Source of the DNA: Candidatus Formimonas warabiya
GTDB taxonomy: Bacteria; Bacillota; Dehalobacteriia; Dehalobacteriales; Dehalobacteriaceae
DNA: 64,000 bases
NCBI RefSeq assembly: GCF_002777255.1
Contig: NZ_CP017634.1
Coordinates: 5,034,903-5,098,902, forward strand
Reading direction: 5' to 3'
In this document: one piece after another, positions 1 through 64,000 of the stretch
Position numbering within the stretch: the stretch's first letter is position 1
Layout of the letters: each line of letters begins with the position of its first letter
Made by a program: the position numbers and the translations under genes
Notes under the pieces: model-generated
Databases searched by the model: none
Seen by the model: the letters and a program-made list of their open reading frames with translations, nothing else
Told to the model about the DNA's origin: nothing

Positions 1-447
1 TTGGAGGCGGCCCAAGAGGTGAAAAAGGCCGGGTTAAAGAATGTGCTTGTCACCAACGGTTTTATCCGCCCGGAACCTTTTTCTCGCTTATTGCCCTTTA
101 TTGATGCTTTAAACATTGATGTGAAAGGTTTTACCGGGGAATTCTATCAAAAAATTATCAAAGGGGAATTTGAACCGGTGCTGGCCGCCGCGGAGATGGC
201 CTCCCAGGCGGGAAAACATGTGGAGATTACCACCCTGCTCATTCCCGGGTTAAATGACTCCGGGGAAGAATTGACCCAGTTGGTGGATTGGATCGCGGGG
301 AGTCTCGGTCCGGAGGTGCCCCTCCATTTTTCCCGGTATTTTCCCAATTACCGGCTGGATTTGGCGCCGACCCCGATTAAGACGCTGGAGGCTGCACAAG
401 CATTGGCACGTCAAAAACTGCAATATGTTCACTTGGGAAATGTTTGA
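1..447 (+). CDS. AmrS-like radical SAM protein, C-terminal part
   Basis: This is the 3' part of a gene that begins before the window; the N-terminal CxxxCxxC cluster motif is not visible. The 148 visible residues look like the C-terminal half of the barrel of PflA-like / AmmeMemoRadiSam radical SAM enzymes: VLVTNGFI, then ALNIDVKGF, then EITTLLIPGLND, a PLHFSRYFP segment and a final YVHLGNV. The role of this family (glycyl-radical activation or an uncharacterised AmrS reaction) cannot be settled from the fragment. The TGA stop at 445-447 comes directly after GNV, where many relatives continue. In the +1 frame an open, protein-like tail runs on to a TGA that overlaps the next start codon, so a one-base frameshift is possible. 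Confidence 0.7.
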   Translation: MEAAQEVKKAGLKNVLVTNGFIRPEPFSRLLPFIDALNIDVKGFTGEFYQKIIKGEFEPVLAAAEMASQAGKHVEITTLLIPGLNDSGEELTQLVDWIAGSLGPEVPLHFSRYFPNYRLDLAPTPIKTLEAAQALARQKLQYVHLGNV

Positions 448-515
448 GGGAGAGACGGAACCGTTGTACAATTTGATCAGGAAACATATTCTTGGGCGAA
501 AGGGAGAGAAAAACC

Positions 516-1472
516 ATGAATGAACAGCTAAAATCAGCGGCAGAGATCGCTTTGCTGCGCTGTATGGGTGCCAGACCGGAGGAAAGAGTGCTCATCGTCA
601 CGGATACCCACCTGCATGAGTTAGGTTATATTTTTTTTGAGATGGCGCAAAAAATAGGAACGGAAGCCTTATTAATGGAAATGCTTCCCCGCTTTTCCAG
701 CGGAGAGGAGCCCCCTGCCGCTGTCGCCGCCGCGATGAAGGAGGCGGATGTGGTACTGATGGTGACGGAAAAGTCATTATCCCATACCGGGGCAAGAAGG
801 AACGCCAACGCGGCAGGAGCCCGTGTCGCCTCTTTGCCCGGTCTCACCGGAGATATGATGGCACGGGCCCTCAATGCCGATTATGAACAGATCCGTCTTT
901 TAAGTACAGAGATCAGTAAGTTATTGACGAAAGGCCGGACGGCGAGATTGACTTCTCCTGCCGGGACGGATATCGTTTTCGGACTGGGAACCAGAGAAGG
1001 CCACGGAGACACAGGAATCTACCAGGAAAAAGGGATGTTCGGAAATCTTCCCGCCGGCGAGGCTTATATTGCTCCCATAGAAGGCAGTGCGGCCGGAATT
1101 TTAGTGGTGGACGGATCCATGGCCGGAGTGGGAAAATTAAGGGAGCCTATTGTGATCAAAGTGGCAAAGGGATATGCCATCGATATCAGCGGAGGAGAAG
1201 AAGCCCGTCAGCTTAACCTGCTTTTGGAGCCCCACGGCCGGGATGCCCGGAACATTGCGGAATTGGGGATTGGTACCAATCACCAGGCCCGGCTTACCGG
1301 GGCGGTGCTGGAGGATGAAAAGGTCTTGGGTACGGTACACGTAGCTTTAGGTGACAACCATACCATCGGGGGTGTGGTGGAAGTATCCAGCCATTTGGAT
1401 GGTATTGTTTTGCAGCCCACCTTGGAGATTGATGGCGATGTTCTGCTCAAAGACGGGCAGATGATCAAATAA
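516..1472 (+). CDS. M29-type (thermophilic) aminopeptidase family protein
   Basis: A 318-residue protein resembling M29 metallo-aminopeptidases, which remove N-terminal residues using a two-metal centre. The C-terminal half carries family-like stretches with candidate metal ligands: NIAELGIGTN (Glu), VHVALGDN (His, Asp) and SSHLDGI (His, Asp). I chose ATG 516 over the upstream GTG 492 because AAGGGAGAG lies just before it. It ends three bases before nagA begins, so the two genes are probably co-transcribed. It is shorter than classical M29 enzymes (about 400 residues), so its substrate, and even peptidase activity, are uncertain. Confidence 0.6.
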   Translation: MNEQLKSAAEIALLRCMGARPEERVLIVTDTHLHELGYIFFEMAQKIGTEALLMEMLPRFSSGEEPPAAVAAAMKEADVVLMVTEKSLSHTGARRNANAAGARVASLPGLTGDMMARALNADYEQIRLLSTEISKLLTKGRTARLTSPAGTDIVFGLGTREGHGDTGIYQEKGMFGNLPAGEAYIAPIEGSAAGILVVDGSMAGVGKLREPIVIKVAKGYAIDISGGEEARQLNLLLEPHGRDARNIAELGIGTNHQARLTGAVLEDEKVLGTVHVALGDNHTIGGVVEVSSHLDGIVLQPTLEIDGDVLLKDGQMIK

Positions 1473-2609
1473 ATGAGGCTGGTCATCGGTAATGTTTCTC
1501 TGGTCTTGCCGGGAGAAGTAATTTCCGGCCAGGAAATAGTAATAGAAGACGGATTGATGATGGATTACGGATGCACCGGCAAATTTTCCGGTGTAAAATG
1601 GGATGGAGAAGGAGGATTTTTGCTTCCCGGCCTGCTGGATCTACACGTCCATGGGGCCATGGGGTACCACTTTTCCGACGGGGCAGGATGGGAAAAAATA
1701 TTGGCTCACCATTTAAAGGGAGGGACCACCGGCTTACTGGCCACTACCCTTTCCGGCCGGCCGGATGAGTGGCAGGCGGCCGCCCACACCGCAAAGGCCG
1801 GGAGAGAGAATTTGCCGGATATTCTAGGCATCCACATGGAAGGGCCTTTGATCAATCCCCAAAATGCCGGCATCCATCAAGGCCACAGGCTGGGCAGGGA
1901 ACTGCTGCCTGAGGTAAAAAAATTCATTGAAGAGAATCACCCCCTGGTCAAATTGATCACGCTGGCCCCGGAATTGCCGGGCATGGATTTATTTATACCC
2001 TGGCTGGAGGAGAAAAAGATTGTGGTCAGTGTAGGCCATTCCCAAGCTGATCTTTCCGCTTTTGAAGATCATATCAGGTCCTGCCTGACCCGAGCCACCC
2101 ATATTTTTAATGCCATGGCCCCTTTTCATCACCGGAATCCGGGTGTGGCCGGCGCATGTTTGCTGAACCCCAAAATCACCGTGGAAGCGATTGCGGACGG
2201 CATTCATCTGCATCCGGACACCGTCCGTCTGGTTTTCGCACTCAAAGGATACGATAAGATGTCTCTGGTCACGGATGCGGTAGCTTTAAGCGGGTTACCG
2301 GAAAACAGCAGGGGTAAAATGGGGCATCAAGAGGTGCGGCTGGCAGGGAACGGGGTTTATGACCGGGAAGGAAATCTGGCCGGCACAAATCTGACCATGA
2401 TGGAGGCAGTAAAAAATACGGTGCAGTATACGGGTTGCCCTCTATGGCAGGCGGTTTATATGGCCAGCGTCAATCCGGCTAAAACCTTGGGCATTTTCCA
2501 CCGGGTGGGATCCATTGACAGGGGCAAACAAGCGGATTTGGTTTTAATCGATAAAAGCTTTCAAGTAAAAAAGGTGTGGATGAAAGGACAGCTGGTTTTT
2601 TCTAATTAA
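1473..2609 (+). CDS. nagA: N-acetylglucosamine-6-phosphate deacetylase
   Basis: A 378-residue amidohydrolase that would convert N-acetylglucosamine-6-phosphate to glucosamine-6-phosphate plus acetate in cytoplasmic amino-sugar and cell-wall recycling. Diagnostic segments are present in order: LDLHVHGA (metal-binding HxH), GIHMEGPLINP (metal ligand Glu), VGHSQA and THIFNAM (His ligands) and LVTDAVA (catalytic Asp). Length matches the family. The start ATG immediately follows the stop of the upstream peptidase gene, which suggests translational coupling. No nagB or sugar transporter is nearby, so this may be a recycling rather than a catabolic enzyme. Confidence 0.92.
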   Translation: MRLVIGNVSLVLPGEVISGQEIVIEDGLMMDYGCTGKFSGVKWDGEGGFLLPGLLDLHVHGAMGYHFSDGAGWEKILAHHLKGGTTGLLATTLSGRPDEWQAAAHTAKAGRENLPDILGIHMEGPLINPQNAGIHQGHRLGRELLPEVKKFIEENHPLVKLITLAPELPGMDLFIPWLEEKKIVVSVGHSQADLSAFEDHIRSCLTRATHIFNAMAPFHHRNPGVAGACLLNPKITVEAIADGIHLHPDTVRLVFALKGYDKMSLVTDAVALSGLPENSRGKMGHQEVRLAGNGVYDREGNLAGTNLTMMEAVKNTVQYTGCPLWQAVYMASVNPAKTLGIFHRVGSIDRGKQADLVLIDKSFQVKKVWMKGQLVFSN

Positions 2610-2630
2610 GAAAGACATCTGGTGATATGT

Positions 2631-2665
2631 CAAGACAATATCTAAATATTCTTGTCTTGGGTTTT
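2631..2665 (+). terminator. hairpin after nagA
   Basis: Arms CAAGACAA (2631-2638) and TTGTCTTG (2652-2659) can pair around a 13-nt loop and are followed by GGTTTTG. It is a weak terminator candidate for nagA, or part of the flank of the insertion element that follows. Confidence 0.35.
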
Positions 2666-2737
2666 GTAAAAAAGGGTATAGCAAACAAACCCGTCCTTAA
2701 AAGCATCAAAAAAACAGGACTAAAGGTTTGTATTTAG

Positions 2738-4033
2738 TTAAGTGGTTGCTTCAACAGCTCCTCTCGTTGAAATATAGAGTTGATTATTGCGTAGCAGTGC
2801 ATAAATCAACCTGACAAGTTTTCGTGAAGTCAGTGCGAGTGCTCTTTTATGCTGGAAGCGAGTCGCTTCATTACGTTTTTTATGGTAGAAAGCTGTGTAT
2901 TCGGGATTATGGTTTTTGATTAAACTCATAACGGCTTCGCCCAAATAATAGCGAAGATACTTATTACCTGATTTAGTCATGTAAGTAATATCGCTGGTAA
3001 GGCGTCCGGATTGCTTTTTACGCCATGTAAGCCCAGCAAACTTTGCCAGCTTTTCTTCCGATTTGAAACGGTCAATAAAACCAATTTCAGCGATAATACC
3101 GGCAGAAATCACAGGCCCAAAGCCAGGTATTGACAGAAGACATTGATAGCCGTTGCTTGATAAACCTTTTACTGCTTTTTCAATAGCAGAATCAATTGTC
3201 TTAATTTCCTTCTCAAAAGACTTAATGCAGTTAAAGGAAGCAGCAATCGCAGCGTTTAGCGGTTCATACTGCGCTTTATCCAAACGGTAGGAATCACGTG
3301 CAGCACGTTGAAGCAGCTTAGCCTTGGCTTCAGGATCAGAAAAACGGCTTTTACCTTTTTCGCAGAGAAAATCAATAAGTTCTTCTACTGGAGCATATGC
3401 AATTTCATCCGGTGATAAATAGTCAGTTAGAACTGCAACAGAAGTTGCACCAAACCTATTGGAAAAAGGATTATCTTCTTTATCTCTTGGATTAAGGACA
3501 GCTAGTTCGCTGAATTTAATAAAAATGTTGGTAAGGATATAGGACTTTTCCCTAGCGAGGCTCTCAACCAAATGAAGTCTTACTCTGGTTAGTCGTTGTA
3601 GGGCAACGAAAGCAGAACCATTAAAGGGCTCAGAGGTAATCTTGCCGGTTCTTGCAAAATCGGCAATACCATAGGCATCGTTGGGGTCAGTCTTATCCAT
3701 ATCTACAAAAGTATTCTGATAGGCACTTGTCACCTTGGGATTCAGGCAGTAAACCTTGATATTCAAAGCTGCCAGCTCCGGCGACTGAAAAAGATAATTG
3801 CAAAGGTGGAAGCTGTAGAAAGAAGTAGCTTCCATTGCAGTGACCACATGAGTAGCTTTGGAAGAAACTGCTGTACGAAGGATCTCCGAAGTGATCAATG
3901 AAGCTCCAGATAAATTGTTGTTAAAAGAAACAGAAGCCAGTTGATTTCCAAAGAAGTCAAGAATGACAGCATGGTGAGCGCGTAAGCTCACATCTATACC
4001 GATAAAGAGTGTTGATAGCAATTGCTTTTTCAT
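2738..4033 (-). CDS. IS110-family transposase
   Basis: A 431-residue DEDD transposase. The N-terminal RuvC-like domain starts with FIGIDVSLRAHHAVILD (first catalytic Asp) and has VVTAMEATSFYS (Glu). The C-terminal Transposase_20 domain contains LLSIPGFGPVISAGIIAEIG, the expected KFAGL segment, and SGNKYLRYYLGEAVM with the region of the catalytic Ser. IS110 enzymes recombine DNA through a Holliday-like intermediate guided by an RNA made from the element's own end. The frame is intact, so the element may be active. The ATG is preceded on the minus strand by AAAGGTGG. It is an insertion between nagA and yajQ and interrupts no recognisable gene. Confidence 0.93.
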   Translation of the reverse strand: MKKQLLSTLFIGIDVSLRAHHAVILDFFGNQLASVSFNNNLSGASLITSEILRTAVSSKATHVVTAMEATSFYSFHLCNYLFQSPELAALNIKVYCLNPKVTSAYQNTFVDMDKTDPNDAYGIADFARTGKITSEPFNGSAFVALQRLTRVRLHLVESLAREKSYILTNIFIKFSELAVLNPRDKEDNPFSNRFGATSVAVLTDYLSPDEIAYAPVEELIDFLCEKGKSRFSDPEAKAKLLQRAARDSYRLDKAQYEPLNAAIAASFNCIKSFEKEIKTIDSAIEKAVKGLSSNGYQCLLSIPGFGPVISAGIIAEIGFIDRFKSEEKLAKFAGLTWRKKQSGRLTSDITYMTKSGNKYLRYYLGEAVMSLIKNHNPEYTAFYHKKRNEATRFQHKRALALTSRKLVRLIYALLRNNQLYISTRGAVEATT

Positions 4034-4370
4034 GGTAACACCACCTTTCGTAAGAGAATATTGGAATTACCAAAAGGAGCCTCCTTGGTTCAAATGCATC
4101 AACACCCTCGCACAAATCAGAACTCTGTCTGTTGGCTGTCATGCCGGCTGCTACCCACAGCGCCAAGCAGGCAGGAACAACACCTGGGTTTGAAGTTAAC
4201 AAATTGAACAAGGGAACAGTCTTTCTTTGAAGTCACCATACGGTGCAACAGGATGAATAAGAACTAACCTTTCTGTAACCCGAAGAAAATTATACTTCAA
4301 GAAGACCCCTTCTGATAATTCCAATTCAGTTTTCTTATGCAGTCATTTATGGATTGGAATTATAACTAGA
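4034..4370 (-). ncRNA. candidate bridge-RNA region of the IS110 element
   Basis: No convincing gene lies between the transposase start and yajQ. In IS110-group elements the stretch upstream of the transposase encodes the bridge RNA. Self-complementary blocks are visible here: ATAATTCCAAT (4315-4325) with ATTGGAATTAT (4353-4363), and a third related copy, ATTGGAATTA, at 4060-4069. The assignment rests on position in a known family plus these repeats; RNA boundaries and target/donor loops were not resolved. Confidence 0.3.
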
Positions 4371-4408
4371 AAAATGACTGTAAATATATAATACGAGGAT
4401 GGATAATT

Positions 4409-4900
4409 GTGGCGAAAGATGAGTCTTTTGATATCGTGTCCAGAGTAAACATGCAAGAGGTAGACAATGCGGTTAATCAAACGAAAAAAGAAATTTCCCA
4501 GCGATATGATTTTAAAAACAGTAAAGCACAGGTAAACATTGAGGATAACGGGATCAAAATCATTGCGGAGGATGATTTCAAACTCAAGAGCATTATTGAT
4601 ATTCTGGAAACGAGACTGATCAATCGAAAGGTTGCGGTGAAGAATTTGGACTTCGGAAAGGCGGAGGAGGCCAGCGGCGGCATGCTGCGCCAGATCATCA
4701 AAATCCAGCAGGGCATTGAAACGGAAAAGGCAAAACAGATTGTCAAGGATATTAAAAATCTGAAATTAAAAGTACAGGGACAAATTATGGAGGACCAGGT
4801 CCGGGTATCGGGCAAAAGCAGGGATGACCTGCAGGCAGTGATTCAATTTCTCAAGCAAAAAGATTATAATTTGGAATTGCAGTTTATCAATTACCGGTAA
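4409..4900 (+). CDS. yajQ: YajQ/UPF0234 family nucleotide-binding protein
   Basis: A 163-residue protein with the YajQ signature from end to end: [20 protein letters not shown] at the start, QRYDFK near residue 31, and the internal KIQQGIE and [11 protein letters not shown] motifs of the second ferredoxin-like fold. Family members bind RNA or nucleotides, and some bind cyclic di-GMP; the physiological role in Firmicutes is unclear. The GTG start at 4409 is chosen because it gives the conserved N-terminus and follows ACGAGGATGG. It is a single-gene unit closed by a strong terminator at 4939. The IS110 element lies directly upstream and may have separated it from its original promoter. Confidence 0.93.
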
Positions 4901-4938
4901 TCAAATTCATGCGGACAAATATATGATTGAGGATACGC

Positions 4939-4962
4939 AAAAAGGGCTAAAAGCCCTTTTTT
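4939..4962 (+). terminator. rho-independent terminator of yajQ
   Basis: AAAGGGCT and AGCCCTTT pair around a short AAA loop and run straight into a T tract, 40 bases after the yajQ stop. Confidence 0.9.
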
Positions 4963-4963
4963 G

Positions 4964-5067
4964 TACTTTCAGAATTTATAAGTTTTAAAAGGTTGAAAGT
5001 ATAAGTGCAACTAAGGCTTGCGCCGTCGCCAGAGGCTTGGCGCAAGCCAAGTTTTCTAATAATTAAA
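4964..5067. repeat. two-hairpin intergenic repeat, copy 1
   Basis: About 104 bp closely matching 13373-13476. Hairpin one pairs GTACTT-like and AAGTAT-like arms. Hairpin two pairs GGCTTGCGCC (5024-5033) with GGCGCAAGCC (5038 onward after a 14-nt loop). The last 70 bp differ from copy 2 at only about four positions. It has no coding capacity; a REP-like or MITE-like element is the best description. Confidence 0.75.
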
Positions 5068-5227
5068 GGTTGCCCAGAAAAGCCTTTTCCATGCTTTTAA
5101 GGCCGATCCGGTCTTTGGATCTCTTCGGGCATCCCTTGGGGAATTTTCTTGCTCCGGGTGGACGAAGATCCAGATCACATTCCCCGGTGCCCAAACGAAA
5201 AGGACAGTCACATAACATGTCATGCAT
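5063..5227 (-). CDS. small cysteine-containing protein, unknown function
   Basis: A 54-residue minus-strand reading frame beginning MHDMLCDCPFRLG and ending KAFLGNL. It has CxC near residue 6 and two more cysteines, followed by a basic KFPKGCPKRSK stretch, which could bind metal. The ATG overlaps the stop codon of the upstream membrane-protein gene (ATGCATGA), and AAGGAG lies 9 nt before it, indicating translational coupling. I recognise no family. Support is the start site, the overlap with a well-initiated partner and the plausible composition; a chance frame remains possible. Confidence 0.5.
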   Translation of the reverse strand: MHDMLCDCPFRLGTGECDLDLRPPGARKFPKGCPKRSKDRIGLKSMEKAFLGNL

Positions 5228-5402
5228 GGCCCTGATCTCCTTGGTCCTCTTTGGTAATGTCTTTGGAGGATTCTTCCTTGTCCTCGTTATGTGCAGCCAT
5301 TTTTATCAGAGGTTTTCGCAAAGTGGCGCCATTAAAGAAAAGGATAAATGAGCTGCTGATCAGGAACAGTAAAACAAAGGCAACAATGAACCACAGACTC
5401 AT
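5220..5402 (-). CDS. small single-pass membrane protein
   Basis: A 60-residue protein starting MSLWFIVAFVLLFLISSSF, a clear N-terminal transmembrane helix of about 22 residues. A short basic segment and a very polar, acidic C-terminal tail rich in Glu, Asp and Lys follow. The ATG at 5402 (minus strand) is preceded by a perfect AGGAGG with a spacing of 8, better than most start sites here. It is the first gene of a two-gene minus-strand unit with the small cysteine protein. No known family is recognised, and function is unknown. It is divergent from argC. Confidence 0.65.
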   Translation of the reverse strand: MSLWFIVAFVLLFLISSSFILFFNGATLRKPLIKMAAHNEDKEESSKDITKEDQGDQGHA

Positions 5403-5493
5403 GAAGAAAAACCTCCTAAATTTAAGTTTAATAATAGTTTTTCCAGATGACAAAATTCTAAACTTTTTCGTAAAAATAATGTTCTAAAAACCG

Positions 5494-5523
5494 TTGATAA
5501 ATTATACATTTACATGTATAATT
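5494..5523 (+). promoter_or_regulatory. sigma-A promoter with overlapping palindromic operator for argC operon
   Basis: TTGATA (5494-5499), a 17-nt spacer and TATAAT (5517-5522) form a near-consensus promoter about 75 nt upstream of argC. A perfect inverted repeat with 10-bp arms (5500-5509 and 5514-5523, 4-nt spacer) fills the spacer and covers the -10 box. The half TGTATAATTATA resembles an ArgR (ARG box) site. Repression by arginine-bound ArgR is the inference; the palindrome and promoter are seen directly. Confidence 0.65.
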
Positions 5524-5594
5524 ATAAAAAGTTTTTAACTCTAAATTTGCAGAACGTTATTACAGGGGAAAAGGGTATCGAGGGGGAATGTGGC

Positions 5595-6635
5595 ATGGTG
5601 AAAGTCAGTATCATCGGAGCTACCGGGTATGCAGGAGTGGAGCTAGTTCGTTTATTGGCGCTTCATTCGGAAGTTGAGTTGATGTTTCTCACCTCTCAAA
5701 CATATTCCGGGCAAAAAATACAGGATGTCTATCCTCATTTGAGAGGATTTGTTGATAAGGAATTAAGAGAACAGAATATAGAAGAAATTGCCGAAGGGTC
5801 CGATCTGGTGTTTTTGGCCTTACCCCATGGGCATGCCGTAGCTGTTGCGGAAAAAGTTTTAAAGATGGGGAAAAAGGTAATTGACCTGGGGGCGGATCTT
5901 CGTTTCCGGGATACCAAAACCTATGAAGCATGGTACAAGGTTAGCCATGAAAACCCGGTTCTGTCCCGGGATGCCGTTTACGGACTGCCGGAAATCAACC
6001 GGAACAGGATTAAAGAGGCCCAGGCTGTCGGCAACCCGGGCTGTTATCCCACCAGTGCTGTACTGGCCTTGTATCCTTTAATCCGTCAAAATATCGTGGA
6101 CGTAAAAACCATTATTATTGATTCCAAGTCAGGGGTATCCGGGGCCGGGCGAGGCCTGGTGCTGGGCAGTCTGTATCCGGAATGTGCGGAAAGCGTAAAA
6201 GCATATAATGTGGGAAAACATCGGCATACGCCGGAGATCGAGCAAATCTTGAGTGAACTGGCGGGAACGGATGTGACCGTGTCGTTTACACCCCACTTGA
6301 TTCCCATGACCCGGGGTATTTTATCAACTGTCTATGCCGGCCTGACATGTGCGGCCAAGGATATAGATATAGAAGGGTTATACCGGACCTGTTACCGGGA
6401 TGAGTATTTTGTCCGGGTTCAGCCGAAAGGGGTTTGGCCTCAGACGAAATGGGTCACGGGAACAAATTTCTGTGATATTGGGGTGGACATTGATGCCAGA
6501 ACCAACCGGGTGGTCGTGACCGCGGTGATTGATAATCTAGTCAAAGGGGCCGCCGGTCAGGCGGTACAGAATATGAACCTCATGTTCGGTATCCCGGAAA
6601 AAACCGGCTTGGATCTGGTGCCCCTCTATCCATAA
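5595..6635 (+). CDS. argC: N-acetyl-gamma-glutamyl-phosphate reductase
   Basis: A 346-residue NADPH-dependent reductase that makes N-acetylglutamate semialdehyde, the third step of arginine synthesis via acetylated intermediates. It shows the Rossmann start VSIIGATGYAGVELVRLL, the active-site GNPGCYPTS cysteine, and SGVSGAGRG and HRHTPEIEQ segments of the catalytic domain. The longer frame from 5514 would add unconserved residues that overlap the promoter; ATG 5595 follows GAGGGGG by 8 nt and gives the conserved N-terminus. It is the first gene of argC-J-B-D-carB, 42 nt before argJ. Confidence 0.97.
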   Translation: MVKVSIIGATGYAGVELVRLLALHSEVELMFLTSQTYSGQKIQDVYPHLRGFVDKELREQNIEEIAEGSDLVFLALPHGHAVAVAEKVLKMGKKVIDLGADLRFRDTKTYEAWYKVSHENPVLSRDAVYGLPEINRNRIKEAQAVGNPGCYPTSAVLALYPLIRQNIVDVKTIIIDSKSGVSGAGRGLVLGSLYPECAESVKAYNVGKHRHTPEIEQILSELAGTDVTVSFTPHLIPMTRGILSTVYAGLTCAAKDIDIEGLYRTCYRDEYFVRVQPKGVWPQTKWVTGTNFCDIGVDIDARTNRVVVTAVIDNLVKGAAGQAVQNMNLMFGIPEKTGLDLVPLYP

Positions 6636-6677
6636 GAGAGGAAATAGGGGTTGGGGGACTGGACGGAGAATTAGAAA

Positions 6678-7919
6678 ATGGGGGATGAAATGATGGAGAT
6701 AAAAATAATTCCTGGTGGGATTACGGCGGTGACCGGTTTCATGGCAGCCGGTGTTCATGCCGGGATTAAAAAGAGCAACAAGGAAAAGCCCGATGTGGCG
6801 GTGATATTTTCTCAGGCTCCTGCTGCCGTTGGAGGCGTTTTTACCCAAAACCGGGTGAAAGCGGCGCCGGTGATCTTATCACAGAAAGTAACGTCGGCGG
6901 GCCGGGCCCAGGCGGTGGTGATCAACAGCGGAAATGCCAATGCCTGTACCGGTAGGGAAGGAGAAGAATCGGCCCAATTAATGGCCGACTGGACTGCCCG
7001 GGGATTAAGGATCCAAGAAGATCAGGTTATCGTAGCCTCTACCGGAGTAATTGGGCACCAGCTGCCCCGGGATATTGTCAAATCCGGCATTGAAAAGGCG
7101 GTGGGGGCTCTCTCGGCCCAGGGAGGGCATGATGCCGCCGTGGCAATCATGACCACGGATCTGTTTTGCAAAGAAATTTCGGTGCAAGTTCCCCTCGGGG
7201 GAGCGACGGTGAAATTTGGCGGTATGTGTAAAGGATCCGGCATGATTCATCCCAATATGGCGACGCTGCTGGCCTTTATTACCACCGATGCTTTGATTGA
7301 GCCGGCTGCACTGCAGCAGGCCATGAAAAATGCGGTCAACAAGTCTTTTAATATGATTACCGTGGACGGGGATACCAGCACTAATGATATGGCGGTAGTG
7401 CTGGCCAACGGTGCCGCCCGGAATGAAAAGATTACCGTGAACAGCCCCCTTTTCCATGATTTTCAGGAGGTTTTGGATTACGTCTGTATTGCATTGGCAA
7501 AAATGCTGGCCAAAGACGGAGAAGGAGCAACTAAACTGATTGAGGTCCATGTTAAGAATGCTTTGAATGAAGACGACGCCAGGACGGTTGCCAAAGCGGT
7601 GGTTTCCTCCAGTCTGGTGAAATCAGCCTTTTTCGGGGAAGATGCCAACTGGGGCCGGATTTTATGTGCGGCAGGATACTCCGGAGCAGCCATTAATCCT
7701 GAAACAGTGGATATTTGGTTGGAGAGTAAGGCAGGCAGGGAAAAAATGGCCGATCAAGGGACCGGACAGGTTTTTGATGAGGCCAATGCCAAAAAGATTT
7801 TGCAGGAAAAAGAGGTTCGGGTGGTCATTGACTTGCATCAGGGCAGTGCGGAAGCAACCGCCTGGGGTTGTGATCTGACCTATGATTATGTAAAGATCAA
7901 TGCGGATTATCGAACCTGA
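6678..7919 (+). CDS. argJ: bifunctional glutamate N-acetyltransferase / ornithine acetyltransferase
   Basis: A 413-residue ArgJ. It recycles the acetyl group from N-acetylornithine to glutamate and often also makes N-acetylglutamate from acetyl-CoA. The self-cleavage site is visible as GMIHPNMATLLAF, where the precursor is cut between Ala and Thr to expose the nucleophilic Thr. The C-terminal half has DANWGRI and the typical ending YVKINADYRT. No argA or argE lies nearby, consistent with the cyclic pathway. ATG 6678 follows GGAG by 9 nt; an in-frame ATG at 6690 is an alternative. Confidence 0.97.
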   Translation: MGDEMMEIKIIPGGITAVTGFMAAGVHAGIKKSNKEKPDVAVIFSQAPAAVGGVFTQNRVKAAPVILSQKVTSAGRAQAVVINSGNANACTGREGEESAQLMADWTARGLRIQEDQVIVASTGVIGHQLPRDIVKSGIEKAVGALSAQGGHDAAVAIMTTDLFCKEISVQVPLGGATVKFGGMCKGSGMIHPNMATLLAFITTDALIEPAALQQAMKNAVNKSFNMITVDGDTSTNDMAVVLANGAARNEKITVNSPLFHDFQEVLDYVCIALAKMLAKDGEGATKLIEVHVKNALNEDDARTVAKAVVSSSLVKSAFFGEDANWGRILCAAGYSGAAINPETVDIWLESKAGREKMADQGTGQVFDEANAKKILQEKEVRVVIDLHQGSAEATAWGCDLTYDYVKINADYRT

Positions 7920-8017
7920 TCTGATCGGGAACCGGGATCCGAAATATACTGAAGCAAAAGATTGGTACAGAGGAGCAAAAGAGGATACCTTTTTGGGAAA
8001 GGAAAGATGACATCAAC

Positions 8018-8908
8018 ATGTACACGCCGATAGAAAAAGCAAATATATTAATGGAAGCCTTGCCTTACATACAAATGTTTCATGGCAAGACTATCGTCAT
8101 TAAATATGGCGGCAATGCCATGATCAATGACGATTTAAAAAAAGCCGTGATGAATGATGTGATTTTAATGAAGCTGGTGGGTATGAATCCGGTGCTGGTA
8201 CACGGCGGAGGCCCGGAAATAAGTCAGTTGCTGAAAAGATTGGATATTAAGTCCTGTTTTGTAAACGGTCTCCGGGTTACCGACGAGGCCACCATGGAGA
8301 TTGTGGAGATGGTCCTGGTGGGAAAAGTGAACAAAGGAATCGTCGCTCAGATTAACCAGTATGGGGGCAAAGCGGTTGGGTTATCCGGAAAAGACGGCCA
8401 ATTGATTGTGGCCCGCAAACAATTTGCCATCACGGCGGATGCTCATGGCAACGAAATAGAAGAGGATATCGGGCTGGTAGGGGAAGTGGAAAAACTGAAT
8501 ACCGATATTATCGATGCCATAGTGGAAAAAGGCTATATCCCGGTCATAGCTCCCATTGGAGTGGGCGTGAACGGTGAGAGCTACAATATTAACGCCGATA
8601 CGGTAGCCGGCGACTTAGCCGTCGCTTTGGGCGCTGAGAAGCTGGTACTGTTAACCGACGTGGAGGGAATTTTTACCGATGTGGCAGATAAGTCGTCGAT
8701 TATTTCTTCCCTGAGAAGTGATGAAGTGGACGGATTGATCAAAGAAGGAATTATCGCCGGGGGGATGATTCCCAAGGTCCAGTGCTGTGTCAAGGCCCTG
8801 GAAGGAGGGGTCAAACGCACCCACATTATCGACGGCCGTATCCCCCATAGTATTTTGTTGGAAGTGTTTACCAACCATGGCATCGGCACCATGGTGGAAA
8901 AAGCGTAA
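8018..8908 (+). CDS. argB: acetylglutamate kinase
   Basis: A 296-residue amino-acid kinase that phosphorylates N-acetylglutamate with ATP, usually the arginine-inhibited control point. It has [12 protein letters not shown] at the N-terminus (phosphate-binding Lys and Gly), [10 protein letters not shown], then [11 protein letters not shown] and the [10 protein letters not shown] substrate-binding motif. An N-terminal helix (roughly residues 1-20, [20 protein letters not shown]) of the type found in hexameric, arginine-sensitive enzymes suggests feedback inhibition. It lies about 100 nt after argJ and 15 nt before argD. Confidence 0.97.
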
Positions 8909-8923
8909 AAGGAGGCACAGGCG

Positions 8924-10111
8924 ATGAATAATGAAGAAATTGTGGCGGAAGGCAAAAAATATGTCATGAATACATACGGCCGTTTACCGATGGCCATTGT
9001 CAAGGGAAAGGGAGCTTCTGTCTGGGATGCGGACGGCAAGGAATATCTGGATTTTGTGTCCGGCATTGCGGTCAATAATGTGGGCCACTGTCATCCCAAG
9101 GTGGTTCAGGCCATTGCCGCCCAGGCGGAGACTTTGTTTCACTGCTCCAACCTGTATTGGATTGAGCCTCAAGTCAAGTTGGCCAAGATCTTAGTAGAAA
9201 ACTCCGCCTTTGACAAGGTGTTTTTCTGCAACAGCGGGGCGGAAGCCAATGAAGGGGCGCTCAAACTGGCCCGGAAATATGCCAAAAAGCATCTGGGCGA
9301 GGATAAATACGAAATCATTACCATGAAAAAGTCTTTTCATGGGAGAACGCTGGCTACGCTGACGGCCACCGGGCAGGACAAATTTCATAAAGGGTATGAA
9401 CCCCTGCCGGAAGGCTTTCAATATGCTCCTTTTAACGATTTGGACGCTCTTCAGGAGGCCATCGGTCCCCATACCTGCGCGGTGATGCTGGAGCCTGTCC
9501 AGGGAGAAGGGGGCGTGATGCCGGGTGAAGAATCCTTTATTAAAGGTGTGCGGGAATTGTGTGACCGGCATCACTTGCTTTTTATCGTTGATGAAGTTCA
9601 GTGCGGGTTGGGAAGAACGGGAAAGCTGTTTGCATATCAACATTATGGTGTGGAGCCTGATATCATGACCCTGGCTAAAGCTTTAGGGGGCGGGGCGCCT
9701 ATCGGGGCTTTACTGGCCAAAGAGGAAGTGGCCAATGCTTTTCAGCCGGGTGATCATGCTTCTACTTTTGGAGGCAACCCCCTGGTTACAGCCGCCGGAG
9801 TAGCCGCTCTGACGGCAATTCTGGAAGAAGGTATGGTAGATAATTCAGCGATGGTAGGAGAGTATCTGATCCATAAGCTGGAATGCTTAAGACATAAATT
9901 CGATTTTATTAAAGAAGTAAGAGGAAAAGGATTACTGGTGGGGGTGGAGTGCGCGAAAGAAGTGGCTCCCGTAGTGGCGTCCTGTCAAGAAAAGGGTTTG
10001 CTGCTTTTGAGTGCAGGACCCCATGTGCTGAGATTTGTGCCTCCCCTGAATATTACCTTTACCCAGGTGGACCAGGCGGTGGCCATCCTGGAGCAAGCAT
10101 TTGACAGCTAA
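8924..10111 (+). CDS. argD: acetylornithine aminotransferase
   Basis: A 395-residue PLP-dependent class III transaminase that converts N-acetylglutamate semialdehyde and glutamate to N-acetylornithine. Family landmarks are FCNSGAEANEGALKLAR (phosphate binding), FHGRTLATLT, IVDEVQCGLGRTG (PLP-interacting Asp) and TLAKALGGGAPIGA with the Schiff-base lysine. AAAGGAGG lies 8 nt before the ATG. It sits 15 nt downstream of argB. Operon context separates it from the GABA-type aminotransferase at 32882. Confidence 0.97.
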   Translation: MNNEEIVAEGKKYVMNTYGRLPMAIVKGKGASVWDADGKEYLDFVSGIAVNNVGHCHPKVVQAIAAQAETLFHCSNLYWIEPQVKLAKILVENSAFDKVFFCNSGAEANEGALKLARKYAKKHLGEDKYEIITMKKSFHGRTLATLTATGQDKFHKGYEPLPEGFQYAPFNDLDALQEAIGPHTCAVMLEPVQGEGGVMPGEESFIKGVRELCDRHHLLFIVDEVQCGLGRTGKLFAYQHYGVEPDIMTLAKALGGGAPIGALLAKEEVANAFQPGDHASTFGGNPLVTAAGVAALTAILEEGMVDNSAMVGEYLIHKLECLRHKFDFIKEVRGKGLLVGVECAKEVAPVVASCQEKGLLLLSAGPHVLRFVPPLNITFTQVDQAVAILEQAFDS

Positions 10112-10138
10112 CAAGGAGCATCGACAGGAGGAACAGCA

Positions 10139-13100
10139 ATGCCGATCAAGGCTGGAATAAAAAAGGTGCTGGTGATCGGGTCCGGACCGATTGTGATCGG
10201 TCAGGCGGCAGAATTTGATTATGCCGGCACCCAGGCATGTAAGTCTCTCAAAGAAGAAGGGCTGGAAGTGGTTCTGGTGAATTCCAACCCTGCCACGATT
10301 ATGACGGATGCCCATATGGCCCACCGGGTTTATATTGAACCTTTGGACGGGGAAACCCTGAGCCAGATTATTGCCCAGGAACGTCCGGACGGGCTGGTGC
10401 CCAACCTGGGCGGCCAGACCGGGTTAAATCTGGCCGTGGAACTTGCCGCTGCCGGGGTGCTGGAGCAGTACGGCGTGGAATTATTGGGCACTTCCGTGGC
10501 ATCCATCAAGAAGGCAGAGGACCGGGAACTGTTTAAAGCCACCATGCTGGAGATCGGAGAACCGGTGCCGGAGAGCACCATCGTTACCGATTTAGATGCG
10601 GCGGTGGTTTTTGCCCGGACCATCGGCTATCCCATTATCATCCGGCCCGCCTACACCCTGGGTGGCACCGGCGGCGGTATCGCCAAAAACGAAGAGGAAC
10701 TGTTGCGTATTTGTGATTTAGGATTAAAAAGCTCTTTGATTGGCCAGGTGTTATTGGAACGCAGTGTAGCGGGTTTCAAAGAGATTGAATATGAAGTGAT
10801 GCGGGATGCGGCAGACAATTGCATTACCATCTGCAATATGGAGAATTTTGACCCCGTAGGGATCCACACCGGAGACAGCATTGTGGTGGCTCCTTGTCAG
10901 ACCCTATCGGACAGGGAAAACCAGATGCTGCGCCGGGCCTCATTAAACATCATCCGGGCTTTGAAAGTGGAGGGGGGCTGCAATGTGCAGTATGCCCTGG
11001 ATCCCGCCAGTATGAAATATTATGTGATTGAAGTGAATCCCCGGGTAAGCAGGTCTTCCGCTTTAGCCAGCAAGGCCACCGGCTACCCCATCGCCAAGAT
11101 TGCGGCGAAAATTGCCGTGGGACTTACCCTGGATGAAATTGTCAATCCGGTGACGGGCAAAACCTCCGCCTGCTTTGAACCTGCTTTGGACTATGTGGTG
11201 GTGAAGGTACCCCGGTGGCCTTTCGACAAGTTCGGTTATGCCGACCGGTCCCTGGGTACTCAAATGAAGGCGACGGGCGAGGTGATGGCTTTGGACCGCA
11301 CCTTTGAAGCCGCTTTAAACAAAGCCGTGCGTAGCCTGGAAATCGGCGTCTATGGTTTAAGGACCCGCGATTCTTTTCAATGGACGGAAATGGAAATGGA
11401 AGATCGGATCATCCGGGCCACCGACGACCGCTTGTTTGCCATTGCCGAGGCTTTTCGCCGCAAATGGACGGTGCGGGAGATCCATTTCATTACCGGCATC
11501 GACAAGTGGTTTCTCCACAAGATTAAGGATATTATTGCCCTGGAAGAGAGAATTCAAAAGGAACAATTTACTGCGGAACTCCTTCTGGAGGCAAAACGTC
11601 TCGGCATGTCGGACTATCAGATCTCCAAATTAGCCGGGATTCATACCCAGATGATCCGGGACATCCGGAAAACCTATCAGATGCAGCCGGTTTACAAGGT
11701 AGTGGATACCTGTGCCGCAGAATTTCAAGCGGCAACCGCTTATTATTATTCCACTTATGAAACGGAGAACGAAAGCATCCATTCGGAAGGTAAAAAAATC
11801 CTCGTACTGGGATCGGGACCCATTCGGATCGGCCAGGGCATCGAATTTGATTATTGTTCCGTGCACTCTGTGTGGGCCTTGAAAGAAGCGGGAATTGAGG
11901 CCATCATCATCAACAATAACCCGGAAACGGTCAGTACCGATTTTGATACTTCCGACAAATTATATTTTGAGCCCTTGACCCTGGAAGATGTCTTCAATGT
12001 GATCGACCAGGAAAAACCGGCGGGGGTGGTGGTTCAGTTTGGCGGCCAGACCGCCATTAATCTGGCCCCCGGCTTGGAAGAACACCAGGTGCCCATTTTA
12101 GGGACTCCCGTCAAGTTTATCGACATGGCGGAAGATCGGAAAAAATTTGAAGCCTTGCTGCGCAGTCTGGATATTCCCCAGTCCAAAGGAGCGGCGGCTA
12201 CCGGAATCCAGGAAGCGGTGCTGATTGCCAACAACTTAGGCTACCCCGTATTGGTCCGTCCTTCCTATGTCATTGGGGGAAGGGCGATGGAAGTGGTGCA
12301 CAATGAGAACGACCTCATCAACTACATGGAAAATGCGGTTCAGGTCAGTCCCAAGCATCCCATCCTGGTTGACAAATATATTTTGGGCAAAGAGGTAGAA
12401 GTGGACGCCATCAGCGACGGGATTGATGTCCTGATTCCTTCCGTGATTGAGCACATTGAGCGGGCCGGGGTCCATTCGGGAGACAGTATGGCTGTTTTCC
12501 CGCCTCAAACTCTGAGCCAGGAAGAAATAGACCAGATTATCGACCATACGGAAAAGATTGCCCGGGCCCTGCATGTGCAAGGTTTGGTCAACATCCAGTA
12601 TGTGGTGAAAAACGGCCGGGTCTATGTGCTGGAAGTCAACCCCAGAGCTTCCCGGACGGTGCCTATTTTAAGCAAAGTCACGGGAGTACCCATGGTAAAA
12701 GTAGCCACCCAGATTATGCTGGGCCACAGCCTGAAAGATTTAGGCTACTCCGGGGGATTGTGGAAACAACCGGAATTTGTTACCGTCAAAGCACCCGTGT
12801 TTTCTTCGGAAAAACTTACCCAGGTAGATATTTCCCTGGGGCCGGAAATGAAATCCACAGGGGAAGTATTGGGCATTGACCATCATTTTGGCCGGGCCGT
12901 CTACAAAGCGATGCGGGGCGCAAAGATGCGTCTGGAGCCCAAGGGCCAAGTCCTGTTTTCCCTGGCCAAAAAAGATTTATCCGAGTCCATTGGCGTGGCT
13001 AGAGATTTTTTCGCGGCCGGATACCAGTTGGTTGCTACCGGGAACACGGCGGACGCTTTGAGAAAAGCCGGCATGGAGGTAGAAAAGGTGGATCTGGTTC

Positions 13101-13345
13101 AACACCTGGATGACCTGATGAAAAGAATTGCCCAGGGCGAGATTGTTCTGGTGATCAATACCCCGACGAAGGGGAAAATGATGGAACGGTCCGGATTTAA
13201 AATTCGCCGTACCGCGGCAGATTACCGCATACCCTGTTTAACGTCCCTGGATACGGCCCGGGCTTACCTGATGGCCGTGGAAGCAGTGAGGGAAGGGACG
13301 CCGGAGTGTCTGCCGGTCCAGCATTACGTAGCGTTACAGCAATGA
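10139..13345 (+). CDS. carB: carbamoyl-phosphate synthase large subunit
   Basis: A 1068-residue protein with the usual duplicated ATP-grasp layout. The first half, beginning [20 protein letters not shown], makes carboxyphosphate and carbamate. The second half, restarting near residue 555 with [20 protein letters not shown], phosphorylates carbamate. An MGS-like allosteric domain closes the protein. The small subunit gene carA, which normally precedes it, is absent from the window, as is argF, so both must lie elsewhere. It follows argD by 27 nt in the arginine operon, suggesting co-expression for citrulline synthesis. Confidence 0.97.
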
Positions 13346-13372
13346 CGGGATAAAAGAGCTTAAAGCTTATTT

Positions 13373-13476
13373 TATACTTGTCAGAAATATAAATCTAAAG
13401 GTAACAAGTATAAGTGCAACTAAGGCTTCCGCCGTCGCCAAAGGCTTGGCGCAAGCCAAGTTTTCTAATAATCAAA
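13373..13476. repeat. two-hairpin intergenic repeat, copy 2
   Basis: Second copy of the repeat at 4964-5067, placed between carB and argG. Arms TATACTT and AAGTATA form the first hairpin. GGCTTCCGCC and GGCGCAAGCC form the second, with one mismatch compared with copy 1. It may act as a processing or termination point inside the operon. Confidence 0.75.
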
Positions 13477-13500
13477 AATTACCGGGGGAGGAAAAACAAA

Positions 13501-14709
13501 ATGTCAAAAAAAATTGTTCTTGCGTATTCAGGGGGACTGGATACATCCATTATTATTCCTTGGCTGAAGGAGAACTATGGCTATGAAGTAATCGCCATGG
13601 CGGCAGACGTAGGTCAGGGAGAAGAACTGGAACCGTTGCGGGAAAAAGCAATCAAAACCGGTGCCAGCAAGATTTATATTGAGGATGTCAAAGAAGAGTT
13701 TGTCACCGACTTTATTTTTCCCACATTAAAAGCCGGGGCGATTTATGAACAGAAATATTTGCTGGGCACTTCCTTTGCCCGTCCCCTCATCGCCAAAAGA
13801 CTGGTGGAAATTGCCCGTCAAGAGGGAGCGGAGGCGATTTCCCACGGTGCTACGGGAAAGGGCAACGACCAGGTGCGTTTTGAATTGACGGTCAAAGCAT
13901 TGGCCCCGGACCTCAAAATTATCGCTCCCTGGCGGGAATGGAATATTCGGTCCCGGGAAGATGCCATGGACTATGCGGAAGCCAGGGGGATCCCTGTTCC
14001 TGTGACAAAGAAACGTCCCTACAGTATGGACCGTAATTTATGGCACTTGAGCCATGAAGGAGGAGATTTAGAGAACCCGTGGAATGAGCCGCTGGAAGAC
14101 CTGCTGATGATCATTACGCCACCGGAGAAGGCTCCCGATAAGCCTACCTACATAGAGATAGACTTCGAAAAGGGTATTCCGGTAGCGATCAACGGCGAGG
14201 CCCAAAAACCACTGGATCTGGTCTTATATTTGAACGAAGTCGCGGCAGCCAACGGGGTAGGTATTGCGGATATGGTAGAAAACCGGCTGGTAGGCATGAA
14301 ATCCCGGGGCGTTTATGAGACCCCTGGAGGCACCGTGCTTTATAACGCCCATCGGGAGTTGGAGTACCTGTGCTTGGATCGTCAGACCTTGCATTTTAAA
14401 GAAATCGTGGCGGCGAAATATGCCGAACTGGTCTATGACGGCGTCTGGTATGCGCCGATCCGGGAGGCATTAGATGGCTTTGTAGACAAAACTCAGGAAT
14501 TTGTTACCGGGACTGTGCGCATGAAACTGTACAAAGGAAATTGCACGCCGGCCGGTACGAGAAGCCCCTATTCTCTTTACAATGAGGAATTCGTCACTTT
14601 CGGCGAGGATCAGGTATACAACCAAAAGGATGCGGAAGGATTTATCAATCTCTTCGGTCTTCCCTTAAAGGTACGGGCCTTGATGATGCATGGAAAAAAT
14701 AAGAAGTAA
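13501..14709 (+). CDS. argG: argininosuccinate synthase
   Basis: A 402-residue enzyme that joins citrulline and aspartate using ATP to give argininosuccinate. The N-terminal PP-loop [14 protein letters not shown] is present, followed by [15 protein letters not shown], the GTSFARPL segment and the C-terminal [19 protein letters not shown]. The longer frame from 13414 overlaps the intergenic repeat and is not conserved. ATG 13501 follows GGGGAGG and gives the family N-terminus. It is separated from carB by 155 nt holding the repeat, so it may have its own promoter. argH lies 49 kb downstream. Confidence 0.97.
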
Positions 14710-14728
14710 GCTGTAAAAAATACAAAGG

Positions 14729-14766
14729 GCAGTGTGCTGCAGTAAGCGGTGCACTGCTTTTTTTTA
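14729..14766 (+). terminator. terminator of argG
   Basis: GCAGTG (14729-14734) pairs with CACTGC (14752-14757) and is followed by an eight-T tract. The 14770-14943 interval after it shows no gene. Confidence 0.8.
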
Positions 14767-14943
14767 TGGAGTTTTCTGATCAGAATTAGCAGACAATTTT
14801 TTCCGGTCCCGGATATGACCGGGAAACCGCTATGTTTTTTCTCAAGGGAACAGAACCTTAGAAATACCTTTTTGGTGTGCTGTTATAGTATAGGTGTGAG
14901 AGGAATAAACCTCTGTTGTTTCAGATTCTAGGGGCGTTGGCTT

Positions 14944-15390
14944 TTACTCTTCAGATGTTTTATTAAGTTTTTCAAGTACTAGCCCGAGCACAATTCCCCA
15001 TAGAATTATTGCCGCTAAGTTTGACAAGAGCCCGGGAAAAGGTTGTTTACCTGATAAGACCGGTACCCTGTAGAAATTGACGACGATTTTAAAAAAGAAC
15101 CATAATATCATACTATAAAGGGTTGATTTGATCATCAACTCTCTTGAAGTAATTAAGACAAGTAAGTGGGCAAAAATAGCCCCAAGAAACGCATCCCATA
15201 TTAACTGTACGAATAGACTTATTACCCCTTGGAAAGCGGCTGGTGGCCTGGACCATGTTAACAAAACTGCTGCCCAATCCAGAAACCGGATCTCTGTGAT
15301 ATGAAAAAGATAATAATCCGTTAGATTCCAGATATTCATAGCGATACCGGCGACTGCTCCAGCCACCAGTCCTCGACAAGTTCGGTCCAT
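14944..15390 (-). CDS. small polytopic membrane protein, unknown function
   Basis: A 148-residue protein starting MDRTCRGLVAGAVAGIAMN, with about four hydrophobic helices (near residues 5-22, 60-85, 95-115 and 122-142) and a short charged tail KLNKTSEE. The longer open frame reaches 15600 but lacks a ribosome site and is unlike protein; the ATG at 15390 is preceded by GGAAAGGATGATGAT. I cannot name the family with confidence; it resembles the small four-helix integral membrane proteins common in Clostridia. It lies downstream of the LysR gene on the same strand, with a hairpin between them. Confidence 0.65.
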   Translation of the reverse strand: MDRTCRGLVAGAVAGIAMNIWNLTDYYLFHITEIRFLDWAAVLLTWSRPPAAFQGVISLFVQLIWDAFLGAIFAHLLVLITSRELMIKSTLYSMILWFFFKIVVNFYRVPVLSGKQPFPGLLSNLAAIILWGIVLGLVLEKLNKTSEE

Positions 15391-15573
15391 ATCATCATCC
15401 TTTCCCATCTCTAGAAGCTGATGAAAGATCAAGATAAAGCAGAAAAGTTGTTTAAGAGTACGAAATTTATTATTTTCAAATATTTTTAAATCGATACGCT
15501 TTGCTTGCTTAATTGCAGTTGGTCTCCTACCTCCTGTTCCTGTGGTGCGGCTCTTTTCAAAGGCACGGAAATA

Positions 15574-15598
15574 GCGCATAAGAATTTTTCTTATGCGC
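15574..15598 (-). terminator. perfect hairpin downstream of the LysR gene
   Basis: GCGCATAAGAA (15574-15584) and TTCTTATGCGC (15588-15598) form an 11-bp perfect stem with a TTT loop. It sits between the LysR gene and the membrane-protein gene; the T tract after it on the minus strand is poor, so it may attenuate rather than fully terminate. Confidence 0.6.
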
Positions 15599-15648
15599 AA
15601 ATTTATAAAATATACACCTTATTGCAGATGATAAAAGGCTGAGAGAAA

Positions 15649-16557
15649 CTATTTTGGGGGAATCCTTAAGTCATACATTCTGGTTCTTACCATCTCCATG
15701 AGCTTTTTCACAGCAGGGGATAAATATTTATTCTTGTGATAGATCAGGCTGTAAGGATAGGACCAGCTTTTGCCTCTGATGCGTAATTCTTTAATTAACC
15801 CTGACTTTAGCTCAAAGGATACCGCGGAATAGGGCAGTAAAGATATGCCAAGATCTGCTGAGATTGCTTGTTTGATGGCGTCTATGCCGCCAAATTTCAT
15901 GGCGATCCGGGACGGGATTTTCATCTCTTGAATAAAGTTTTCCAAAAATTTATGCAGATAGGAGTTTGTCTCATGGGAGACAAAATTGATGTCCGCAAAA
16001 TCAGACGGTTTCACAAATTCTTTTTCCGAAAGCCTGTTGAGGGGAGAGGCAGCCAGGACCGCTTTATCATCCATCAGTTTTTCGATGCAAATAGAGTGAT
16101 TGTAGGGTAAATTCCCCCCGTTGACGGCGAAGTCTACCTGGCCGTTAATGACCATGTGGGCAGTTTCGTCCGTATTGGCAATATGCAAATTAACTTCAAC
16201 TTTTGGATATAAACTTTTAAATTCGCCGATTATTTTGGGCAAAATGTAAGCACCGGGAGTGTTGCTTCCGCCCACATTGACGCTGCCGATAATACATTCA
16301 GTTTTATTGAGCAGAATATGCTCCGCTTCGTCTACCAAAGCAAATATTTGTTGGGTGTAGCCGGATAATAATTTGCCGTTTTCATTTAAAGCGATTTTAT
16401 TACCCACCTTGTCAAATAGTTTCATCCCAAGCTGGCCTTCCAGCTTTTTTATTTGCACAGACAAAGCGGGCTGGCTGATATGCAAGGATTCGGCAGCCTT
16501 GGTAAAACTTCCCTGTAAGGCAAGCACGTGAAACAGTTTTAAGTAATGTAGGTCCAT
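15649..16557 (-). CDS. LysR-family transcriptional regulator
   Basis: A 302-residue LTTR. The N-terminal winged helix is classic: MDLHYLKLFHVLALQGSFTK, then AAESLHISQPALSVQIKKLE with the recognition helix. A periplasmic-binding-like effector domain follows (GSVNVGGSNTPGAYILP, DFAVNGG). The start at 16557 gives the family N-terminus and follows a run of Gs. It is divergent from the oadB-type gene 240 nt away, and the spacer holds two palindromes, so it most likely controls that gene and itself. The effector is unknown. It ends in TAG. Confidence 0.9.
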   Translation of the reverse strand: MDLHYLKLFHVLALQGSFTKAAESLHISQPALSVQIKKLEGQLGMKLFDKVGNKIALNENGKLLSGYTQQIFALVDEAEHILLNKTECIIGSVNVGGSNTPGAYILPKIIGEFKSLYPKVEVNLHIANTDETAHMVINGQVDFAVNGGNLPYNHSICIEKLMDDKAVLAASPLNRLSEKEFVKPSDFADINFVSHETNSYLHKFLENFIQEMKIPSRIAMKFGGIDAIKQAISADLGISLLPYSAVSFELKSGLIKELRIRGKSWSYPYSLIYHKNKYLSPAVKKLMEMVRTRMYDLRIPPK

Positions 16558-16610
16558 ATCACATATTCCCCCCATTTTTCAATTGCCATAGATAAAAACG
16601 TCCCTTAAGC

Positions 16611-16630
16611 TATAGTACCATTATACTATA
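16611..16630. promoter_or_regulatory. inverted repeat, candidate LysR autoregulatory site
   Basis: TATAGTA (16611-16617) and TACTATA (16624-16630) flank a 6-nt centre, 54 bases upstream of the LysR start. LTTR sites are short dyads of this kind; binding is inferred. Confidence 0.4.
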
Positions 16631-16683
16631 ACTCTAAGTTATGCTGTGATTAATTTTTATAAATTGGAACTATAGAATTTTTA

Positions 16684-16702
16684 GGCATATACTGTATATG
16701 CC
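16684..16702. promoter_or_regulatory. 19-bp perfect palindrome upstream of the OadB-type gene
   Basis: GGCATATAC and GTATATGCC are perfect 9-bp arms around a single T, 95 nt before the oadB-type start. The position between divergent genes suggests an activator or repressor site for the adjacent LysR protein. Confidence 0.55.
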
Positions 16703-16796
16703 GTAAAGAATACTTACGCAGATAGGAGGGAAGAGGTGCAGAGATTTTAATGGGTGTGGTATGAAAACAGACTACAGAGTAAAGGGAGAATAGAAC

Positions 16797-17939
16797 ATGG
16801 AAGAGTTGTTTCAAGGAATTTTATTATTTAAATGGCAATGTTTGGTGATGTACGCAATCGGGGGAATATTGATTTACTTGGCCATAAAAAAGGACTATGA
16901 ACCTATGCTGCTGCTCCCCATGGGGTTTGGCGCCATTTTAGTAAATATTCCTTTAAGAACAATTTGGGAATTCGGGGGAGAGCCGGGAGTTTTGCAGATA
17001 TTTTATAATTCCGGGATTTTAACGGAAATCTTTCCCGTACTGATTTTTGTGGCGGTAGGCGCCATGTGTGATTTTACCCCTCTTTTAAAAAATCCCCGCA
17101 TGATTTTTTTTGGTGCGGCAGCCCAATTCGGCATATTCTTCACCATGCTCACCGTTTTACTGATTGGGGCACTAGGGGTGGAGTCCTTCCAGGACTTAAA
17201 ACTCGCCGCGTCAATTGGGATCATTGGGGCCGCCGATGGACCGACATCGATTTTCGTGGCGTCTAAATTCGCCATGCAATGGTTAGGGCCCATCTCTGTT
17301 GCGGCATATTCCTATATGTCCCTGGTGCCGATTATTCAACCGCCGGTGATTAAAGCCATTACCACGAAAAAAGAGCGGATGATCCGAATGAAATATACTG
17401 AGGAAAAAGTTTCCAAAACCGTGTTAATTCTTTTCCCCATCCTGGTGACCGTCATTGCAGGAATTATTGCACCGATCAGCGTTCCCTTAATTGGGCTGCT
17501 CATGTTTGGAAATTTGCTCCGGGTGGCGGGATGTGTGGAACGGTTATCCCAGGCAGCCCAAAATGAACTGGCGAATCTTGTAACCTTGCTTTTGGGGATT
17601 ACCATTGGGGCCAGTATGCGCTATGAACAGTTTTTACAGGTGGAAACATTGATGATTTTGGGTTTAGGACTGGTTGCTTTTATCTTTGATACCGCCGGCG
17701 GGGTATTTTTTGCCAAATTTATGAATTTATTTACGAAAGAAAAGGTGAATCCCATGGTGGGAGCGGCGGGAATTTCTGCTTTTCCCATGTCGGCCCGGGT
17801 GATCCAAAAGTTGGCCCAAAAAGAAGACCGCACCAATTTTGTTTTAATGCAGGCCATCGGCGCCAACGTAGCCGGCCAAATCGGCTCGATTATCGCTGGC
17901 GGTATGGTCCTTGCCCTGGTGCCTTATTTGCTGAAGTAA
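16797..17939 (+). CDS. sodium-translocating decarboxylase beta subunit (OadB family)
   Basis: A 380-residue, strongly hydrophobic protein with about ten helices. It carries the family's conserved region GIIGAADGPTSIFVASKF (the Asp is implicated in sodium transport), AAYSYMSLVPIIQPPVIKA, and a C-terminal half ending with NVAGQIGSIIAGG. Family members couple decarboxylation of a biotin-bound carboxylate (oxaloacetate, methylmalonyl-CoA, glutaconyl-CoA or malonate) to sodium export. A 41-residue OadG-like gene follows, but no carboxyltransferase or biotin carrier is in the window, so the substrate is unknown. It is divergent from the LysR gene, which probably regulates it. Confidence 0.9.
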   Translation: MEELFQGILLFKWQCLVMYAIGGILIYLAIKKDYEPMLLLPMGFGAILVNIPLRTIWEFGGEPGVLQIFYNSGILTEIFPVLIFVAVGAMCDFTPLLKNPRMIFFGAAAQFGIFFTMLTVLLIGALGVESFQDLKLAASIGIIGAADGPTSIFVASKFAMQWLGPISVAAYSYMSLVPIIQPPVIKAITTKKERMIRMKYTEEKVSKTVLILFPILVTVIAGIIAPISVPLIGLLMFGNLLRVAGCVERLSQAAQNELANLVTLLLGITIGASMRYEQFLQVETLMILGLGLVAFIFDTAGGVFFAKFMNLFTKEKVNPMVGAAGISAFPMSARVIQKLAQKEDRTNFVLMQAIGANVAGQIGSIIAGGMVLALVPYLLK

Positions 17940-17963
17940 TGAACACGTTAGGGGGTATGAAAA

Positions 17964-18089
17964 GTGGATCTAGTCGGATTGGGTTTGGAAGTAATGGGAA
18001 TGGGCCTGGCCGGGGTATTTGTCGTCCTCATTCTCTTCTATTTTATGATCAAACTTTTGATCAAGGTTTTTCCTCCTAAGGAAGAGTGA
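17964..18089 (+). CDS. 41-residue OadG-like membrane subunit
   Basis: This short frame begins with GTG at 17964 after AGGGGGTATG and encodes a single transmembrane helix: an N-terminal MDLVGLGLEVMGMGLAGVF stretch, a hydrophobic core and a basic-proline tail IKVFPPKEE. Small single-helix gamma subunits of sodium-pumping decarboxylases have this plan and assemble with the beta subunit in the membrane. It lies 24 nt after the OadB-family gene, so a functional link is likely. It is shorter than typical OadG (about 80 residues) and lacks the proline- and histidine-rich tail. Confidence 0.7.
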   Translation: MDLVGLGLEVMGMGLAGVFVVLILFYFMIKLLIKVFPPKEE

Positions 18090-18213
18090 TAAGTGGGGTT
18101 GAATAGCTGTAATAGATAGCCCGGGCCTGCAGATATTTTTTGCATCAAGGTAAGTCTCTGAAAAGAAAAGATTTTCTTGTTCAGCTCAATTTTTTCATAG
18201 GGGGGCCGAAAAA

Positions 18214-18891
18214 ATGTGGGAAGTTTTAGGGAAGATTTTTTCCATTACGCTGATTGATTTAGTGCTAAGCGGAGATAATGCGGCAGTGGTAGGTTTGGCG
18301 ATTCGAAATCTGCCGGACAAAATGCGCAGAAAAGCGGCCTTGTTTGGGGCGGGGGGAGCTGTTTTTTTGCAGGTTACTTTGGCTTCCATAGCCACTTTTT
18401 TGATGAAAGTCAATTATCTGAGCGCCATTGGCGGCGTAATACTAATCTTTATTACCTATAAATTGATTAAACCAGGGGGAGAAGAAGAGGCAAACGTCAG
18501 TGCTTCGGACAAATTTTGGACTGCAGTAGGTACCATCGTGGTAGCGGATATTTCTATGGCCTTTGATAATATTATGGGCGTAGCCGGAGTGGCGGAAGGA
18601 AATGTTTTGTATATACTTTTTGGCCTGTCCATGTCCATTCCAATTTTGATCTTTGGGGCAACCTGGTTAGCCACCCTGATGGACAAGTTTCCTATCATTA
18701 TTTATCTGGGGGCTACGGTCCTGGCCCACACTGCCTCAAGCATGATCATCCACGACAAAGCCCTCCATCTCACCAAATTTATCGGAGAAATATGGGCTAC
18801 GGCGATTCCCTGGTGCTTAGCGATTCCTGTGCTCATTTATGGAATCGTCGTAGTTCGAAGGATGAAGCGGTCTCAAGTGCCAGGCACTTAA
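18214..18891 (+). CDS. TerC/YjbE-family integral membrane protein
   Basis: A 225-residue membrane protein with the TerC family's paired acidic motifs: LIDLVLSGDNAAVVGLA near residue 10 and VVADISMAFDNIMGVA near residue 113. These are proposed to contribute to metal, notably manganese, export. Seven hydrophobic segments are apparent. ATG 18214 follows AGGGGGG. The 5' region (18090-18213) was checked for a yybP-ykoY manganese riboswitch, often found with such genes, but I see no convincing match. It is a single-gene unit closed by a strong hairpin shared with the convergent DedA gene. Confidence 0.88.
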   Translation: MWEVLGKIFSITLIDLVLSGDNAAVVGLAIRNLPDKMRRKAALFGAGGAVFLQVTLASIATFLMKVNYLSAIGGVILIFITYKLIKPGGEEEANVSASDKFWTAVGTIVVADISMAFDNIMGVAGVAEGNVLYILFGLSMSIPILIFGATWLATLMDKFPIIIYLGATVLAHTASSMIIHDKALHLTKFIGEIWATAIPWCLAIPVLIYGIVVVRRMKRSQVPGT

Positions 18892-18915
18892 CCTATCAAT
18901 ATGGGAACATTATTT

Positions 18916-18952
18916 ACCCTCCTGCGCAGATGGACGCAGGAGGGTATTTTTT
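18916..18952. terminator. bidirectional terminator between terC-type and dedA-type genes
   Basis: ACCCTCCTGCG (18916-18926) and CGCAGGAGGGT (18935-18945) form a perfect 11-bp stem followed by ATTTTTT on the plus strand. The genes converge here. Confidence 0.9.
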
Positions 18953-19562
18953 AACTTTCTTTTTTATACCATTTTTTAATAATCAAGAGAATCAGTAATG
19001 CGATGACGAGAAGGGAAACATAATCTAATTTGTGAAAAATGGGTAAAATGTCCTCCCAATGTTCCCCAAGTTTCATCCCCCCATAAACAAAGGCAAAATT
19101 CCAGGGGAAGGATCCCAGCGTGGTAAAAATAATAAATCTCAGTAAATTCATTCTACAGATACCGGCAGGAAGAGAAATGAAAGTTCGGATCCCCGGAAGT
19201 AACCTGCTGATAAAGATCATATATTCCCCATAGCGGTTAAACCAGTATTCGGTTCTTCTCAGCCTGTTCGGGGAAATGTGAATGTATTTGCCATATTTTA
19301 AGATAAAGGGACTTCCTCCCCAGTAACCCACGGCATAAGCAATTAATGAGCCCGCCAGATTTCCCAAAGTACTTGCCATGACCGCCTCAAACAAGCTCAT
19401 TTTTCCCAACCAGACTAAATAGCCCGTAAATGGCAGGACCACTTCACTGGGTAGCGGGATACAGGCGCTTTCAATGGTCATGCCAATGAAAACACCAAGC
19501 AGGCCATATTGTTCTATGAACGGTTCAATGATGGCAAATAGATAATTTAAAATGCTTTCCAT
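18951..19562 (-). CDS. DedA-family membrane protein
   Basis: A 203-residue DedA/SNARE-associated membrane protein. Motifs are LGVFIGMTIESACIPLPSEV near the N-terminus (conserved Glu and PLPSE), GYWGGSPFI, and FISRLLPGIRTFISLPAGI with the conserved arginines. Family members are thought to act as lipid flippases, including for undecaprenyl phosphate, and support envelope integrity. A TAGGAGATG sequence precedes the ATG. It is convergent with the TerC-type gene and has no operon partner. Confidence 0.92.
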   Translation of the reverse strand: MESILNYLFAIIEPFIEQYGLLGVFIGMTIESACIPLPSEVVLPFTGYLVWLGKMSLFEAVMASTLGNLAGSLIAYAVGYWGGSPFILKYGKYIHISPNRLRRTEYWFNRYGEYMIFISRLLPGIRTFISLPAGICRMNLLRFIIFTTLGSFPWNFAFVYGGMKLGEHWEDILPIFHKLDYVSLLVIALLILLIIKKWYKKES

Positions 19563-20018
19563 AGCATCTCCTACGATATTTTTTCGGTACTGATGTTATA
19601 TTATACCATAAATGACCCCATTTGTAGGAGGGCTTTTTTTGATGTTAATTGTCATCCTTGCAAGGATCTGAATAGTTCTTATTCGTATAGCGGATGTTTT
19701 TTGGGACATGATAGGATAAGATATAGTTTTTTTATTTTTTTGAAAAGTTAAATTTTTAGTTGCCGGTTAAATAAAAGAGGATTTTAAAGTCTCTTGGAGA
19801 AAGATTCCAAATAGAGGTTATGAAAGAAGGCATGTGATTTTTTGCACAAAAAAGGGAAAACTGTCAATCAGCAATATATTTAACTTTTCGCAAAATATTA
19901 TCACTTGTCTGAAAATAGAGGAAAAGAATAAAATATTAAACAAATATAGGTAAAAGATAAGGCAAAATGGGTAAAAATTATTTATTAGTAAGGTAAAGAA
20001 TGAAAGGAGAGAAACAGA
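19563..20018 (+). other. 456-nt intergenic region upstream of fhs
   Basis: AT-rich, with no credible gene on either strand. TTGTCT (19905-19910) and TAAAAT (19929-19934), 18 nt apart, are a weak promoter candidate for fhs, leaving an 80-nt leader. I see no recognised riboswitch. Confidence 0.4.
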
Positions 20019-21776
20019 ATGCTTGACCCGACCCAATTTAAAGACTGGCAGATTGCTGAAGAAGCGGAAAAGACTATGCTTTCCCCGGAACAGTGGCAAG
20101 AAAAACTTGGTTTGGAAAAGGGTGAGATGATTCCTTTCGGAAAGACGCCCAAACTTGATTTTATCAAAATTATGGACAGACTGAAAGACCGCCCGGACGG
20201 AAACTTCGTCGAGGTTACCGCGATTACGCCGACTCCCTTAGGAGAAGGAAAATCGACTACATCATTGGGCCTAATTGAAGGATTGGGTAAGAGAGGAATG
20301 AATGTGGGCGGCTGCCTGCGCCAGCCTTCCGGCGGACCTACCATGAATGTGAAAGGAACCGCTGCCGGCGGCGGCAATGCGCTGCTGATTCCCATGACGG
20401 AATTTTCTTTGGGCCTCACGGGCGATATTAATGATATTATGAATGCCCACAACCTGGCGATGGTTGCTCTCAATGCCAGAATGCAGCATGAAGCGAATTA
20501 TAGTGACGCCGAATTAGCGAAAAGGAATTTAAAAAGACTGGATATTGATCCCAAAAACGTAGAAATGGGCTGGATTATCGACTTTTGTGCCCAAGGACTG
20601 AGAAACATCATGATCGGACTGGGCGGCAAAAAAGACGGCTTTACCATGCAGTCTAAATTTGGCATTGCCGTTAGTTCCGAGTTAATGGCTATTCTTGCTG
20701 TGGCCAGAGATTTGAAGGATTTACGGGAAAGAATTGCCGACATGATCGTTGCTTACGATAAGTACGGCAATCCTGTTACCACGGCTGATTTGGAAGTAGA
20801 CGGCGCTATGGCCGCCTTCATGCGCAATACCATTAATCCTACCCTGTGCTATACGGTTGAGCATCAGCCTGTACTCGTTCATGCCGGTCCTTTTGCCAAT
20901 ATTGCCATTGGCCAGTCTTCCATTATCGGGGACCGGGTAGGCTTGAAAATGTTTGATTACCATATTACAGAGAGCGGATTTGCTGCCGACATCGGATTTG
21001 AAAAATTCTGGAATGTCAAATGCCGCTTAAGCGGATTGACCCCGAATGTTTCCGTGCTGGTCTGTACCGTGCGTGCCCTCAAGATGCATGGAGGCGGCCC
21101 TACCGTAGTTCCCGGTCGTCCCTTGCCGGAGGCCTATACCAAACAGGATTTAGGCCTGGTAGAAAAAGGCTTGGAGAACTTGCTCCACCACTTGAAGAAC
21201 GTGAAGAAATCCGGGATCAATCCGGTGGTTTGTATTAACAGCTTTGCTACCGATACCAAGGAAGAGGTGGCACTGATTAAAAGAGCCGTGGAGCAAGCCG
21301 GCGGACGCTGCGCCGTTTCCGAACACTGGAGATACGGCGGCGACGGAGCTCTTGAGCTTGCCGATGCAGTTATTGACGCTTGTAAGGATCCGGTTAATTT
21401 CAAATGTCTCTATCCCATCGAAATGCCCTTAAGACAGCGGGTGGAAATAGTTGCCAAAGAAGTATACGGTGCGGACGGTGTTGATTGGGCTCCGGAAGCG
21501 GAAGCAAAAGCCAAGAGATTTGAATCTGATCCCAAGTATGCCGATTTCCAAACCATGATGGTGAAGACCCATCTCAGCTTGACCCATGATCCTACTCTGA
21601 AAGGTGTGCCGAAAAACTGGAGATTGCCCATCCGTGACGTACTTGTCTACGGCGGCGCCAAGTTCCTTTGCCCGATGGCCGGCACGATCAGCTTGATGCC
21701 GGGAACCGGTTCCGATCCGGCCTTCAGAAGAATTGATATTGACGTGAATACCGGAAAAGTAAGCGGGTTATTCTAA
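20019..21776 (+). CDS. fhs: formate-tetrahydrofolate ligase
   Basis: A 585-residue enzyme that activates formate with ATP and tetrahydrofolate to give 10-formyl-THF, the entry step of the methyl branch of the Wood-Ljungdahl pathway (or, in reverse, the ATP-yielding step of methyl oxidation). The P-loop-like [17 protein letters not shown] lies near residues 68-84, then [26 protein letters not shown] and the C-terminal [17 protein letters not shown] precedes ATG 20019. It is slightly longer than the usual 556-560 residues at the N-terminus. It stands alone with its own terminator, just upstream of pylD, and links the methyltransferase genes to one-carbon metabolism. Confidence 0.98.
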
Positions 21777-21797
21777 TCTGAAATATTTCTATCCCAT

Positions 21798-21833
21798 AAT
21801 CAGGAGGTCTTTTTGAGACCTCCTGATTTTTTT
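21798..21833 (+). terminator. terminator of fhs
   Basis: A 13-bp stem, AATCAGGAGGTCT (21798-21810) with AGACCTCCTGATT (21816-21828), is followed by T residues. Confidence 0.93.
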
Positions 21834-21888
21834 ACCACCTTATTTCCTCTCTTCTGCCTGCAGGCAATCAATATTGATTTCATTGATT

Positions 21889-21917
21889 TTCCCGGTAACC
21901 GGTACCCGGATCCCGAA
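21889..21917. repeat. GC-rich palindromic repeat, single copy
   Basis: CCCGGTAACCGGTACCCGG followed by ATCCCGA matches the repeat family seen as inverted pairs at 52738-52968 and 60970-61186. It is intergenic, between fhs and pylD. Confidence 0.7.
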
Positions 21918-22035
21918 TTTTTATATTTCCAAATGTTTTTGTGATAAAAATAAAGGATTTTTTCTGGTTTTGTACAAATACCTTAGGAGAGAAAATAATC
22001 GCTGATTTTTTATTTTGGCAAGAGGGAGAAAAAAC

Positions 22036-22848
22036 ATGACACGGCTTACTGTAAAAGACATTGATGGGCTTGATCAGGGGTTTTCCGCCTATGATAGGGA
22101 ACTAATTGAAAAGACCGGTATGACCTTAGGTGAAATTGCCTGTTTTTCCGCAGGAATTTCCCCCCAAGAGTTTCAGGAAGCAGGGGAAGATTACCGGGTT
22201 GCCGTCGTGCCGATCACAGCCGGCGAAGGGATCATTGGCGGATTCGCCCAGTCTGTGCAAGGGATCGTAGCCAGTTTAGGGTTTCAAGTATCGGTAACCC
22301 GGGAGACGGATGTGGACGGCATCTTTGAGGCGGTGTCTTCCGGCAGTGAAATCATTTTTATGGCGGATGATGTGCGCTTTATCGCCATAAATTTACACAA
22401 CAAAAGAATAGCAGATAATGGGGAAGCCACCGGCAGGGGCTATGTGGCTGCTCTGAACGGAATGGCAAAAGACCTGAACGGGTGCGAAGTATTGGTTTTA
22501 GGGTTTGGTCAAGTGGGTTCCCCGGCGGTAGAATTTCTTTTGGAGTTGGGAGCCAAACCCGCTGTTTATGATATTGACGAGGAAAAATTACATCACATAG
22601 ATAAAAATAAGGTTCAAGTGGAAAAGGATTTAAGGGCAGCGTTGCCTAAATATCACTATCTTATCGACGCTACACCGGAAAACAGTTTTATCGCCCCGGA
22701 GCTATTAGACGGGAAGGCAAAAATTGCTGCCCCGGGAATTCCCCTGGGACTTACTCCGGAAGCATATGGGAAATTTAAGGGCGCAACCATCCATGATCCT
22801 TTACAAATCGGAGTAGCAGCGATGCTGGCTTTGGCAGTAAAGCCTTAA
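22036..22848 (+). CDS. pylD: pyrrolysine biosynthesis protein PylD
   Basis: A 270-residue dehydrogenase that oxidises 3-methylornithyl-N6-lysine; the product cyclises to pyrrolysine. It shows the PylD plan: N-terminal substrate domain with VVPITAGEGIIGGFAQSV, then FMADDVRFIAINL (the conserved ADD segment) and a Rossmann domain with VLGFGQVG at residues 154-161. The end, HDPLQIGVAAMLALAVK, is also family-like. ATG 22036 follows AGAGGGAG; the longer TTG start is unlikely. tRNA-Pyl starts 8 nt after the stop, so both are probably on one transcript. pylB, pylC and pylS are not in the window, unlike the compact clusters of many bacteria. Confidence 0.93.
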   Translation: MTRLTVKDIDGLDQGFSAYDRELIEKTGMTLGEIACFSAGISPQEFQEAGEDYRVAVVPITAGEGIIGGFAQSVQGIVASLGFQVSVTRETDVDGIFEAVSSGSEIIFMADDVRFIAINLHNKRIADNGEATGRGYVAALNGMAKDLNGCEVLVLGFGQVGSPAVEFLLELGAKPAVYDIDEEKLHHIDKNKVQVEKDLRAALPKYHYLIDATPENSFIAPELLDGKAKIAAPGIPLGLTPEAYGKFKGATIHDPLQIGVAAMLALAVKP

Positions 22849-22856
22849 ATAAACGT

Positions 22857-22928
22857 GGGGGGTGGATCGGCAGGATCGCATAGACTCTAAATCTATGTAG
22901 CCGGGTGTAACTCCCGGACTCCCCGCCA
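22857..22928 (+). tRNA. pylT: tRNA-Pyl (anticodon CUA)
   Basis: A 72-nt tRNA that folds by eye with tRNA-Pyl hallmarks. These are a 7-bp acceptor stem (GGGGGGT with ACTCCCC), one base between acceptor and D stem, a 4-bp D stem with a 5-nt loop and a 6-bp anticodon stem (CATAGA with TCTATG). The loop is CTCTAAA, with anticodon CTA at 22887-22889; the variable loop is only 3 nt, and the T stem is CCGGG/CCCGG. Discriminator G and an encoded CCA end the gene. It decodes UAG as pyrrolysine. It sits directly after pylD, and amber-containing mtbB and mttB lie 4-7 kb downstream. Confidence 0.97.
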
Positions 22929-23012
22929 TACCTGAAAATGATTTGTTTTATCGTGCCTTGAGACTGTTTTGACGGGTTCTGTCCAGGTTAAGCGGAGCAA
23001 GGAGTGGATAAA

Positions 23013-24767
23013 ATGATTAAGCTTGCAGATATTTCTCATGACGATTTTTTTCTTTTGCCCTCCGGGGCAAAAGTGGCCGATGTTCTGGAAGATATTTTAG
23101 ATCATCACACCCAATATATCATTCGCTGCTCAGAGAAAGAAGTTGGCGCAGTCTACCGGACATCTGTTTTATTGCGGGAAGCTCTGAAAAACGGCTCCGG
23201 TTCCCTGGGGGAAAATATCCTGGTCAGTGAGAGATTTGCCGTGATTCAGGAGGGGGATTCTCTCCTGGATTTATTGGCTTTGGAGGATCATCCTGATTTG
23301 ATTGTTCTGGTCAATGAGGGAACAGTTCCCGTGGGGATGATTGACGGGTTGGAGGCAATTCGGAAACTGCTCCATGATTTTTATGGGATGATACCCGGGA
23401 CAAAACTTTCTTTGCCGGAATACCGGGATATTGTGGAGCAACTGGAAGAAGAGATATTCGTTACCGATGGTGCCGGATTTATTTTATATCTGAACCCGGA
23501 AGGGGAAAAAGTTTGCGGCGTGAAACTGGAAGAGGTGATTGGAAAGCACGTCAGCGATTTGGAAAAGGCCAAGATTTTTACGTCCAGTACCACCGTTGAG
23601 GTGCTTAAAACCAAGAAGAAGGCCAATTTACTGCAAAAGCTGAAGTCCGGAAAAACGGTTTTGGCCACGGGCAGACCCATTTTTGATCAGAAAGGCCGGC
23701 TCGTCCGGGTTTTAAGTACCACGAAAGATGTCAGAGAGATCAATCATTTAATGGAACAGATTGAACAAAAGAACAAAGAGATTAAGCACAAAAACCAGGA
23801 GCTGACTTTGTTGCGGGAAAGTATTTTTGCCCAAGACAACTTTGTGTGCAAAAGCCCTAAAATGACAGGAATTAAAGATACCATCATCAAAATTGCCCCG
23901 ACGGATATCACTGTCCTGATTCAGGGAGAATCAGGCGTGGGAAAAGAAGTGGTGACAAAATTAATTCACAATTTAGGCCTGAGAAACAGGTACCCTTTGA
24001 TCAAGATCAATTGTGGCTTAATTCCGGAAAATTTGTTGGAATCCGAATTATTCGGTTATGAGGGCGGGGCTTTTACCGGGGCGAATAAACATGGGAAATT
24101 AGGGAAAATCGAATTAGCCAACCAGGGAACCTTATTTCTCGATGAAATTGGCGAGATGCCCTTAAGTCTCCAGGTGAAGCTGTTGGAGTTTTTGCAGGAC
24201 AGAGAGTTTACCCGGGTGGGAGGCACGCAAAAGATAAAAATTGATACCCGGGTGATTTTAGCCACCAACCGGGATTTGCAGACGATGGTCAATCAAGGCC
24301 GCTTCCGCCGGGATCTTTTTTACCGCCTCAATGTCCTGCCCATCAACATTCCTCCTTTAAGGGAGAGAGTGGAGGATATTCCGGTGCTGGCGGAATATTT
24401 CCTGGATCAATTCAACAACAAGTATCAAATGAATAAAAAGTTGGCCCCGGACGTGATCGAAGCATTTTATGAGTATGATTGGCCGGGCAATGTCAGGGAA
24501 TTGGTCCATTTTATTGAGAGAATCATGGTGATCAGTGATGCGGATTTCATTACCCGGGACATGTTGCCGGAAGTGTTCGGGGGAAATCCGTCTCCCCGCC
24601 AGACCATTATCTGCACCGACCTGATTCCTTTGAAAAAAGCGAAAAATGAATTGGAGGCCCAGCTCATCAAACGGGCTTACGAGATCTATAAATCTACCTA
24701 TAAAGTAGGAAAGGTATTAGAGATCGACCAGTCCACGGTGGTGAAACTGCTTAAAAAATATAGATAA
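23013..24767 (+). CDS. sigma-54-dependent transcriptional activator (CBS-like, PAS, AAA+, HTH)
   Basis: A 584-residue enhancer-binding protein. Residues 1-120 resemble a CBS pair; 135-240 form a PAS domain (IFVTDGAGFILYLNPEGE); a coiled linker follows. The AAA+ domain has Walker A GESGVGKE at 305-312, the sigma-54 contact loop GAFTGA at 352-357 and Walker B TLFLDEIGEM at 373-382. A short C-terminal HTH (about 540-580, KVGKVLEIDQSTVVKLLKKY) resembles TyrR-type HTH domains. ATG 23013 is chosen because AAGGAG lies 8 nt upstream; GTG 23004 overlaps that site. Two sigma-54 promoters with matching inverted-repeat arrays follow at 25146 and 26998, so it probably switches on the adjacent methyltransferase genes in response to a small ligand. 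Confidence 0.93.
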   Translation: MIKLADISHDDFFLLPSGAKVADVLEDILDHHTQYIIRCSEKEVGAVYRTSVLLREALKNGSGSLGENILVSERFAVIQEGDSLLDLLALEDHPDLIVLVNEGTVPVGMIDGLEAIRKLLHDFYGMIPGTKLSLPEYRDIVEQLEEEIFVTDGAGFILYLNPEGEKVCGVKLEEVIGKHVSDLEKAKIFTSSTTVEVLKTKKKANLLQKLKSGKTVLATGRPIFDQKGRLVRVLSTTKDVREINHLMEQIEQKNKEIKHKNQELTLLRESIFAQDNFVCKSPKMTGIKDTIIKIAPTDITVLIQGESGVGKEVVTKLIHNLGLRNRYPLIKINCGLIPENLLESELFGYEGGAFTGANKHGKLGKIELANQGTLFLDEIGEMPLSLQVKLLEFLQDREFTRVGGTQKIKIDTRVILATNRDLQTMVNQGRFRRDLFYRLNVLPINIPPLRERVEDIPVLAEYFLDQFNNKYQMNKKLAPDVIEAFYEYDWPGNVRELVHFIERIMVISDADFITRDMLPEVFGGNPSPRQTIICTDLIPLKKAKNELEAQLIKRAYEIYKSTYKVGKVLEIDQSTVVKLLKKYR

Positions 24768-24778
24768 TCCAGATCCGG

Positions 24779-24832
24779 AAAAAGGCATCGCGAAAATCCC
24801 TTTGTTTGATGATTCTTCAGATGCCTTTTTGT
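24779..24832 (+). terminator. terminator of the activator gene
   Basis: AAAAAGGCATC (24779-24789) pairs with GATGCCTTTTT (24820-24830) around a 30-nt loop and ends in a T tract. Confidence 0.7.
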
Positions 24833-24858
24833 GATCGTGAATCGGAGAAATCCTCTCT

Positions 24859-24971
24859 GATGATTTATTTCATGATGCAATGAAAAAATTCATCGGCGGG
24901 GATTGGTTATTTGTGGGGCCAAACGTGATCATGACAGGAAAAAATCCTTCTCACTAATGAAAATTGTCATG
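24859..24971 (+). promoter_or_regulatory. array of three inverted-repeat activator sites upstream of promoter A
   Basis: Three 16-bp sites of the form AATGAA-N4-TTCATT: 24859-24874 (GATGAT, TTCATG), 24879-24894 (AATGAA, TTCATC) and 24956-24971 (AATGAA, GTCATG). Their centres are 20 and 77 bp apart. Similar sites with spacings of 22 and 76 bp precede the second sigma-54 promoter. They are proposed as enhancer sites for the activator encoded just upstream. The spacing places all sites roughly on one face of the helix. Confidence 0.55.
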
Positions 24972-25145
24972 GGATTAGGAAAATTCCGTCTTTTATGAAA
25001 GGCTTTTTGCGCTCTCGAAAAAATTCATTTCTTTGGTACTCAGCCCTTGAACTGCCGGGGTTTTCCCTTTTTGCGTTTCCCGAAAAACGGAAACCGAAAC
25101 CGTCAAATCCCGAAAGTTTCGAGGGCTTTTTCTATTATTTCGTGC

Positions 25146-25162
25146 TTGGCATATTTTTTGCT
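25146..25162 (+). promoter_or_regulatory. sigma-54 promoter A
   Basis: TTGGCATATTTTTTGCT matches the -24/-12 consensus (YTGGCAC-N5-TTGCW) with correct GG-to-GC spacing. It lies 171 nt upstream of the MttB-homologue gene, with transcription expected near 25174. Confidence 0.75.
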
Positions 25163-25172
25163 TTATTCTAAG

Positions 25173-25289
25173 GAAGTGGAAGAACAGTTGATGAAGAAAG
25201 CCTATAGTATTTATCAAAGCCCCTATAAAGTGGGCGAGGTATTGGAGATTGATCAATCTACGGTGGTAAAAATATTAAAGAAAATATAG
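25173..25289 (+). pseudogene. HTH fragment homologous to the C-terminus of the sigma-54 activator
   Basis: The frame encodes EVEEQLMKKAYSIYQ and then SPYKVGEVLEIDQSTVVKIL, nearly identical to the C-terminal helix-turn-helix of the activator ending at 24767. No AAA+ domain precedes it. It is most simply the relic of a second activator gene. It starts exactly where promoter A should begin transcription, and GGAAG lies 8 nt before ATG 25191, so a 32-residue HTH-only peptide could be made. It ends in TAG. Confidence 0.7.
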
Positions 25290-25332
25290 ATAAACCCAAC
25301 TTAAAACTAAAAACGGGCGGAGGTAGAAGTTC

Positions 25333-26814
25333 ATGAAAAGAAGTGAAAAATCCGGCATTGAGATCGGCACGGGGTTTGGCTTGAAGTCTTTTTCCCCGGA
25401 CCAAGTAGAGATGCTTCATGATGCTACATTAAAGGTGCTCCAAGATACGGGAATCAAAGTAGAAAGCGATGCGGCGGCGGAAATATTTTCCGGGGCCGGT
25501 GCGCAGGTAGAGCGCTTTTCCAATTATTTTACCGTGAGAATCCCTTCCTATATTGTGGAAGACTGCATCCGCTGGGCGGCCCGTCCGGGAATTTTTTACG
25601 GCCGGGTTCCGGAAGATGACTTTCTTGCGGAGCCCCATCGGGTTGGGTTTGCCACCTTTGGTGAATGTATTCAAGTGATCGACCCCGTGACCAGAAGGGT
25701 GAGGAAGTCTACCAAAAAAGACTGCGGGGATATCTCCCTGATTTGCGACTATTTTGACGAGATCAGCGTCATGGAACGGCCTTGCTGCTCCTCGGATATG
25801 CATCCGGAGACACAGCCCCTGCACAATTTGGAAGCCATTTTTACCAATACTTCCAAACCGGTGTTTCTCGCCGCTGTGAACCCGCGCAATTGCAGAAAAA
25901 TGGTGGAGATGGCGATCGTCTGTGCCGGAGGAAAGGAAAACTTCCATAAACGTCCCTTCCTAAATATTTTTGTTTGTCCTACCAGCCCCTTGCTTTTAGT
26001 GAAAAATTGCTGCGATGTGATTATAGAAGCGGCCGGATTAGGGGCGGGCATTGCTATTATTCCCATGGCTTTAGCCGGCGCCACGTCGACAGCGACTTTG
26101 GCCGGGACCATCGTCACCCACAATGCGGAAGTATTAAGTGCTCTTGCCTTGGCCCAGCTGACGAAAAAAGGCTGCCGTTGTGTTTATTGCGGTGTGAGCA
26201 CGATTATGGATCTCCGGCTCATGGTGGGCCCGGTAGGTGCTCCGGAACAGGCTTTATTGGCTTCCGGGGCCGCAAAACTGGCCCAATATTATCGATTACC
26301 CAGTTGGATCGGCGGCGGTGTGTCGGACAGTAAACTGCCTGATGCCCAAGCAGCTTATGAGTTTGCCCTTAACGCTTTAACCGGCGCTTTGGCCGGAGCG
26401 AACATTGTCTATGGCGCAGGTGTGCTGGAATTAGGCCTGACCCAAGATTATGCCAAGCTGGTGCTGGACGTGGAAGCCATCCGGTCCATCAAAAGAATCA
26501 TGAAAGGCGTGGAAATTACCGATGAGACCCTGGCCTTGGATGTGATCCATCAGGTTGGTGCCGGCGGAGAGTTTCTCACCCACGCGCATACCTTTCAGCA
26601 TATGCGGGAACAGTCCCAACCGGCCCTTTTTGACCGGAAGACCCGGGATTCCTGGCTGAAAAGCGGAGGAAAAGATGCTGCGGAACGGGCTTACGAAGAG
26701 GCCTTACATATTTTGGAGAACCATCGGCCCAAGGTCCTACCTCCGGGGGCAGCCGGTATCATGAAAGAAATTATTGCTGATTATGAAAAAGAACTTGGTG
26801 TGGCCGGAAAATAA
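25333..26814 (+). CDS. MttB-family corrinoid methyltransferase without pyrrolysine
   Basis: A 493-residue TIM-barrel methyltransferase of the trimethylamine/betaine superfamily. It is the closest relative in the window of the Pyl-containing MttB at 29462, sharing stretches such as VTHNAEVL and DSKxPDAQAA. At the pyrrolysine position (residue 330, codon 26320) it has Val, so it should use a quaternary amine or another substrate rather than trimethylamine; this is known for MtgB-type homologues. GGCGGAGG precedes ATG 25333. It sits behind sigma-54 promoter A and ahead of promoter B, implying joint control with mtbB-mttB. The methyl acceptor is probably the corrinoid protein at 28622. Confidence 0.88.
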   Translation: MKRSEKSGIEIGTGFGLKSFSPDQVEMLHDATLKVLQDTGIKVESDAAAEIFSGAGAQVERFSNYFTVRIPSYIVEDCIRWAARPGIFYGRVPEDDFLAEPHRVGFATFGECIQVIDPVTRRVRKSTKKDCGDISLICDYFDEISVMERPCCSSDMHPETQPLHNLEAIFTNTSKPVFLAAVNPRNCRKMVEMAIVCAGGKENFHKRPFLNIFVCPTSPLLLVKNCCDVIIEAAGLGAGIAIIPMALAGATSTATLAGTIVTHNAEVLSALALAQLTKKGCRCVYCGVSTIMDLRLMVGPVGAPEQALLASGAAKLAQYYRLPSWIGGGVSDSKLPDAQAAYEFALNALTGALAGANIVYGAGVLELGLTQDYAKLVLDVEAIRSIKRIMKGVEITDETLALDVIHQVGAGGEFLTHAHTFQHMREQSQPALFDRKTRDSWLKSGGKDAAERAYEEALHILENHRPKVLPPGAAGIMKEIIADYEKELGVAGK

Positions 26815-26823
26815 AGCAACGGC

Positions 26824-26937
26824 AATGAAATTTTTCATGAAAGGGTATGATTTTTTTCATCTGTATTTTCTGATTATTTTGGCTTAATTAATATTTCCAT
26901 CTGCGCTGCTTGCTCAAAAATAATGAATAATTTCATT
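26824..26937 (+). promoter_or_regulatory. array of three inverted-repeat activator sites upstream of promoter B
   Basis: Sites at 26824-26839 (AATGAA, TTCATG), 26846-26861 (TATGAT, TTCATC) and 26922-26937 (AATGAA, TTCATT, perfect). Centres are 22 and 76 bp apart, mirroring the first array. The last site ends 60 bp before the -24 element. Confidence 0.6.
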
Positions 26938-26997
26938 AGACCGATCTCTCCCGGCGGAAAAAGGGCCGGCAGGAAAGGCCGCAAGATACCAAGTGGA

Positions 26998-27014
26998 TTG
27001 GCAAAGGTTTTGCT
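26998..27014 (+). promoter_or_regulatory. sigma-54 promoter B (mtbB operon)
   Basis: TTGGCAAAGGTTTTGCT carries GG and GC at the exact -24/-12 spacing and fits the consensus at most conserved positions. It predicts a transcript starting near 27026 with a leader of about 170 nt before mtbB; the leader holds no gene. Confidence 0.75.
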
Positions 27015-27196
27015 ATAGGTATGAAACAAGTCAACATAATTTGGGGACATTCCTCGTTACAAGAGTCAAAAGGTAAAAAACAAGATGTTTGCCCTTTTTT
27101 CCCGACTCTAGCTTATCTTTCTTTCCTGCTTCCGGCTTCTTGCATCTTGCTTCTTGGATGAGGTGTGTTCCCTAACATTTAAAGGAGGTAAAAGAA

Positions 27197-28591
27197 TTGG
27201 ATAAGTTTTTTACCAGGATGGGGGATGGTTCCGCGGTCTGGATGAGCGAGGAAGACATTCGCTGGGACTTGGAAGAGGGCATGAAAGATGCGGCAGACCG
27301 GGGCAAAATTCCTGAGCTGACCGATGATGAAATGCAACAATTATTTGAAATAGTCACCCATCCCTTAAAGAATGTAAGCTGTGCCCGGGGAAATGAGGCC
27401 GTGGTCACCTTTGATGCCGGAACCTTAAAGCTGCCTGTGCGGGCAGGGCTTCCCATGGACCGGATGACCACCATTCTCACCCATGAAAGGGCCTTATGCT
27501 CGGATACCATGGAGCTTTGCACCACGGACTACAGTTATAAATCGATTAAGAATTTTGTTCATGAAGAAGCCATGTCTATGGAACTGGCCCAATTAAACAG
27601 CATCATCCCGCTGTTTTACGGCGCCATGCCCAATCTGGGCCAGTACACAAAACCGGATGGCCCCATTGATAACTGGTCGGAACTTTTACCGATGGCAAAA
27701 ATTGCTGAAGCACGGGCCGCGCAAGAGGAAGCGATTGAACATGCGGTGCGGGATATGGTCTTTATTGCCAGCGCCCTTTACGAAGAAGGCGGGGCAGACG
27801 GCATCAACTTTGACACGGTAGGCGCGTCAGGAGACGGAGATGTTCTGGCTACGCTCAAAGCAGCCCAAATCCTCAAGGGAAAATATCCGGAAATACCCAT
27901 TGAAATCGGCATGTCCGGAGAATTTGTCTTGGGGATGCACGGCCAGTTGGCTTTTGACGGTACCAGATTGGCGGGGCTTTATCCCCACCAGCAGGTCAAG
28001 GTTTGTGAAAAGGCCGGCGCCACCATCTTTGGTTGTGTGATCAATACCAACAGCAGCATGTCCTTTGCCTGGAATCTGGCCCGAACGGTCACCTTTACCA
28101 AAGCCTGCGTAGAAGCGGCCAGCATTCCGGTTCACGTGAATGCCGGGATGGGTGTGGGCGGGGTGCCCTTGACCAATACTTCTCCCACCGATGCTACGTC
28201 CCGGGCCTCAAAGGCCATTATTGAAATCGGCAAGGCGGACGGGTTGTAGATTGGTCATGGCGATGCCTACGGGATGGCCGTGATGCATGAGGTGACCACA
28301 GGCATGGGCGGAATACGTACTGCCGGAGATCTGGTAGCACGGATGCAGATGCTGAAGGGCATGAAATTGAAGGATGCGAAAGAATATGTAGCAGGGAAAC
28401 TAGGGGTTGACCTGTTCGATCTTTCCGATTCCTATGTGATGAAAGAGCTGAGGGAACAGCTGGATATCGGCACTGTGCTGGACCGGGCCAACGCTTCTTT
28501 TGGTATGGAAGCCAAGTTCAACATCGCCCGGGTCCTGGATATTCCCATCAATTCGGTAAATAAATTTAAACGAAAAGTTGGCATGGTATAA
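27197..28591 (+). CDS. mtbB: dimethylamine methyltransferase MtbB with in-frame amber (pyrrolysine)
   Basis: The gene reads 350 codons, meets TAG at 28247-28249, and continues in frame for 113 more codons to TAA, giving 464 residues, the usual MtbB length (about 467). The sequence before the amber, GKADGL, and after it, IGHGDAYGM, fits the MtbB active site, where pyrrolysine (residue 351) binds the amine. It transfers a methyl group from dimethylamine to a corrinoid protein. Other landmarks are IPLFYGAMPN, GINFDTVGASGDGD and HVNAGMGVGGVPL. Start TTG 27197 follows AAAGGAGG. It is the first gene after sigma-54 promoter B; the corrinoid partner gene follows at 28622. Automated annotation would split it in two. 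Confidence 0.95.
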
Positions 28592-28621
28592 ATCAGGAAG
28601 ATAGAAAAAGGAGGAAGGAAC

Positions 28622-29266
28622 ATGAGTCGTGAAGCTTTGATTCAAGAAGCCATTGATACTATTCTGAAATATGACAAGGAGCGGGCGGTGCAGATCGCCC
28701 GGCAAGTACTTTCCGAGGGGCTGGATCCGGTGGATATTCTGACCAACGGATTCAGTGTGGGCATCCGGCAGGTGGGAGATCTTTTCGGCCGGGGCGAGGT
28801 TTTTCTTCCCGAACTGATGCTCTCCGCGGATGTGATGAAATCTGTCACCGGTGCCTTCGAAGGTGCCATGGACGGCAAGGCGGCCCAGAAAAAGGGGAAG
28901 ATGATTTTTGCCACCGTGGAAGGAGACGTCCATGACATTGGTAAAGGGATTGTGATCTCTCTCATTAAGACCCAAGGAATAGAGATCATTGACTTAGGCC
29001 GGGATGTTCCGGTAAGCAAAATTATTGAGAAGGCGGTAGAGGTCGATGCGGATTTAATCGGCACCAGCGCTTTGTTAACCACCACTTTGGTGGAACAAAA
29101 GAAATTGGAAGAGGAGCTTAAGAAGCATGGCCTGCGCAATAAGTTTAAGACCATGGTCGGGGGAGCCCCGGCTACCCAGCGCTGGGCGGACCGGATCGGC
29201 GCCGATGCCTATGGAGAAGATGCGGCCGATGCCGTGAACAAAGCCCTGGCATTATTAAACGAATAA
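28622..29266 (+). CDS. mtbC: methylamine corrinoid protein
   Basis: A 214-residue B12-binding protein with an N-terminal helical cap (about 1-85) and a Rossmann-like cobalamin domain. The signature GDVHDIGKG lies at residues 101-109, with H104 as the lower cobalt ligand, followed by IGTSALLTTTL and MVGGAPATQ. It receives methyl groups from MtbB and/or MttB; whether it is strictly MtbC or MttC cannot be decided, and it is the only corrinoid protein in this operon. GGAGG lies a few bases before the ATG. It lies 30 nt downstream of mtbB and about 200 nt before mttB; the gap contains a relic of an MtgA-like gene. Confidence 0.92.
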   Translation: MSREALIQEAIDTILKYDKERAVQIARQVLSEGLDPVDILTNGFSVGIRQVGDLFGRGEVFLPELMLSADVMKSVTGAFEGAMDGKAAQKKGKMIFATVEGDVHDIGKGIVISLIKTQGIEIIDLGRDVPVSKIIEKAVEVDADLIGTSALLTTTLVEQKKLEEELKKHGLRNKFKTMVGGAPATQRWADRIGADAYGEDAADAVNKALALLNE

Positions 29267-29280
29267 CGGATGAAGAGTAG

Positions 29281-29415
29281 AAGGCCAGTTACAGCTTCAA
29301 TCCTCTGGATAAGGCCGTGATGGGTTTTGTCTACGGGACCCAAGCCCTCCTGAGCAAAGATAAATTCTGCATGGGTTATTTGACCGCCCATAGAAAAGGA
29401 ATGTACCAAGAGTAA
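29281..29415 (+). pseudogene. 3' relic of an MtgA/MtrH-like methyltransferase gene
   Basis: The frame SYSFNPLDKAVMGFVYGTQA, then [20 protein letters not shown], ending at TAA 29413, matches the last 43 residues of the intact methyltransferase at 42788 (ILDPLDKTMMGFVYASQALL and onward). Nothing upstream in frame resembles the rest of that protein, and a TAG interrupts at 29278. A full gene probably once stood between the corrinoid gene and mttB and was lost by deletion. Confidence 0.85.
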
Positions 29416-29461
29416 TTGTGGTAAGAGATCAAACCGGATCATTCTTTTGGAGGTGAAAGGA

Positions 29462-30937
29462 GTGTCACGAAATTTACACGCAGGATTTCATCGCATCGAC
29501 GGTTTTGGCATCAATGTTTTTTCCCGGGACGAATTGTATGCCGTCCACTGCGCTACTTTGGATGTGCTGCAGCATGTGGGAGTAAGAGTGGACAGCAAAG
29601 AAGCCCAGGAAATTTTCGCCGGCGGGGGAGCTACGGTGGACCCTCAGACCGACATTGTGAAAATACCTCCCTACATGGTGGAAGATGCGCTGCGTTGGGC
29701 TCCCGGCACCTTGCTGCTGGCGGCCCGGGACCCGAAAAAGGATTATATTTTGGAGAGCAACCGGGTGGGATTTGTCAATTTCGGTGAAGGGGTCAATATC
29801 ATCGATCCTGTGACCCGAAAGTACCGGCCTACCAACAAAAGGGATGTGGCCAACGCCGCCTTGATGAGCGACTATTTATCGGAAATGGATATTTCCTATC
29901 GGGCCGTGGTAGCCCAGGATCAACCGGGGCATGTGCAGTCCCTCCATAATGCGGAAGCCATTTTTCCCAATACCGCCAAACACTTTTTCATCGGCGCGGA
30001 CGGTGTGAAAAACGCCCGGAAGCTGATTAAGATGGGGGCGGCCCTAGCCGGCGGTAAGGATAAATTAAAAGAAAGACCCCTGATCAGTTTCAACGTCTGC
30101 CCCACCAGCCTTTTAAAACTAATCCCCGAGTGTACGGATGTGGTCATGGAAGCTGCCCGGGCCGGGATTCCTGTGAATATTATTTCCATGGCCATGGCCG
30201 GAGCCACCTCTCCCGTAACCCTGGCAGGAACTTTAGTGACCCATAATGCGGAAGTGCTGGCAACCATCGTACTCAGCCAGTTCACATGCAAGGGCGCTCC
30301 CTGTATTTACGGAAGCTCTACGACGATCATGGATATGCGGTATACCACCGCACCCGTAGGGGCGCCGGAACTGGGCATGATTAGCGCGGCGGTGGCCAAA
30401 ATGGCTCAATATTACTTGCTGCCTAGTTTTGTCGCGGGCGGGTAGGCGGACAGTAAAGTGCCTGACGCTCAAGCAGCTCATGAAAAAACCCTCACCGGTC
30501 TTTTGGCTGCCCAGGGTGGCGCCAACCTGATCTATGGGGCCGGGATGCTGGAGCTGGGAATTACTTTTGACTTTGCCCAATTTGTTATGGACAACGAGAT
30601 CTTTAAAATGATCAGAAAAGCTGTGGGCGGCATCCGCGTCACCGATGCCGACATGGCGGTGGATATCATCAAGGAGATCGGACCCGGCGGAGAATTCATC
30701 AGCCATGCCCATACCTTCGAGAACTTTAGAAAAGAGCAGTCCCAAAGCAGATTAATTGACCGCACCATGCGTGATACCTGGTTGCTCAGCGGAGGAAGGG
30801 ACCTAACGGAGAGAGCCTATGAAGAGGCCAATCATATCCTGAATACGCACAAGGTGGCCCCTTTGGCTCCCGGGACCGAAGGTACGATCCGGTCTATTGT
30901 GGAAGAGGCGGAGGAGGAGTACGGAATAAAAAGGTGA
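29462..30937 (+). CDS. mttB: trimethylamine methyltransferase MttB with in-frame amber (pyrrolysine)
   Basis: The coding frame runs to TAG at 30443-30445 and then continues without break to TGA 30937, 491 residues in all. The amber (residue 328) lies in PSFVAGG[12 protein letters not shown]. The non-Pyl paralogue at 25333 has PSWIGGG-Val-SDSKLPDAQ, so alignment proves that the two halves are one gene. MttB moves a methyl group from trimethylamine to its corrinoid protein. GTG 29462 is preferred over TTG 29447 because GGAGG lies 8 nt upstream of it. It is the last gene of the promoter B operon. The 158 nt up to the next BCCT gene contain no obvious strong terminator. Confidence 0.96.
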
Positions 30938-31095
30938 TCCTCGATTAACAGGCGAGGGAAGATAAAAGAGGGGACCCTGCCTGCTATGACGATAGAAAAA
31001 TAAAAAGGAAAGGAGTGATGGATGGAAGCGGCACAATGTGTTCAGTCCCTCAAATAAAATGATTTATTAATCAGAGAAAAAAGGGAGGACAGTAC

Positions 31096-32694
31096 ATGGA
31101 ACAACAACAAAGAAAATTGCAAATTGACTGGAGAGTGTTTTGGCCTGCATTAATCGTGGTTTTAGGCGTCAGCCTTCCCCTGGCCATTAACCCGGAGAAA
31201 GGCGGAACGGTAGTAAATGCTGCACTGGCATTTTGTACCGGCAAGTTCGGTTGGTTATTCCTTTTGTTTGGTATGTTTTGCTTCGTCCTCTTAATGTGGC
31301 TGGCCTTTGGCCGGTATGGCAATGTAAAAATGGGCGGTCCCACTGATGAACCGGAATTTTCTTATTTTAGCTGGATCGCCATGCTGTTTTGCGCCGGGAT
31401 CGGCAGCGGGATCATGATCTGGTCTGTGATTGAACCCATCTATTATTTGGCCGGACCTCCCCTCAACGTGGAAGCCGGTACCTTTATGGCAAAAGAATGG
31501 GCTCATGTGTACGGCCAGTTCCACTGGGGGTTCAGCGCCTGGGCGATTTACTGCCTGCCTACCATTCCCATTGCTTATTATGTCTATGTGCGGAAAGAGA
31601 ATTCCCTCAAAATGAGCGTTACCTTTAAAGACTTGTTCGGGCCGAAAGTAGTGGACAGCTGGATCGGGGTCGTTATTGACGTGATCGTGATGTTTGGTTT
31701 GATTGGTGCTGTAGGCACCTCCCTGGGATTGGCCGTTCCTGTGGTATCGGCCCTGTTCCATGAAATGTTCGGGATTCCTCAAGGGATGGGATTAAACCTT
31801 CTGATCATCGCCCTGTGGACGGCCATGTTCGGCACCAGTGTTTTCAAAGGGTTGAGCAAAGGGATAAAAGTGCTCAGCGATATTAACATTTATTTGGCGA
31901 TTATTCTTGCTGTCTTTGTACTGTTTGTGGGGCCCACGGTATTTACCATGAAGCTTTGGACCAATAGTATGGGACTGTTGTTCTCAAATTTCTTCCATAT
32001 GAGCTTCTGGATGGATCCCATTAATCAGGGCGGTTTCCCGGAAGGCTGGACCGTATTTTACTGGGCCTGGTGGATTGCTTATACGCCCATGATGGGTCTT
32101 TTCGTCGCCCGTATTTCCAGGGGGCGAACCATTAAAGACATCGTTATTGCCGAGTGCCTCTGGGGGACTCTGGGCTGCTGGCTGTTCTTCGGTGTAATCG
32201 GCGCTTATTCCATCTATGTTGATATCAATGGAATCGTACCTGTTTCCCAAATTTTAGCTGATCAAGGATCTCAGGCCGCGATTGTGGCAGTGATGGGCTC
32301 TTTGCCTCTCGGCAAGCTGGTGATGTTTGTTTACCTGACTTTGATCTTTATCTTCCTGGCCACCACCCTGGATTCTTCAGCCTATACTTTAGCATCCGTG
32401 TGTACCAGAGACATCCGGGGAGATGAGCAGCCTGCTACCTGGAACCGGGTATTCTGGGCTCTTTGTATTGGTTTGATTTCCATTGGTTTGTTGGCGGTAG
32501 GCGGTCTGGGGCCGGTACAGACCTCCAGTATTGTATCGGCACTGCCTTTAATGCCGGTGCTGTTCCTCCAGGTAATTTCCTTTATGAAAGCGATTAATAA
32601 AGATTTTGCCCATCTGAAACCAAGACCGATCGCCATTGATTATCAACCGGAAGCAAGCTCTCAGGTCTCTCAGTCCTCAAATATCAGTGCCTAA
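31096..32694 (+). CDS. BCCT-family betaine/carnitine/choline transporter
   Basis: A 532-residue, twelve-helix BCCT carrier. The glycine-rich helix 3 motif is CAGIGSGIMIWSVIEPIYY, and the signature helix 8 WTVFYWAWWIAYTPMMGLF carries the aromatic-box tryptophans that hold trimethylammonium groups. The GIGSG form differs from the GMGVG of the two tandem carriers at 45695 and 48075, so its substrate or ion coupling probably differs (perhaps antiport, as in CaiT-like members). Short cytoplasmic tails give no sign of an osmosensing domain. GGGAGG precedes the ATG. Its position right after mttB suggests it feeds the methyltransferases. Confidence 0.92.
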   Translation: MEQQQRKLQIDWRVFWPALIVVLGVSLPLAINPEKGGTVVNAALAFCTGKFGWLFLLFGMFCFVLLMWLAFGRYGNVKMGGPTDEPEFSYFSWIAMLFCAGIGSGIMIWSVIEPIYYLAGPPLNVEAGTFMAKEWAHVYGQFHWGFSAWAIYCLPTIPIAYYVYVRKENSLKMSVTFKDLFGPKVVDSWIGVVIDVIVMFGLIGAVGTSLGLAVPVVSALFHEMFGIPQGMGLNLLIIALWTAMFGTSVFKGLSKGIKVLSDINIYLAIILAVFVLFVGPTVFTMKLWTNSMGLLFSNFFHMSFWMDPINQGGFPEGWTVFYWAWWIAYTPMMGLFVARISRGRTIKDIVIAECLWGTLGCWLFFGVIGAYSIYVDINGIVPVSQILADQGSQAAIVAVMGSLPLGKLVMFVYLTLIFIFLATTLDSSAYTLASVCTRDIRGDEQPATWNRVFWALCIGLISIGLLAVGGLGPVQTSSIVSALPLMPVLFLQVISFMKAINKDFAHLKPRPIAIDYQPEASSQVSQSSNISA

Positions 32695-32729
32695 AGAGTT
32701 CGATGAAGAAGTATGTTCATGGCAGGCGG

Positions 32730-32756
32730 TCCTTACCCCCGGCTTGGGGGTAAGGA
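32730..32756 (+). terminator. strong hairpin after the BCCT gene
   Basis: TCCTTACCCCC and GGGGGTAAGGA form a perfect 11-bp stem with a GGCTT loop. There is no T tract, so it may stabilise the 3' end rather than terminate. Confidence 0.6.
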
Positions 32757-32881
32757 TCATGCCGCCGGAATAGTTTTGGAAAATTGCAGATGATCCGTCT
32801 GTTCATCATATGTAAGGCTGTTTTGCCCCCCATTGTAGGTTTGTTTAGGCAATTTTAATATAAATCAAGGAGGTCATCAAA

Positions 32882-34228
32882 ATGTTAACAGGAAAAGAGC
32901 TGGCAAAGGTCTCGCAGGAGCAAGGAGAAAAAACCAAAGAGTTGTTGGGAAAAGTAAAGGAGAATTTGTCCAGAGGTTTGTCTGTGGGGAATGAAGTATT
33001 TGCTGCCGAGGCAAAAGGCGCTGTGATACAGGACCTGGATGGGAATACTTATATTGACTTTTTTGCCGGCGTGGGCGTACTCAACGCGGGCCATCGTCCG
33101 GAACCGGTGGTGGAAGCCATTAAAGACCAGGCGGACAAATACCTGCATACTTTCTTTCATCAAGTGATGCATGGGCCCTATGTAGAATTCAGTGAAAAGC
33201 TTCTGGACCTGGTACCAATTAACGGTCCCAAGAAGGCTGCCTTATTTAACAGCGGGGCGGAAGCGGTGGAAAATGCCGTCAAGACCGCCCGTTTCTATAC
33301 CAAAAGGCAGGCTGTGATCTGTTTTGAATCCGCTTTCCATGGCCGCACCTTACTTACTATGACCCTGACCAGTAAAGTGAAACCCTATAAATATGGTTTT
33401 GGGCCTTTCGCCCCGGAAATCTATAAAGTTCCTTCCGCCTACTGTTATCGCTGTCCCTGGAACTCCGCCTATCCCGGCTGCGGCATGCATTGCCTGGAGC
33501 AGTTCCATCACTTCTTTAAAGCCGAGGTAGACGCGGCCGATGTGGCGGCGATGATCATTGAACCGGTCCAGGGGGAAGGAGGCTTTATCGTACCGCCGAA
33601 AGAATTCTTACCCGGATTAAAGAATATCTGCCAAGAGAACGGCATTGTCTTCATCGCTGACGAAATTCAAACCGGATTCTGCCGCACGGGAAAGATGTTT
33701 GCCGTGGAGAATTATGGCGTAGAACCGGATCTGATCACCTGTGCCAAATCCATGGCGGCCGGGATGCCGGTCAGTGCTGTCGTGGGCAAAGCGGAAATTA
33801 TGGACGCGCCGGATCCCGGCCAGTTGGGCGGAACCTACTGCGGAAATCCCGTCGCCTGTGCCGCCGGTATCGCTACCCTGGATTATTTAAAGGCGGCCAA
33901 CTTGAATGACCGAGCAAGTGCAATCAGCAAGTACACCTTAGGCCGGCTGGGGGCAATGCAGGAGAAATATCCGGAAATCGGTGACGTGAGAGCTTTAGGA
34001 GCAATGATTGCCCTGGAATTTGTGAAAGACAGGGGCACCAAGGAACCGGATAAAGACGCCGTGGGCAAAATTGTGAAAGAATGTTTCAAACGGGGCTTGA
34101 TTATTATTTCCGCAGGTGTCCTGGGCAACGTGATCCGCATGCTCATGCCTCTGGTGATTACCGACGAGCAGTTGACGCAAGCCCTAGATATCCTGGAAGA
34201 ATCTTGTGCCGTAGTATTGAAAAAATAA
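32882..34228 (+). CDS. class III aminotransferase, 4-aminobutyrate aminotransferase-like
   Basis: A 448-residue PLP enzyme of the GabT/ornithine aminotransferase group. It has FNSGAEAVENAVKTAR, FHGRTLLTMTLTSKVKPYKYGFGPF, IADEIQTGFCRTGKMFA and CAKSMAAGMPVSAVVG with the Schiff-base Lys. The insertion CYRCPWNSAYPGCGMHCLEQ is typical of GabT-like enzymes. It transfers an amino group from a 4- or 5-carbon omega-amino acid to an oxoacid. Between a BCCT carrier and methyltransferase genes it might process the amino acid left after demethylation of an imported betaine; this is inference. AAGGAGG precedes ATG 32882. Confidence 0.9.
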   Translation: MLTGKELAKVSQEQGEKTKELLGKVKENLSRGLSVGNEVFAAEAKGAVIQDLDGNTYIDFFAGVGVLNAGHRPEPVVEAIKDQADKYLHTFFHQVMHGPYVEFSEKLLDLVPINGPKKAALFNSGAEAVENAVKTARFYTKRQAVICFESAFHGRTLLTMTLTSKVKPYKYGFGPFAPEIYKVPSAYCYRCPWNSAYPGCGMHCLEQFHHFFKAEVDAADVAAMIIEPVQGEGGFIVPPKEFLPGLKNICQENGIVFIADEIQTGFCRTGKMFAVENYGVEPDLITCAKSMAAGMPVSAVVGKAEIMDAPDPGQLGGTYCGNPVACAAGIATLDYLKAANLNDRASAISKYTLGRLGAMQEKYPEIGDVRALGAMIALEFVKDRGTKEPDKDAVGKIVKECFKRGLIIISAGVLGNVIRMLMPLVITDEQLTQALDILEESCAVVLKK

Positions 34229-34377
34229 ATGACGCATGCTTGAAAGGAATGCTGAATAGTTACGGGTAAAAAGTTTCAATTTATCGGGTATGTGATTATA
34301 ATAATGATTACATACCCTTACTTTTATCCAAAGGATGAAAATGGTGATAGGGGTTCTATTTGTCGGAGGTGTGTCGT

Positions 34378-35631
34378 ATGGAAAGTATTAACCTGGGATA
34401 CGGGAAAACGCAGCAAAGGGTAGACATTCCCCAAGGCAATTTATTAGGTTGCCTGCGTCCTCATGATATTCGGATTCTAAATGCAGAAAAAGAGATCGTG
34501 AGGGCGCTGGAAAATCCCATCGGAACAGCCCGCTTGAAAGATATAGTTGGACAAGGGGACCGGGTGGCGGTGATGATTAGTGATATCACCCGGCCCTGCC
34601 CCAGTGCTTTGCTTCTCCCTTATGTCTTAGATGAGCTGAATCAGGGCGGAGTGCCGGACCAAGATATCGTCGTCGTGTCCGCCCTAGGATCCCACCGTCC
34701 CCATCGGGTAGACGAGATGAAACGTCTGGTGGGTCAGGTTTACGACCGGGTTACCTGTATAGATTCCTGGGGGAAGGAAGATGATTTTGTGGAAGTTGGC
34801 GTCAGCACCCGGGGGACCCCCTTTCAGGTATTCCGGCCGGTGGCGGAGGCCACGAAAAGAGTTTGCTTAGGAAACATTGATTATCATTATTTTGCCGGTT
34901 ACAGCGGGGGAGCGAAAGCTATTGTTCCCGGGGTGTGCACCCGGGCCACCATTCAGGCAAATCACCGCATGATGCTGCATCCCGCCGCCAAGGTAGGAGT
35001 CCTGGCGAACAACCCGGTTCGGGAAGACCTGGAGGAAATCATAAAATATCTCTCTCTGGATTTTATCTTAAATGTGGTGCTGGATGAAGAGAAAAACGTG
35101 ATGGCGGCAGTGTCCGGTCATTTCCAAAAGGCCCATCGGGCCGGTTGCGAAATTTTGGACCAAGCCTACCGGCTGCCCATCAAAGAATTGGCCGACGTGG
35201 TGATTACCTGTCCCCATGGTTTTCCCAAGGATATTAACGTATACCAGGCGCAAAAGGCCTTGGACAATGCGCGATGGGCGGTGAAGCCGGGGGGAATTAT
35301 TATCTTGGTAGCAGAATGCAGTGAAGGTTTGGGAGAGGAAACCTTTGAAAAATGGCTTCAGGAAGCAGAAAAACCGGAAGATATTATCGGGCGCATTTCT
35401 CGGGATTTCCGTTTAGGCGGTCATAAGGCGGCGGCAATTGCCGACATGGCCAGGCAATATCGCCTCTACCTGGTTTCCGGTTTAGCAGAGGAGACGGCAA
35501 AAAAATTATTCATGACGCCTTTTTCCCATGTCAATGATGCCCTTCGGCAGGCGCTTAGCCAAGTGGGTTCTGAGGCAAAAATATGGGTAATGCCAACGGG
35601 CGGGACGACGTTGCCTCAATTAACCGTCTAG
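34378..35631 (+). CDS. LarA-like nickel-pincer racemase family protein
   Basis: A 417-residue protein of the lactate racemase (DUF2088) family. Candidate pincer-nickel ligands are present: SHRPH near residue 105, DYHYFAGYSGGAKAIVPGV (His and the Lys that binds the cofactor thioamide) and NHRMMLHPAAKVG (third His). Family members racemise or epimerise alpha-hydroxy acids. No larB, larC or larE cofactor genes lie nearby, so they must be elsewhere or the activity differs. ATG 34378 follows GGAGG by 9 nt; the longer TTG frame is rejected. It ends in TAG. It follows the aminotransferase by 150 nt. Confidence 0.85.
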   Translation: MESINLGYGKTQQRVDIPQGNLLGCLRPHDIRILNAEKEIVRALENPIGTARLKDIVGQGDRVAVMISDITRPCPSALLLPYVLDELNQGGVPDQDIVVVSALGSHRPHRVDEMKRLVGQVYDRVTCIDSWGKEDDFVEVGVSTRGTPFQVFRPVAEATKRVCLGNIDYHYFAGYSGGAKAIVPGVCTRATIQANHRMMLHPAAKVGVLANNPVREDLEEIIKYLSLDFILNVVLDEEKNVMAAVSGHFQKAHRAGCEILDQAYRLPIKELADVVITCPHGFPKDINVYQAQKALDNARWAVKPGGIIILVAECSEGLGEETFEKWLQEAEKPEDIIGRISRDFRLGGHKAAAIADMARQYRLYLVSGLAEETAKKLFMTPFSHVNDALRQALSQVGSEAKIWVMPTGGTTLPQLTV

Positions 35632-35651
35632 CTTGTGTTTTCTAAAAAAAC

Positions 35652-35714
35652 AGGGACCTGGGTTTGGGGATTTTGGTTTTGGAAACGGCATCCTCCATTC
35701 CGGGTCCCTTTTTC
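35652..35714 (+). terminator. terminator of the larA-like gene
   Basis: AGGGACC (35652-35658) pairs with GGTCCCT (35703-35709) across a long loop and is followed by TTTTTC. Confidence 0.65.
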
Positions 35715-36137
35715 TACATTCTGAATATAGAAGTGACGGGGATCGGCAAGTAAGGTGATTTTGACGCCTAAAGGCCTCTCGCGAATCGCCGGTGCGATGC
35801 GAAAAATTTGTCGAATTTTCCGATAGAGGTTTAATTAACTGTTAAAGTACAAATTGTTTATCATCGGTACTTTACTAATAAAATTTTTGAATGAAAATAG
35901 AGGAGATTTGATAATTCGCGTAGAATATAGTTTACATCAGAAAAAGACCACAGAAAAACATGTTGTATTTAATAATTATTTGAGAATTGGTGACATTATT
36001 TAAGACGACGAAAAAATTACCTTTCCTTAATTTTTTGACAAAAAAAATTAACGTTTTAGAAAGGGGGCAGGTATCCGGAAAATAAGAGAACCAGCTATAT
36101 CTGTAAGGGATACTAAGTTAAGGGGGATTTTTGTTTT
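35715..36137 (+). other. non-coding region with a possible small structured element
   Basis: No gene is seen. At 35775-35829, CCTCT and AGAGG close two adjacent hairpins: GCGAATCGC with GCGATGCG, and AAAATT with AATTTT. This is a compact three-way-junction-like fold about 310 nt before the corrinoid gene. The rest is AT-rich and likely holds the promoter of the corrinoid/MttB operon, but no clear -35/-10 or sigma-54 site was found. Confidence 0.35.
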
Positions 36138-36770
36138 ATGGCAAATTATGAAGACTTGTCAAAACAGGTAATTGCGGGTAATCAAGCCAAAGTAAAAGAG
36201 CTGACCCAAAGCCTGGTTGATGGAGGGGACGCTCCCCTTGAAATTATCAATCAAGGCCTGATTGCCGGGATGAACGTAGTTGGTGCCCGTTTCAAAAACG
36301 GGGAAATGTTTGTTCCTGAAGTACTAATGGCTGCTAAATCCATGGCTGCCGGGATCGAAATTGTCAAACCCTTGATCGCAGCCGAAGATATGCCTTCCAT
36401 TGGAAAGGTGCTGTTAGGTACCGTGAAAGGTGACCTGCATGACATAGGCAAGAACCTGGTAGGGATGATGTTGGAAAGCGGCGGGTTTACCGTCATTAAT
36501 ATGGGCATCGATATTTCTCCGGAACAGTTTGTGGCAGCGATAAAAGAATACAAACCGGATGTTTTGGCGATGTCGGCTTTGCTTACCACGACCATGCTGC
36601 ACATGAAAGACACCATTGAGTTAATGAAAGAAGAAGGCCTGGCAGACAAAGTAAAAGTCATCGTTGGTGGGGCACCTATCTCTCAGGACTTTGCGGATGA
36701 AGTCGGCGCCGACGGTTTTGCCCCTGATGCCGCATCTGCAGTGGATCTGTGCAAAAAGCTTTTAAGCTAA
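36138..36770 (+). CDS. corrinoid protein 1 of duplicated pair
   Basis: A 210-residue cobalamin-binding methyl carrier. The helical cap is followed by VKGDLHDIGKNLVGMMLESGGF with His101 as cobalt ligand, then MSALLTTTMLHMKDTI and VGGAPISQDFADEVGAD. It is roughly 90% identical to the protein at 38305, a recent duplication. It stands 31 nt before the MttB homologue at 36802, which presumably methylates it. The start ATG follows a GGGGGA stretch. It is only distantly similar to the methylamine corrinoid protein at 28622, indicating a different partner enzyme. Confidence 0.93.
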   Translation: MANYEDLSKQVIAGNQAKVKELTQSLVDGGDAPLEIINQGLIAGMNVVGARFKNGEMFVPEVLMAAKSMAAGIEIVKPLIAAEDMPSIGKVLLGTVKGDLHDIGKNLVGMMLESGGFTVINMGIDISPEQFVAAIKEYKPDVLAMSALLTTTMLHMKDTIELMKEEGLADKVKVIVGGAPISQDFADEVGADGFAPDAASAVDLCKKLLS

Positions 36771-36801
36771 AGTTTTGAAAGAAAGAAAGGAGAGAAGACA
36801 G

Positions 36802-38259
36802 TTGTATACAACAAAAAGTAATTATTCTCGGGCCAATTATGAGGTAAACCAAACCACATTATGGAAAATGCTCAGTGAAGACCAGTGTGAACAAATTGTC
36901 ATGACTGCGTTAGAAGTTCTGGAAAGGACGGGCGCAGAAGTATTAAACAAAGAAGCATTAGAGATATTTGAAAAAGGTGGCTGCTGGGTAGACGGAAACA
37001 GAGTGCGCATTCCTTCCTCCTTATCCGAGTGGGCGGTGCGGACGGCTCCCTCCAGAGTAACGCTCTGTGACAGAAACGGCAAACGGGCTTTAAGTTTAGA
37101 AACAACCAATGCCTATTATGGACCGGGACAAGACAATGTGAACATCGTTGATCCCATGACGGGGGAATTGAGAAAACCGGTAAAAGCCGACGTTGCTACG
37201 ACCGGATTACTATGTGACGGATTAAAGAACATAGATTTTGCCATGAGCAATGGCCTGCCCACAGACGTCGATGCAAATGCGGCCGAAGTACATGCCTTCG
37301 AAGCATTGGTCACCAATACCACCAAACCGATCATACAAAGCGTGAAAAATGTCAAACAAGCCCAAGCCATTGTGGACATTGCCAGTGCAGTGGCAGGGGA
37401 TCTAAGAGAACTGCAAAAGAAACCTTTCGTAGCCCTCTATTTCGGCACAGAAGGCACCCTAATTCATTCTGAAGAAACCTTAGCCAAAGTAATCTTTGCC
37501 GCCAAGAACGGCATACCCTTTGTGTATGCCACCAAATTAATCGCCGGGGATACCGCTCCCGCCACTTCAGCCGGAGCGATCGTCGTTGCTCTTGCCGATG
37601 TATTGGTAGGTATTCTGCTTAGCCAGTTAGTGCGCCAAGGTGCTCCCGTAATTGCCGGCGGTTTCTTCACCATCAATGACACGGCGAACGGCATCCTTCC
37701 CCAGGGAGCGCCGGAAGTAAGCCTGATGGGAACAGGAATGAGCAACGTGCTTCGTTATCTCCGCATCCCCAGTTTCGGCTTTGCCGGTGCTACCGATGCC
37801 AAACACAGCGATGCCCAGATGGGATTAGAATCCGCCTTCTCCGTCCTCCATGCCGGTATGTGCGGCACCAACCTCATTCACGGCTGCGGTCAGATGGAAT
37901 ACGGCTTGACCGGTTCCCTGGAACTGCTTGTCATGAACATAGAAGCCATCGGCATGACCCGCCGGATCATGAAAGGCGTAGAAGTCAACGAAGAAAGATT
38001 ATCCCGGGGCGTCATTGATGCGGTTCAGCCTGGGGGACATTACCTAGGAGAAGAACATACCCTCAAATTCTTCAAATCCGAATTCTGGTGGCCCGCCTTA
38101 ATGAACAGAAACCGGATTGACGACTGGACAGCCATGGGAGCCAAATCCATGGGACAGCGCGTCAAAGAAAAGGCCCAAAGCATCATCAAAAACCATCAAC
38201 CCGAAAAATTAGCTGAAGAAACACTGGCCAAAATCAAAGCCATTGTAGACAAAGCATAA
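36802..38259 (+). CDS. MttB-family methyltransferase without pyrrolysine (Ala at Pyl site)
   Basis: A 485-residue member of the MttB superfamily. The segment matching the pyrrolysine loop reads SFGFAGATDAKHSDAQ, with Ala at residue 330 where MttB has pyrrolysine, so it belongs with MtgB-like enzymes that demethylate betaines or other methylated compounds. Substrate is unknown. The TTG start at 36802 is preferred because AAAGGAG lies about 8 nt upstream and the downstream paralogue also starts with TTG after AAAGGAG. It is co-transcribed with the corrinoid genes on both sides (45 nt to the next). Confidence 0.88.
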   Translation: MYTTKSNYSRANYEVNQTTLWKMLSEDQCEQIVMTALEVLERTGAEVLNKEALEIFEKGGCWVDGNRVRIPSSLSEWAVRTAPSRVTLCDRNGKRALSLETTNAYYGPGQDNVNIVDPMTGELRKPVKADVATTGLLCDGLKNIDFAMSNGLPTDVDANAAEVHAFEALVTNTTKPIIQSVKNVKQAQAIVDIASAVAGDLRELQKKPFVALYFGTEGTLIHSEETLAKVIFAAKNGIPFVYATKLIAGDTAPATSAGAIVVALADVLVGILLSQLVRQGAPVIAGGFFTINDTANGILPQGAPEVSLMGTGMSNVLRYLRIPSFGFAGATDAKHSDAQMGLESAFSVLHAGMCGTNLIHGCGQMEYGLTGSLELLVMNIEAIGMTRRIMKGVEVNEERLSRGVIDAVQPGGHYLGEEHTLKFFKSEFWWPALMNRNRIDDWTAMGAKSMGQRVKEKAQSIIKNHQPEKLAEETLAKIKAIVDKA

Positions 38260-38304
38260 TTGGATAAAGAAAGAAAAAGCGTTTGATAGGGAGGTAAATA
38301 TAAA

Positions 38305-38937
38305 ATGGCAAATTTCGAAGAACTGTCCAAATACGTGATCGCAGGAAATCAGGCAAAAGTAAAAGAACTGACCCAAGGCCTGGTCAATGAAGGAGTCGCT
38401 CCTTTAGATATCATCAACCAGGGACTCATTGCCGGCATGACCATAGTCGGTGCCCGCTTCAAAAACGGTGAAATGTTTGTTCCTGAAGTATTAATGGCAG
38501 CCAAATCCATGGGTGCCGGCATTGAACTGGTCAAACCCCTCATCGCGGCCGAAGATATGCCTTCCATCGGCAAAGTACTGCTGGGTACTGTCAAAGGCGA
38601 CCTGCATGACATTGGTAAAAACCTGGTCGGCATGATGCTGGAAAGCGGCGGATTTACCGTGATCAATGTAGGAATCGATATTTCACCGGAACAATTTGTC
38701 AAATACATCAAAGAACACAACCCGGATGTATTAGCCATGTCCGCATTGCTGACCACCACCATGCTGCACATGAAAGACACCATCGAATTAATGAGAGAAG
38801 AAGGATTGCGCGATAAAGTAAAAGTCATCGTCGGGGGAGCCCCCATCTCCCAAGATTTTGCAGACGAAGTCGGCGCCGACGGTTTTGCTCCTGATGCCGC
38901 TTCCGCAGTAGACCTGTGCAAAAAGTTATTAAGCTAA
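38305..38937 (+). CDS. corrinoid protein 2 of duplicated pair
   Basis: A 210-residue near-copy of the corrinoid protein at 36138, identical in the cobalamin site GDLHDIGKNLVGMML and in the C-terminal half except for a few substitutions (for example KYIKEHNPD for AAIKEYKPD). GGGAGG precedes the ATG. It is paired with the MttB homologue at 38969, so each methyltransferase has its own carrier. The high identity despite divergent partner enzymes suggests gene conversion or shared acceptor use. Confidence 0.93.
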   Translation: MANFEELSKYVIAGNQAKVKELTQGLVNEGVAPLDIINQGLIAGMTIVGARFKNGEMFVPEVLMAAKSMGAGIELVKPLIAAEDMPSIGKVLLGTVKGDLHDIGKNLVGMMLESGGFTVINVGIDISPEQFVKYIKEHNPDVLAMSALLTTTMLHMKDTIELMREEGLRDKVKVIVGGAPISQDFADEVGADGFAPDAASAVDLCKKLLS

Positions 38938-38968
38938 ATTTCTGTAGTAAAGAAAGGAGAGAAAAAAG

Positions 38969-40435
38969 TTGACAACGCGAACGAATTTCAAAGCTTATGC
39001 CAGTTCCATGATGAACGTATTCTCACCTGCCCAGTGCCAAGAATTAGTATGGGCTGCTGAAGAGGCCATGTGGCGAACGGGGACAGATTTTTATGATAAA
39101 GAATCCTTAGAAATCATGAAAAAAGCCGGCTGCTGGGTAGACGGCAAACGGGTTAGAATTCCTGCCCACATCACCGAGGCAGCCTTAAGATCCTGCCAAA
39201 AACACGTCGTCTTATGCAACAGCCGTACCGGCGCCCGGGAACTCTTCGTAGAAGGCAACAACTCCTACTTCGGTTCCGGTCCCTGCACGCCGTTCACGAG
39301 AAACCCCTTCACCGGGGAAAGACACCGGGCGACCAGACAATCGGTAGGCTGGGCCACCAAAGTATTAGACGCGCTGCCCAACATCGACTATGCCATGTCC
39401 CTGGGGATTGTACAGGACGTACCCCTATTAATATCCGACCGGCACGAATTTGAACAACAGATACTTCATACCGAAAAACCCATCATCACCGTATGTGTAG
39501 ACCAGTGGGGCCAGGAAGACTGCATCAAAATGGCGGAAATCGTCGCCGGCGGCGAAGAAGAACTGCGCCGGAATCCCTTCATCTGCTTATATGCCGAACC
39601 AATTTCCCCCGGCATGCACTGCCGGGAAGCTGCCCAGAAACTAGTCATGGGCGCGAAAAAAGGACTGCCCACCATTTACACCCCATGCATCATGGCTGGC
39701 GGTACAGCTCCTGCCACCATGGCCGGTGTAATGGTCCAAGGACTATGTGAAAGCTTAAGCGGTCTCGTACTCAGCCAGTGCACCCGGGAAGGCGCTCCCT
39801 TCATCATGGGTGGTGTATACACCATTCTTGACATGGGATCCACCATCTTCTCCTACGGGGCACCGGAACTGCACCTGCTCCTGGCCGGACTGGCCGATGT
39901 AGCCCACTATCTGCAGATTCCCATGTTTGGCACGGCAGGGTGCACCGACTCCTGCATCATCGACGAGCAGGCCGGTATCGAAGCCGCCCTATCCATAGCC
40001 ATGACCAACATGTCCGGAGCCAACCTCAACCATGACACCGGATATTCCGAATACGGCACCACCTCCAATCTGGACCTGGTTGTTGTCGCTGACGAGGTTC
40101 TGGGTATGGCCAGAAGGTTAACCAAAGGGATCCGGGTAGACGATGAAACCCTGGCCCTGGATATCATTGAAAAAGTAGGACCGGGCGGTAAATTCGGCGC
40201 TGAAGAGCATACCCAAAACCACATGGAAGAAAATTATGTACCGCGCTTAGTGAACCGGGCTGCCCGGGACATCTTTGAACAAGCCGGAGGCAAGACCTTG
40301 ACCCAAGTAGCCAACGAAAAAGTCCGGGACATCATTAACTACCATGAACCGGCTCCGCTGCCCAAAGAGATCGCGGCGAAGATTAGAGACATCGTGGAAA
40401 ATGCTGTCGGCCATATGCCGGGAGAAGATGAGTAA
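38969..40435 (+). CDS. MttB-family methyltransferase without pyrrolysine (Cys at Pyl site)
   Basis: A 488-residue MttB-superfamily protein, distant from its upstream neighbour. The loop at the pyrrolysine position reads MFGTAGCTDSCIIDEQ, placing Cys325 at that site and replacing the usual Lys of DAK/DSK with Cys, so two cysteines (325 and 328) face the presumed active site. This is unusual within the window and may mean a different chemistry or a bound metal. TTG 38969 follows AAAGGAG. It is the last gene of the four-gene corrinoid/MttB unit, followed by strong hairpins. Confidence 0.86.
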   Translation: MTTRTNFKAYASSMMNVFSPAQCQELVWAAEEAMWRTGTDFYDKESLEIMKKAGCWVDGKRVRIPAHITEAALRSCQKHVVLCNSRTGARELFVEGNNSYFGSGPCTPFTRNPFTGERHRATRQSVGWATKVLDALPNIDYAMSLGIVQDVPLLISDRHEFEQQILHTEKPIITVCVDQWGQEDCIKMAEIVAGGEEELRRNPFICLYAEPISPGMHCREAAQKLVMGAKKGLPTIYTPCIMAGGTAPATMAGVMVQGLCESLSGLVLSQCTREGAPFIMGGVYTILDMGSTIFSYGAPELHLLLAGLADVAHYLQIPMFGTAGCTDSCIIDEQAGIEAALSIAMTNMSGANLNHDTGYSEYGTTSNLDLVVVADEVLGMARRLTKGIRVDDETLALDIIEKVGPGGKFGAEEHTQNHMEENYVPRLVNRAARDIFEQAGGKTLTQVANEKVRDIINYHEPAPLPKEIAAKIRDIVENAVGHMPGEDE

Positions 40436-40445
40436 AACAAAAATA

Positions 40446-40525
40446 GGCTGCCTGTTTGTACAGGCGGCCCTTTGAAACAAGTGCAAAATTCAGGTGGGGG
40501 TTTTTGACCCACCTGAATTTTGACA
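40446..40525 (+). terminator. double hairpin terminator
   Basis: GGCTGCCTG with CAGGCGGCC (40446-40470) is followed by a 14-bp perfect stem, AAAATTCAGGTGGG (40485-40498) with CCCACCTGAATTTT (40508-40521). It ends the corrinoid/MttB operon. Confidence 0.85.
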
Positions 40526-40563
40526 CATTTCGTAATTTCATCGAGGTTTGAGGGGGAAGGACA

Positions 40564-42570
40564 ATGTCACTAGTACTTGGTATAGATACTGGAGGTACTT
40601 ACACCGACGGTGTCGTGGTGGAGCTAAAAAGCAAAGAGATCTTAAAAAAGGCCAAGGCTTTAACCACCCGAGAAGATTTGTCCGTCGGCATCCGTAACTG
40701 TATCAATAATTTGGAATTTGAAGAATTTAACAAAATTAGTGTGGTATCTCTTTCAACAACGTTAGCGACCAATGCCATCGTGGAGGGCCGTGGGTGTGAA
40801 GTCGGACTGCTCATGATCGGACATGAACCTATTTCTAAGCTCCCTATCGAGCATTTTTCGGTACTGCCCGGCGGACATGATATTAAAGGCCGACCTCTCA
40901 GTGACCTCGACCTTGAACTGACCCGTAAGGCAATTAGTGAATTTAGGGGCAAAGTAGATGCCATTGCCATCTCCGGATATTTAAGCGTGCGAAACCCGGA
41001 ACATGAAATCAAGGTAAGAGAAATGGTGCGGGAAATTCTGGACCTGCCTGTGGTATGTGCGCACCAGCTTACGACATCTTTAGGGTTTCATGAGAGGACT
41101 GTCACCGCGGTTCTTAACGCCCGGTTAATTCCCATTATCGCGGAGTTGATTGAATCCGTCCAACAGGTGCTGGAAGAAAGACAAATTGAGGCTTCTGTCA
41201 TGATTGTCAAAGGAGACGGCTGTTTAATGAGCGAGTCTCTGGCCCGGGAGAAGCCCATTGAAACCATTCTCTCCGGACCGGCCGCCAGCATTATCGGCGG
41301 GACTTTTTTGACCCAAACTCCGGAGGCTCTGGTGCTGGATATGGGGGGAACTACCACGGATATTGCCATTTTAAAGAATGGCGTGCCCCGGATCAACCAG
41401 GAAGGGGCGATGGTGGGCGGATGGCTTACCAGGGTTCTGGCTGCAGAAATTTATACCTACGGACTGGGCGGAGACAGTTATATCCAGTTGACCAAGGACA
41501 GGGGTATTGCGGTGGGTCCCCAGAGGGTTTGGCCCCTTTGTGTCGTGGCCTATCGGCATCCTTCCCTGGTGGAGGAATTAAAGGTAAGCTTTGAAAAAGA
41601 TTATGATCTGATGTTTGCTCAAGCCACCGACTGTTTTATGTTTTTAAGACATGCTACGGCAGAGAAACTTACCGATCTGGAGGAAAAAGTAATTTCCATT
41701 CTTCAGGATGGTCCCCGAAGCCTTTATTACCTTGCCCAAAGGCTGGAAATTGACCCTAACCTGTTCAATCTGCAGCATCTGGTAAACCTGGGGGTTGTGG
41801 CCAGAATATCGGTTACACCCACGGACATCCTTCATGCGAAAGGGACTTACGACCAGTGGAACAGGGAAGCAGCCCAAGTCGGTGTGGAAATTCTTGCCCG
41901 AAGAATGGGCGTAACACCACAAGAGTTTATTGATATGGCTTCCGAGACCATTGTCAACGATCTTTGCCTCACCTGCCTGCAGAGCTTAGTGGGCTGTGAG
42001 GGGGAAAGCATGTGGCTGAAGAAAAATGATGACGTGATGTATTTGATTAAAAAGGCCTTGTCTCCTGCCAAAAATCAGGTATTTGACTGTTCCTTTAAGG
42101 TAAAAATGCCTGTAGTGGGAATTGGGGCACCGGTACGCGCCTGGCTTCCTAAGATGGCAGAAAAATTAAACACCGAGCTGGTGATTCCTGAGCATGCGGA
42201 AGTGGCTAATGCAGTAGGCGCGGCCACCGGGAGAATTATGGAGACCGTCAAAGTGCTGATTAAACCGGGAGAAGCCGGCAGTGGATATCTCTTGCATACC
42301 TCTTGGGAGCGAAGACCCTTTGAAGAGCTGGAAGAGGCAGTAGAATATGCCTTGGATGAGGCTAAGAAAAGGGCAGTTCTGGCGGCGGAAAAAGCGGGCG
42401 CCAAGAATTATGAGCTGGTTGTCAACCATGAAGACGTTTATGCCAATGCCAGCATGATTGAAAATGATATTTATGTGGAATCACGGATAGAGGTAACGGC
42501 AGTAGGGCGACCTGAATGGGAAAGGGAAGAGGAAAAAGAGAAATTTTTTGTCGACACCATTGGTTGTTGA
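40564..42570 (+). CDS. hydantoinase/oxoprolinase (HyuA)-family ATPase
   Basis: A 668-residue protein of the ASKHA-fold HyuA family. It has the N-terminal phosphate loop LVLGIDTGGTYTDGVVVE, the second loop VLDMGGTTTDIAILKNG near residue 259, and LSGPAASIIGGT. Known relatives split hydantoins or 5-oxoproline with ATP or carboxylate ketones with a second subunit; no hyuB-like subunit is present. A region around residues 360-440 resembles a winged helix (ISILQDGPRSLYYLAQRLEI), unusual for HyuA. It stands alone between terminators, within the methyltransferase region. It could process an N-methylated ring compound or help activate a methyltransferase; neither is shown. Confidence 0.8.
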   Translation: MSLVLGIDTGGTYTDGVVVELKSKEILKKAKALTTREDLSVGIRNCINNLEFEEFNKISVVSLSTTLATNAIVEGRGCEVGLLMIGHEPISKLPIEHFSVLPGGHDIKGRPLSDLDLELTRKAISEFRGKVDAIAISGYLSVRNPEHEIKVREMVREILDLPVVCAHQLTTSLGFHERTVTAVLNARLIPIIAELIESVQQVLEERQIEASVMIVKGDGCLMSESLAREKPIETILSGPAASIIGGTFLTQTPEALVLDMGGTTTDIAILKNGVPRINQEGAMVGGWLTRVLAAEIYTYGLGGDSYIQLTKDRGIAVGPQRVWPLCVVAYRHPSLVEELKVSFEKDYDLMFAQATDCFMFLRHATAEKLTDLEEKVISILQDGPRSLYYLAQRLEIDPNLFNLQHLVNLGVVARISVTPTDILHAKGTYDQWNREAAQVGVEILARRMGVTPQEFIDMASETIVNDLCLTCLQSLVGCEGESMWLKKNDDVMYLIKKALSPAKNQVFDCSFKVKMPVVGIGAPVRAWLPKMAEKLNTELVIPEHAEVANAVGAATGRIMETVKVLIKPGEAGSGYLLHTSWERRPFEELEEAVEYALDEAKKRAVLAAEKAGAKNYELVVNHEDVYANASMIENDIYVESRIEVTAVGRPEWEREEEKEKFFVDTIGC

Positions 42571-42581
42571 AGCAAGGTCTT

Positions 42582-42614
42582 AACTTGCTAAGTGATTTTC
42601 TTAGCAAGTTTTGG
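42582..42614 (+). terminator. terminator of the HyuA-like gene
   Basis: AACTTGCTAAG (42582-42592) and CTTAGCAAGTT (42600-42610), an 11-bp perfect stem, then TT. Confidence 0.85.
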
Positions 42615-42618
42615 AACT

Positions 42619-42698
42619 GCAAATGCATGACTTAATTGGCGTTGGACTCCCGAGGCGGGAGACTTACGCCAAGTTAGTCAGGTAAAAACTGTATTTGC
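42619..42698. repeat. 80-nt nested palindrome
   Basis: Nested arms: GCAAAT/ATTTGC outermost, then TGACTTAATTGGCGT with ACGCCAAGTTAGTCA (two mismatches), then CTCCCG/CGGGAG at the tip. It is an intergenic cruciform-capable element before the MtgA-like gene; only one copy is seen in the window. Confidence 0.65.
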
Positions 42699-42787
42699 CC
42701 TAAACTGTTCTTAGTGGCATAATAAATGATCATAAGGGATCTATCAAAGACAAAAGAGAATAATGGTTACGAGGAGGATATCTTAGC

Positions 42788-43585
42788 ATGTTAATAGTGG
42801 GAGAATTGATTAATACCAGCCGGAAAGCGATCAAACCTGCGGTAGAAGCCAGAGACGCCGCTTTTATCAAAGATATGGCCCAGAAACAGGTGGATGCCGG
42901 CGCCGATTATGTCGACGTAAACTGCGGTACTATGGTTTTCAACGAAGAAGAAACCATGGCCTGGTTAGTGGAAACTGTGCAGTCCCAGGTGACCGCACCG
43001 CTCTGTATCGACAGTCCCAACCCCAAAGCTTTGGAAGTAGGGCTTTCTTTATGCAAACACGGCCAGCCCATGATTAATTCCATCACCGCGGAAAAAGAAC
43101 GTTATGCTACCATCCTGCCCTTTGTCTTAAAATATAAAGCCAAAATCGTCGGTCTGTGCATGGATGACTCCGGAATGCCGGAAACTGCGGAAGACCGCTT
43201 AAGAATTGCCGACAGGCTGGTGGGCGACATGGTTGCCGCCGGGGTACCGGAAGACGACATCTATCTGGATCCCCTAGTGAAGCCGGTAAGCACGGGAGAC
43301 AAAGCCGGTTTGGAAGTCCTGGACACCATTTACGGGATCAAGCAGAAATACCCCAAGGTCCACGGCATCTGCGGCTTGAGCAACATTTCCTACGGTTTGC
43401 CCAACCGGAAAATCTTGAACCAGGTCTTCATGATCCAAACCATGACCATGGGCATGGACGGCTACATTCTGGACCCATTGGATAAGACCATGATGGGATT
43501 TGTATATGCGTCCCAGGCTCTCTTGGGCAAAGACGAATTCTGCATGAAATATTTGACGGCACACAGGAACGGATTGTACGAATAA
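42788..43585 (+). CDS. mtgA: methylcorrinoid:tetrahydrofolate methyltransferase (MtgA-like)
   Basis: A 265-residue pterin-binding TIM barrel of the MtrH/MtgA type. It has LIVGELINTSRKAI, then DAGADYVDVNCGT, LCIDSPNPKALE, and DPLVKPVSTGD and GLSNISYGLPNRK, which form the pterin pocket seen in methyltetrahydrofolate methyltransferases. It would take methyl groups from methylated corrinoid proteins and give methyl-THF, feeding the Wood-Ljungdahl pathway. Its partner MtgB-like gene starts 40 nt downstream. A relic of a second copy lies at 29281. This is the only intact candidate for that step in the window, so it may serve several corrinoid proteins. GAGGAGG precedes the ATG. Confidence 0.92.
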   Translation: MLIVGELINTSRKAIKPAVEARDAAFIKDMAQKQVDAGADYVDVNCGTMVFNEEETMAWLVETVQSQVTAPLCIDSPNPKALEVGLSLCKHGQPMINSITAEKERYATILPFVLKYKAKIVGLCMDDSGMPETAEDRLRIADRLVGDMVAAGVPEDDIYLDPLVKPVSTGDKAGLEVLDTIYGIKQKYPKVHGICGLSNISYGLPNRKILNQVFMIQTMTMGMDGYILDPLDKTMMGFVYASQALLGKDEFCMKYLTAHRNGLYE

Positions 43586-43624
43586 AAAGTTTGCTTCTAA
43601 AAAGATCTTAGGAGGTGCGGCTGG

Positions 43625-45040
43625 ATGACTGTACGTGGTTGGAATGTACTCAGTCAACAGGATATGGAAAGTATTCATGAAGCTACGTTAACCATCCTGG
43701 AGAAAACAGGGGTCAACGTAGGCTACGAGCCTGCCTTGGAAGCGTTCAAAAAAGCCGGTGCCCGGGTAGATGGGGAAAGGGTTTATCTCCCCAGGGCCCT
43801 TGTGGAAAAGAAAGTCAAGGAGGCCCCCAGTGAATTTACCCTTTATGCCCGTAATCCGGAAAAAAATATTACCATCGGGGGAGATCATTTTATTACCGCT
43901 CCCGGATACGGCGCTCCCTTCGTGACAGATTGGGATCACAAAAAACGTACGGCAACCTATGCCGATTACGAAAACTTTGCCAAATTGGCCGGAGCCAGCA
44001 AAAACCTGAGCATGACCGGGGGAGTTCTGGTAGAGCCTTCCGATATTCCGGATGAGATCAGACATGCCAAAATGCACTATGCCTGCATCCTTTATTCGGA
44101 TAAATGTTTCATGGGCAGTTCATCAGGAGCCAAGAAGGCTGTTGACAGCATAAAAATGGCCCAGATCCTCTTTGGTCCCGAGCATTCTCTACTGGAAAAG
44201 CCTGCCTTAATCAGCTTAATCAATACCATTACCCCTTTGACCCTAGATGAGCGTCAAGCGGGCGGATTGATGGAATATGCCAAAGGGGGACAGGCATGCA
44301 TTGTCGCCGCTTTGTCCATGGCAGGCGCCACATCTCCTGCTTCCCTGGCTGGGACTTTGGCCGTGCAAAATGCGGAAATCCTTACCGGGATCATTCTAGC
44401 CCAGATTGTGCGACCGGGCGCACCTGTGGTATACGGTTCCACGTCTTCCATTACGGAAATGAAGTATGGATCATTGACCATCGGCGCTCCCGAAACGGCT
44501 CTGGTCACCAATGCTACCGCTCAAATGGCAGCTTTCTATGGAATTCCCTGCCGGGCCGGCGGCGGCCTGACAGATGCCAAATGCGTGGATGCCCAGGCAG
44601 GAGCGGAATCCATGATGAATCTGCTCACGGCGTCGCAAAGCGGCATCAACTTTGTATTACATGCCGTGGGTATCCTGGAATATTATATGAGTATGTCTTA
44701 TGAGAAATTTATTGTCGATGATGAGAATTTAGGCATGGTATTGAGGTTCAGACGGGGCATCGAAGTAAATGAAGAAAGCCTTCCTCTGGAGATGATTCAT
44801 CAGGTGGGTCCGGGAGGTCATTTCTTGGACCAGGAGCATACGTTTAATACCTTTAGGAAGGAATTCTGGAAGACCAGCATTTATGACAGAGGAACCTATG
44901 ACAACTGGCGGCTGTCAGGGGCACCTGCCATCAACGAAGTAGCCCATAAAAAGTGCGGGGAAATATTATCTCAATATCAGCCTCCCGCTTTAGACTCGCT
45001 CATCGATAACCAACTGAAAAAGTTTATACAAAATTTGTAA
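43625..45040 (+). CDS. mtgB: MtgB-like glycine betaine-type methyltransferase (no pyrrolysine)
   Basis: A 471-residue MttB-superfamily enzyme. The pyrrolysine-site loop reads CRAGGGLTDAKCVDAQ with Leu315 in place of pyrrolysine. It is immediately downstream of mtgA and upstream of two BCCT carriers, the same set of neighbours known for glycine betaine demethylation in Desulfitobacterium (MtgB makes dimethylglycine and methyl-corrinoid). Relatives act on proline betaine, carnitine or butyrobetaine, so glycine betaine is the best but not the only guess. No corrinoid gene lies in this unit; the pair at 36138/38305 may supply it. TAGGAGG precedes ATG 43625. Confidence 0.87.
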   Translation: MTVRGWNVLSQQDMESIHEATLTILEKTGVNVGYEPALEAFKKAGARVDGERVYLPRALVEKKVKEAPSEFTLYARNPEKNITIGGDHFITAPGYGAPFVTDWDHKKRTATYADYENFAKLAGASKNLSMTGGVLVEPSDIPDEIRHAKMHYACILYSDKCFMGSSSGAKKAVDSIKMAQILFGPEHSLLEKPALISLINTITPLTLDERQAGGLMEYAKGGQACIVAALSMAGATSPASLAGTLAVQNAEILTGIILAQIVRPGAPVVYGSTSSITEMKYGSLTIGAPETALVTNATAQMAAFYGIPCRAGGGLTDAKCVDAQAGAESMMNLLTASQSGINFVLHAVGILEYYMSMSYEKFIVDDENLGMVLRFRRGIEVNEESLPLEMIHQVGPGGHFLDQEHTFNTFRKEFWKTSIYDRGTYDNWRLSGAPAINEVAHKKCGEILSQYQPPALDSLIDNQLKKFIQNL

Positions 45041-45070
45041 CGGTCTGAACAGAACGAGCCATAGCAAGGT

Positions 45071-45170
45071 AGTGGGAAGTTGCCCTAGTGAAGAGAGCTT
45101 ATTACGATACTTCCCACTGCTTTACTTTTGAGTCAGTTTTAACTTAAAAAAGTTTTTCTTTGACTCAAAA
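45071..45170 (+). terminator. tandem hairpins after the mtgB-like gene
   Basis: AGTGGGAAGT (45071-45080) pairs with ACTTCCCACT (45109-45118), followed by T-rich sequence. A second stem, TTTTGAGTCA with TGACTCAAAA (45126-45170), follows. The first is a good terminator. Confidence 0.75.
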
Positions 45171-45315
45171 AATAAGAGGATAATGAATTATTATGACGAA
45201 TATTAAATACCAAAGAAAAACTTATAAAATCAACTGTTAAACTTTGTAAATATCCAGTAAAAAACTTTGAGTATTTCAGAGTGGACATGCTTCAACTGAT
45301 TAACCTTGTTACGTA

Positions 45316-45640
45316 CAGCAGATATGGTATCCTAGGAACCCGGCTACACTTCCTTCACTAAAAACGGGCACAATCTTATGTAAGAAATGCAGCCGGGAAC
45401 ACAAGTATCGGCACTAAAAGGGAATGGTAAACTTGGCAGGTGAACAATTCCTCTGTTTAGTGCTCGAATGTTTGGAGGTGGTTCAAGAACCCACAAAAAA
45501 TGAAAACTAACTTTTTTAAACCCAAAAAGATAAAGCACATCATCTTAAGAAAATTATACAAGGGTAAAAAAATGATTACAAGGTATGTTCTTGTTTATAA
45601 TGTTTAATATCTTGCGCTTTTCTTTGGATACCATCTGCTG
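45316..45640 (+). ncRNA. candidate structured leader RNA 1 (upstream of BCCT gene)
   Basis: A 325-nt segment closed by a long-range helix: CAGCAG and ATGGTATCC (45316-45332) with GGATACCATCTGCTG (45626-45640). Inside are P1 (CCCGGCT 45339 with AGCCGGG 45391), P2 (GCACTAAA 45411 with TTTAGTGC 45456, inner GGAAT/ATTCC, loop containing ACTTGGCAG at 45431-45439) and P3 (45478-45494). The same plan and loop recur at 47596-47927. GGATACC can instead pair with GGTATCC at 45666-45672 just before the BCCT start, a possible switch. No known riboswitch class is recognised. Confidence 0.55.
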
Positions 45641-45694
45641 CTGCGGGAAATAAACCATATCCTGAGGTATCCTAAAATGAAGGGGGATCTTTTA

Positions 45695-47317
45695 ATGGAT
45701 AGTCAGAAAAAAATCAATTTTACACCAAGGGCGATTAAAGAGTATACTCAAGATTGGGGTTTTTTGGGGCGTATTGACTCCGTAGTATTTATTATTTCGG
45801 CCGTTATTTGCTTCGGTTTTGTAATCTGGGGTTTCATAGATAACAAAGGACTTGGTGCCGTTGCCAGTGCTGCCCTGAACTGGACCATTAATTACACCGG
45901 CTGGATGTATATGGGCGGAGTTTTCTTCTTCGTGCTGTTCTGCTTTTATATGGCGTTTAGTAAATACGGAAAAGTGAAATTGGGCAAACCGGAAGACAAA
46001 CCTGAATACTCGACTTTTTCCTGGTTCGCCATGCTGTTTGGCTGCGGAATGGGTGTAGGACTGATTTTCTGGTCCGTAGCCGAGCCCATGTATCATTTTA
46101 TGAGCGGCCCCACCTATGCTGGCGCGCATGGAAGCACCCAGGCGGCAGAATGGTCCATGGCCATTGCCTTTTTCCACTGGGGACTGAGTGCCTGGGCCGT
46201 GTTCGTAGTAATTGGGATTGTTATGGGCATTATTATGTTTAAAAAAGGCTTGCCTGCTTTAATGAGCACCTGCTTGTACCCGATCCTGGGCGACCGGGTC
46301 TATGGTCCTATCGGTAAGCTGGTGGATATTGTTACCTTGGTGGCAACTTTCTTTGGTATGTGCACCACCATCGGATTAGGTACGATGCAGTTGGCCTCGG
46401 GTGTTAATTTTAATTACGGAGTTCCCCTTGGCAACGGGCTCAATATTGTTTTGCTGGCCATTGTGACGATTTGCTACCTTTGTTCTGCTTGCTTGCCCAT
46501 TGACAAAGGGATTAAGCTTGGTTCCGACATCAGTATGATTGCCTGCTTAGCATTAATGGCATTCCTGTTTATCGTCGGACCCACCAAATATATCTTGGAC
46601 AATTTTGTTAATGCTACCGGAATCTACCTCCAGAATATTGTGCAAATGAGTTTGTGGACGGATCCTGTGGAAAAAACTGGCTGGCTGGGCGGCTGGACCA
46701 TTTTCTACTGGGCTTGGTGGATCGCTTGGGCTCCTTTCGTCGGTATGTTCATTGCCAAGATCTCTAAAGGCCGGACCATTAAAGAATTTGTTTTGGCTGC
46801 TTTGATCGCGCCGACTATTTTTGATATGATTTTCATGAACATTTTCGGCACAGCGGGTTTAAGCATGGAATTAACTGAAGCCACAAAAGGAGTCCTTTGG
46901 ACGGCAATTCAAAACGATCTTTCCAGTGCCATTTACGTCTTGTTTAGTCAGTATCCCTTAATTGGCCTGGTTGCCCCGATTTTGCTCTTTGTCTGCTTTA
47001 CCTTCTTTGTGGTGTCGGCAGACTCTTGTACCATTGTTTTAGGGATGCTGTCCAGTGGCGGCAACGACGAACCCAAGATCAGCTTGAAACTCTTATGGGG
47101 TGTTGCCATGGGTGTTTCCGCAGGGGTACTAATGAACATGGGCGGCTTAGGAGCCCTGCAAACAGCTTCGATCGTTGGAGCCTTCCCATTCACCATTGTG
47201 ATGTTCTTTATTTGTTACACTACGGTGAAGATGTTGAAGTCCGATTTTGCGGATGAAGTTAATGCACCGGCTAAACTGTTGCCAGTTGCCGGGGCAAAAG
47301 AGAATACGGCTGTATAA
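45695..47317 (+). CDS. BCCT-family betaine transporter 1 of tandem pair
   Basis: A 540-residue BCCT carrier with twelve helices. Helix 3 reads FGCGMGVGLIFWSVAEPMYH and helix 8 WTIFYWAWWIAWAPFVGMF, the aromatic cage for trimethylammonium compounds; GMGVG is close to the sodium-coupled betaine carriers (GMGIG). The start at ATG 45695 is chosen because AAGGGGGA lies 7 nt upstream; the ATG at 45677 overlaps that region and lacks a site. It closely resembles the next gene at 48075. It follows the mtgA-mtgB-like pair behind a long leader, so uptake of the betaine to be demethylated is the likely job. Confidence 0.93.
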   Translation: MDSQKKINFTPRAIKEYTQDWGFLGRIDSVVFIISAVICFGFVIWGFIDNKGLGAVASAALNWTINYTGWMYMGGVFFFVLFCFYMAFSKYGKVKLGKPEDKPEYSTFSWFAMLFGCGMGVGLIFWSVAEPMYHFMSGPTYAGAHGSTQAAEWSMAIAFFHWGLSAWAVFVVIGIVMGIIMFKKGLPALMSTCLYPILGDRVYGPIGKLVDIVTLVATFFGMCTTIGLGTMQLASGVNFNYGVPLGNGLNIVLLAIVTICYLCSACLPIDKGIKLGSDISMIACLALMAFLFIVGPTKYILDNFVNATGIYLQNIVQMSLWTDPVEKTGWLGGWTIFYWAWWIAWAPFVGMFIAKISKGRTIKEFVLAALIAPTIFDMIFMNIFGTAGLSMELTEATKGVLWTAIQNDLSSAIYVLFSQYPLIGLVAPILLFVCFTFFVVSADSCTIVLGMLSSGGNDEPKISLKLLWGVAMGVSAGVLMNMGGLGALQTASIVGAFPFTIVMFFICYTTVKMLKSDFADEVNAPAKLLPVAGAKENTAV

Positions 47318-47340
47318 GACCAACCGATTTAAACTGTAGA

Positions 47341-47384
47341 AAAAAAGGACTGTTTGGGAATTTTCCTAAACAGTCCTTTTTTTG
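47341..47384 (+). terminator. terminator of BCCT gene 1
   Basis: AAAGGACTGTTTGGG pairs with CCTAAACAGTCCTTT around a short T-rich loop and ends in seven Ts. Confidence 0.92.
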
Positions 47385-47595
47385 GATAGATAAAAAAATA
47401 AGTCGAAAAGGACTTAAAATAATCCTGATCGGCACAAGGATTATTCATTTTTATGACGAATAGATTAAATATTAAAAAACCAAAAAAATCCAAATGAAAA
47501 ACCAAAAAAATCCAGTAGTATGATCTTTAGAATACTAATAAAAGACACTACGTAAACATAACATAAGCAGTCGAGAAGATTACTTAACAGCGATA

Positions 47596-47927
47596 CAGCG
47601 GTATAGTATCCCTAAAGATTCGGCCCCACCTACGTTTTTCGTCGATTAAGGGTGGAGCCGGAATCAGCCCAAAATCCGGCCATGAGCAAAAAGAAATTGC
47701 CTTTACTTGGCAGTGGGACAATTTCCTGCCATTGGCCGAGTTCTGTAAGTGGGGGGTGAGAAAAACCGCCACAGGAAAATTAAAAAAACTATTTGTAAAA
47801 GCTGTTTGTATTTTATCCGGATCAAGCCAGGTTCCTTTGGCGTTCTAATTATACAAAATTCGACATTCTTTTTCAATATAAAGTGACAGGATGCTTGTTT
47901 AAATTTTTGACTATGGGATACTAGCTG
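47596..47927 (+). ncRNA. candidate structured leader RNA 2 (upstream of BCCT gene)
   Basis: A 332-nt segment with the same architecture as 45316-45640. The closing helix is CAGC and TAGTATCCC (47596-47612) with GGGATACTAGCTG (47915-47927). P1 is GATTCGGCCCCACC (47617) with GGTGGAGCCGGAATC (47651). P2 has outer GGCCA/TGGCC, inner GAAATTG (47693)/CAATTTC (47719) and the same loop ACTTGGCAG (47705-47713). P3 pairs GTGG with CCAC (47749-47772). Stem sequences differ from leader 1 but pairing is kept, the pattern expected of a functional RNA. Between it and the gene (47928-48071) nothing else is recognised. Confidence 0.55.
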
Positions 47928-48074
47928 CTGTTCGAATACGCGATACTCACCCATTCCATAGGATGGGGAGCATGCGGACAAATATCCCCTTTTTTAATGG
48001 GAACAAATTGGAAAGGGAATTTGTTGTCTTAATGTTGTTTTAAATATATCCAGAGAAGAAAGGAGATTCTTTTG

Positions 48075-49691
48075 ATGGAGACGCCGAAACAAACAGGTTT
48101 CAAACACAGGGATATTAGCGAATACACAAAGGATTGGGGATTGTTTGGTAAAGTTGATCCCACTGTGTTCATTGTGTCTGCGGTTTTTTTAATTGCCTTC
48201 ACCCTTTGGGGAATAGTTGACAACAAAGGCCTTGGCACAGTGTTTGGCGCAGCCCTTAGCTGGACCATTAAATATACCGGATGGCTATATATGGGCGGAG
48301 TATTCTTTATTTTACTCTGGTGCCTTTATATGGCCTTTAGCAAATACGGCCAAATAAAACTGGGCAAGCCGGAAGATGTACCGGAATATTCAAATTTCTC
48401 CTGGTTTTCTATGCTGTTTGGCTGTGGAATGGGCGTAGGTTTAGTTTTCTGGGCTGTGGGTGAACCCCTGTATCATTATATGAGCGGTCCGACTTATGCC
48501 GGTGATCCGGCCAGTACTTCGGCTGCGGAATGGTCTATGGCCATCACGTTCCTGCACTGGGGACTGAGCGCTTGGGCCGTATATGTTGTAATCGGGATCG
48601 CCATGGGTATTTTAATGTATAAAAAGGGGCTCCCTGCACTGGTAAGTACTTGCTTCTATCCCCTTTTAGGTGACAGGATCTACGGACCTATTGGGAAAAT
48701 AATTGATATTGTTACCTTGGTAGCAGTATTCTTTGGCCAGTGTACGACGATTGGCCTGGGTGTGATGCAGCTTTCTTCCGGGGTGAATTTCAACTACGGT
48801 GTTCCTCTGGGACTTGGCCTGAATATTGTGATCCTCTTCATTGTAACGGCTGTCTACCTGGCTTCCGCCTGCCTACCTATTGAGAAGGGTATTAAAACCG
48901 GGTCGAACATTAGCATGATTTGTACTGTAGGTATATTGCTTTATATGTTCCTTGCCGGACCTACCACTTATATATTGAACAACTTTGTCAACGGTACCGG
49001 ACTTTATCTGCAGAATATTATTAAAATGAGTCTTTGGACAGATCCGGTCGGTCAAACGGGCTGGGCCGGCGGTTGGACCATTTACTACTGGGCATGGTGG
49101 ATTTCTTGGGCACCCTTTGTCGGTTTGTTTATTGCAAAGATTTCCAAAGGCCGGACGATCAAGGAATTTGTTTTGGCTGCTTTGATCGCGCCTTCTTTCT
49201 TCGACATGATTTTTATGGATATTATCGGTTCAACGGCATTAAACATGGAACTTGTCGAAGCCACCAAGGGTGTCGTCTGGGGCGCGGTGCAAAATGACTT
49301 GTCCAGTGCTATTTATGTGATGTTTGATATGTTTCCGGGCGCTGTCATTTTGGCACCAATTCTCTTGTTTGTTTCCTTTACCTTCTTTGTTGTGTCAGCC
49401 GACTCTGCCACCATTGTGCTGGGTACTCTGTCCAGCGGCGGTAATAATGAACCCCGGACCAGCTTGAAGCTTCTTTGGGGTATTACCATGGCGGTGGCCG
49501 CCGGAGTTCTGCTGGTGGCCGGTGGTTTGTCGGCACTGCAGGGCGCATCTATTGTGGGCGCATTAGCTTTCACCATTGTGATGCTCTTCCTATGCTATTT
49601 AACGCCAAGAATACTTAGGGAAGACTACATGCATGAAGTCGAAGCTCGTCCAATTCGTGTTTCCGGTTCTAAGGAAAGCGCTTCCGTATAG
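48075..49691 (+). CDS. BCCT-family betaine transporter 2 of tandem pair
   Basis: A 538-residue paralogue of the carrier at 45695, very similar throughout (FGCGMGVGLVFWAVGEPLYH in helix 3, WTIYYWAWWISWAPFVGLF in helix 8). Differences cluster in loops and the N- and C-termini, so the two may differ in affinity or in closely related substrates. ATG 48075 follows AAAGGAG. It has its own leader and terminator, and so is separately regulated. It ends in TAG, with the next in-frame stop about 18 codons later, which matters in a pyrrolysine-using cell. Confidence 0.93.
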   Translation: METPKQTGFKHRDISEYTKDWGLFGKVDPTVFIVSAVFLIAFTLWGIVDNKGLGTVFGAALSWTIKYTGWLYMGGVFFILLWCLYMAFSKYGQIKLGKPEDVPEYSNFSWFSMLFGCGMGVGLVFWAVGEPLYHYMSGPTYAGDPASTSAAEWSMAITFLHWGLSAWAVYVVIGIAMGILMYKKGLPALVSTCFYPLLGDRIYGPIGKIIDIVTLVAVFFGQCTTIGLGVMQLSSGVNFNYGVPLGLGLNIVILFIVTAVYLASACLPIEKGIKTGSNISMICTVGILLYMFLAGPTTYILNNFVNGTGLYLQNIIKMSLWTDPVGQTGWAGGWTIYYWAWWISWAPFVGLFIAKISKGRTIKEFVLAALIAPSFFDMIFMDIIGSTALNMELVEATKGVVWGAVQNDLSSAIYVMFDMFPGAVILAPILLFVSFTFFVVSADSATIVLGTLSSGGNNEPRTSLKLLWGITMAVAAGVLLVAGGLSALQGASIVGALAFTIVMLFLCYLTPRILREDYMHEVEARPIRVSGSKESASV

Positions 49692-49806
49692 GACCTGTCA
49701 GGAGACTCCAAATCCTGCAGCCGTAAGAAAAATAATTATTGATATTATGAGAAATTATTTTTGAAAGCGGCAGAGAAAATGGGGCCAAGGAACTTTTTAA
49801 AAGAGG

Positions 49807-49850
49807 AAAAGGGATCAGACAAACTTTTAATTTATCTGATCCCTTTTTAT
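49807..49850 (+). terminator. terminator of BCCT gene 2
   Basis: AAAAGGGATCAGA (49807-49819) pairs with TCTGATCCCTTTT (49835-49847) and ends in a T tract. Confidence 0.92.
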
Positions 49851-49940
49851 TGGCAGAAAAAAAGGGGTTTTTATTAGTTTGTTATGTTTACCTTTTATCT
49901 AAAGTTATCTATTTGATTATTTGGAGGGAAACAAGAAATA

Positions 49941-49970
49941 TTGTTTAACTCTGTATCCGAGTGATATACT
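49941..49970 (+). promoter_or_regulatory. probable promoter of the lpdD-ubiD-type operon
   Basis: TTGTTT (49941-49946) and TATACT (49965-49970) are 18 nt apart, with an extended -10 TG (TGATATACT), 33 nt upstream of the first start codon. Confidence 0.5.
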
Positions 49971-50002
49971 ATGGGCATAAATCAGTATTATCTGGAGGTA
50001 GA

Positions 50003-50389
50003 ATGGAAAATTTTACAATTGAAGCTGGGGAGGAAAATCATAAGGTTATATTATCAGTATCTCTTACAGAGCAAGGTATCAGTACCCTTCTTACCGGTGG
50101 TGACAGACCCCATGTAGGCGGCATGGTCCTGGCTGTTCCCCGGACCAGCTTGACCGGCTCCGGGATCAGTTCCGACGTGTGGATTGTACCTGTACCGGGA
50201 CATAAGGATGTGACAGCGGCTGAGCAGGTGGCTACCGTGATTTGCCGGGAAACCGGAGAAGTGGTTGCGGTGACGGCAGGAATCCATATAGATGGTGCGA
50301 CAGGAAAGGATCTGGAATTGATCCTGAAAAATGTTCAAGAGGGTGCTCGCCTTGCAGCAGCCGAATGTAAAAAGCGAAAAACAAAGTAA
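50003..50389 (+). CDS. LpdD-like protein (prenylated-flavin chaperone domain)
   Basis: A 128-residue protein with the LLTGGDRPHVGGMVLAVPR segment resembling LpdD-type small proteins that accompany UbiD decarboxylases and are thought to assist with the prenylated FMN cofactor. The C-terminal half has VTAGIHIDGAT followed by a helical, basic tail. ATG 50003 follows GGAGG by 7 nt; the upstream frame from 49961 covers the promoter and is rejected. It is the first gene of a unit with the UbiD gene 24 nt downstream. Family assignment is by motif recall and is moderately sure. Confidence 0.7.
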   Translation: MENFTIEAGEENHKVILSVSLTEQGISTLLTGGDRPHVGGMVLAVPRTSLTGSGISSDVWIVPVPGHKDVTAAEQVATVICRETGEVVAVTAGIHIDGATGKDLELILKNVQEGARLAAAECKKRKTK

Positions 50390-50412
50390 ACAAAAAGGTC
50401 TTGGGGGAAGGA

Positions 50413-52185
50413 ATGGATAAAAACCTGCGCAGTTTTATGAACAGGCTGGAGCAAGAAAGGGACCTGGTAAAAATTGGGGCGCCGGTGGATCCGCACTTGG
50501 AATTAGCGGAAATCCATCGCCGGGTCATTGGGGCCGGAGGTCCGGCTCTGCTTTTTACCAATGTGCAAGGCAGTCCTTTTCCGGTGCTATCAAATCTTTT
50601 TGGGACGAAGAAAAGGGTGGAAATGGCTGTGGGCTCCCGGCCGGAGAAAATGATCAATAATATGGTGGAATCTCTGGATAAATTAATGCCTCCTTCTGTA
50701 AAATCCTTATGGCAGGAGCGAAGGTGGCTGCGGGATTTGGCGCATGTGGGTTTAAAGAAAATTCCCGGTCATAAGGCTCCGGTAGTAGAGAGAAAAATTC
50801 CTGCGAATTTGAGGCAGTTTCCTGTGATTACCAGCTGGCAGCAAGATGGGGGCCCCTTTATCACACAACCCCTGGTCTATACGGAGGATCCCTTAACCGG
50901 GCAGCACAACTTAGGCATGTACCGGATGCAGGTTTTTTCCCCTGATGAAACCGGTATGCACTGGCAGATTCATAAAGGAGGGGGTTTCCACTATTATGAA
51001 GCGGAGCAGGTGAATCAGAGCCTGCCGGTAACGGTTTTTCTGGGCGGGCCTCCGGTGCTGACCCTGGCTGCCATCGCTCCTTTGCCGGAAAGGATCCCGG
51101 AATTAATCCTTGCTTCCTTTTTGTTAGGAGACAAACTGGATGTTACCCGACTTTCGGGCCATCCCCATCCTTTAATTGCAGAAGCGGATTTTGCCTTGCT
51201 TGGTCAAGTAGACCCGGGAAAGAGACGGTTGGAGGGTCCCTTTGGGGATCATTACGGCTATTATTCCTTAGCCCATGATTTTCCCGTATTTAAGATCAAG
51301 GACATTTATCACAGAAAAGACGCGGTATTTCCTGTGACAGTAGTGGGCAAACCCAAACAGGAGGATTACTTTATCGGCGACTACCTGCAAGAGTTGCTGG
51401 CCCCCTTATTTCCTTTGGTGATGCCGGGGGTCAAAGAGCTCTGGACCTATGGGGAGGCCGGATTCCATGCTTTGGCTGCAGCCAGGGTGAGAGAGAGCTA
51501 CGAGCGGGAATCCTTGTCCTATGCCTTTCGCATTCTGGGAGAAGGCCAGTTAACACTGACAAAATTTTTGCTGCTCACGGACAGCGGGTGCAATTTGAGA
51601 AAATTTGACCAGGTGCTGGAAAATGTGTTGGCCCGTTTTGACCCTTCAAGGGATTTGCTGATTCTGAATGATACGTCTATGGATACATTGGATTATACGG
51701 GACGAAAATTTAACCTGGGCAGCAAGGCGGTGATGAAGGGAACCGGGCGGATCAAGAGAACGCTGCCCCGCTGTTATGAAGGCGGCCTTCTTCCCGGTAT
51801 TGATGCTATCCAGGTTTTTTGTCCGGGCTGTCTGGTGGTATCCGGAAGGCCCTTTCTGGAAGCGCCAAAGCTAGGGGAGGAGGTGTTAGCACTCGGAAAA
51901 GAGCATCTTCGTGCATGGCCTCTCCTGGTATTGGTAGATGATGCGGAAAAAATTACGGACCAGACTACCTTCCTGTGGACGATTTTTACCCGTTTTGACC
52001 CGGCCTGGGATATTCATGGGGATTGTGAGATCCGGCAAAATAAAATATGTTATCAGGGGCCGGTTTTAATGGATGCCCGCATCAAACCGGATTATCCGGA
52101 GGAATTGATGCCCCGGGAAGATATCGTCGGAAAGGTTTCCCGGAGATGGAAAGAGTATTTCCCCAACCATCCAAATTACATTTAA
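50413..52185 (+). CDS. UbiD-family decarboxylase
   Basis: A 590-residue UbiD-type (de)carboxylase that needs prenylated FMN. Features are SFMNRLEQERDLVKI at the N-terminus, MQVFSPDETGMHWQIHKGGGFHY in altered-length form (the UbiD core with metal-binding Asn/His/Glu), and LEGPFGDHYGYYS with the conserved Glu of the E-R-E network. It is longer than the usual 480-500 residues, with an extended C-terminal part. Substrate may be an aromatic or alpha,beta-unsaturated acid. The partner prenyltransferase ubiX is not in the window. ATG 50413 follows GGGGGAAGG. The nitroreductase-family gene starts 15 nt after its stop. Confidence 0.88.
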   Translation: MDKNLRSFMNRLEQERDLVKIGAPVDPHLELAEIHRRVIGAGGPALLFTNVQGSPFPVLSNLFGTKKRVEMAVGSRPEKMINNMVESLDKLMPPSVKSLWQERRWLRDLAHVGLKKIPGHKAPVVERKIPANLRQFPVITSWQQDGGPFITQPLVYTEDPLTGQHNLGMYRMQVFSPDETGMHWQIHKGGGFHYYEAEQVNQSLPVTVFLGGPPVLTLAAIAPLPERIPELILASFLLGDKLDVTRLSGHPHPLIAEADFALLGQVDPGKRRLEGPFGDHYGYYSLAHDFPVFKIKDIYHRKDAVFPVTVVGKPKQEDYFIGDYLQELLAPLFPLVMPGVKELWTYGEAGFHALAAARVRESYERESLSYAFRILGEGQLTLTKFLLLTDSGCNLRKFDQVLENVLARFDPSRDLLILNDTSMDTLDYTGRKFNLGSKAVMKGTGRIKRTLPRCYEGGLLPGIDAIQVFCPGCLVVSGRPFLEAPKLGEEVLALGKEHLRAWPLLVLVDDAEKITDQTTFLWTIFTRFDPAWDIHGDCEIRQNKICYQGPVLMDARIKPDYPEELMPREDIVGKVSRRWKEYFPNHPNYI

Positions 52186-52200
52186 GTAGAGGTGTTGTAT

Positions 52201-52713
52201 GTGAATGAGGTTTTAAAAAGTATTTTCAGCCGGCGCAGTATCAGAAAGTATTCCGGCCAGCCCATATCCGACGAGATGGTGAGAGACCTGTTGAAGGCCG
52301 GCATGAGCGCTCCTTCCGCCCATAACCAGCGGCCCTGGCATTTTGTCGTCATCAAAAACCGGGATACCTTAAATCAGATCACCCGTTTTCACCCCTATTC
52401 ATCCATGTTAAAAGAAGCAGCCTTAGCGATCCTGGTTTGTGGCGATAAAAAATTGTTTAAAACGGAAATTTACTGGGATCAGGACTGTGCTGCCGCCACG
52501 GAAAATATTTTACTGGCGGCCCATGGATTAGGCTTAGGCGCTGTGTGGCTGGGGATCTATCCCAAAGAGGTCCTGGTAAAAAGCATGTTGAAGCTGGTGG
52601 GCGCACCGGATGGGATTATGCCCTTTTCCCTGATTTCTCTCGGCTATCCCGCCGAGGAGCAAGCTGCGGGGGACCGTTTTGATGAGAAAAGAGTGCATCT
52701 GGATCAGTGGTAA
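52201..52713 (+). CDS. nitroreductase-family FMN oxidoreductase
   Basis: A 170-residue flavoprotein of the small nitroreductase type. It has SRRSIRKYSGQPI (FMN-phosphate binding Arg-Arg-Ser) near residue 10, APSAHNQRPWHF, and GLGAVWLGIYP near the C-terminus. It would reduce a nitro, quinone or flavin substrate with NAD(P)H; in operon with lpdD- and ubiD-like genes it might supply reduced flavin, as a guess. GTG 52201 is preferred because GAGGTG lies 7 nt upstream; the reading frame is open to GTG 52192. Confidence 0.87.
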   Translation: MNEVLKSIFSRRSIRKYSGQPISDEMVRDLLKAGMSAPSAHNQRPWHFVVIKNRDTLNQITRFHPYSSMLKEAALAILVCGDKKLFKTEIYWDQDCAAATENILLAAHGLGLGAVWLGIYPKEVLVKSMLKLVGAPDGIMPFSLISLGYPAEEQAAGDRFDEKRVHLDQW

Positions 52714-52738
52714 GAAGAAAGCCTTGCGGGCTTTCTTC
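52714..52738 (+). terminator. hairpin terminator after the nitroreductase gene
   Basis: GAAGAAAGCC and GGCTTTCTTC form a 10-bp stem with a TTGCG loop right at the stop codon; it lacks a T tract and joins the adjoining GC-rich repeat. Confidence 0.7.
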
Positions 52739-52968
52739 GGGATCCGGGTACCGGTTACCGGGATCCGGGAATACAAGGTTAAGCAGATACTCGTAGGGAA
52801 TCTGGTGCTTGGCACTTAGTGGACTGCCTATTTTTGCGATTAAGTGAACAGGGTAAAAAAACTCTATATGCAACAACGCTATGATCAAAGAGAAATTAAA
52901 GTACGGTGCCATTATGCCGTGCTTTTTTATTTTTTCCCCGGTAACCGGTACCCGGTCCCCGGATCCCG
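52738..52968. repeat. inverted pair of GC-rich palindromic repeats, about 230 bp
   Basis: The left copy (52738-52769) has CGGGATCCGGGTACCGG and continues TTACCGGGATCCGGG. The right copy (52936-52968), in reverse, has CCCCGGTAACCGGTACCC and ends GGATCCCG. The 166-nt interior has no gene and a hairpin near 52902-52923. The same paired layout occurs at 60970-61186, as in REP doublets (REPIN-like). This accounts for the gap between the nitroreductase and the next gene. Confidence 0.8.
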
Positions 52969-53044
52969 AAAGGCCCAAAGGCTATCTTGTATGATAAGCC
53001 CGCTCTTTTGGCAAAATAGTAGTAAACATAACTGGAGGTAAGGT

Positions 53045-53914
53045 ATGTTCGGCTTATTACACACCGGTGACTCATATAAGTCGCAAACAGAATATCTGGT
53101 ATCCTGCACCCAAACCTATCTCAAGCTCTGCTACGGAAGCGCATGTGAAATATACGATCTGGCCTTACAAAATAAACAACTGGTCTCCTTTTTAATGATC
53201 AAACGGGACGGGGCAAAATCGCCGCCCAGAAAACTGGAAAAATATAAAAAAACGGATAAGCTGGAGGATGAAATCCAAGAGATGTATGAGGAACTTGTGG
53301 CCCATTCTTGTACGACAAAGTTGTATGCCACCTTTTCTTTAGAGTCTTTTATTAATGCCTTTACCACCTATCTGATCAACCAGAAAATTCTCAACAACGT
53401 GCAGGATGAAGTAAAAGAAGTGATCCTCCATACCATCAGCAGGTTGTATGACAAGCTGAGCACCCTGGATAAGTGGGAAGAAATTACCCACCAATTTGGT
53501 CAAAACAGGTTGAACAAATCGACCGTGCTTTGGAAAAGATTCTGTAATTTGTACAATTTCCGGGATAATATCGTTCACGATAAGCCGGTATTCATCTTAC
53601 GGACAGGGGATGCCATTAAGATCAAAAAAGGGATGATTGCCCCTGTGCGCCGGGAGGAAGCGGAACCTTCGATGATCGCCCGTTACATTCATGATGCCTA
53701 TCAGGCCTGTAAAATCCATGACGATATGATTCGTAAACTCTACACGATCACCGGGATCTCCGAGGAAGGCACGAAAACGGATTTTTTTGTTTTACCCCAA
53801 AATTACCACCGCAAAATAAAAAATGTGGTGAAAAGGCTGGAGGAATTGGAACAGGAATTGAGGGAAAGTGTCACCCCCTCCCTAAAACCTGAAGGATATC
53901 AAGAATTGATGTAG
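53045..53914 (+). CDS. HEPN-like protein of unknown function
   Basis: A 289-residue, mostly helical, cytoplasmic protein. The segment NLYNFRDNIVHDKP contains an Rx4H motif (Arg and His four residues apart) in the setting typical of HEPN domains, many of which are RNases or act in defence and stress. The N-terminal half is basic (SPPRKLEKYKKTDK); the C-terminus is a coiled-coil-like helix (NVVKRLEELEQELRES). ACTGGAGG precedes ATG 53045. No antitoxin-like nucleotidyltransferase partner is seen beside it. It ends TAG-AAC-TAA, with a back-up stop. The assignment rests on one motif, so it is tentative. Confidence 0.55.
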   Translation: MFGLLHTGDSYKSQTEYLVSCTQTYLKLCYGSACEIYDLALQNKQLVSFLMIKRDGAKSPPRKLEKYKKTDKLEDEIQEMYEELVAHSCTTKLYATFSLESFINAFTTYLINQKILNNVQDEVKEVILHTISRLYDKLSTLDKWEEITHQFGQNRLNKSTVLWKRFCNLYNFRDNIVHDKPVFILRTGDAIKIKKGMIAPVRREEAEPSMIARYIHDAYQACKIHDDMIRKLYTITGISEEGTKTDFFVLPQNYHRKIKNVVKRLEELEQELRESVTPSLKPEGYQELM

Positions 53915-53976
53915 AACTAATAAAAATAGCAGGTGAACGACTTGATTGAATACTTTAAAGTTTGAGGTGTGTGGAG

Positions 53977-55755
53977 ATGATGGAAAAATACAAGGTGATA
54001 TTTTTGCCGGATAAAACAGAGGTTACCGTAGACGCCGGCATCAGCATTCTACAGGCGGCCGGAGAGGCAGGCGTAGAATTGGACGGGCCCTGTGGCGGAA
54101 AAGGGACCTGCGGAAAATGCCGGGTGCGTGTGATGCAGGAGAATGGTGGTTTTGAGTGGGCTTTAGCGTGCAGAACCCAGATTGAGCGGGACATGACGGT
54201 AGAAATCCCTCAGCTTGAGGTTTCATTACACCGCAAAAATGACCTTACCTTGTCCAGCTTTAATATCCGTCCCGATGCAGGGGTAACCAAAAAGGTGATC
54301 ACGGTAAGCGTGCCATCCCTGGAAAACCAGCATCCTGATGCGGGCCGGTTATTAGACGCTTTGGGCGCTGATGCGAGCAAAATAAAACTGGAGGCTTTAC
54401 GGTCGTTGCCTAAAGCGGTAAGGAAGAAAAAAGGTCTGGTCACAGCCGTGGTATCGGACCAGGAGGTGCTGGCGGTCGAGCCAGAGGATACCACGGATAA
54501 ATTATATGGGGTAGCTGTAGACATCGGTACCACGACGGTGGTAGCCGCTTTAATGAACCTGCTGGATGGGGAAACCATGGCAATCGCTTCTGCCAGCAAT
54601 CCTCAGAGTACCTTCGGCGCCGATGTCATTGCCCGGATTGAGCATGCCATGCAAAGTACAGGCCTGGATCAACTGAATAGAAGAGTGATTCAAGCCATCA
54701 ACCGGTTAATCGGCAAATTAGCCAAGGATATGGAAATATCCCCCAAGGAGATCTATCAGATGACGGTGGTGGGAAATACCACCATGAGTCACTTGTTTCT
54801 AAAAACCGATCCCACCTATCTTGCTTCGTCTCCCTTTATACCTGTGGTTTCCGCACCGGTGCAAGTGGAAGCGAAAGAGTTAGGCATTGCCATTTCCCCT
54901 CATGCCCCTGTTTGGGTGGCCCCCAATATTGCCGGTTATGTGGGGGGAGATACCGTGGGCGTGATTATGTCTACGGAAGTATACCGGCGCCAAGGCACTT
55001 TTTTGGCCATTGATATTGGTACTAACGGGGAAATAGTCTTAGCCCATCATGGTCAGATGATTTCATGTTCTACGGCAGCCGGACCGGCCTTTGAAGGCGC
55101 CCAAATCAAATTCGGCATGCGGGCGGCCAATGGAGCCATTGAAAGGGTTGTCATTAACGACGATGTTGAGCTGAAGGTAATTGGACATACTCCGGTAAGG
55201 GGAATTTGCGGCTCAGGTTTGATGGACGCAGTAGCGGAAATGGTCCGTGTAGGCATCATTCAGCCCCATGGCCGGTTGGTTTCCCGTGAAGAGGCGGGGC
55301 ATCTTTCTTTGAACTTGCAAGAAAGACTGGGCAGTGATGAGGCCGGCATGTACTTTGTCTTGGCTTTCCCCCAGGAAGCTCAAGGAGAAGCGGTAGTGCT
55401 GACGCAAAAGGACATCCGGGAGCTGCAACTGGCCAAAGCGGCTATCAGAGCAGGCATCCAGGTACTCTTAGAGCAAGCAGGGCTAAATTATGAGGATATC
55501 GATGAAGTTCTGCTGGCCGGCGCATTTGGAAGCTATATCAATAAATTCAGCGCCCTGGGTATAGGGCTTCTGCCGCCTATTTCCCCCGATAAGATCGTAT
55601 CTGTGGGAAATGCCGCCGGAGCCGGAGCCAGGAAAGCCTTGATATCCCAAGAAATACGCAAGGAAGCGGAAACGATCGCCCGAAAGGTAACCCATTTGGA
55701 GTTATCCTGCCGGCTGGATTTTCAAGACCGGTTCGTTAATTCACTAGGCTTTTAA
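53977..55755 (+). CDS. RACo-type reductive activator of corrinoid proteins
   Basis: A 592-residue protein with an N-terminal 2Fe-2S ferredoxin domain (Cys39, Cys45, Cys48, Cys65 in PCGGKGTCGKC and ALACRT), a linker, and the DUF4445/ASKHA ATPase domain. That domain has phosphate loops VAVDIGTTTVVAALMNL and FLAIDIGTNGEIVL plus VVGNTTMSHLF. Such proteins use ATP to drive an electron into inactive cob(II)alamin on corrinoid proteins, restoring cob(I)alamin. It stands alone, with its own terminator, about 9 kb from the nearest methyltransferase gene (mtgB-like), and may serve all the corrinoid proteins here. ATG 53977 follows GAGGTG by 7 nt. Confidence 0.92.
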   Translation: MMEKYKVIFLPDKTEVTVDAGISILQAAGEAGVELDGPCGGKGTCGKCRVRVMQENGGFEWALACRTQIERDMTVEIPQLEVSLHRKNDLTLSSFNIRPDAGVTKKVITVSVPSLENQHPDAGRLLDALGADASKIKLEALRSLPKAVRKKKGLVTAVVSDQEVLAVEPEDTTDKLYGVAVDIGTTTVVAALMNLLDGETMAIASASNPQSTFGADVIARIEHAMQSTGLDQLNRRVIQAINRLIGKLAKDMEISPKEIYQMTVVGNTTMSHLFLKTDPTYLASSPFIPVVSAPVQVEAKELGIAISPHAPVWVAPNIAGYVGGDTVGVIMSTEVYRRQGTFLAIDIGTNGEIVLAHHGQMISCSTAAGPAFEGAQIKFGMRAANGAIERVVINDDVELKVIGHTPVRGICGSGLMDAVAEMVRVGIIQPHGRLVSREEAGHLSLNLQERLGSDEAGMYFVLAFPQEAQGEAVVLTQKDIRELQLAKAAIRAGIQVLLEQAGLNYEDIDEVLLAGAFGSYINKFSALGIGLLPPISPDKIVSVGNAAGAGARKALISQEIRKEAETIARKVTHLELSCRLDFQDRFVNSLGF

Positions 55756-55782
55756 ATTTAAACAATAAACGAACAAAAATTA

Positions 55783-55809
55783 GGGGAGGCGGAGCCTCCC
55801 CTGCTTTTT
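55783..55809 (+). terminator. terminator of the RACo-like gene
   Basis: GGGGAGGC and GCCTCCCC pair around GGA and are followed by a short T tract. Confidence 0.92.
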
Positions 55810-55828
55810 AGGGCTTCGGATGTTGCTT

Positions 55829-55860
55829 CCCGAACGGTAACCGGATCCTGATCCTCCCGG
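55829..55860. repeat. degenerate GC-rich palindromic repeat
   Basis: CCCGAACGGTAACCGGATCC, then a diverged end. With GGTACCCGGATCCTG at 56162-56176 it may be a decayed inverted pair around the small gene at 55940. Confidence 0.5.
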
Positions 55861-55939
55861 CAGACTTGTCTGAAAATAATTGAAAAATATTTTACATAAT
55901 TTTCAAAAAAAAGCAAAAGATATAAGCGGAGGTGATAAA

Positions 55940-56053
55940 ATGGCAGGCAAGGACAAAAATCAAAAACCGGCCAGCAAAGGCAAAAAAGAAGGATCCATGG
56001 ACGCCGGGTTGATGAGAGGTTCCAAAACCAGGGATGACCGCGGGAATCTCTAA
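55940..56053 (+). CDS. 37-residue basic protein, unknown function
   Basis: A very short gene with an excellent start (GGAGGTGATAAA before ATG 55940). The product begins MAGKDKNQKPASKGKKEGSM, highly charged and lysine-rich, with an acidic and arginine-containing end (RDDRGNL). A proper terminator follows at 56116. It has no hydrophobic segment and is probably disordered. I recognise no family. The ribosome site and terminator make translation likely. Confidence 0.6.
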   Translation: MAGKDKNQKPASKGKKEGSMDAGLMRGSKTRDDRGNL

Positions 56054-56115
56054 TTTCAGTTCAACTAAACTAGGTGTAAACAAGTGGCAAGTTTAATTGA
56101 CATAAGTCAATGAAC

Positions 56116-56144
56116 AAGCGCAACAAGTGATGTTGCGCTTTTTT
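56116..56144 (+). terminator. terminator of the small basic protein gene
   Basis: AAGCGCAACA and TGTTGCGCTT pair around AGTGA and run into a T tract. Confidence 0.9.
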
Positions 56145-56174
56145 CATTGCATATCTTTTGTGGTACCCGGATCC

Positions 56175-56200
56175 TGAAAAAAAGCCCGCAGGGCCTTTTT
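56175..56200 (-). terminator. terminator at the end of the DUF1638 gene
   Basis: AAAAAGCCC and GGGCCTTTTT pair around GCA on either strand and touch the minus-strand stop codon. Confidence 0.75.
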
Positions 56201-56861
56201 AGCAATTGTGGCCTAACAATTCTTCCGTAATGGTTACTCCCGGCTCCACGAGTACGGTATCGAGGTTTTCCTTTCCCTGCACTAAGGCAGCCAGTAATGT
56301 GATATCTCCTTCAATTTCAGTTGTTTCCCAGCCGAAAAAGTCTGCGATTTCTTTTACTTTTTTCCGGTAATGACCTACATCTTTCATGCCGGGCGTAATA
56401 ATCAATACGGCTTTTTTGTATCGCCCGTAAAGAGTATCAATCAGGCTGCGCGCGTTTTCCTCCCCGTATTTTTCCAGGTACCCCAAATACTCCGAGTAAG
56501 GGCTGCGCCCGTAATCCAGCCATCCCTGGCTAAAGTAATAGACGGCGGAATTTTCCCGGGAAAATTCCATATGCCGGTCATGGGAACCCAGAAGGAGTCC
56601 GATACAGTCATGGGTTTTGGGCAGTAATAAGGGAACCTTTGGGGAAACAAGATTAATTAACACATTAGAACACCGGTTATAGGTAAGAATGATAAAATCA
56701 TAATCTTGACTGTCATGGATTATCTGTTGCAGCTTATCATGAAGCCTGGCCGGATTACCATGAAGGTCAAAGTCAAGAAACTCACAGTCGGTGTTTTCCG
56801 GAACTCCCAGCCATTTCACTTCGTTCATGGTGGAAGCACAACCTACAAGTTTGATTTTCAT
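56199..56861 (-). CDS. DUF1638 family protein
   Basis: A 220-residue soluble protein with the DUF1638 plan: MKIKLVGCASTMNEV at the N-terminus, YDFIILTYNRCSNVL, then PLLLPKTHDCIGLLLGS with the conserved Cys, and TVLVEPGVTITEELLG at the end. The conserved cysteines suggest a metal or redox centre. The family is known mainly from neighbourhoods of methylamine and other corrinoid methyltransferases in archaea and anaerobic bacteria, but its function is not established. ATG 56861 follows AAGGGGG; the upstream extension is unconserved. It is divergent from the ammonium-sensor fusion gene. Confidence 0.88.
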   Translation of the reverse strand: MKIKLVGCASTMNEVKWLGVPENTDCEFLDFDLHGNPARLHDKLQQIIHDSQDYDFIILTYNRCSNVLINLVSPKVPLLLPKTHDCIGLLLGSHDRHMEFSRENSAVYYFSQGWLDYGRSPYSEYLGYLEKYGEENARSLIDTLYGRYKKAVLIITPGMKDVGHYRKKVKEIADFFGWETTEIEGDITLLAALVQGKENLDTVLVEPGVTITEELLGHNC

Positions 56862-57004
56862 TATTTTCCCCCTTACGACTTCGGTGTTCATCTGGACAAA
56901 TTTTTTAATTCGACGTATTCTTTCAATTGTCCTGCTATACGGGATCTTCTAATTGGAATTAAAAAATGTCAAAATAAATGGTATAATATTGCAAAAGGTG
57001 GCAA

Positions 57005-58999
57005 ATGGCTAAGATTTCATTTGTGGGCAGGAAACGGAGGTCGGACGGCGTGACCGGGATTGATTATCTGTGGATCATTGTCAGCGCCTGTTTTGTGTTT
57101 TTTATGCAGGCGGGTTTCTTATGTTATGAAGTGGGCTTTGTCCGGCCGAAAAACATGGTCAGTGTGGCCATTGAGAATATTATTACCTTTGCTGTGGCAA
57201 CGCTTATCTTTTATATTTGGGGGTTTGGCCTGATGTTTGGACCCACCTTTCATCACTGGGTGGGAGATGGATACTGGTTTTTAAACAATTTAAACGGCCC
57301 GTCGAATGCGGGGCATTCTGCCTTTGTATTTTTTCAGTTAATGTTTGCGGGTACGGCGGTGACCATTTTTTCCGGCAGCATGTCGGAAAGAACCAAATTG
57401 GACGGGCTGATTATCGCGGCGGTAGGCATGGCCGGGTTTGTCTATCCTGTTTACGGCCATTGGGTCTGGAAGGAAATAAGCTCCGGGAATCTCCCCTGGC
57501 TGCATCAATGGGGGTTTGTCGATTTTGCCGGCGCCACGGTGGTGCACGCTACCGCGGGATGGTTTGCCCTGGCGGGAGCGATGATGGTGGGGCCAAGGGA
57601 AGGCCGGTTTGATGTGGCCGGAAAAATTCAGAATCTGGGCCGGTCCAATATCCCTTTTGCTGTTCTGGGTACCTTTATTTTATGGTTTAGCTGGTTTGGT
57701 TTTAACGGGGGCAGTTTGCTGCAGTTTAATGAAAAAATCGGCTTGATTTTGTTAAACACCAATTTTGCCGCGGCGGCAGGTGTGGTGGGCGCTTTGTGCA
57801 CGACCAGGCTGTTTATTAACGACCACAGTTATATGGAAGCCATTTTTTCCGGAGCATTAGGAGGGCTGGTGGCTGTTACGGCCGGCTCCAACATCCTGAC
57901 GCCGGAACAATCCATTATTTTAGGTTTGGCTGCCGGCTCTCTGGTGGTTTTTTCCGCTCTGATGCTGGAGCGTCTAGGAATTGATGATGCCGTGGGGGCC
58001 GTATCCATCCATGCTTTTGGAGGAGCCGCGGGAACGATTTTACTTGCGCTCCTGGCGCCGCCGGAAGCGTTGCCCACAGGATCAAGAGCCATGCAGTTTT
58101 TGGTGCAATGCGCCGGGGTGCTGGTGAATTTCTTCTGGTCTTTTGGCATCGGCTTAGTGCTGTTTTTTCTGATCAAAAAGACGGTCGGTTTACGTGTCAC
58201 CCCGGAACAGGAGAGGATGGGGCTCAATATTGTGGAGTACCGGGATATTTATTCCTGGGCGGATTATTTAAAAACCACTTCTTTCGAAAATATTACGGAG
58301 TATTTGAATTCTAAGATCCACCAGCAGAATTTAACCCTGAAAAAGCAGGCGCAGTTGCTGACGGCCACCCAGGAACAGGAACGCGGGAAAATCGGCCGGG
58401 ATTTGCATGACGGAGTAGGTCAATTTCTCGCCGCCGCCAAATTTCAGCTGGGAATGATGCGAAACGATCCCAATATAGAGAATGATCCTTTGTTCCGGGA
58501 TAACCTGAACCAGACGCTGAATTTAGTCGATGCCGCCATTGCGGAGATGCGCGGGGTGCTCATGAATCTTAGTCCTACCCTGCTCAAGGAACAAGGACTG
58601 GAAAAGAGCATCAAACACCTGGTCCATACCATGGAAACATCCAGCGGTTTGAAGGTGGAAATTGTCTGTCCGGAACCCCTGCCCAGATGGGATGAAGCCA
58701 TAGAATTGAATATCTACCGGATCGTACAGGAATCCATTACCAATGTGATTAAGCATGCGCAGGCGACTAAATTAAAAATTATTATGGGCAAAATAAACGA
58801 TCAAATATTTTCCCTGGAAGTTCTTGATGATGGGCAGGGCTTTGTGTATGAAGATTCCTACCACGGCATCGGGTTAACATCCATGCAAGAGCGGGCCGAG
58901 ATGATCGGCGCCAAATTAGAGATCAACAGTATCTCCGGCAAGGGTACAAATATCGTTTTGGAGGTGCCCCTTGAAAAAAATAAGGGTGTTAATTGCTGA
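57005..58999 (+). CDS. ammonium transporter-histidine kinase fusion (Amt-type sensor)
   Basis: A 664-residue fusion. Residues 1-400 form an Amt domain with eleven helices, including pore-histidine motifs FAGATVVHATAGWFALAGA and AVGAVSIHAFGGAAGT. Residues 405-455 form a linker. A HisKA_3 kinase follows, with RGKIGRDLHDGVGQF (phospho-acceptor His468) and an ATPase domain (NIYRIVQESITNVIKHA, DDGQGF, GIGLTSMQERAEMIGA). Similar sensors are described in Kuenenia. Ammonium released from methylamines would be a plausible signal. AAAGGTGG precedes ATG 57005. The response regulator overlaps its 3' end by 29 nt. Confidence 0.92.
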   Translation: MAKISFVGRKRRSDGVTGIDYLWIIVSACFVFFMQAGFLCYEVGFVRPKNMVSVAIENIITFAVATLIFYIWGFGLMFGPTFHHWVGDGYWFLNNLNGPSNAGHSAFVFFQLMFAGTAVTIFSGSMSERTKLDGLIIAAVGMAGFVYPVYGHWVWKEISSGNLPWLHQWGFVDFAGATVVHATAGWFALAGAMMVGPREGRFDVAGKIQNLGRSNIPFAVLGTFILWFSWFGFNGGSLLQFNEKIGLILLNTNFAAAAGVVGALCTTRLFINDHSYMEAIFSGALGGLVAVTAGSNILTPEQSIILGLAAGSLVVFSALMLERLGIDDAVGAVSIHAFGGAAGTILLALLAPPEALPTGSRAMQFLVQCAGVLVNFFWSFGIGLVLFFLIKKTVGLRVTPEQERMGLNIVEYRDIYSWADYLKTTSFENITEYLNSKIHQQNLTLKKQAQLLTATQEQERGKIGRDLHDGVGQFLAAAKFQLGMMRNDPNIENDPLFRDNLNQTLNLVDAAIAEMRGVLMNLSPTLLKEQGLEKSIKHLVHTMETSSGLKVEIVCPEPLPRWDEAIELNIYRIVQESITNVIKHAQATKLKIIMGKINDQIFSLEVLDDGQGFVYEDSYHGIGLTSMQERAEMIGAKLEINSISGKGTNIVLEVPLEKNKGVNC

Positions 59000-59615
59000 T
59001 GATCATAAGATGCTTAGGGATCTGCTGGTGAATCTTTTGCGCCAGAAAGAGAATATTGAGGTCATCAGCGAAGCGGCCGACGGAAATGAAGCTTTAAATG
59101 AATCCCTCCGTTTACAGCCGGACCTGGTGATCCTGGATATTTCCCTACCCCGCCTGAATGGGATCGAAGTGGCGAAACAGCTTCAAAGCCAGGCTCCCGG
59201 CATTAAGACCATCATGCTGACCATGCATAAGAATGAAGAATTCGTCAAAAGCGCTTACCAGGCCGGGGTAAGAGCCTATTTATTAAAAGAAAACGCCGTG
59301 GAAGAGCTGCTTCATGCCATCGATGAAGTGATGGCCGGGGGCATCCATATTTCCGATAAAATCGCTCCTATCGTCCTTACCGGCTTCTTGAAAGGAACCG
59401 GCGATCAGAGGGGAGAAAGCACGATTTCTTTTCGGGAAAGAGAAGTACTGCAGCTATTGGCGGAAGGCTATTCCAACAAAGAAATAGGCGCTATTCTCAA
59501 TATCAGTTTAAAAACCGCGGAAACCCACCGGGCCAACATCATGAAAAAACTGGGGTTCCGCAGTATTACCGATTTGGTGCTCTATGCCGTCCGCAATCAT
59601 ATTATTGAACCATAG
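58971..59615 (+). CDS. NarL/LuxR-family response regulator
   Basis: A 214-residue two-component regulator. The receiver domain has IADDHK (Asp10-Asp11) at the start, LVILDISLPR with phospho-acceptor Asp56, and the later conserved Lys in AYLLKENA. A C-terminal GerE HTH follows (SFREREVLQLLAEGYSNKEIGAILNI with the family's NKEI motif). TTG 58971 is the start: GGAGGTG lies just upstream, inside the kinase gene, so translation is coupled. It is the obvious partner of the Amt-kinase fusion and probably controls the amt gene 108 nt downstream. It ends in TAG with a TAA five codons later. Confidence 0.94.
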   Translation: MKKIRVLIADDHKMLRDLLVNLLRQKENIEVISEAADGNEALNESLRLQPDLVILDISLPRLNGIEVAKQLQSQAPGIKTIMLTMHKNEEFVKSAYQAGVRAYLLKENAVEELLHAIDEVMAGGIHISDKIAPIVLTGFLKGTGDQRGESTISFREREVLQLLAEGYSNKEIGAILNISLKTAETHRANIMKKLGFRSITDLVLYAVRNHIIEP

Positions 59616-59723
59616 GAACAGATACAGTAAAAATGAGGGGAAAGTCAGGGGTTTCCTGTATTTTGACAAACCAAATGCTGCCCTAAAATGATGGTAGATG
59701 ATATATTTTAGGAGGGAATGCAC

Positions 59724-60938
59724 ATGGTGAATACAGGGGATACGGCATTTGTGCTGCTGAGTGCCGCTCTGGTCTGTTTAATGACCCCCGGCTTGGCTTT
59801 CTTTTACGGCGGGCTGGTGCGCAGAAAGAATGTTTTAACGATTATGATGCAAAGCTTTATTTCCATGGGAGTTGTGACGATTCTCTGGGTTATTTGCGGT
59901 TTTAGTTTGGCCTTTGGGCCTGACGTGGGCGGAATTATCGGCAATCTTAAGTATGCTTTTTTAAATGGGGTGGGAACAGCGCCCCAGGCTCCTTATGGCT
60001 CCACGATCCCATTTTTAGCCTTTTTTAGTTTTCAGGAAATGTTTGCTATTATTACGCCCGCTTTAATTACCGGTGCTTTTGCCGACCGGGTCAATTTTAA
60101 AAGTTATTTAATATTTTTAGTCGTTTGGAGCCTGTTGATTTATGTTCCCTTTGCCCATTGGATTTGGGGGGGAGGGTTCCTGGCCCAGCTGGGTGCCGTT
60201 GATTTCGCTGGAGGAATTGTGGTCCATACCAGTGCAGGCATGGCTGCCCTGGCCTCGGTCTTTGTGGTGGGAAAACGGATTAAGAAACAGGGTGAAGATT
60301 TGGGTCCCCATAATGTTACCTATGTGGCCTTAGGGACAGGGCTGCTCTGGTTCGGATGGTTCGGGTTCAATGCCGGAAGTGCTTTAGCCGCCAATGGTGT
60401 GGCATCTGCCGCTTTCGTCAATACGGATATTGCCGGTTCTTTAGCGATGGTTACCTGGCTGGTCCTTTCCTGGATTCAGGATAAACGACCCAGTTTTGTC
60501 GGGGCCTTGACCGGTGCGGTGGCGGGTCTGGCCACGATTACCCCGGCAGCCGGTTTCGTAGAACCTTGGGCGGCTGCCGTTATTGGGCTGTTGTCCGGAT
60601 CGATCTGCTATGCGGCGGTGCAGTGGAGAATCAGGCTTGATTGGGATGATGCCCTTGATGTTTGGGGTGTGCACGGTGTAGGAGGTATGCTTGGTACCAT
60701 TTGCGTAGGCATCTTTGCCAGTGCCAATGTCAATGGGATCAACGGTCTGTTCTATGGAGATACCCACCAGTTTTTGGTGCAGCTTTTGGCCACTCTTTTC
60801 GCCGGTGGCTATGCTTTCGGCGTTACCTATGCCGCCCTGAAAATCATTAATGTATTCAGCCCGGTCCGGGTAGGACAGAAGGAAGAAACAGAAGGACTGG
60901 ATCAAATGATTCATGGGGAATCGGCCTATAACTTCTAA
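59724..60938 (+). CDS. amt: ammonium transporter
   Basis: A 404-residue Amt channel with eleven helices: LMTPGLAFFYGGLVRRKN (family signature) near residue 20, FAGGIVVHTSAGMAALA with the first pore His, and WGVHGVGGMLGTI with the second. It moves ammonium or ammonia across the cytoplasmic membrane. ATG 59724 is chosen because AGGAGGG lies 7 nt upstream; the ATG at 59718 is too close. No glnB/glnK gene follows, which is less common for Amt loci; regulation through the adjoining Amt-kinase and response regulator may take its place. Confidence 0.96.
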   Translation: MVNTGDTAFVLLSAALVCLMTPGLAFFYGGLVRRKNVLTIMMQSFISMGVVTILWVICGFSLAFGPDVGGIIGNLKYAFLNGVGTAPQAPYGSTIPFLAFFSFQEMFAIITPALITGAFADRVNFKSYLIFLVVWSLLIYVPFAHWIWGGGFLAQLGAVDFAGGIVVHTSAGMAALASVFVVGKRIKKQGEDLGPHNVTYVALGTGLLWFGWFGFNAGSALAANGVASAAFVNTDIAGSLAMVTWLVLSWIQDKRPSFVGALTGAVAGLATITPAAGFVEPWAAAVIGLLSGSICYAAVQWRIRLDWDDALDVWGVHGVGGMLGTICVGIFASANVNGINGLFYGDTHQFLVQLLATLFAGGYAFGVTYAALKIINVFSPVRVGQKEETEGLDQMIHGESAYNF

Positions 60939-60969
60939 ATTGATAGGGCGAAAAGCCCAAAACGCTTTT

Positions 60970-61186
60970 CGGGATCCGGGTACCGGTTACCGGGACCGGG
61001 GAACACCCCATAGACGACTTTTTGCAGCATAAGGGTGGCAGTACGTTATGCGCAACACGAAATTTTTCCGGTACTAAAATATGAAGCCGTTCTAAATACT
61101 CCTTCGGGGAGTTAGAACGGCTTATTTTTACGGTAATTTCAACATCCAGATTGTACCGGTGCCTGGTAGCCGGGACCCGGATCCCG
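60970..61186. repeat. second inverted pair of GC-rich palindromic repeats, about 217 bp
   Basis: The left copy (60970-61001) has CGGGATCCGGGTACCGG, continuing TTACCGGGACC. The right copy (about 61159-61186), in reverse, has GGTAGCCGGGACCCGG and ends ATCCCG. The interior holds no gene but has a strong hairpin, AAGCCGTTCTAA (61084-61095) with TTAGAACGGCTT (61112-61123), probably a two-way terminator between the convergent amt and nadE genes. Confidence 0.8.
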
Positions 61187-61202
61187 AAGCCCTTTGTTTT
61201 TT

Positions 61203-63104
61203 TCATTGTCCGTTGATCAGGGCTTTTTTCATTTCCAGGTACTTTGCGGTAAAATAGGGTGCGTTTTGAGCTTCCCGGTGGTCAAAGCCGTAGGCCCTTC
61301 GGCTCACTGCCAGTATGGGGGGAGCCTGAATTCTCTTAGCTACTCCCATGCCGGTATATAGCTTCCACCAGCGTTCCAGGTCCTCGATAAATGCTTTGTG
61401 ATGGGGGAAAAGATTTTTCACCAGTCCGCTCCGGCAGCCAATCTTTTCTTCCAGGGTACCGTCCAAATACCAGGTCAGGATATCTTCCGGCGTGGCCCGG
61501 TTCCAATGCTCCATGAAAGCCCGGAAAAGATAATCATGATAAGGGTATTGGATGGGATCCCCTTTCCCTTCATCTACCGCTTGATCAAAAGAAAGTTCCG
61601 CACTGGGCACCAGGTCGATCATTTTTTGCGGGATCACTTCCCGGTGGTAGATCTGTTCGTTCAGATATCTGGCCAAGGCGTAGACCTGATGCTTCCAAAG
61701 GTCTCCCAGAGCCGCCAAAAAACCGGCCTGGTCCCCATAGAGGGTGGAGTAACCGACCGTCAGTTCGCTCTTATTGGCATTGCACGTGAAGCCTCCCCCA
61801 AAGGAAGCTGCTAAGCCTGCCAGAATACGGGCTGACCTGTCCCGGGCCTGAATATTTTCCGTGACAAAGGAACTTACGGAAAGGTGAGAGATCTCACCGC
61901 TTTGTCTATTGTGAATGGGGCTTTGGTTAATTTGCTGAATGGTGTACTCAACAGCCTCTTGAATGGGCACAATGGTGTAAAGACATCCCAGGTTGTTTCC
62001 CAGTTGACCGGCCAGGTCCTTTGTGGTTTCCGAATTGTAGATGCTGGGCATGTTCACGAGCATCACATGGGCCGGATCCAGGACCTGGGTATAAAGACAG
62101 GCGTTTACCGCAGAATCGATACCTCCGGAAATCCCAATCACCACCTTTTGCATGCCGATGGCATGCAAAAAATGTTTTAAACCGTAAGTAAGAGCCTGAT
62201 AAATATTGGAGATATCCCAGTCATCCGGAACGGAAAGGATGTTTTGGGAACCTGACTGCACGTGGTGATCAAAGTCAACGCAGGCCAATTGGGCAGAAAA
62301 GGCCGGACAAAAGGCCGTAACTTCACCTGCCGGATTGTAGACAGAACTAAAACCGTCGAAGGTATAAACGGTTTTTCCGTTGTTCTGAATACCCGTACTG
62401 TTCAAATAGATCAGGGGGATGCCGGTTTCTTTTACCTGCTGGGAGAAAACCCGGTTTCTTTTATTGTTTTTGCCCAGGGTAAAAGGAGAACTGGAAATAT
62501 TAATAAAAATATCCACAGGACTGTTTTGAGACATCAGGGCCATGGGCTTAAGGGCATAATCATCACTCCATCCGTCTTCACAGAGCAGACAGCCTAAGCG
62601 TACCGGTTGCCCCTCGATGGTCACCTGTACAGGCTGGAGAAGCTGTTCTACAGGCTTGCCCAGCTCCAGAGCCAGTTGGGGGAGGCTGAAAAAATGCCTG
62701 CTGTCGTCAAACTCCCGGTAATTGGGGTGGAGGGTCTTAATCCGGAAGGGATAGGGGAAATTATCTTCTCCCCATAATTTGCCGTCTTTGGCCACAAAAC
62801 AAGCGTTATATTTGCGTACCCGCCCGTCGTCTCCCGTTTTGTCCCAATCAATGCCCACGTTGCCGAAAACCACGCAGATTCCTGACGATTCCCGAACAAT
62901 CCGGGTTCCCCATGCTTCACAGTCTCTCAGATAAGCCTGCTGTTCCCAGGTATCACCCAGTAAATAACCGGGAATGCACAATTCCGGAAATAGGATGATT
63001 TGGGCCCCTTTTTCTTTGGCCTGCCCCATCATTTGCTCCATGGTACGGGTATTCAAGTCAGGCCTTCCGGGGATAACTTCCATCTGTCCTAAAGCAATTT
63101 TCAA
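61203..63104 (-). CDS. nadE: glutamine-dependent NAD+ synthetase
   Basis: A 633-residue two-domain enzyme that amidates nicotinate adenine dinucleotide. Residues 1-290 form a carbon-nitrogen hydrolase (glutaminase) domain with LFPELCIPG (catalytic Glu) and LGCLLCEDGW (catalytic Cys). Residues 300-633 form the synthetase, with the PP-loop VVIGISGGIDSAVNACLY and TCNANKSELTVGYSTLYGD. Ammonia is channelled between domains. The ATG at 63104 lies after a GGAGGATCGG stretch on the minus strand. It is convergent with amt and divergent from argH. Confidence 0.96.
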   Translation of the reverse strand: MKIALGQMEVIPGRPDLNTRTMEQMMGQAKEKGAQIILFPELCIPGYLLGDTWEQQAYLRDCEAWGTRIVRESSGICVVFGNVGIDWDKTGDDGRVRKYNACFVAKDGKLWGEDNFPYPFRIKTLHPNYREFDDSRHFFSLPQLALELGKPVEQLLQPVQVTIEGQPVRLGCLLCEDGWSDDYALKPMALMSQNSPVDIFINISSSPFTLGKNNKRNRVFSQQVKETGIPLIYLNSTGIQNNGKTVYTFDGFSSVYNPAGEVTAFCPAFSAQLACVDFDHHVQSGSQNILSVPDDWDISNIYQALTYGLKHFLHAIGMQKVVIGISGGIDSAVNACLYTQVLDPAHVMLVNMPSIYNSETTKDLAGQLGNNLGCLYTIVPIQEAVEYTIQQINQSPIHNRQSGEISHLSVSSFVTENIQARDRSARILAGLAASFGGGFTCNANKSELTVGYSTLYGDQAGFLAALGDLWKHQVYALARYLNEQIYHREVIPQKMIDLVPSAELSFDQAVDEGKGDPIQYPYHDYLFRAFMEHWNRATPEDILTWYLDGTLEEKIGCRSGLVKNLFPHHKAFIEDLERWWKLYTGMGVAKRIQAPPILAVSRRAYGFDHREAQNAPYFTAKYLEMKKALINGQ

Positions 63105-63222
63105 GGTTCCGATCCTCCATTTTTAGTGCTGGTGTTATTCTTTCCATTTTTTCGGCATCAAACAGTGAAATCCTTTTAGCATCCTAAAAAGGGAAATATT
63201 TTTCCCGAAAGAAAGGGGGGCA

Positions 63223-63251
63223 TTTTCATTATTGACTAAATCTGGTATACT
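63223..63251 (+). promoter_or_regulatory. possible promoter of argH
   Basis: TTTTCA (63223-63228), a 17-nt spacer and TATACT (63246-63251) with an extended -10 TG just upstream, 37 nt before the argH start. The -35 is poor. Confidence 0.4.
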
Positions 63252-63287
63252 AATAAAAAATTTTGCGGAAATTTTGGAGGTTTTAAA

Positions 63288-64000
63288 ATGAAATTATGGG
63301 GCGGCAGGTTTGCCAAAAAAACAGATAAGCTGGTAGAGGATTTCCATTCCTCGATTTCTTTTGACCAGAGGCTATATAAACAGGATATCATGGGGTCCGT
63401 GGCCCATGCTGCCATGCTGGGGAAACAGGGAATTATCAGCCAGGAGGAGGCTGATGTGCTGGTTGCAGGCCTGAAAACCATCTTGCAGGATATTGAGGCG
63501 GGGCAGGTTCATTTTGAAGTTGATGCGGAAGATATTCATATGAATGTGGAAAAAATCCTCACCGAACGGGTGGGCGAGGTGGGGAAAAAACTGCATACGG
63601 CCCGGAGCAGAAACGATCAGATAGCCTTGGACGTGCGCATGTATTTGAAGGAAGAGATCAAAGAAATCACAGGGCTTTTGCTGCACCTCCAGGAAGTACT
63701 CCTTGATTTGGCGGATCAGCATGTTCATACGGTGATGCCGGGCTATACCCACCTGCAAAAGGCTCAGCCCATTACTTTGGCCCATCACCTGATGGCTTAT
63801 TTCCAAATGTTTTCCCGGGACATGGACCGCCTGCACGATTGTTACCGGAGGACGGATGTAATGCCCCTGGGGTCAGGGGCTTTGGCCGGGACGACCTTTC
63901 AGATTGACAGAGAATTCGTCAAGGAGCAGTTAGGCTTTGCCGCTATTACCGCCAACAGTTTGGACGGTGTCTCCGACCGGGACTTTGCCGTGGAATTTTG
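63288..64000 (+). CDS. argH: argininosuccinate lyase, N-terminal part
   Basis: The gene starts at ATG 63288 after TTGGAGG and runs off the right edge, giving about 237 residues of an expected 460. The N-terminus MKLWGGRFAKKTDKLVEDF is typical of ArgH. It continues with DAEDIHMNVE, then LHTARSRNDQIALDVRMY (substrate-binding Ser-Arg-Asn) and MPGYTHLQKAQPITLAHHL with the conserved His, and PLGSGALAGTTF. It cleaves argininosuccinate to arginine and fumarate, completing the pathway. It is separated from argG by 49 kb rather than adjacent as in many bacteria. Confidence 0.97.
   Translation, partial: MKLWGGRFAKKTDKLVEDFHSSISFDQRLYKQDIMGSVAHAAMLGKQGIISQEEADVLVAGLKTILQDIEAGQVHFEVDAEDIHMNVEKILTERVGEVGKKLHTARSRNDQIALDVRMYLKEEIKEITGLLLHLQEVLLDLADQHVHTVMPGYTHLQKAQPITLAHHLMAYFQMFSRDMDRLHDCYRRTDVMPLGSGALAGTTFQIDREFVKEQLGFAAITANSLDGVSDRDFAVEF

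Follow-up and report, generated by a model that had tools for sequence, protein, structure and literature searches.

A pylD-pylT pair in 'Candidatus Formimonas warabiya' as the probable remnant of a second pyrrolysine cassette

Background

Pyrrolysine is the rare 22nd amino acid, and the bacterial genes for it (pyl) are described as a compact cluster that is inherited as a self-contained unit. The order of the genes is known to vary among bacteria. The locus studied here raises the question of how a pylD gene comes to stand beside a tRNA-Pyl gene with no other pyl gene near it, and where the rest of the set is found. It lies in a window of 64,000 nucleotides, the whole stretch of DNA that was analysed, which corresponds to positions 5034903-5098902 of the single 6,441,270-bp contig of the DCMF genome. 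An original prediction, made from this window alone, had recognised pylD and a tRNA-Pyl 8 nt behind it, flanked by fhs and a sigma-54 activator and without pylS, pylB or pylC; it had proposed a split locus, perhaps regulated together with the methylamine genes, to be checked by a genome-wide search and a tRNA-Pyl covariance model. 'Ca. Formimonas warabiya' DCMF ferments dichloromethane and glycine betaine, and a single pyrrolysine gene cluster with pylT, pylSc, pylSn and pylBCD has been described for it (PMC6778437).

The pylD and pylT genes

The pylD gene occupies positions 22036..22848 of the plus strand, from an ATG at 22036 to a stop codon that ends at 22848, and is annotated as 3-methylornithyl-N6-L-lysine dehydrogenase. 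Its product scores 251 bits against NCBIfam TIGR03911 (cut-off 150.05), covers profile positions 1-262 of 266 and matches the PylD structure 4j43 with an E value of 1.5e-34. The nucleotide-binding segment LGFGQVG and the C-terminal motif HDPLQIGVAAML are kept in the alignment with M. barkeri PylD (4j43), and the protein is predicted to oxidise 3-methylornithyl-N6-lysine. No other match above the TIGR03911 cut-off was found in the genome, so that all pyrrolysine proteins of DCMF, among them 23 of its 96 methylamine methyltransferases (PMC6778437), should depend on this one pylD.

The gap between pylD and pylT (22857..22928, plus strand) is 8 nt. At 22857-22928 ARAGORN reports a tRNA with the anticodon CUA, which has a 7-bp acceptor stem, one base before the 4-bp D stem, a 5-nt D loop, a 6-bp anticodon stem, a 3-nt variable loop, G73 and an encoded CCA end. 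A covariance model trained on 19 other tRNA-Pyl genes, with the window copy left out, gave a single match in the 158 kb searched: the window tRNA, at full length (96.5 bits, E 7e-22). In an alignment of 21 tRNA-Pyl sequences each distinct row forms all 22 pairs, nine of which show two-sided changes. The pair that had been proposed from the letters of the window, including the peculiar shape of the tRNA, is thus confirmed by profile, covariance model and structure.

This pylT is one of three in the genome, and it shares 85% and 82% identity with its two paralogues (15-18% different). In their anticodon stems the three tRNAs show compensatory changes (T-A to C-G, A-T to G-C), which argues that all three copies are kept functional. 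Letters at G8, in the D stem, in the T arm and in the variable loop are near-identical across the three, which suggests that the window tRNA-Pyl may be charged by PylSc/PylSn.

Distribution of the pyl genes in the genome

The pyl genes of DCMF are spread over five places on the chromosome. There are single copies of pylD, pylSc and pylSn, four copies of pylB, three tRNA-Pyl genes and two pylC of full length, one of which has a degraded active site. An operon pylT-pylSc-pylB-pylC-pylSn, without pylD, is located at 6.238 Mb, about 1.18 Mb from the pylD of the window; a pylB-pylC pair lies at 6.280 Mb, pylT-pylB with a truncated pylC at 1.663 Mb and a lone pylB at 3.579 Mb. Within the 64-kb window none of pylSc, pylSn, pylB and pylC was found, the nearest copy of any of them being about 1.18 Mb off on the contig, and pylD accordingly adjoins none of the four. 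The genome-wide search nevertheless recovered every gene that the window lacks, as the original prediction would have it, and the complete set (pylT, pylSc, pylSn, pylB, pylC and pylD) is present in DCMF. This scattered arrangement corrects the published description of one cluster (PMC6778437).

At its other loci, pylB is found within or next to gene sets for trimethylamine methyltransferase, which comprise mttB with UAG, a corrinoid protein and a methyl-THF methyltransferase. In all four PylB proteins the CxxxCxxC cluster and the C-terminal conserved region are retained. Of the PylC copies, that at 6.238 Mb is intact with its catalytic motifs kept, and that at 1.663 Mb misses about 230 central residues. 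PylC at 6.280 Mb has no KPSGSSGS-type loop and no MDVE or EIDAR motif: this second full-length copy (L026 10704-11897, ~6.2807-6.2819 Mb) retains an open frame, with the ATP-grasp loop and the metal-binding motifs gone. It is probably not a working ligase and could possibly be a pseudoenzyme or a decaying copy. We also observed a group II intron signature (L027 18333-18425), at a distance of about 8 kb from the locus that holds pylT, pylB and the truncated pylC.

A dispersed gene set could in principle be produced by faulty assembly or contaminating DNA, and the genome database that we searched does list 9.77% contamination for DCMF. The genome, however, is one closed contig, the published assembly has even long-read depth and 2% CheckM contamination (PMC6778437), and the same split recurs in the independently assembled single-contig genome of a relative (G002, 3,766,545 bp). 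The chance that the split is an artefact is practically negligible.

Conservation of the split among relatives

The operon pylT-Sc-B-C-Sn without pylD is found in three genera of the family, represented by DCMF, G001 and G002, and the order fhs-pylD likewise in three, represented by DCMF, G002 (L043) and G003 (L044; pylD at 9251-10087). In G001 (L110) the operon is present and pylD was not found, in G003 pylD is present and pylB, pylT and pylSc were not found; both are fragmented drafts, in which gene loss and missing contigs look alike. In a phylum-wide survey of 398 genomes, of which 24 have pylD, supplemented by the other pyl-bearing family of the class, pylD lies near another protein-coding pyl gene in all 26 genomes outside the family of DCMF and in none of the three within it. 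A single-protein scan of genome contigs returned three archaeal relatives only and was too narrow to be useful. The split is old, and each of its halves is kept in three genera of the family.

Directly after pylD, a pylT is found only in DCMF among the family genomes. In G002 a lactate-racemase-like gene follows about 60 nt past pylD, and its relative in the window is at 34360; DCMF and G002 thus differ in an 11.5-kb block that holds pylT, the activator and the mtt genes. The pylD of G002 (L043 ~9500-9600) appears to carry a frameshift in a run of A near codon 28, which may represent a real break, a slippage site or a sequencing error.

Two cassette lineages

In the PylD tree, DCMF, G002 and G003 group with the families f34 and f53, whose gene orders are C-Sn-Sc-D-T or Sc-D. 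The support for this grouping is moderate (87/97), as is the rejection of joining the PylD of the family to the T-Sc-B-C-D-Sn group (p-AU 0.024; 0.0012 for the f10 pair alone), and the AU p values are somewhat optimistic because the tree groups were named after the first tree had been seen. PylSc of DCMF, G001 and G002 groups with f10 (100/99), and its placement with f34/f53 was rejected (p 2.7e-5). The PylB proteins at 6.238 and 1.663 Mb belong to the first lineage, on the T-Sc-B-C-D-Sn/f10 side, those at 3.579 and 6.280 Mb to the second, and a single clade for all PylB of DCMF was rejected (p 0.001). The window pylT is 93% identical to f34 pylT genes that are located 20-49 nt after pylD; it has the GGCAG D loop in common with all three f34 pylT genes and the CATAGA/TCTATG anticodon stem with two of the three. 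Trees of the tRNA, built from 72 nt, are weak.

It is therefore supported statistically that PylD and its tRNA would descend from another cassette (Sc-D-T) than the operon with PylSc, PylB, PylC and PylSn. The simplest reading of the two lineages, which appear in the PylD, PylSc and PylB trees and in the tRNA, is that two cassettes coexisted and suffered reciprocal loss, from which we infer that one chimeric pyl pathway was left. The split locus of the original prediction is real, but it does not appear to be a single cassette that was divided.

A simple relocation would nevertheless account for one detail: pylD is missing from the operon precisely between pylC and pylSn, its place in T-Sc-B-C-D-Sn relatives. 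On this account pylD would have left the family's own pylT-Sc-B-C-D-Sn operon and settled beside fhs, where a duplicate of pylT was added afterwards. We regard it as unlikely, as PylD falls outside that lineage (p-AU 0.024; 0.0012 with f10) and the window pylT is nearer to the f34 pylT after pylD (93%) than to its own paralogues (85%, 82%). We also considered, and rejected, that the pair was inherited from the second family of the class that has pyl genes: its gene order is Sc-D-T too, yet its PylD groups elsewhere. A genome with both complete cassettes was not found among those surveyed.

We thus favour, as a probable explanation, that pylD-pylT is the remnant of a second cassette, which comprises two cassettes, reciprocal loss, a chimeric pathway and a pylD that is not under sigma-54 control. 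An ancestor of the family would have carried the cassettes Sc-D-T and T-Sc-B-C-D-Sn side by side, the latter losing pylD and the former its synthetase genes. At present, up to four copies of PylB and the one PylC that is intact would supply 3-methylornithyl-lysine, which the window PylD, as sole copy, would oxidise to pyrrolysine. PylSc/PylSn of the other cassette would charge three tRNA-Pyl species, including that of the window, which would be cut out of the pylD transcript, and the charged tRNAs would read UAG in the mttB and mtbB genes. Sigma-54 dependence is predicted for the pylT-Sc-B-C-Sn operon, as for the methyltransferase genes, and pylD-pylT would probably be transcribed from a housekeeping promoter or by read-through of the fhs terminator.

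Neighbouring genes and sigma-54-type sites

The surroundings of pylD-pylT agree with what had been read from the window: fhs, for formate--tetrahydrofolate ligase (20019..21776, plus strand; NF010032, 1083.7 bits), lies upstream and is followed by a terminator-like hairpin with a T run (21798..21828, plus strand), and a sigma-54-dependent activator with PAS, AAA+ and HTH domains (23013..24767, plus strand; PrdR-like, under the PrdR family cut-off) lies downstream, its gene beginning 84 nt past pylT. Further along the plus strand are sigma-54-type promoter sites at 25147..25162 and 26999..27014 (each 14.5 of 18.5), which precede mttB1 (25333..26814; TIGR02369, 588.6 bits) and mtbB, respectively. 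The latter (27197..28591; Pfam Dimeth_Pyl, 640 bits; PYLIS_2) encodes a dimethylamine methyltransferase with an in-frame UAG at 28247 and is followed, on the same strand, by a corrinoid protein gene (28622..29266; Pfam B12-binding domains) and by mttB (29447..30937; Pfam MTTB; PYLIS_3) with an in-frame UAG at 30443. The product of this mttB is a putative pyrrolysine protein that pylD-pylT would serve.

The mttB-family product of mttB1 scores above the trimethylamine-methyltransferase cut-off and has valine at the pyrrolysine position: there is no UAG, and a GTG stands at 26320 where mttB at 29447-30937 has UAG. Rfam PYLIS_3 still matches mttB1 with 64 bits, and thus a PYLIS match alone is no proof of pyrrolysine. 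UAG also ends five of the 41 main open reading frames of the window (15649 on the minus strand, 35631, 49691, 53914 and 59615), so that ordinary stops may be read through in cells that make pyrrolysine. At 36138-49691 the window holds three MttB-family proteins, two corrinoid proteins, an N-methylhydantoinase-like protein, a methyltransferase II and two glycine-betaine BCCT transporters. This is the make-up, matched by gene content only, of cluster Ga0180325_114734-114742, which is reported to be highly abundant in DCMF grown on glycine betaine (PMC9768040).

A scan for -24/-12 elements with approximate weights (highest possible score 18.5; in 64 kb, about 0.7 sites scoring 14 or above are expected) gave sites of 14.5-17 located 33-64 nt 5' of the operon pylT in DCMF, G001, G002 and f10, and sites in the same range before the lone pylB, mttB1 and mtbB. 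With the same approximate weights, the fhs-pylD gap shows no sigma-54-like site in DCMF (best score -0.3), G002 (5.9) or G003 (5.4), and no -24/-12 element thus precedes the pylD unit. Hairpins resembling terminators were also seen by eye after fhs in G002 and G003, in both of which a promoter of its own for pylD would have little space. In the window, a terminator-like site was not found in the gap that separates pylT from the activator gene, and pylD, pylT and the activator may therefore share one transcript.

The original prediction had considered that pyrrolysine supply is regulated with the methylamine genes, and an activator gene only 84 nt past pylT, the sites at mttB1 and mtbB and the induction of Acetohalobium pyl genes by trimethylamine (PMC11467909) would fit a regulon in which this activator switches on pylD-pylT together with the mtt genes. 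The scores in the fhs-pylD gap of three genera (-0.3, 5.9 and 5.4) compare poorly with the 14.5-17 before the pylT-Sc operon, and the activator does not adjoin pylD in G002 or G003. With sites in front of mttB1, mtbB and the remote operon and none near pylD, the proposed co-regulation is left unsupported at the level of sequence; we consider it improbable. A literature search that combined pyrrolysine, sigma-54 and trimethylamine methyltransferase found nothing. Given that pylD has no sigma-54 site, a housekeeping promoter or leakage from fhs seems likelier than induction by amines. A two-tier control may tentatively be proposed, in which PylD, one tRNA-Pyl and perhaps the activator would be constant, with methylornithine synthesis, charging and the amber methyltransferases switched through sigma-54 by amines.

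Comparison with known systems

Two kinds of cassette resemble the parts of the DCMF set. The 6.238-Mb operon has the order of the Desulfitobacterium hafniense-type cassette pylTScBCDSn, belongs to the same lineage by PylSc and PylB, and shares with f10 (T-Sc-B-C-D-Sn) a sigma-54 site before pylT. In contrast to that cassette, it lacks pylD, which lies about 1.18 Mb away and is of another lineage, and DCMF has extra copies of pylB, pylC and pylT elsewhere. The C-Sn-Sc-D-T cassettes (f34 and others, L091-L093) have pylT directly after pylD (20-49 nt), as in the window, and provide the closest PylD lineage and the most similar tRNA-Pyl; of such a cassette, however, the window keeps D-T only, with pylSc, pylSn, pylB and pylC not adjoining.

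Precedents for a split pyl set with extra copies, as in DCMF, are found in Methanomassiliicoccales, where pylB of 'Ca. M. alvus' lies about 0.7 Mb from pylTSCD and M. luminyensis has two pyl clusters together with isolated pylC and pylT (PMC3941956). These systems are archaeal and without PylSn, and the distant gene of 'Ca. M. alvus' is pylB, not pylD; the copies in M. luminyensis are a lineage-specific duplication, whereas in DCMF two cassette lineages would have merged. Split pyl sets with additional copies are thus already known, and DCMF is a variant on that theme. In the part of the literature that was searched, we found no description of a bacterial pyl set so divided or drawn from two cassette lineages.

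Conclusions

Searches based on clusters can misjudge complete pyl systems such as this one. If the two-tier control applies, UAG decoding would be gated at PylB/PylC/PylSc, and the copy number of pylB (four loci, of which one or more have a sigma-54 site of their own) would tune the supply. The charging of a tRNA-Pyl of other lineage by PylSc/PylSn, the interchangeability of PylD and the switch of UAG decoding become testable. The parts of the DCMF system apparently come from two lineages and presumably work in one pathway, which would mean that the pyl unit can be broken up and mixed.

Follow-up and report, generated by a model that had tools for sequence, protein, structure and literature searches.

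An in-frame amber codon almost certainly read as pyrrolysine in an mttB gene of 'Candidatus Formimonas warabiya' DCMF

The trimethylamine:corrinoid methyltransferase gene mttB described here contains an internal "stop" codon, a TAG, that is almost certainly read as pyrrolysine (Pyl), the rare 22nd amino acid for which UAG is known to stand in many bacteria and methanogens. The best explanation of the data, to which we give a probability of ca. 0.96, is that DCMF encodes here a genuine bacterial Pyl-MttB in which UAG 328 would be decoded as pyrrolysine and which would act on trimethylamine. The DCMF genome is 6,441,270 bp long and occurs as one contig; unless given as genome positions, coordinates refer to the window, that is the whole stretch of 64,000 nucleotides that was analysed.

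29462..30937, plus strand: mttB (Pyl form), trimethylamine:corrinoid methyltransferase, 491 aa with the TAG read through (TIGR02369, PF06253, PDB 7xcm)
30443..30445, plus strand: in-frame TAG, predicted pyrrolysine 328, equivalent to Pyl334 of M. barkeri (sequence, alignments)
29449..29453, plus strand: Shine-Dalgarno GGAGG of mttB (sequence)

The initial annotation had proposed that the TAG at 30443 breaks an otherwise continuous MttB frame and that the downstream half belongs to the same protein, and both propositions are borne out. The frame begins at GTG 29462, from which the TAG (30443-30445) is codon 328 and the only internal stop, and ends at TGA 30935-30937. When read through, the 491-aa product matched TIGR02369 over its full length in a profile search (model positions 2-469), with 724 bits for an equivalog cutoff of 525, and Pfam MTTB (PF06253) also matches it. 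Past the TAG, the frame stays open for 163 codons, which was equalled in 2 of 5000 base shuffles, while the other two frames contain 6 and 9 stops. Purifying selection is equally strong on both sides of the TAG, with dN/dS values of 0.064 before it and 0.051 after it when compared to the closest paralogue of the same genome (87% identical, at 3.577 Mb), a comparison in which synonymous sites are near saturation.

The alignment with archaeal MttB that had been suggested as a check places codon 328 on Pyl334 of the M. barkeri enzyme without a gap (PDB 7xcm, E=5e-121), and the two proteins are collinear over residues 3-486 with Pyl at the same column (PDB 7xcm, 7xcl and 7xcn). The partners of Pyl334 in M. 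barkeri MttB, Gly110, Met249 and Tyr364 (PMC9842639), are present in the DCMF product as Gly108, Met243 and Tyr358, whereas Glu109 stands in place of Thr111 of M. barkeri, a replacement common to most bacterial homologues examined. In the DCMF genome, TAG occupies the Pyl column in 13/13 amber-containing MttB paralogues and no other stop occurs in any of them. The same situation was found in all of the best 80 of 170 confirmed relatives from other bacterial genomes, retrieved with an alignment of Pyl genes as query, which leans to the Pyl clade although TAG was not demanded. Overall, TAG is found at this column in 93/93 amber-containing homologues (13 from DCMF and these 80), with Tyr358 kept in 91, Met243 in 91 and Gly108 in 86. 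The amber relatives belong to Bacillota, Thermodesulfobacteriota, Chloroflexota, Actinomycetota, Synergistota and other phyla; the Pyl-MttB of Paradesulfitobacterium ferrireducens (L096), Desulfosporosinus spp. and Acididesulfobacillus acetoxydans (L100) are 60-68% identical to that of DCMF and have TAG at the same codon. The non-Pyl glycine betaine methyltransferases (MtgB) have the fold and PF06253 in common with this MttB but are 31-32% identical to it, and in the three MtgB-like proteins of the window the Pyl column is occupied by Ala, Cys or Leu. This sequence anatomy and this conservation of mttB are direct observations. They agree with the initial placement of pyrrolysine at position 328, which is supported by the Pyl334 column, by the TAG of all 93 amber homologues, by the selection acting past the TAG and by the genomic Pyl set described below.

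20019..21776, plus strand: formate-tetrahydrofolate (THF) ligase, neighbour of pylD (NF010032, 1083.7 bits)
22015..22848, plus strand: pylD, the only copy of the genome, directly 3' of the formate-THF ligase gene (TIGR03911, 250.8 bits, cutoff 150)
22857..22928, plus strand: tRNA-Pyl with anticodon CTA, directly after pylD (ARAGORN)

The tRNA-Pyl gene and pylD sit 6.5 kb upstream of mttB, and a complete predicted set for Pyl synthesis and decoding is encoded in the genome, where it is composed of three pylT, one pylSc, one pylSn, four pylB, two pylC plus an internally deleted one, and one pylD. These genes are spread over five loci, with pylSc at 6.2386 Mb and with pylB, pylC, pylSn and another tRNA-Pyl clustered near 6.24 Mb. 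The pylB copies start at genome positions 3579151, 1662128, 6239333 and 6279616, and the pylC lacking its middle part lies at 1661652-1662077; occurring beside Pyl-methyltransferase genes, the four pylB and the gapped pylC appear to be what is left of cassettes that were duplicated or acquired. The three tRNA-Pyl genes (22857-22928; L057, 8333-8404; L058, 11259-11330) all fold and differ from one another at 6 to 13 of 72 positions. That of the window, in which the anticodon stem shows paired changes, is identical to the Acididesulfobacillus tRNA at 66/72 positions, compared to 61 and 59 for its own siblings.

Split or duplicated pyl arrangements are known in archaea. Bacterial pyl genes are described as forming one cluster in general (PMC3941956). 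In A. acetoxydans (L100), pylT, pylB, pylC and pylSn occur in one stretch where the matched contig shows them, whereas the pyl genes of DCMF are dispersed. In Dehalobacterium formicoaceticum, pylD is located ca. 2.5 Mb by coordinate from a pylT-Sc-B-C-Sn cluster. The linkage of pylD to a formate-THF ligase gene was also detected in two relatives (L185 and L186), and thus in three members of the family in all where pylD was found. One relative with a fragmented assembly (G003, contig C212) has a strong pylD match, with no PylSc over the cutoff and no tRNA-Pyl match.

23004..24767, plus strand: PAS-domain sigma-54 activator, candidate regulator of the operon (PF00158, PF00989)
25147..25162, plus strand: candidate sigma-54 promoter, TGGCAT-N5-TTGCT, a consensus match in the gap before the MttB(Val) gene, upstream of the operon
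25333..26814, plus strand: paralogue of MttB whose Pyl column carries Val (GTG 26320-26322) (alignment, tree)
27197..28591, plus strand: mtbB, dimethylamine methyltransferase, second Pyl gene (TIGR02368, 535 bits with the TAG read through)
28622..29266, plus strand: cognate corrinoid protein, MttC/MtbC type (TIGR02370, 225.5 bits, cutoff 215.3)

The genes are arranged in the order pylD, pylT, sigma-54 activator, MttB(Val), MtbB(Pyl), corrinoid protein, MttB(Pyl) and BCCT transporter. The TAG of mtbB is located at 28247-28249, with an Rfam PYLIS_2 match at 28247, and no PDB sequence matching the MtbB protein at E<=0.001 was found. For the activator, the best NCBIfam match is PrdR, below cutoff. 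Because the sigma-54 consensus is expected to match ca. once by chance in the window (0.85 matches), the one found at 25147 is suggestive only and rests on its position; a sigma-54 control of the operon by the upstream activator may be envisaged, more tentatively than the decoding of the amber codon. On the 3' side of mttB, the BCCT transporter gene is followed by that of a GABA-transaminase-like enzyme and then by the published glycine-betaine demethylation cluster, Ga0180325_114734-114742, which the window genes from 36138 onward (36138-49691) match in length and order. This cluster includes a 668-aa protein of unknown role (40564-42570). The window also contains an IS110-family RNA-guided transposase on the minus strand (2738-4033; NF033542, 209.8 bits).

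In a sample of 464 kb composed of the window and of twenty 20-kb stretches of the genome, TAG ends 61 of 312 selected ORFs, two being the Pyl genes of the window, and thus ca. 19% of genes. A global reassignment of TAG was rejected on this ground and because the distance to the next in-frame stop shows no difference from that of genes ending in TAA or TGA (p = 0.26). An apparent long read-through of 383 codons (L188, 7017) corresponds to two unrelated adjacent genes encoding POR-domain and ATP-grasp/CoA-ligase proteins. Three Pyl-MttB genes themselves terminate at TAG and are followed 4 to 9 codons later by a second stop. TAG therefore has two meanings in the genome; given this ambiguity, termination probably occurs to some extent at 328.

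30443..30542, plus strand: Rfam PYLIS_3 match, 82 bits

This ordinary use of TAG, together with the ample redundancy offered by the 83 MttB-family stretches of the genome, could speak for a real stop, resulting from a nonsense mutation in a decaying paralogue and leaving a non-functional fragment of 327 residues. We give this almost no credence, given that purifying selection is equally strong in the downstream half, that 93 homologues belonging to several phyla all have their TAG at this very codon and nowhere else in frame, and that a dedicated amber-decoding tRNA is encoded nearby. It is just as hard to credit that termination at 30445 is followed by re-initiation at an internal start to yield two subunits: an ORF of 159 aa starting at GTG 30458 does exist mechanically, but such a split would cut the TIM barrel at an active-site residue, and the homologues vary around the site while the TAG column stays fixed without a gap. 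Pyrrolysine may also be inserted into an enzyme whose substrate is another methylated amine, imported for instance by the adjacent BCCT transporter. The genes lying 3' of mttB and the diversity of the 13 Pyl-MttBs of the genome point in that direction, as does the suggestion of Holland et al. that the Pyl-MttBs of DCMF may have a novel role (PMC9768040); this is nonetheless unlikely when set against the 724 bits obtained on a trimethylamine equivalog model, the retention of Tyr358 and Met243, and the presence in the same operon of genes for a dimethylamine methyltransferase of Pyl type and for a corrinoid protein.

A further proposition, that Pyl insertion in mttB is directed by a conserved RNA signal (PYLIS) located 3' of the TAG, draws on the PYLIS_3 match and on a slightly higher conservation at the synonymous sites that surround the TAG (ratio 1.09, 10/5000 permutations, 67 sequences), seen for an interval chosen after the profile had been inspected. 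When corrected for scanning, however, this conservation is not significant in the same 67 sequences (63/300). PYLIS_3 is also above cutoff at many sense-codon paralogues, including the Val gene (26320-26419), so that what it detects is conserved coding sequence, and it does not serve to diagnose Pyl insertion; membership as a PYLIS element (Rfam RF02510) was not specific to amber genes. The most conserved synonymous site of Pyl-MttB genes is codon +24 after the TAG, where the conserved Ala is encoded by GCA in 45 of 57, but the present copy departs from the most conserved synonymous codons at +23/+24 and the GCA preference is absent from it. PYLIS was accordingly rejected as independent evidence for Pyl, and a directing role in mttB appears very unlikely.

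The neighbouring paralogue had been reported to align gap-free across the stop with Val at this place, and the gene at 25333-26814 indeed shows no gap there and has GTG 26320-26322 at the same column. Its designation as a non-Pyl paralogue holds with respect to this Val, but it is no ordinary non-Pyl relative: it lies inside the Pyl clade and has kept the catalytic Tyr and Met. Three TAG-less genes (25333-26814, L022 and L024) are above the TIGR02369 cutoff, with Val (GTG), Leu (TTA) or Trp (TGG) at the site, and all are placed inside the Pyl clade in a tree of 110 sequences. Constraining the Pyl genes to one clade was rejected (p-AU 0.0007), in a test that involves long branches and a group named after the tree had been seen. 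Independently of the tree, Met243 and Tyr358 are both retained in the Val and Leu genes; in the Trp gene, Met243 is retained and residue 358 is Phe. In the other sense-codon members that were checked, position 358 is occupied by His and position 243 by Glu, Ala or Gly. Because the three genes are nested in the Pyl clade and active-site residues are kept, loss of Pyl is the simplest reading, and the Val paralogue has probably lost it.

Holland et al. (2019) counted 96 methylamine methyltransferase genes in DCMF, among them 82 mttB and 23 genes containing Pyl, and mended fragmented genes by hand (PMC6778437). Our counts are 83 MttB-family stretches and 20 amber genes, 13 mttB and 7 mtbB; the remainder of the published 23 may be mtmB. 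One MttB-like gene (genome 475814-477062), possibly a pseudogene, is broken by a frame break and a TGA. By gene order, the locus should correspond to about Ga0180325_114729-114730, just before the cluster 114734-114742. The finding of a Pyl amber codon is thus correct and concerns a known kind of gene, Pyl genes having already been counted in the published genome. Seven Pyl-MttBs of DCMF were detected by metaproteomics in cultures whose growth substrate was dichloromethane or glycine betaine rather than trimethylamine, and the present copy is absent from the seven listed proteins; the same text reports the use of choline, glycine betaine, methanol and dichloromethane (PMC9768040). In the literature, as far as its main texts go, we found neither a reported peptide across residue 328 of this copy nor a report of growth of DCMF on trimethylamine. 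Likewise, the main texts on DCMF were not found to mention the scatter of pyl genes over five places, the three divergent tRNA-Pyl, the linkage of pylD with formate-THF ligase, the apparent secondary Pyl loss (Val/Leu/Trp), the ca. 19% of TAG stops or the non-diagnostic PYLIS.

From established knowledge of the family, we infer how Pyl would be charged and inserted in mttB and that trimethylamine would be the substrate. Pyrrolysine would be made by PylB, PylC and PylD, charged by the split PylSn/PylSc synthetase onto tRNA-Pyl(CUA) and inserted at UAG 328. Assisted by Tyr358 (Tyr364 in M. barkeri), the Pyl imine would capture trimethylamine in the active site. The corrinoid protein whose gene lies just upstream would then receive the methyl group, which would continue toward tetrahydrofolate and the Wood-Ljungdahl pathway. 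Transfer to tetrahydrofolate is what is expected for a bacterial MttB, the acceptor being coenzyme M in M. barkeri.

At the scale of the genome, we somewhat favour a picture in which a single PylSc/PylSn and a single PylD would serve three divergent tRNA-Pyl and 20 amber methyltransferase genes, with pyl genes in five loci and pylD tied to formate-THF ligase, and in which Pyl would have been lost secondarily three times (Val, Leu and Trp), the rest of the trimethylamine active site being kept in at least two cases. The case shows that raw sequence allows Pyl genes to be recognised, and it confirms that the genetic code is expanded at this locus. Of further use are the Pyl-to-sense paralogues, as well as a pyl gene set that is dispersed and in part duplicated in a bacterium where TAG still serves as an ordinary stop. 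If they are true Pyl losses, the Val, Leu and Trp paralogues would represent natural experiments on MttB function without Pyl.

Follow-up and report, generated by a model that had tools for sequence, protein, structure and literature searches.

Attenuation by antisense RNA is known above all from the control of plasmid copy number, such as in pT181 and pIP501, where a pre-emptor occupies the 5′ strand of a stem resembling a terminator until the antisense RNA binds (PMC5703833). Two leaders on the chromosome of 'Candidatus Formimonas warabiya' DCMF, each preceding a BCCT transporter gene, resemble these plasmid systems (PMC5703833) in that they are predicted to be long and untranslated (~320 nt is reported for pIP501-like plasmids), in that a promoter for an antisense RNA lies within the leader, here by sequence only, and in that a pre-emptor arm could pair with the 5′ strand of a stem resembling a terminator, which in leader 2 has a U-run before the gene. 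They differ in that chromosomal transporter genes rather than rep are involved, that two paralogous systems lie side by side, and that the antisense RNAs are predicted ones of 280–340 nt, compared with 87 nt for RNAI of pT181. Moreover, leader 1 is without a U-run, leader 2 matches no plasmid record, and leader 1 likewise has no match in phage records.

A second precedent is S1290 of B. subtilis, in which convergent antisense transcription, of the kind predicted here, acts on a compatible-solute transporter unit of a Firmicute (PMC7186363). S1290, however, is read from a SigB promoter, extends over the coding region of opuB, and works through transcription interference (PMC7186363), whereas the RNA predicted here would be limited to the structured leader before the BCCT genes and has a sigma-A-type promoter. 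Riboswitches and T-boxes are also similar in having a long helix that closes a junction of several helices and a pairing alternative close to a terminator or ribosome-binding site, but the leaders described here match no Rfam family, have no phylogenetic spread, and contain a strong promoter on the opposite strand.

The locus and its two structured leaders

The window analyzed, meaning the whole 64-kb stretch of DNA, is part of a genome of 6,441,270 bases. Judged by gene order and protein lengths (265, 471, 540, and 538 aa), the gene run at 42788–49691 corresponds to the published cluster Ga0180325_114739–114742 (mtgA, mtgB, opuD, opuD), which contains glycine betaine cluster genes of this organism (PMC9768040). 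The last two are BCCT genes 1 (Ga0180325_114741, 45695–47317) and 2 (Ga0180325_114742, 48075–49691), both on the plus strand and encoding OpuD proteins of 540 and 538 aa from the chosen starts, and there are 15 BCCT matches in the genome. In published proteomics, levels of 9 of 9 cluster proteins were significantly higher with glycine betaine as the substrate than with dichloromethane, with log2 changes between the two substrates of −6.68 (MtgB), −5.33 (OpuD of BCCT gene 1), and −2.64 (OpuD of BCCT gene 2) (PMC9768040). As the whole cluster rises on betaine, including the upstream genes that lack this leader, these data do not by themselves implicate the leader.

Several other features of the window are recorded here in their own right. 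An MttB-superfamily gene at 25333–26814 has no in-frame TAG and contains a match (26320–26419, 64.3 bits) to PYLIS_3, the Rfam pyrrolysine insertion element; it adjoins Pyl-type genes that do have an in-frame TAG (27197–28591 and 29447–30937) and a tRNA-Pyl gene (22857–22928). Directly 3′ of the tRNA-Pyl gene is an ORF (23004–24767) that by eye resembles a PAS/AAA+/HTH sigma-54 activator, of which 'Ca. Formimonas warabiya' has 59 (PMC12316311). An ORF resembling an IS110-family transposase, also recognized by eye, is found at 2738–4033, in surroundings that are otherwise metabolic.

The two related regions of ~330 nt, one 5′ of each tandem BCCT gene, have in common a closing helix, three hairpins (P1–P3) and the loop ACTTGGCAG. 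This is the fold that an earlier note on this DNA had described, and all of its elements, including the bulge of the closing helix and the two tiers of P2, were found where that note had placed them. The closing helix of leader 1 pairs 5′ arm a (45316–45332) with 3′ arm b (45626–45640) on the plus strand through 15 bp with a 2-nt bulge, while that of leader 2 pairs arm a (47596–47612) with arm b (47915–47930) through 16 bp with a 1-nt bulge and two G-U pairs. The hairpins could form on either strand: P1 at 45339–45397 in leader 1 and at 47617–47665 in leader 2; the two-tier P2 at 45411–45463 and 47677–47738, with the loop at 45431–45439 and 47705–47713; and P3 (GTGG/CCAC) at 45478–45494, where it is weak, and at 47749–47772. 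The 9-nt loop of P2 is identical in the otherwise diverged copies.

Both leaders have stable folds with closed ends, and the pairing of the closing arms was better than that of 2000 of 2000 shuffles in leader 1 and of 1992 of 2000 in leader 2. When a plus-strand covariance model was built from leader 2 alone and run against 140 kb of sequence, which takes in the regions upstream of the other BCCT genes of the genome, leader 1 was its sole other match (16.3 bits, E 0.018). In a two-sequence alignment of the leaders that was fitted to the structure, 95.6% of cells pair, compared with 29–49% when the partners are slid, and nine pairs are changed on both sides, with 0 of 500 shuffles as good. P3 is uninformative either way because it is invariant wherever both copies can be compared. 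Since the leader 2 model recovers leader 1, the pairs covary and the closing arms outperform shuffles, the leader structure is very probably real and under selection, although this is judged from two sequences.

The leaders appear to be confined to this locus. As the earlier note had anticipated in recognizing no known riboswitch or T-box class, no Rfam family matched them at the gathering score, and no relevant one at E up to 5 (cmscan, 4227 families, Rfam 15). There were no further copies in the genome beyond the two by DNA comparison, the plus-strand model or the two-sequence model (one other match had 15.7 bits and E 1.29), and the leader was found neither upstream of the genome's 13 further BCCT genes nor upstream of the nearest relatives from other genomes (L041–L044). 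Searches of 399 genomes of the phylum likewise revealed no homologue. The plus-strand model gave no credible match in these genomes, with three matches at E 0.05–0.08 per genome, fewer than chance allows, and the best other match of the minus-strand model (25 bits) aligned well essentially only in P1, skipping P2 and the loop. Among 84,980 species genomes, the loop pattern occurred in 46 stretches that are scattered over phyla, lie nearly all inside open frames and include no homologue; two that were considered lie within an RNA-methyltransferase-like gene of a Peptococcaceae bacterium (L083) and within a radA-like ORF of Thermoactinomyces (L092), and both were rejected. Two viral contigs with the loop pattern had no match to the fold model. 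These searches covered genomes, viral contigs, and plasmid and phage records, and strongly diverged relatives would be missed by the exact loop pattern and the two-sequence model.

Predicted promoters on both strands

The longest plus-strand block that is conserved between the copies contains the motif AGGATWA-N-GACGAATA (at 45177 and 47437). This resembles a sigma-H promoter, and both occurrences fit the consensus RNAGGAWWW/RNNGAATWW quoted for this factor (PMC8510167). For BCCT gene 1 the predicted promoter, AGGATAA..GACGAATA, is at 45177–45202 with a predicted start at ~45210, and for BCCT gene 2 the corresponding sites are 47437–47462 and ~47470. The sigma-H-like motif has three matches in the window and 132 in the genome, compared with 17 for a reversed control, and the genome has a clear sigH gene (379 bits, cut-off 294.8). 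A terminator-like hairpin follows mtgB (45071–45118, plus strand; AGTGGGAAG..CTTCCCACT, then CTTTACTTTT; −24.4 kcal/mol), and a strong bidirectional terminator with T-runs on both strands (−23.2 and −18.9 kcal/mol) is located between the BCCT genes at 47344–47379. Because terminators thus precede leader 1 and separate the two genes, each BCCT gene is likely to be its own transcription unit. The latter hairpin is near-perfect and would also stop an antisense transcript reading through from leader 2.

Three other candidate elements were rejected. No short peptide encoded in the leaders is conserved on either strand, and the apparent MTN peptides (45193 and 47453) coincide with the −10 box of the sigma-H-like promoters. 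A sigma-54 site at the loop sequence TTGGCAG lacks the GC at −12. Repeats of GGATAC/GTATCC, considered as regulator sites, are not special, as the window has 41 occurrences of this motif.

The minus strand has a sigma-A-type promoter at the matching place in both leaders, just beyond P3 and reading into P3, P2, and P1. When all sites on both strands of the 64-kb window were ranked with a hand-set matrix based on the consensus, the candidate in leader 1 (TTGTAA-17-TATAAT, 45553–45581) was eighth, with 21 of 1000 shuffles as good, and that in leader 2 (TTGAAA-17-TATAAT, 47848–47876) was second, with 0 of 1000 as good; the plus strands of the leaders were unremarkable by the same measure (220 and 953 of 1000 shuffles as good). 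The boxes of the minus-strand promoters are identical between copies at 11 of 12 positions compared with 6 of 17 in the spacer (Fisher p 0.003), and this is the most strongly conserved non-hairpin feature within the leader. Boxes that are kept while the spacer is lost are the footprint expected of a promoter, the activity of which is predicted. From these promoters, antisense RNAs would extend over 45262–45546 in leader 1 and 47503–47841 in leader 2, both on the minus strand. For the second, the 3′ end would be formed by a hairpin of −9.8 kcal/mol followed by a T-run. For the first, no convincing intrinsic terminator was found, the best candidate having −1.2 kcal/mol, and its 3′ end is uncertain.

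Strand preference and alternative pairing

The block from P1 to P3 folds better on the minus strand than on the plus strand, with z-scores of −5.48 and −1.82 in leader 1, and −3.65 and −2.41 in leader 2, respectively. This is because three A-C mismatches of the plus-strand P1 become G-U pairs, and P1 of leader 1 is nearly perfect on the minus strand (−30.0 vs. −15.3 kcal/mol); as an exception, the plus strand is favored by a single pair in each copy, which belongs to P2 in leader 1 and to P1 in leader 2. Leader 2 models of equal size found leader 1 with 20.2 bits (E 0.0002) on the minus strand and 16.3 bits (E 0.018) on the plus strand. With a difference of only ~4 bits from two sequences, P1–P3 lean toward the minus strand, which is a preference and not proof. 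The closing helix, on the other hand, spans the antisense promoter. Arm b would be upstream of the point at which the antisense RNA starts, and the helix must therefore be confined to the plus-strand RNA, or to a role in DNA; two of its pairs in leader 2 are G-U on the plus strand. It thus seems that both strands are of importance, with the closing helix relevant to the mRNA and the hairpins at least equally to the predicted antisense RNA.

In each leader, arm b has an alternative partner, termed c. The earlier note had suggested a switch through a second GGTATCC near the start of BCCT gene 1, and this sequence is indeed present (45666–45672), but its pairing is not significant alone, with 146 of 2000 shuffles as good. 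The counterpart in leader 2, which was absent from that note, is TATCCCCTTTTTT (47983–47995, plus strand), consisting of TATCCC followed by U6, for which 226 of 2000 shuffles were as good. At ~7–11% of shuffles as good, the b:c pairings are not significant by themselves, and a switch is weakly supported. When leader 2 was modeled to the U-run, a:b had a probability of 1.0, and when the part covered by the antisense RNA was blocked, b:c had one of 0.91–0.99 (about 0.97). With the transcript extended beyond the U-run, the probability of b:c was only ~0.01, and hence a switch in leader 2 would be workable only while transcription is near the U-run. In leader 1 with its 5′ part blocked, b:c reached 0.53. 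Here c is followed by the ribosome-binding region and no U-run, so attenuation of the type considered for leader 2 does not apply, and the modeled accessibility of the ribosome-binding site hardly changes with the pairing. The start region of BCCT gene 1 (45666–45706) can also form a local hairpin (TATCC..GGATA) around the ribosome-binding site that would rival b:c.

Proposed antisense control and the alternatives

At the level of sequence, the locus has a homologous pair of structured leaders, promoter motifs that are conserved on the plus as well as the minus strand, and the potential for the pairings given above. The best current reading is that an antisense RNA of some kind controls the transporter leaders, and we would give this an even chance of being correct. 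It is more likely than a metabolite-sensing riboswitch, which is the nearest competitor and which we regard as improbable. In that case the leader would be a cis-acting plus-strand sensor of betaine, a demethylation product, a cofactor, or a protein, and the choice between the closing helix and b:c would set transcription in leader 2 and translation in leader 1. Such a sensor is consistent with the closing helix, a plus-strand feature with significant pairing in each copy, with the covariation of the hairpins, with the presence of the b:c alternative in both leaders, and with the greater abundance of the transporters on betaine. Yet there is no Rfam match and, unlike known classes, there are no homologues elsewhere, P1 on the plus strand has A-C mismatches and a weaker fold, the conserved minus-strand promoter would be left unexplained, and the rest of the cluster, without this leader, is also more abundant on betaine. 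The specific proposal of the earlier note, a sensor of betaine, osmolarity, or methyl metabolism, had assumed an mRNA leader and overlooked the opposite-strand promoters; it is not supported, in view of these conserved promoters, the leaning of P1–P3 to the minus strand, and the fact that no aptamer-like conservation extends beyond the two tandem copies.

A more doubtful explanation is that the minus strand encodes two stand-alone small RNAs that act in trans via the conserved loop (CTGCCAAGT on that strand), with overlap of the leaders being incidental. The strong and conserved promoters, the preference of the fold for the minus strand, the identity of the 9-nt loop in otherwise diverged copies, and a plausible terminator in copy 2 (−9.8 kcal/mol and a T-run) would all be accounted for, but the closing helix cannot belong to such an RNA and yet is conserved with covariation, the terminator of copy 1 is weak (−1.2 kcal/mol), and both copies are at an equal place before paralogous genes. 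Slightly less probable again is a leader that binds a protein or stabilizes the mRNA without any switch, the minus-strand promoters being incidental. Stable folds with closed ends would suit this role and promoter control alone could give induction, but boxes kept while the spacer is lost, and ranks of second and eighth in the window, are not what one would expect of incidental promoters. A DNA element, such as a MITE, another mobile repeat, or inverted operator sites, is suggested by the inverted arms of 15–16 bp that are ~300 bp apart, but is very improbable, as the genome contains no further copy, the window is rich in GGATAC motifs (41), and the G-U pairs and the within-copy covariation of the arms argue for pairing in RNA.

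For control by antisense RNA we infer the following scheme, including the existence of the RNA, its 3′ end, the repressive sign, and the attenuation step. Transcription of each BCCT gene would begin at the sigma-H-like promoter and generate an untranslated leader of 480–600 nt that encloses a convergent sigma-A-type promoter, and the latter would give rise to a structured antisense RNA of about 280–340 nt over P3, P2, P1, and arm a. Through the hairpins and the loop ACTTGGCAG the antisense RNA would make contact with the mRNA leader, possibly also across the two paralogous systems. Sense-antisense pairing or polymerase collision would then result in less transporter until there is strong induction of the plus-strand promoter. 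Attenuation specifically is a tentative proposal, and we would sooner expect it to be wrong. It is plausible in leader 2 that a pairs with b in the free leader, which would be the pre-emptor state, and that when the antisense RNA takes arm a, b would be free for TATCCC-U6 and transcription would end, while in leader 1 the freed b may instead pair near the ribosome-binding site.

Taken furthest, antisense control would mean that a duplicated chromosomal attenuator of the pT181 type governs nutrient uptake, in which each of the two structured antisense RNAs could recognize both transporter leaders through the invariant loop and so set the ratio or the delay of the two betaine transporters, and that it represents a new RNA family without known relatives, a combination that we consider unlikely. 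If true, a paired chromosomal case acting on substrate transporters would place the logic known from plasmid copy control in the catabolism of an anaerobic betaine and dichloromethane degrader, and the two copies would be a natural pair for cross-talk via their common loop. In a leader that resembles a riboswitch, much of the conserved structure can be due to an RNA from the opposite strand, and hence a riboswitch should be claimed only once the strand has been tested.
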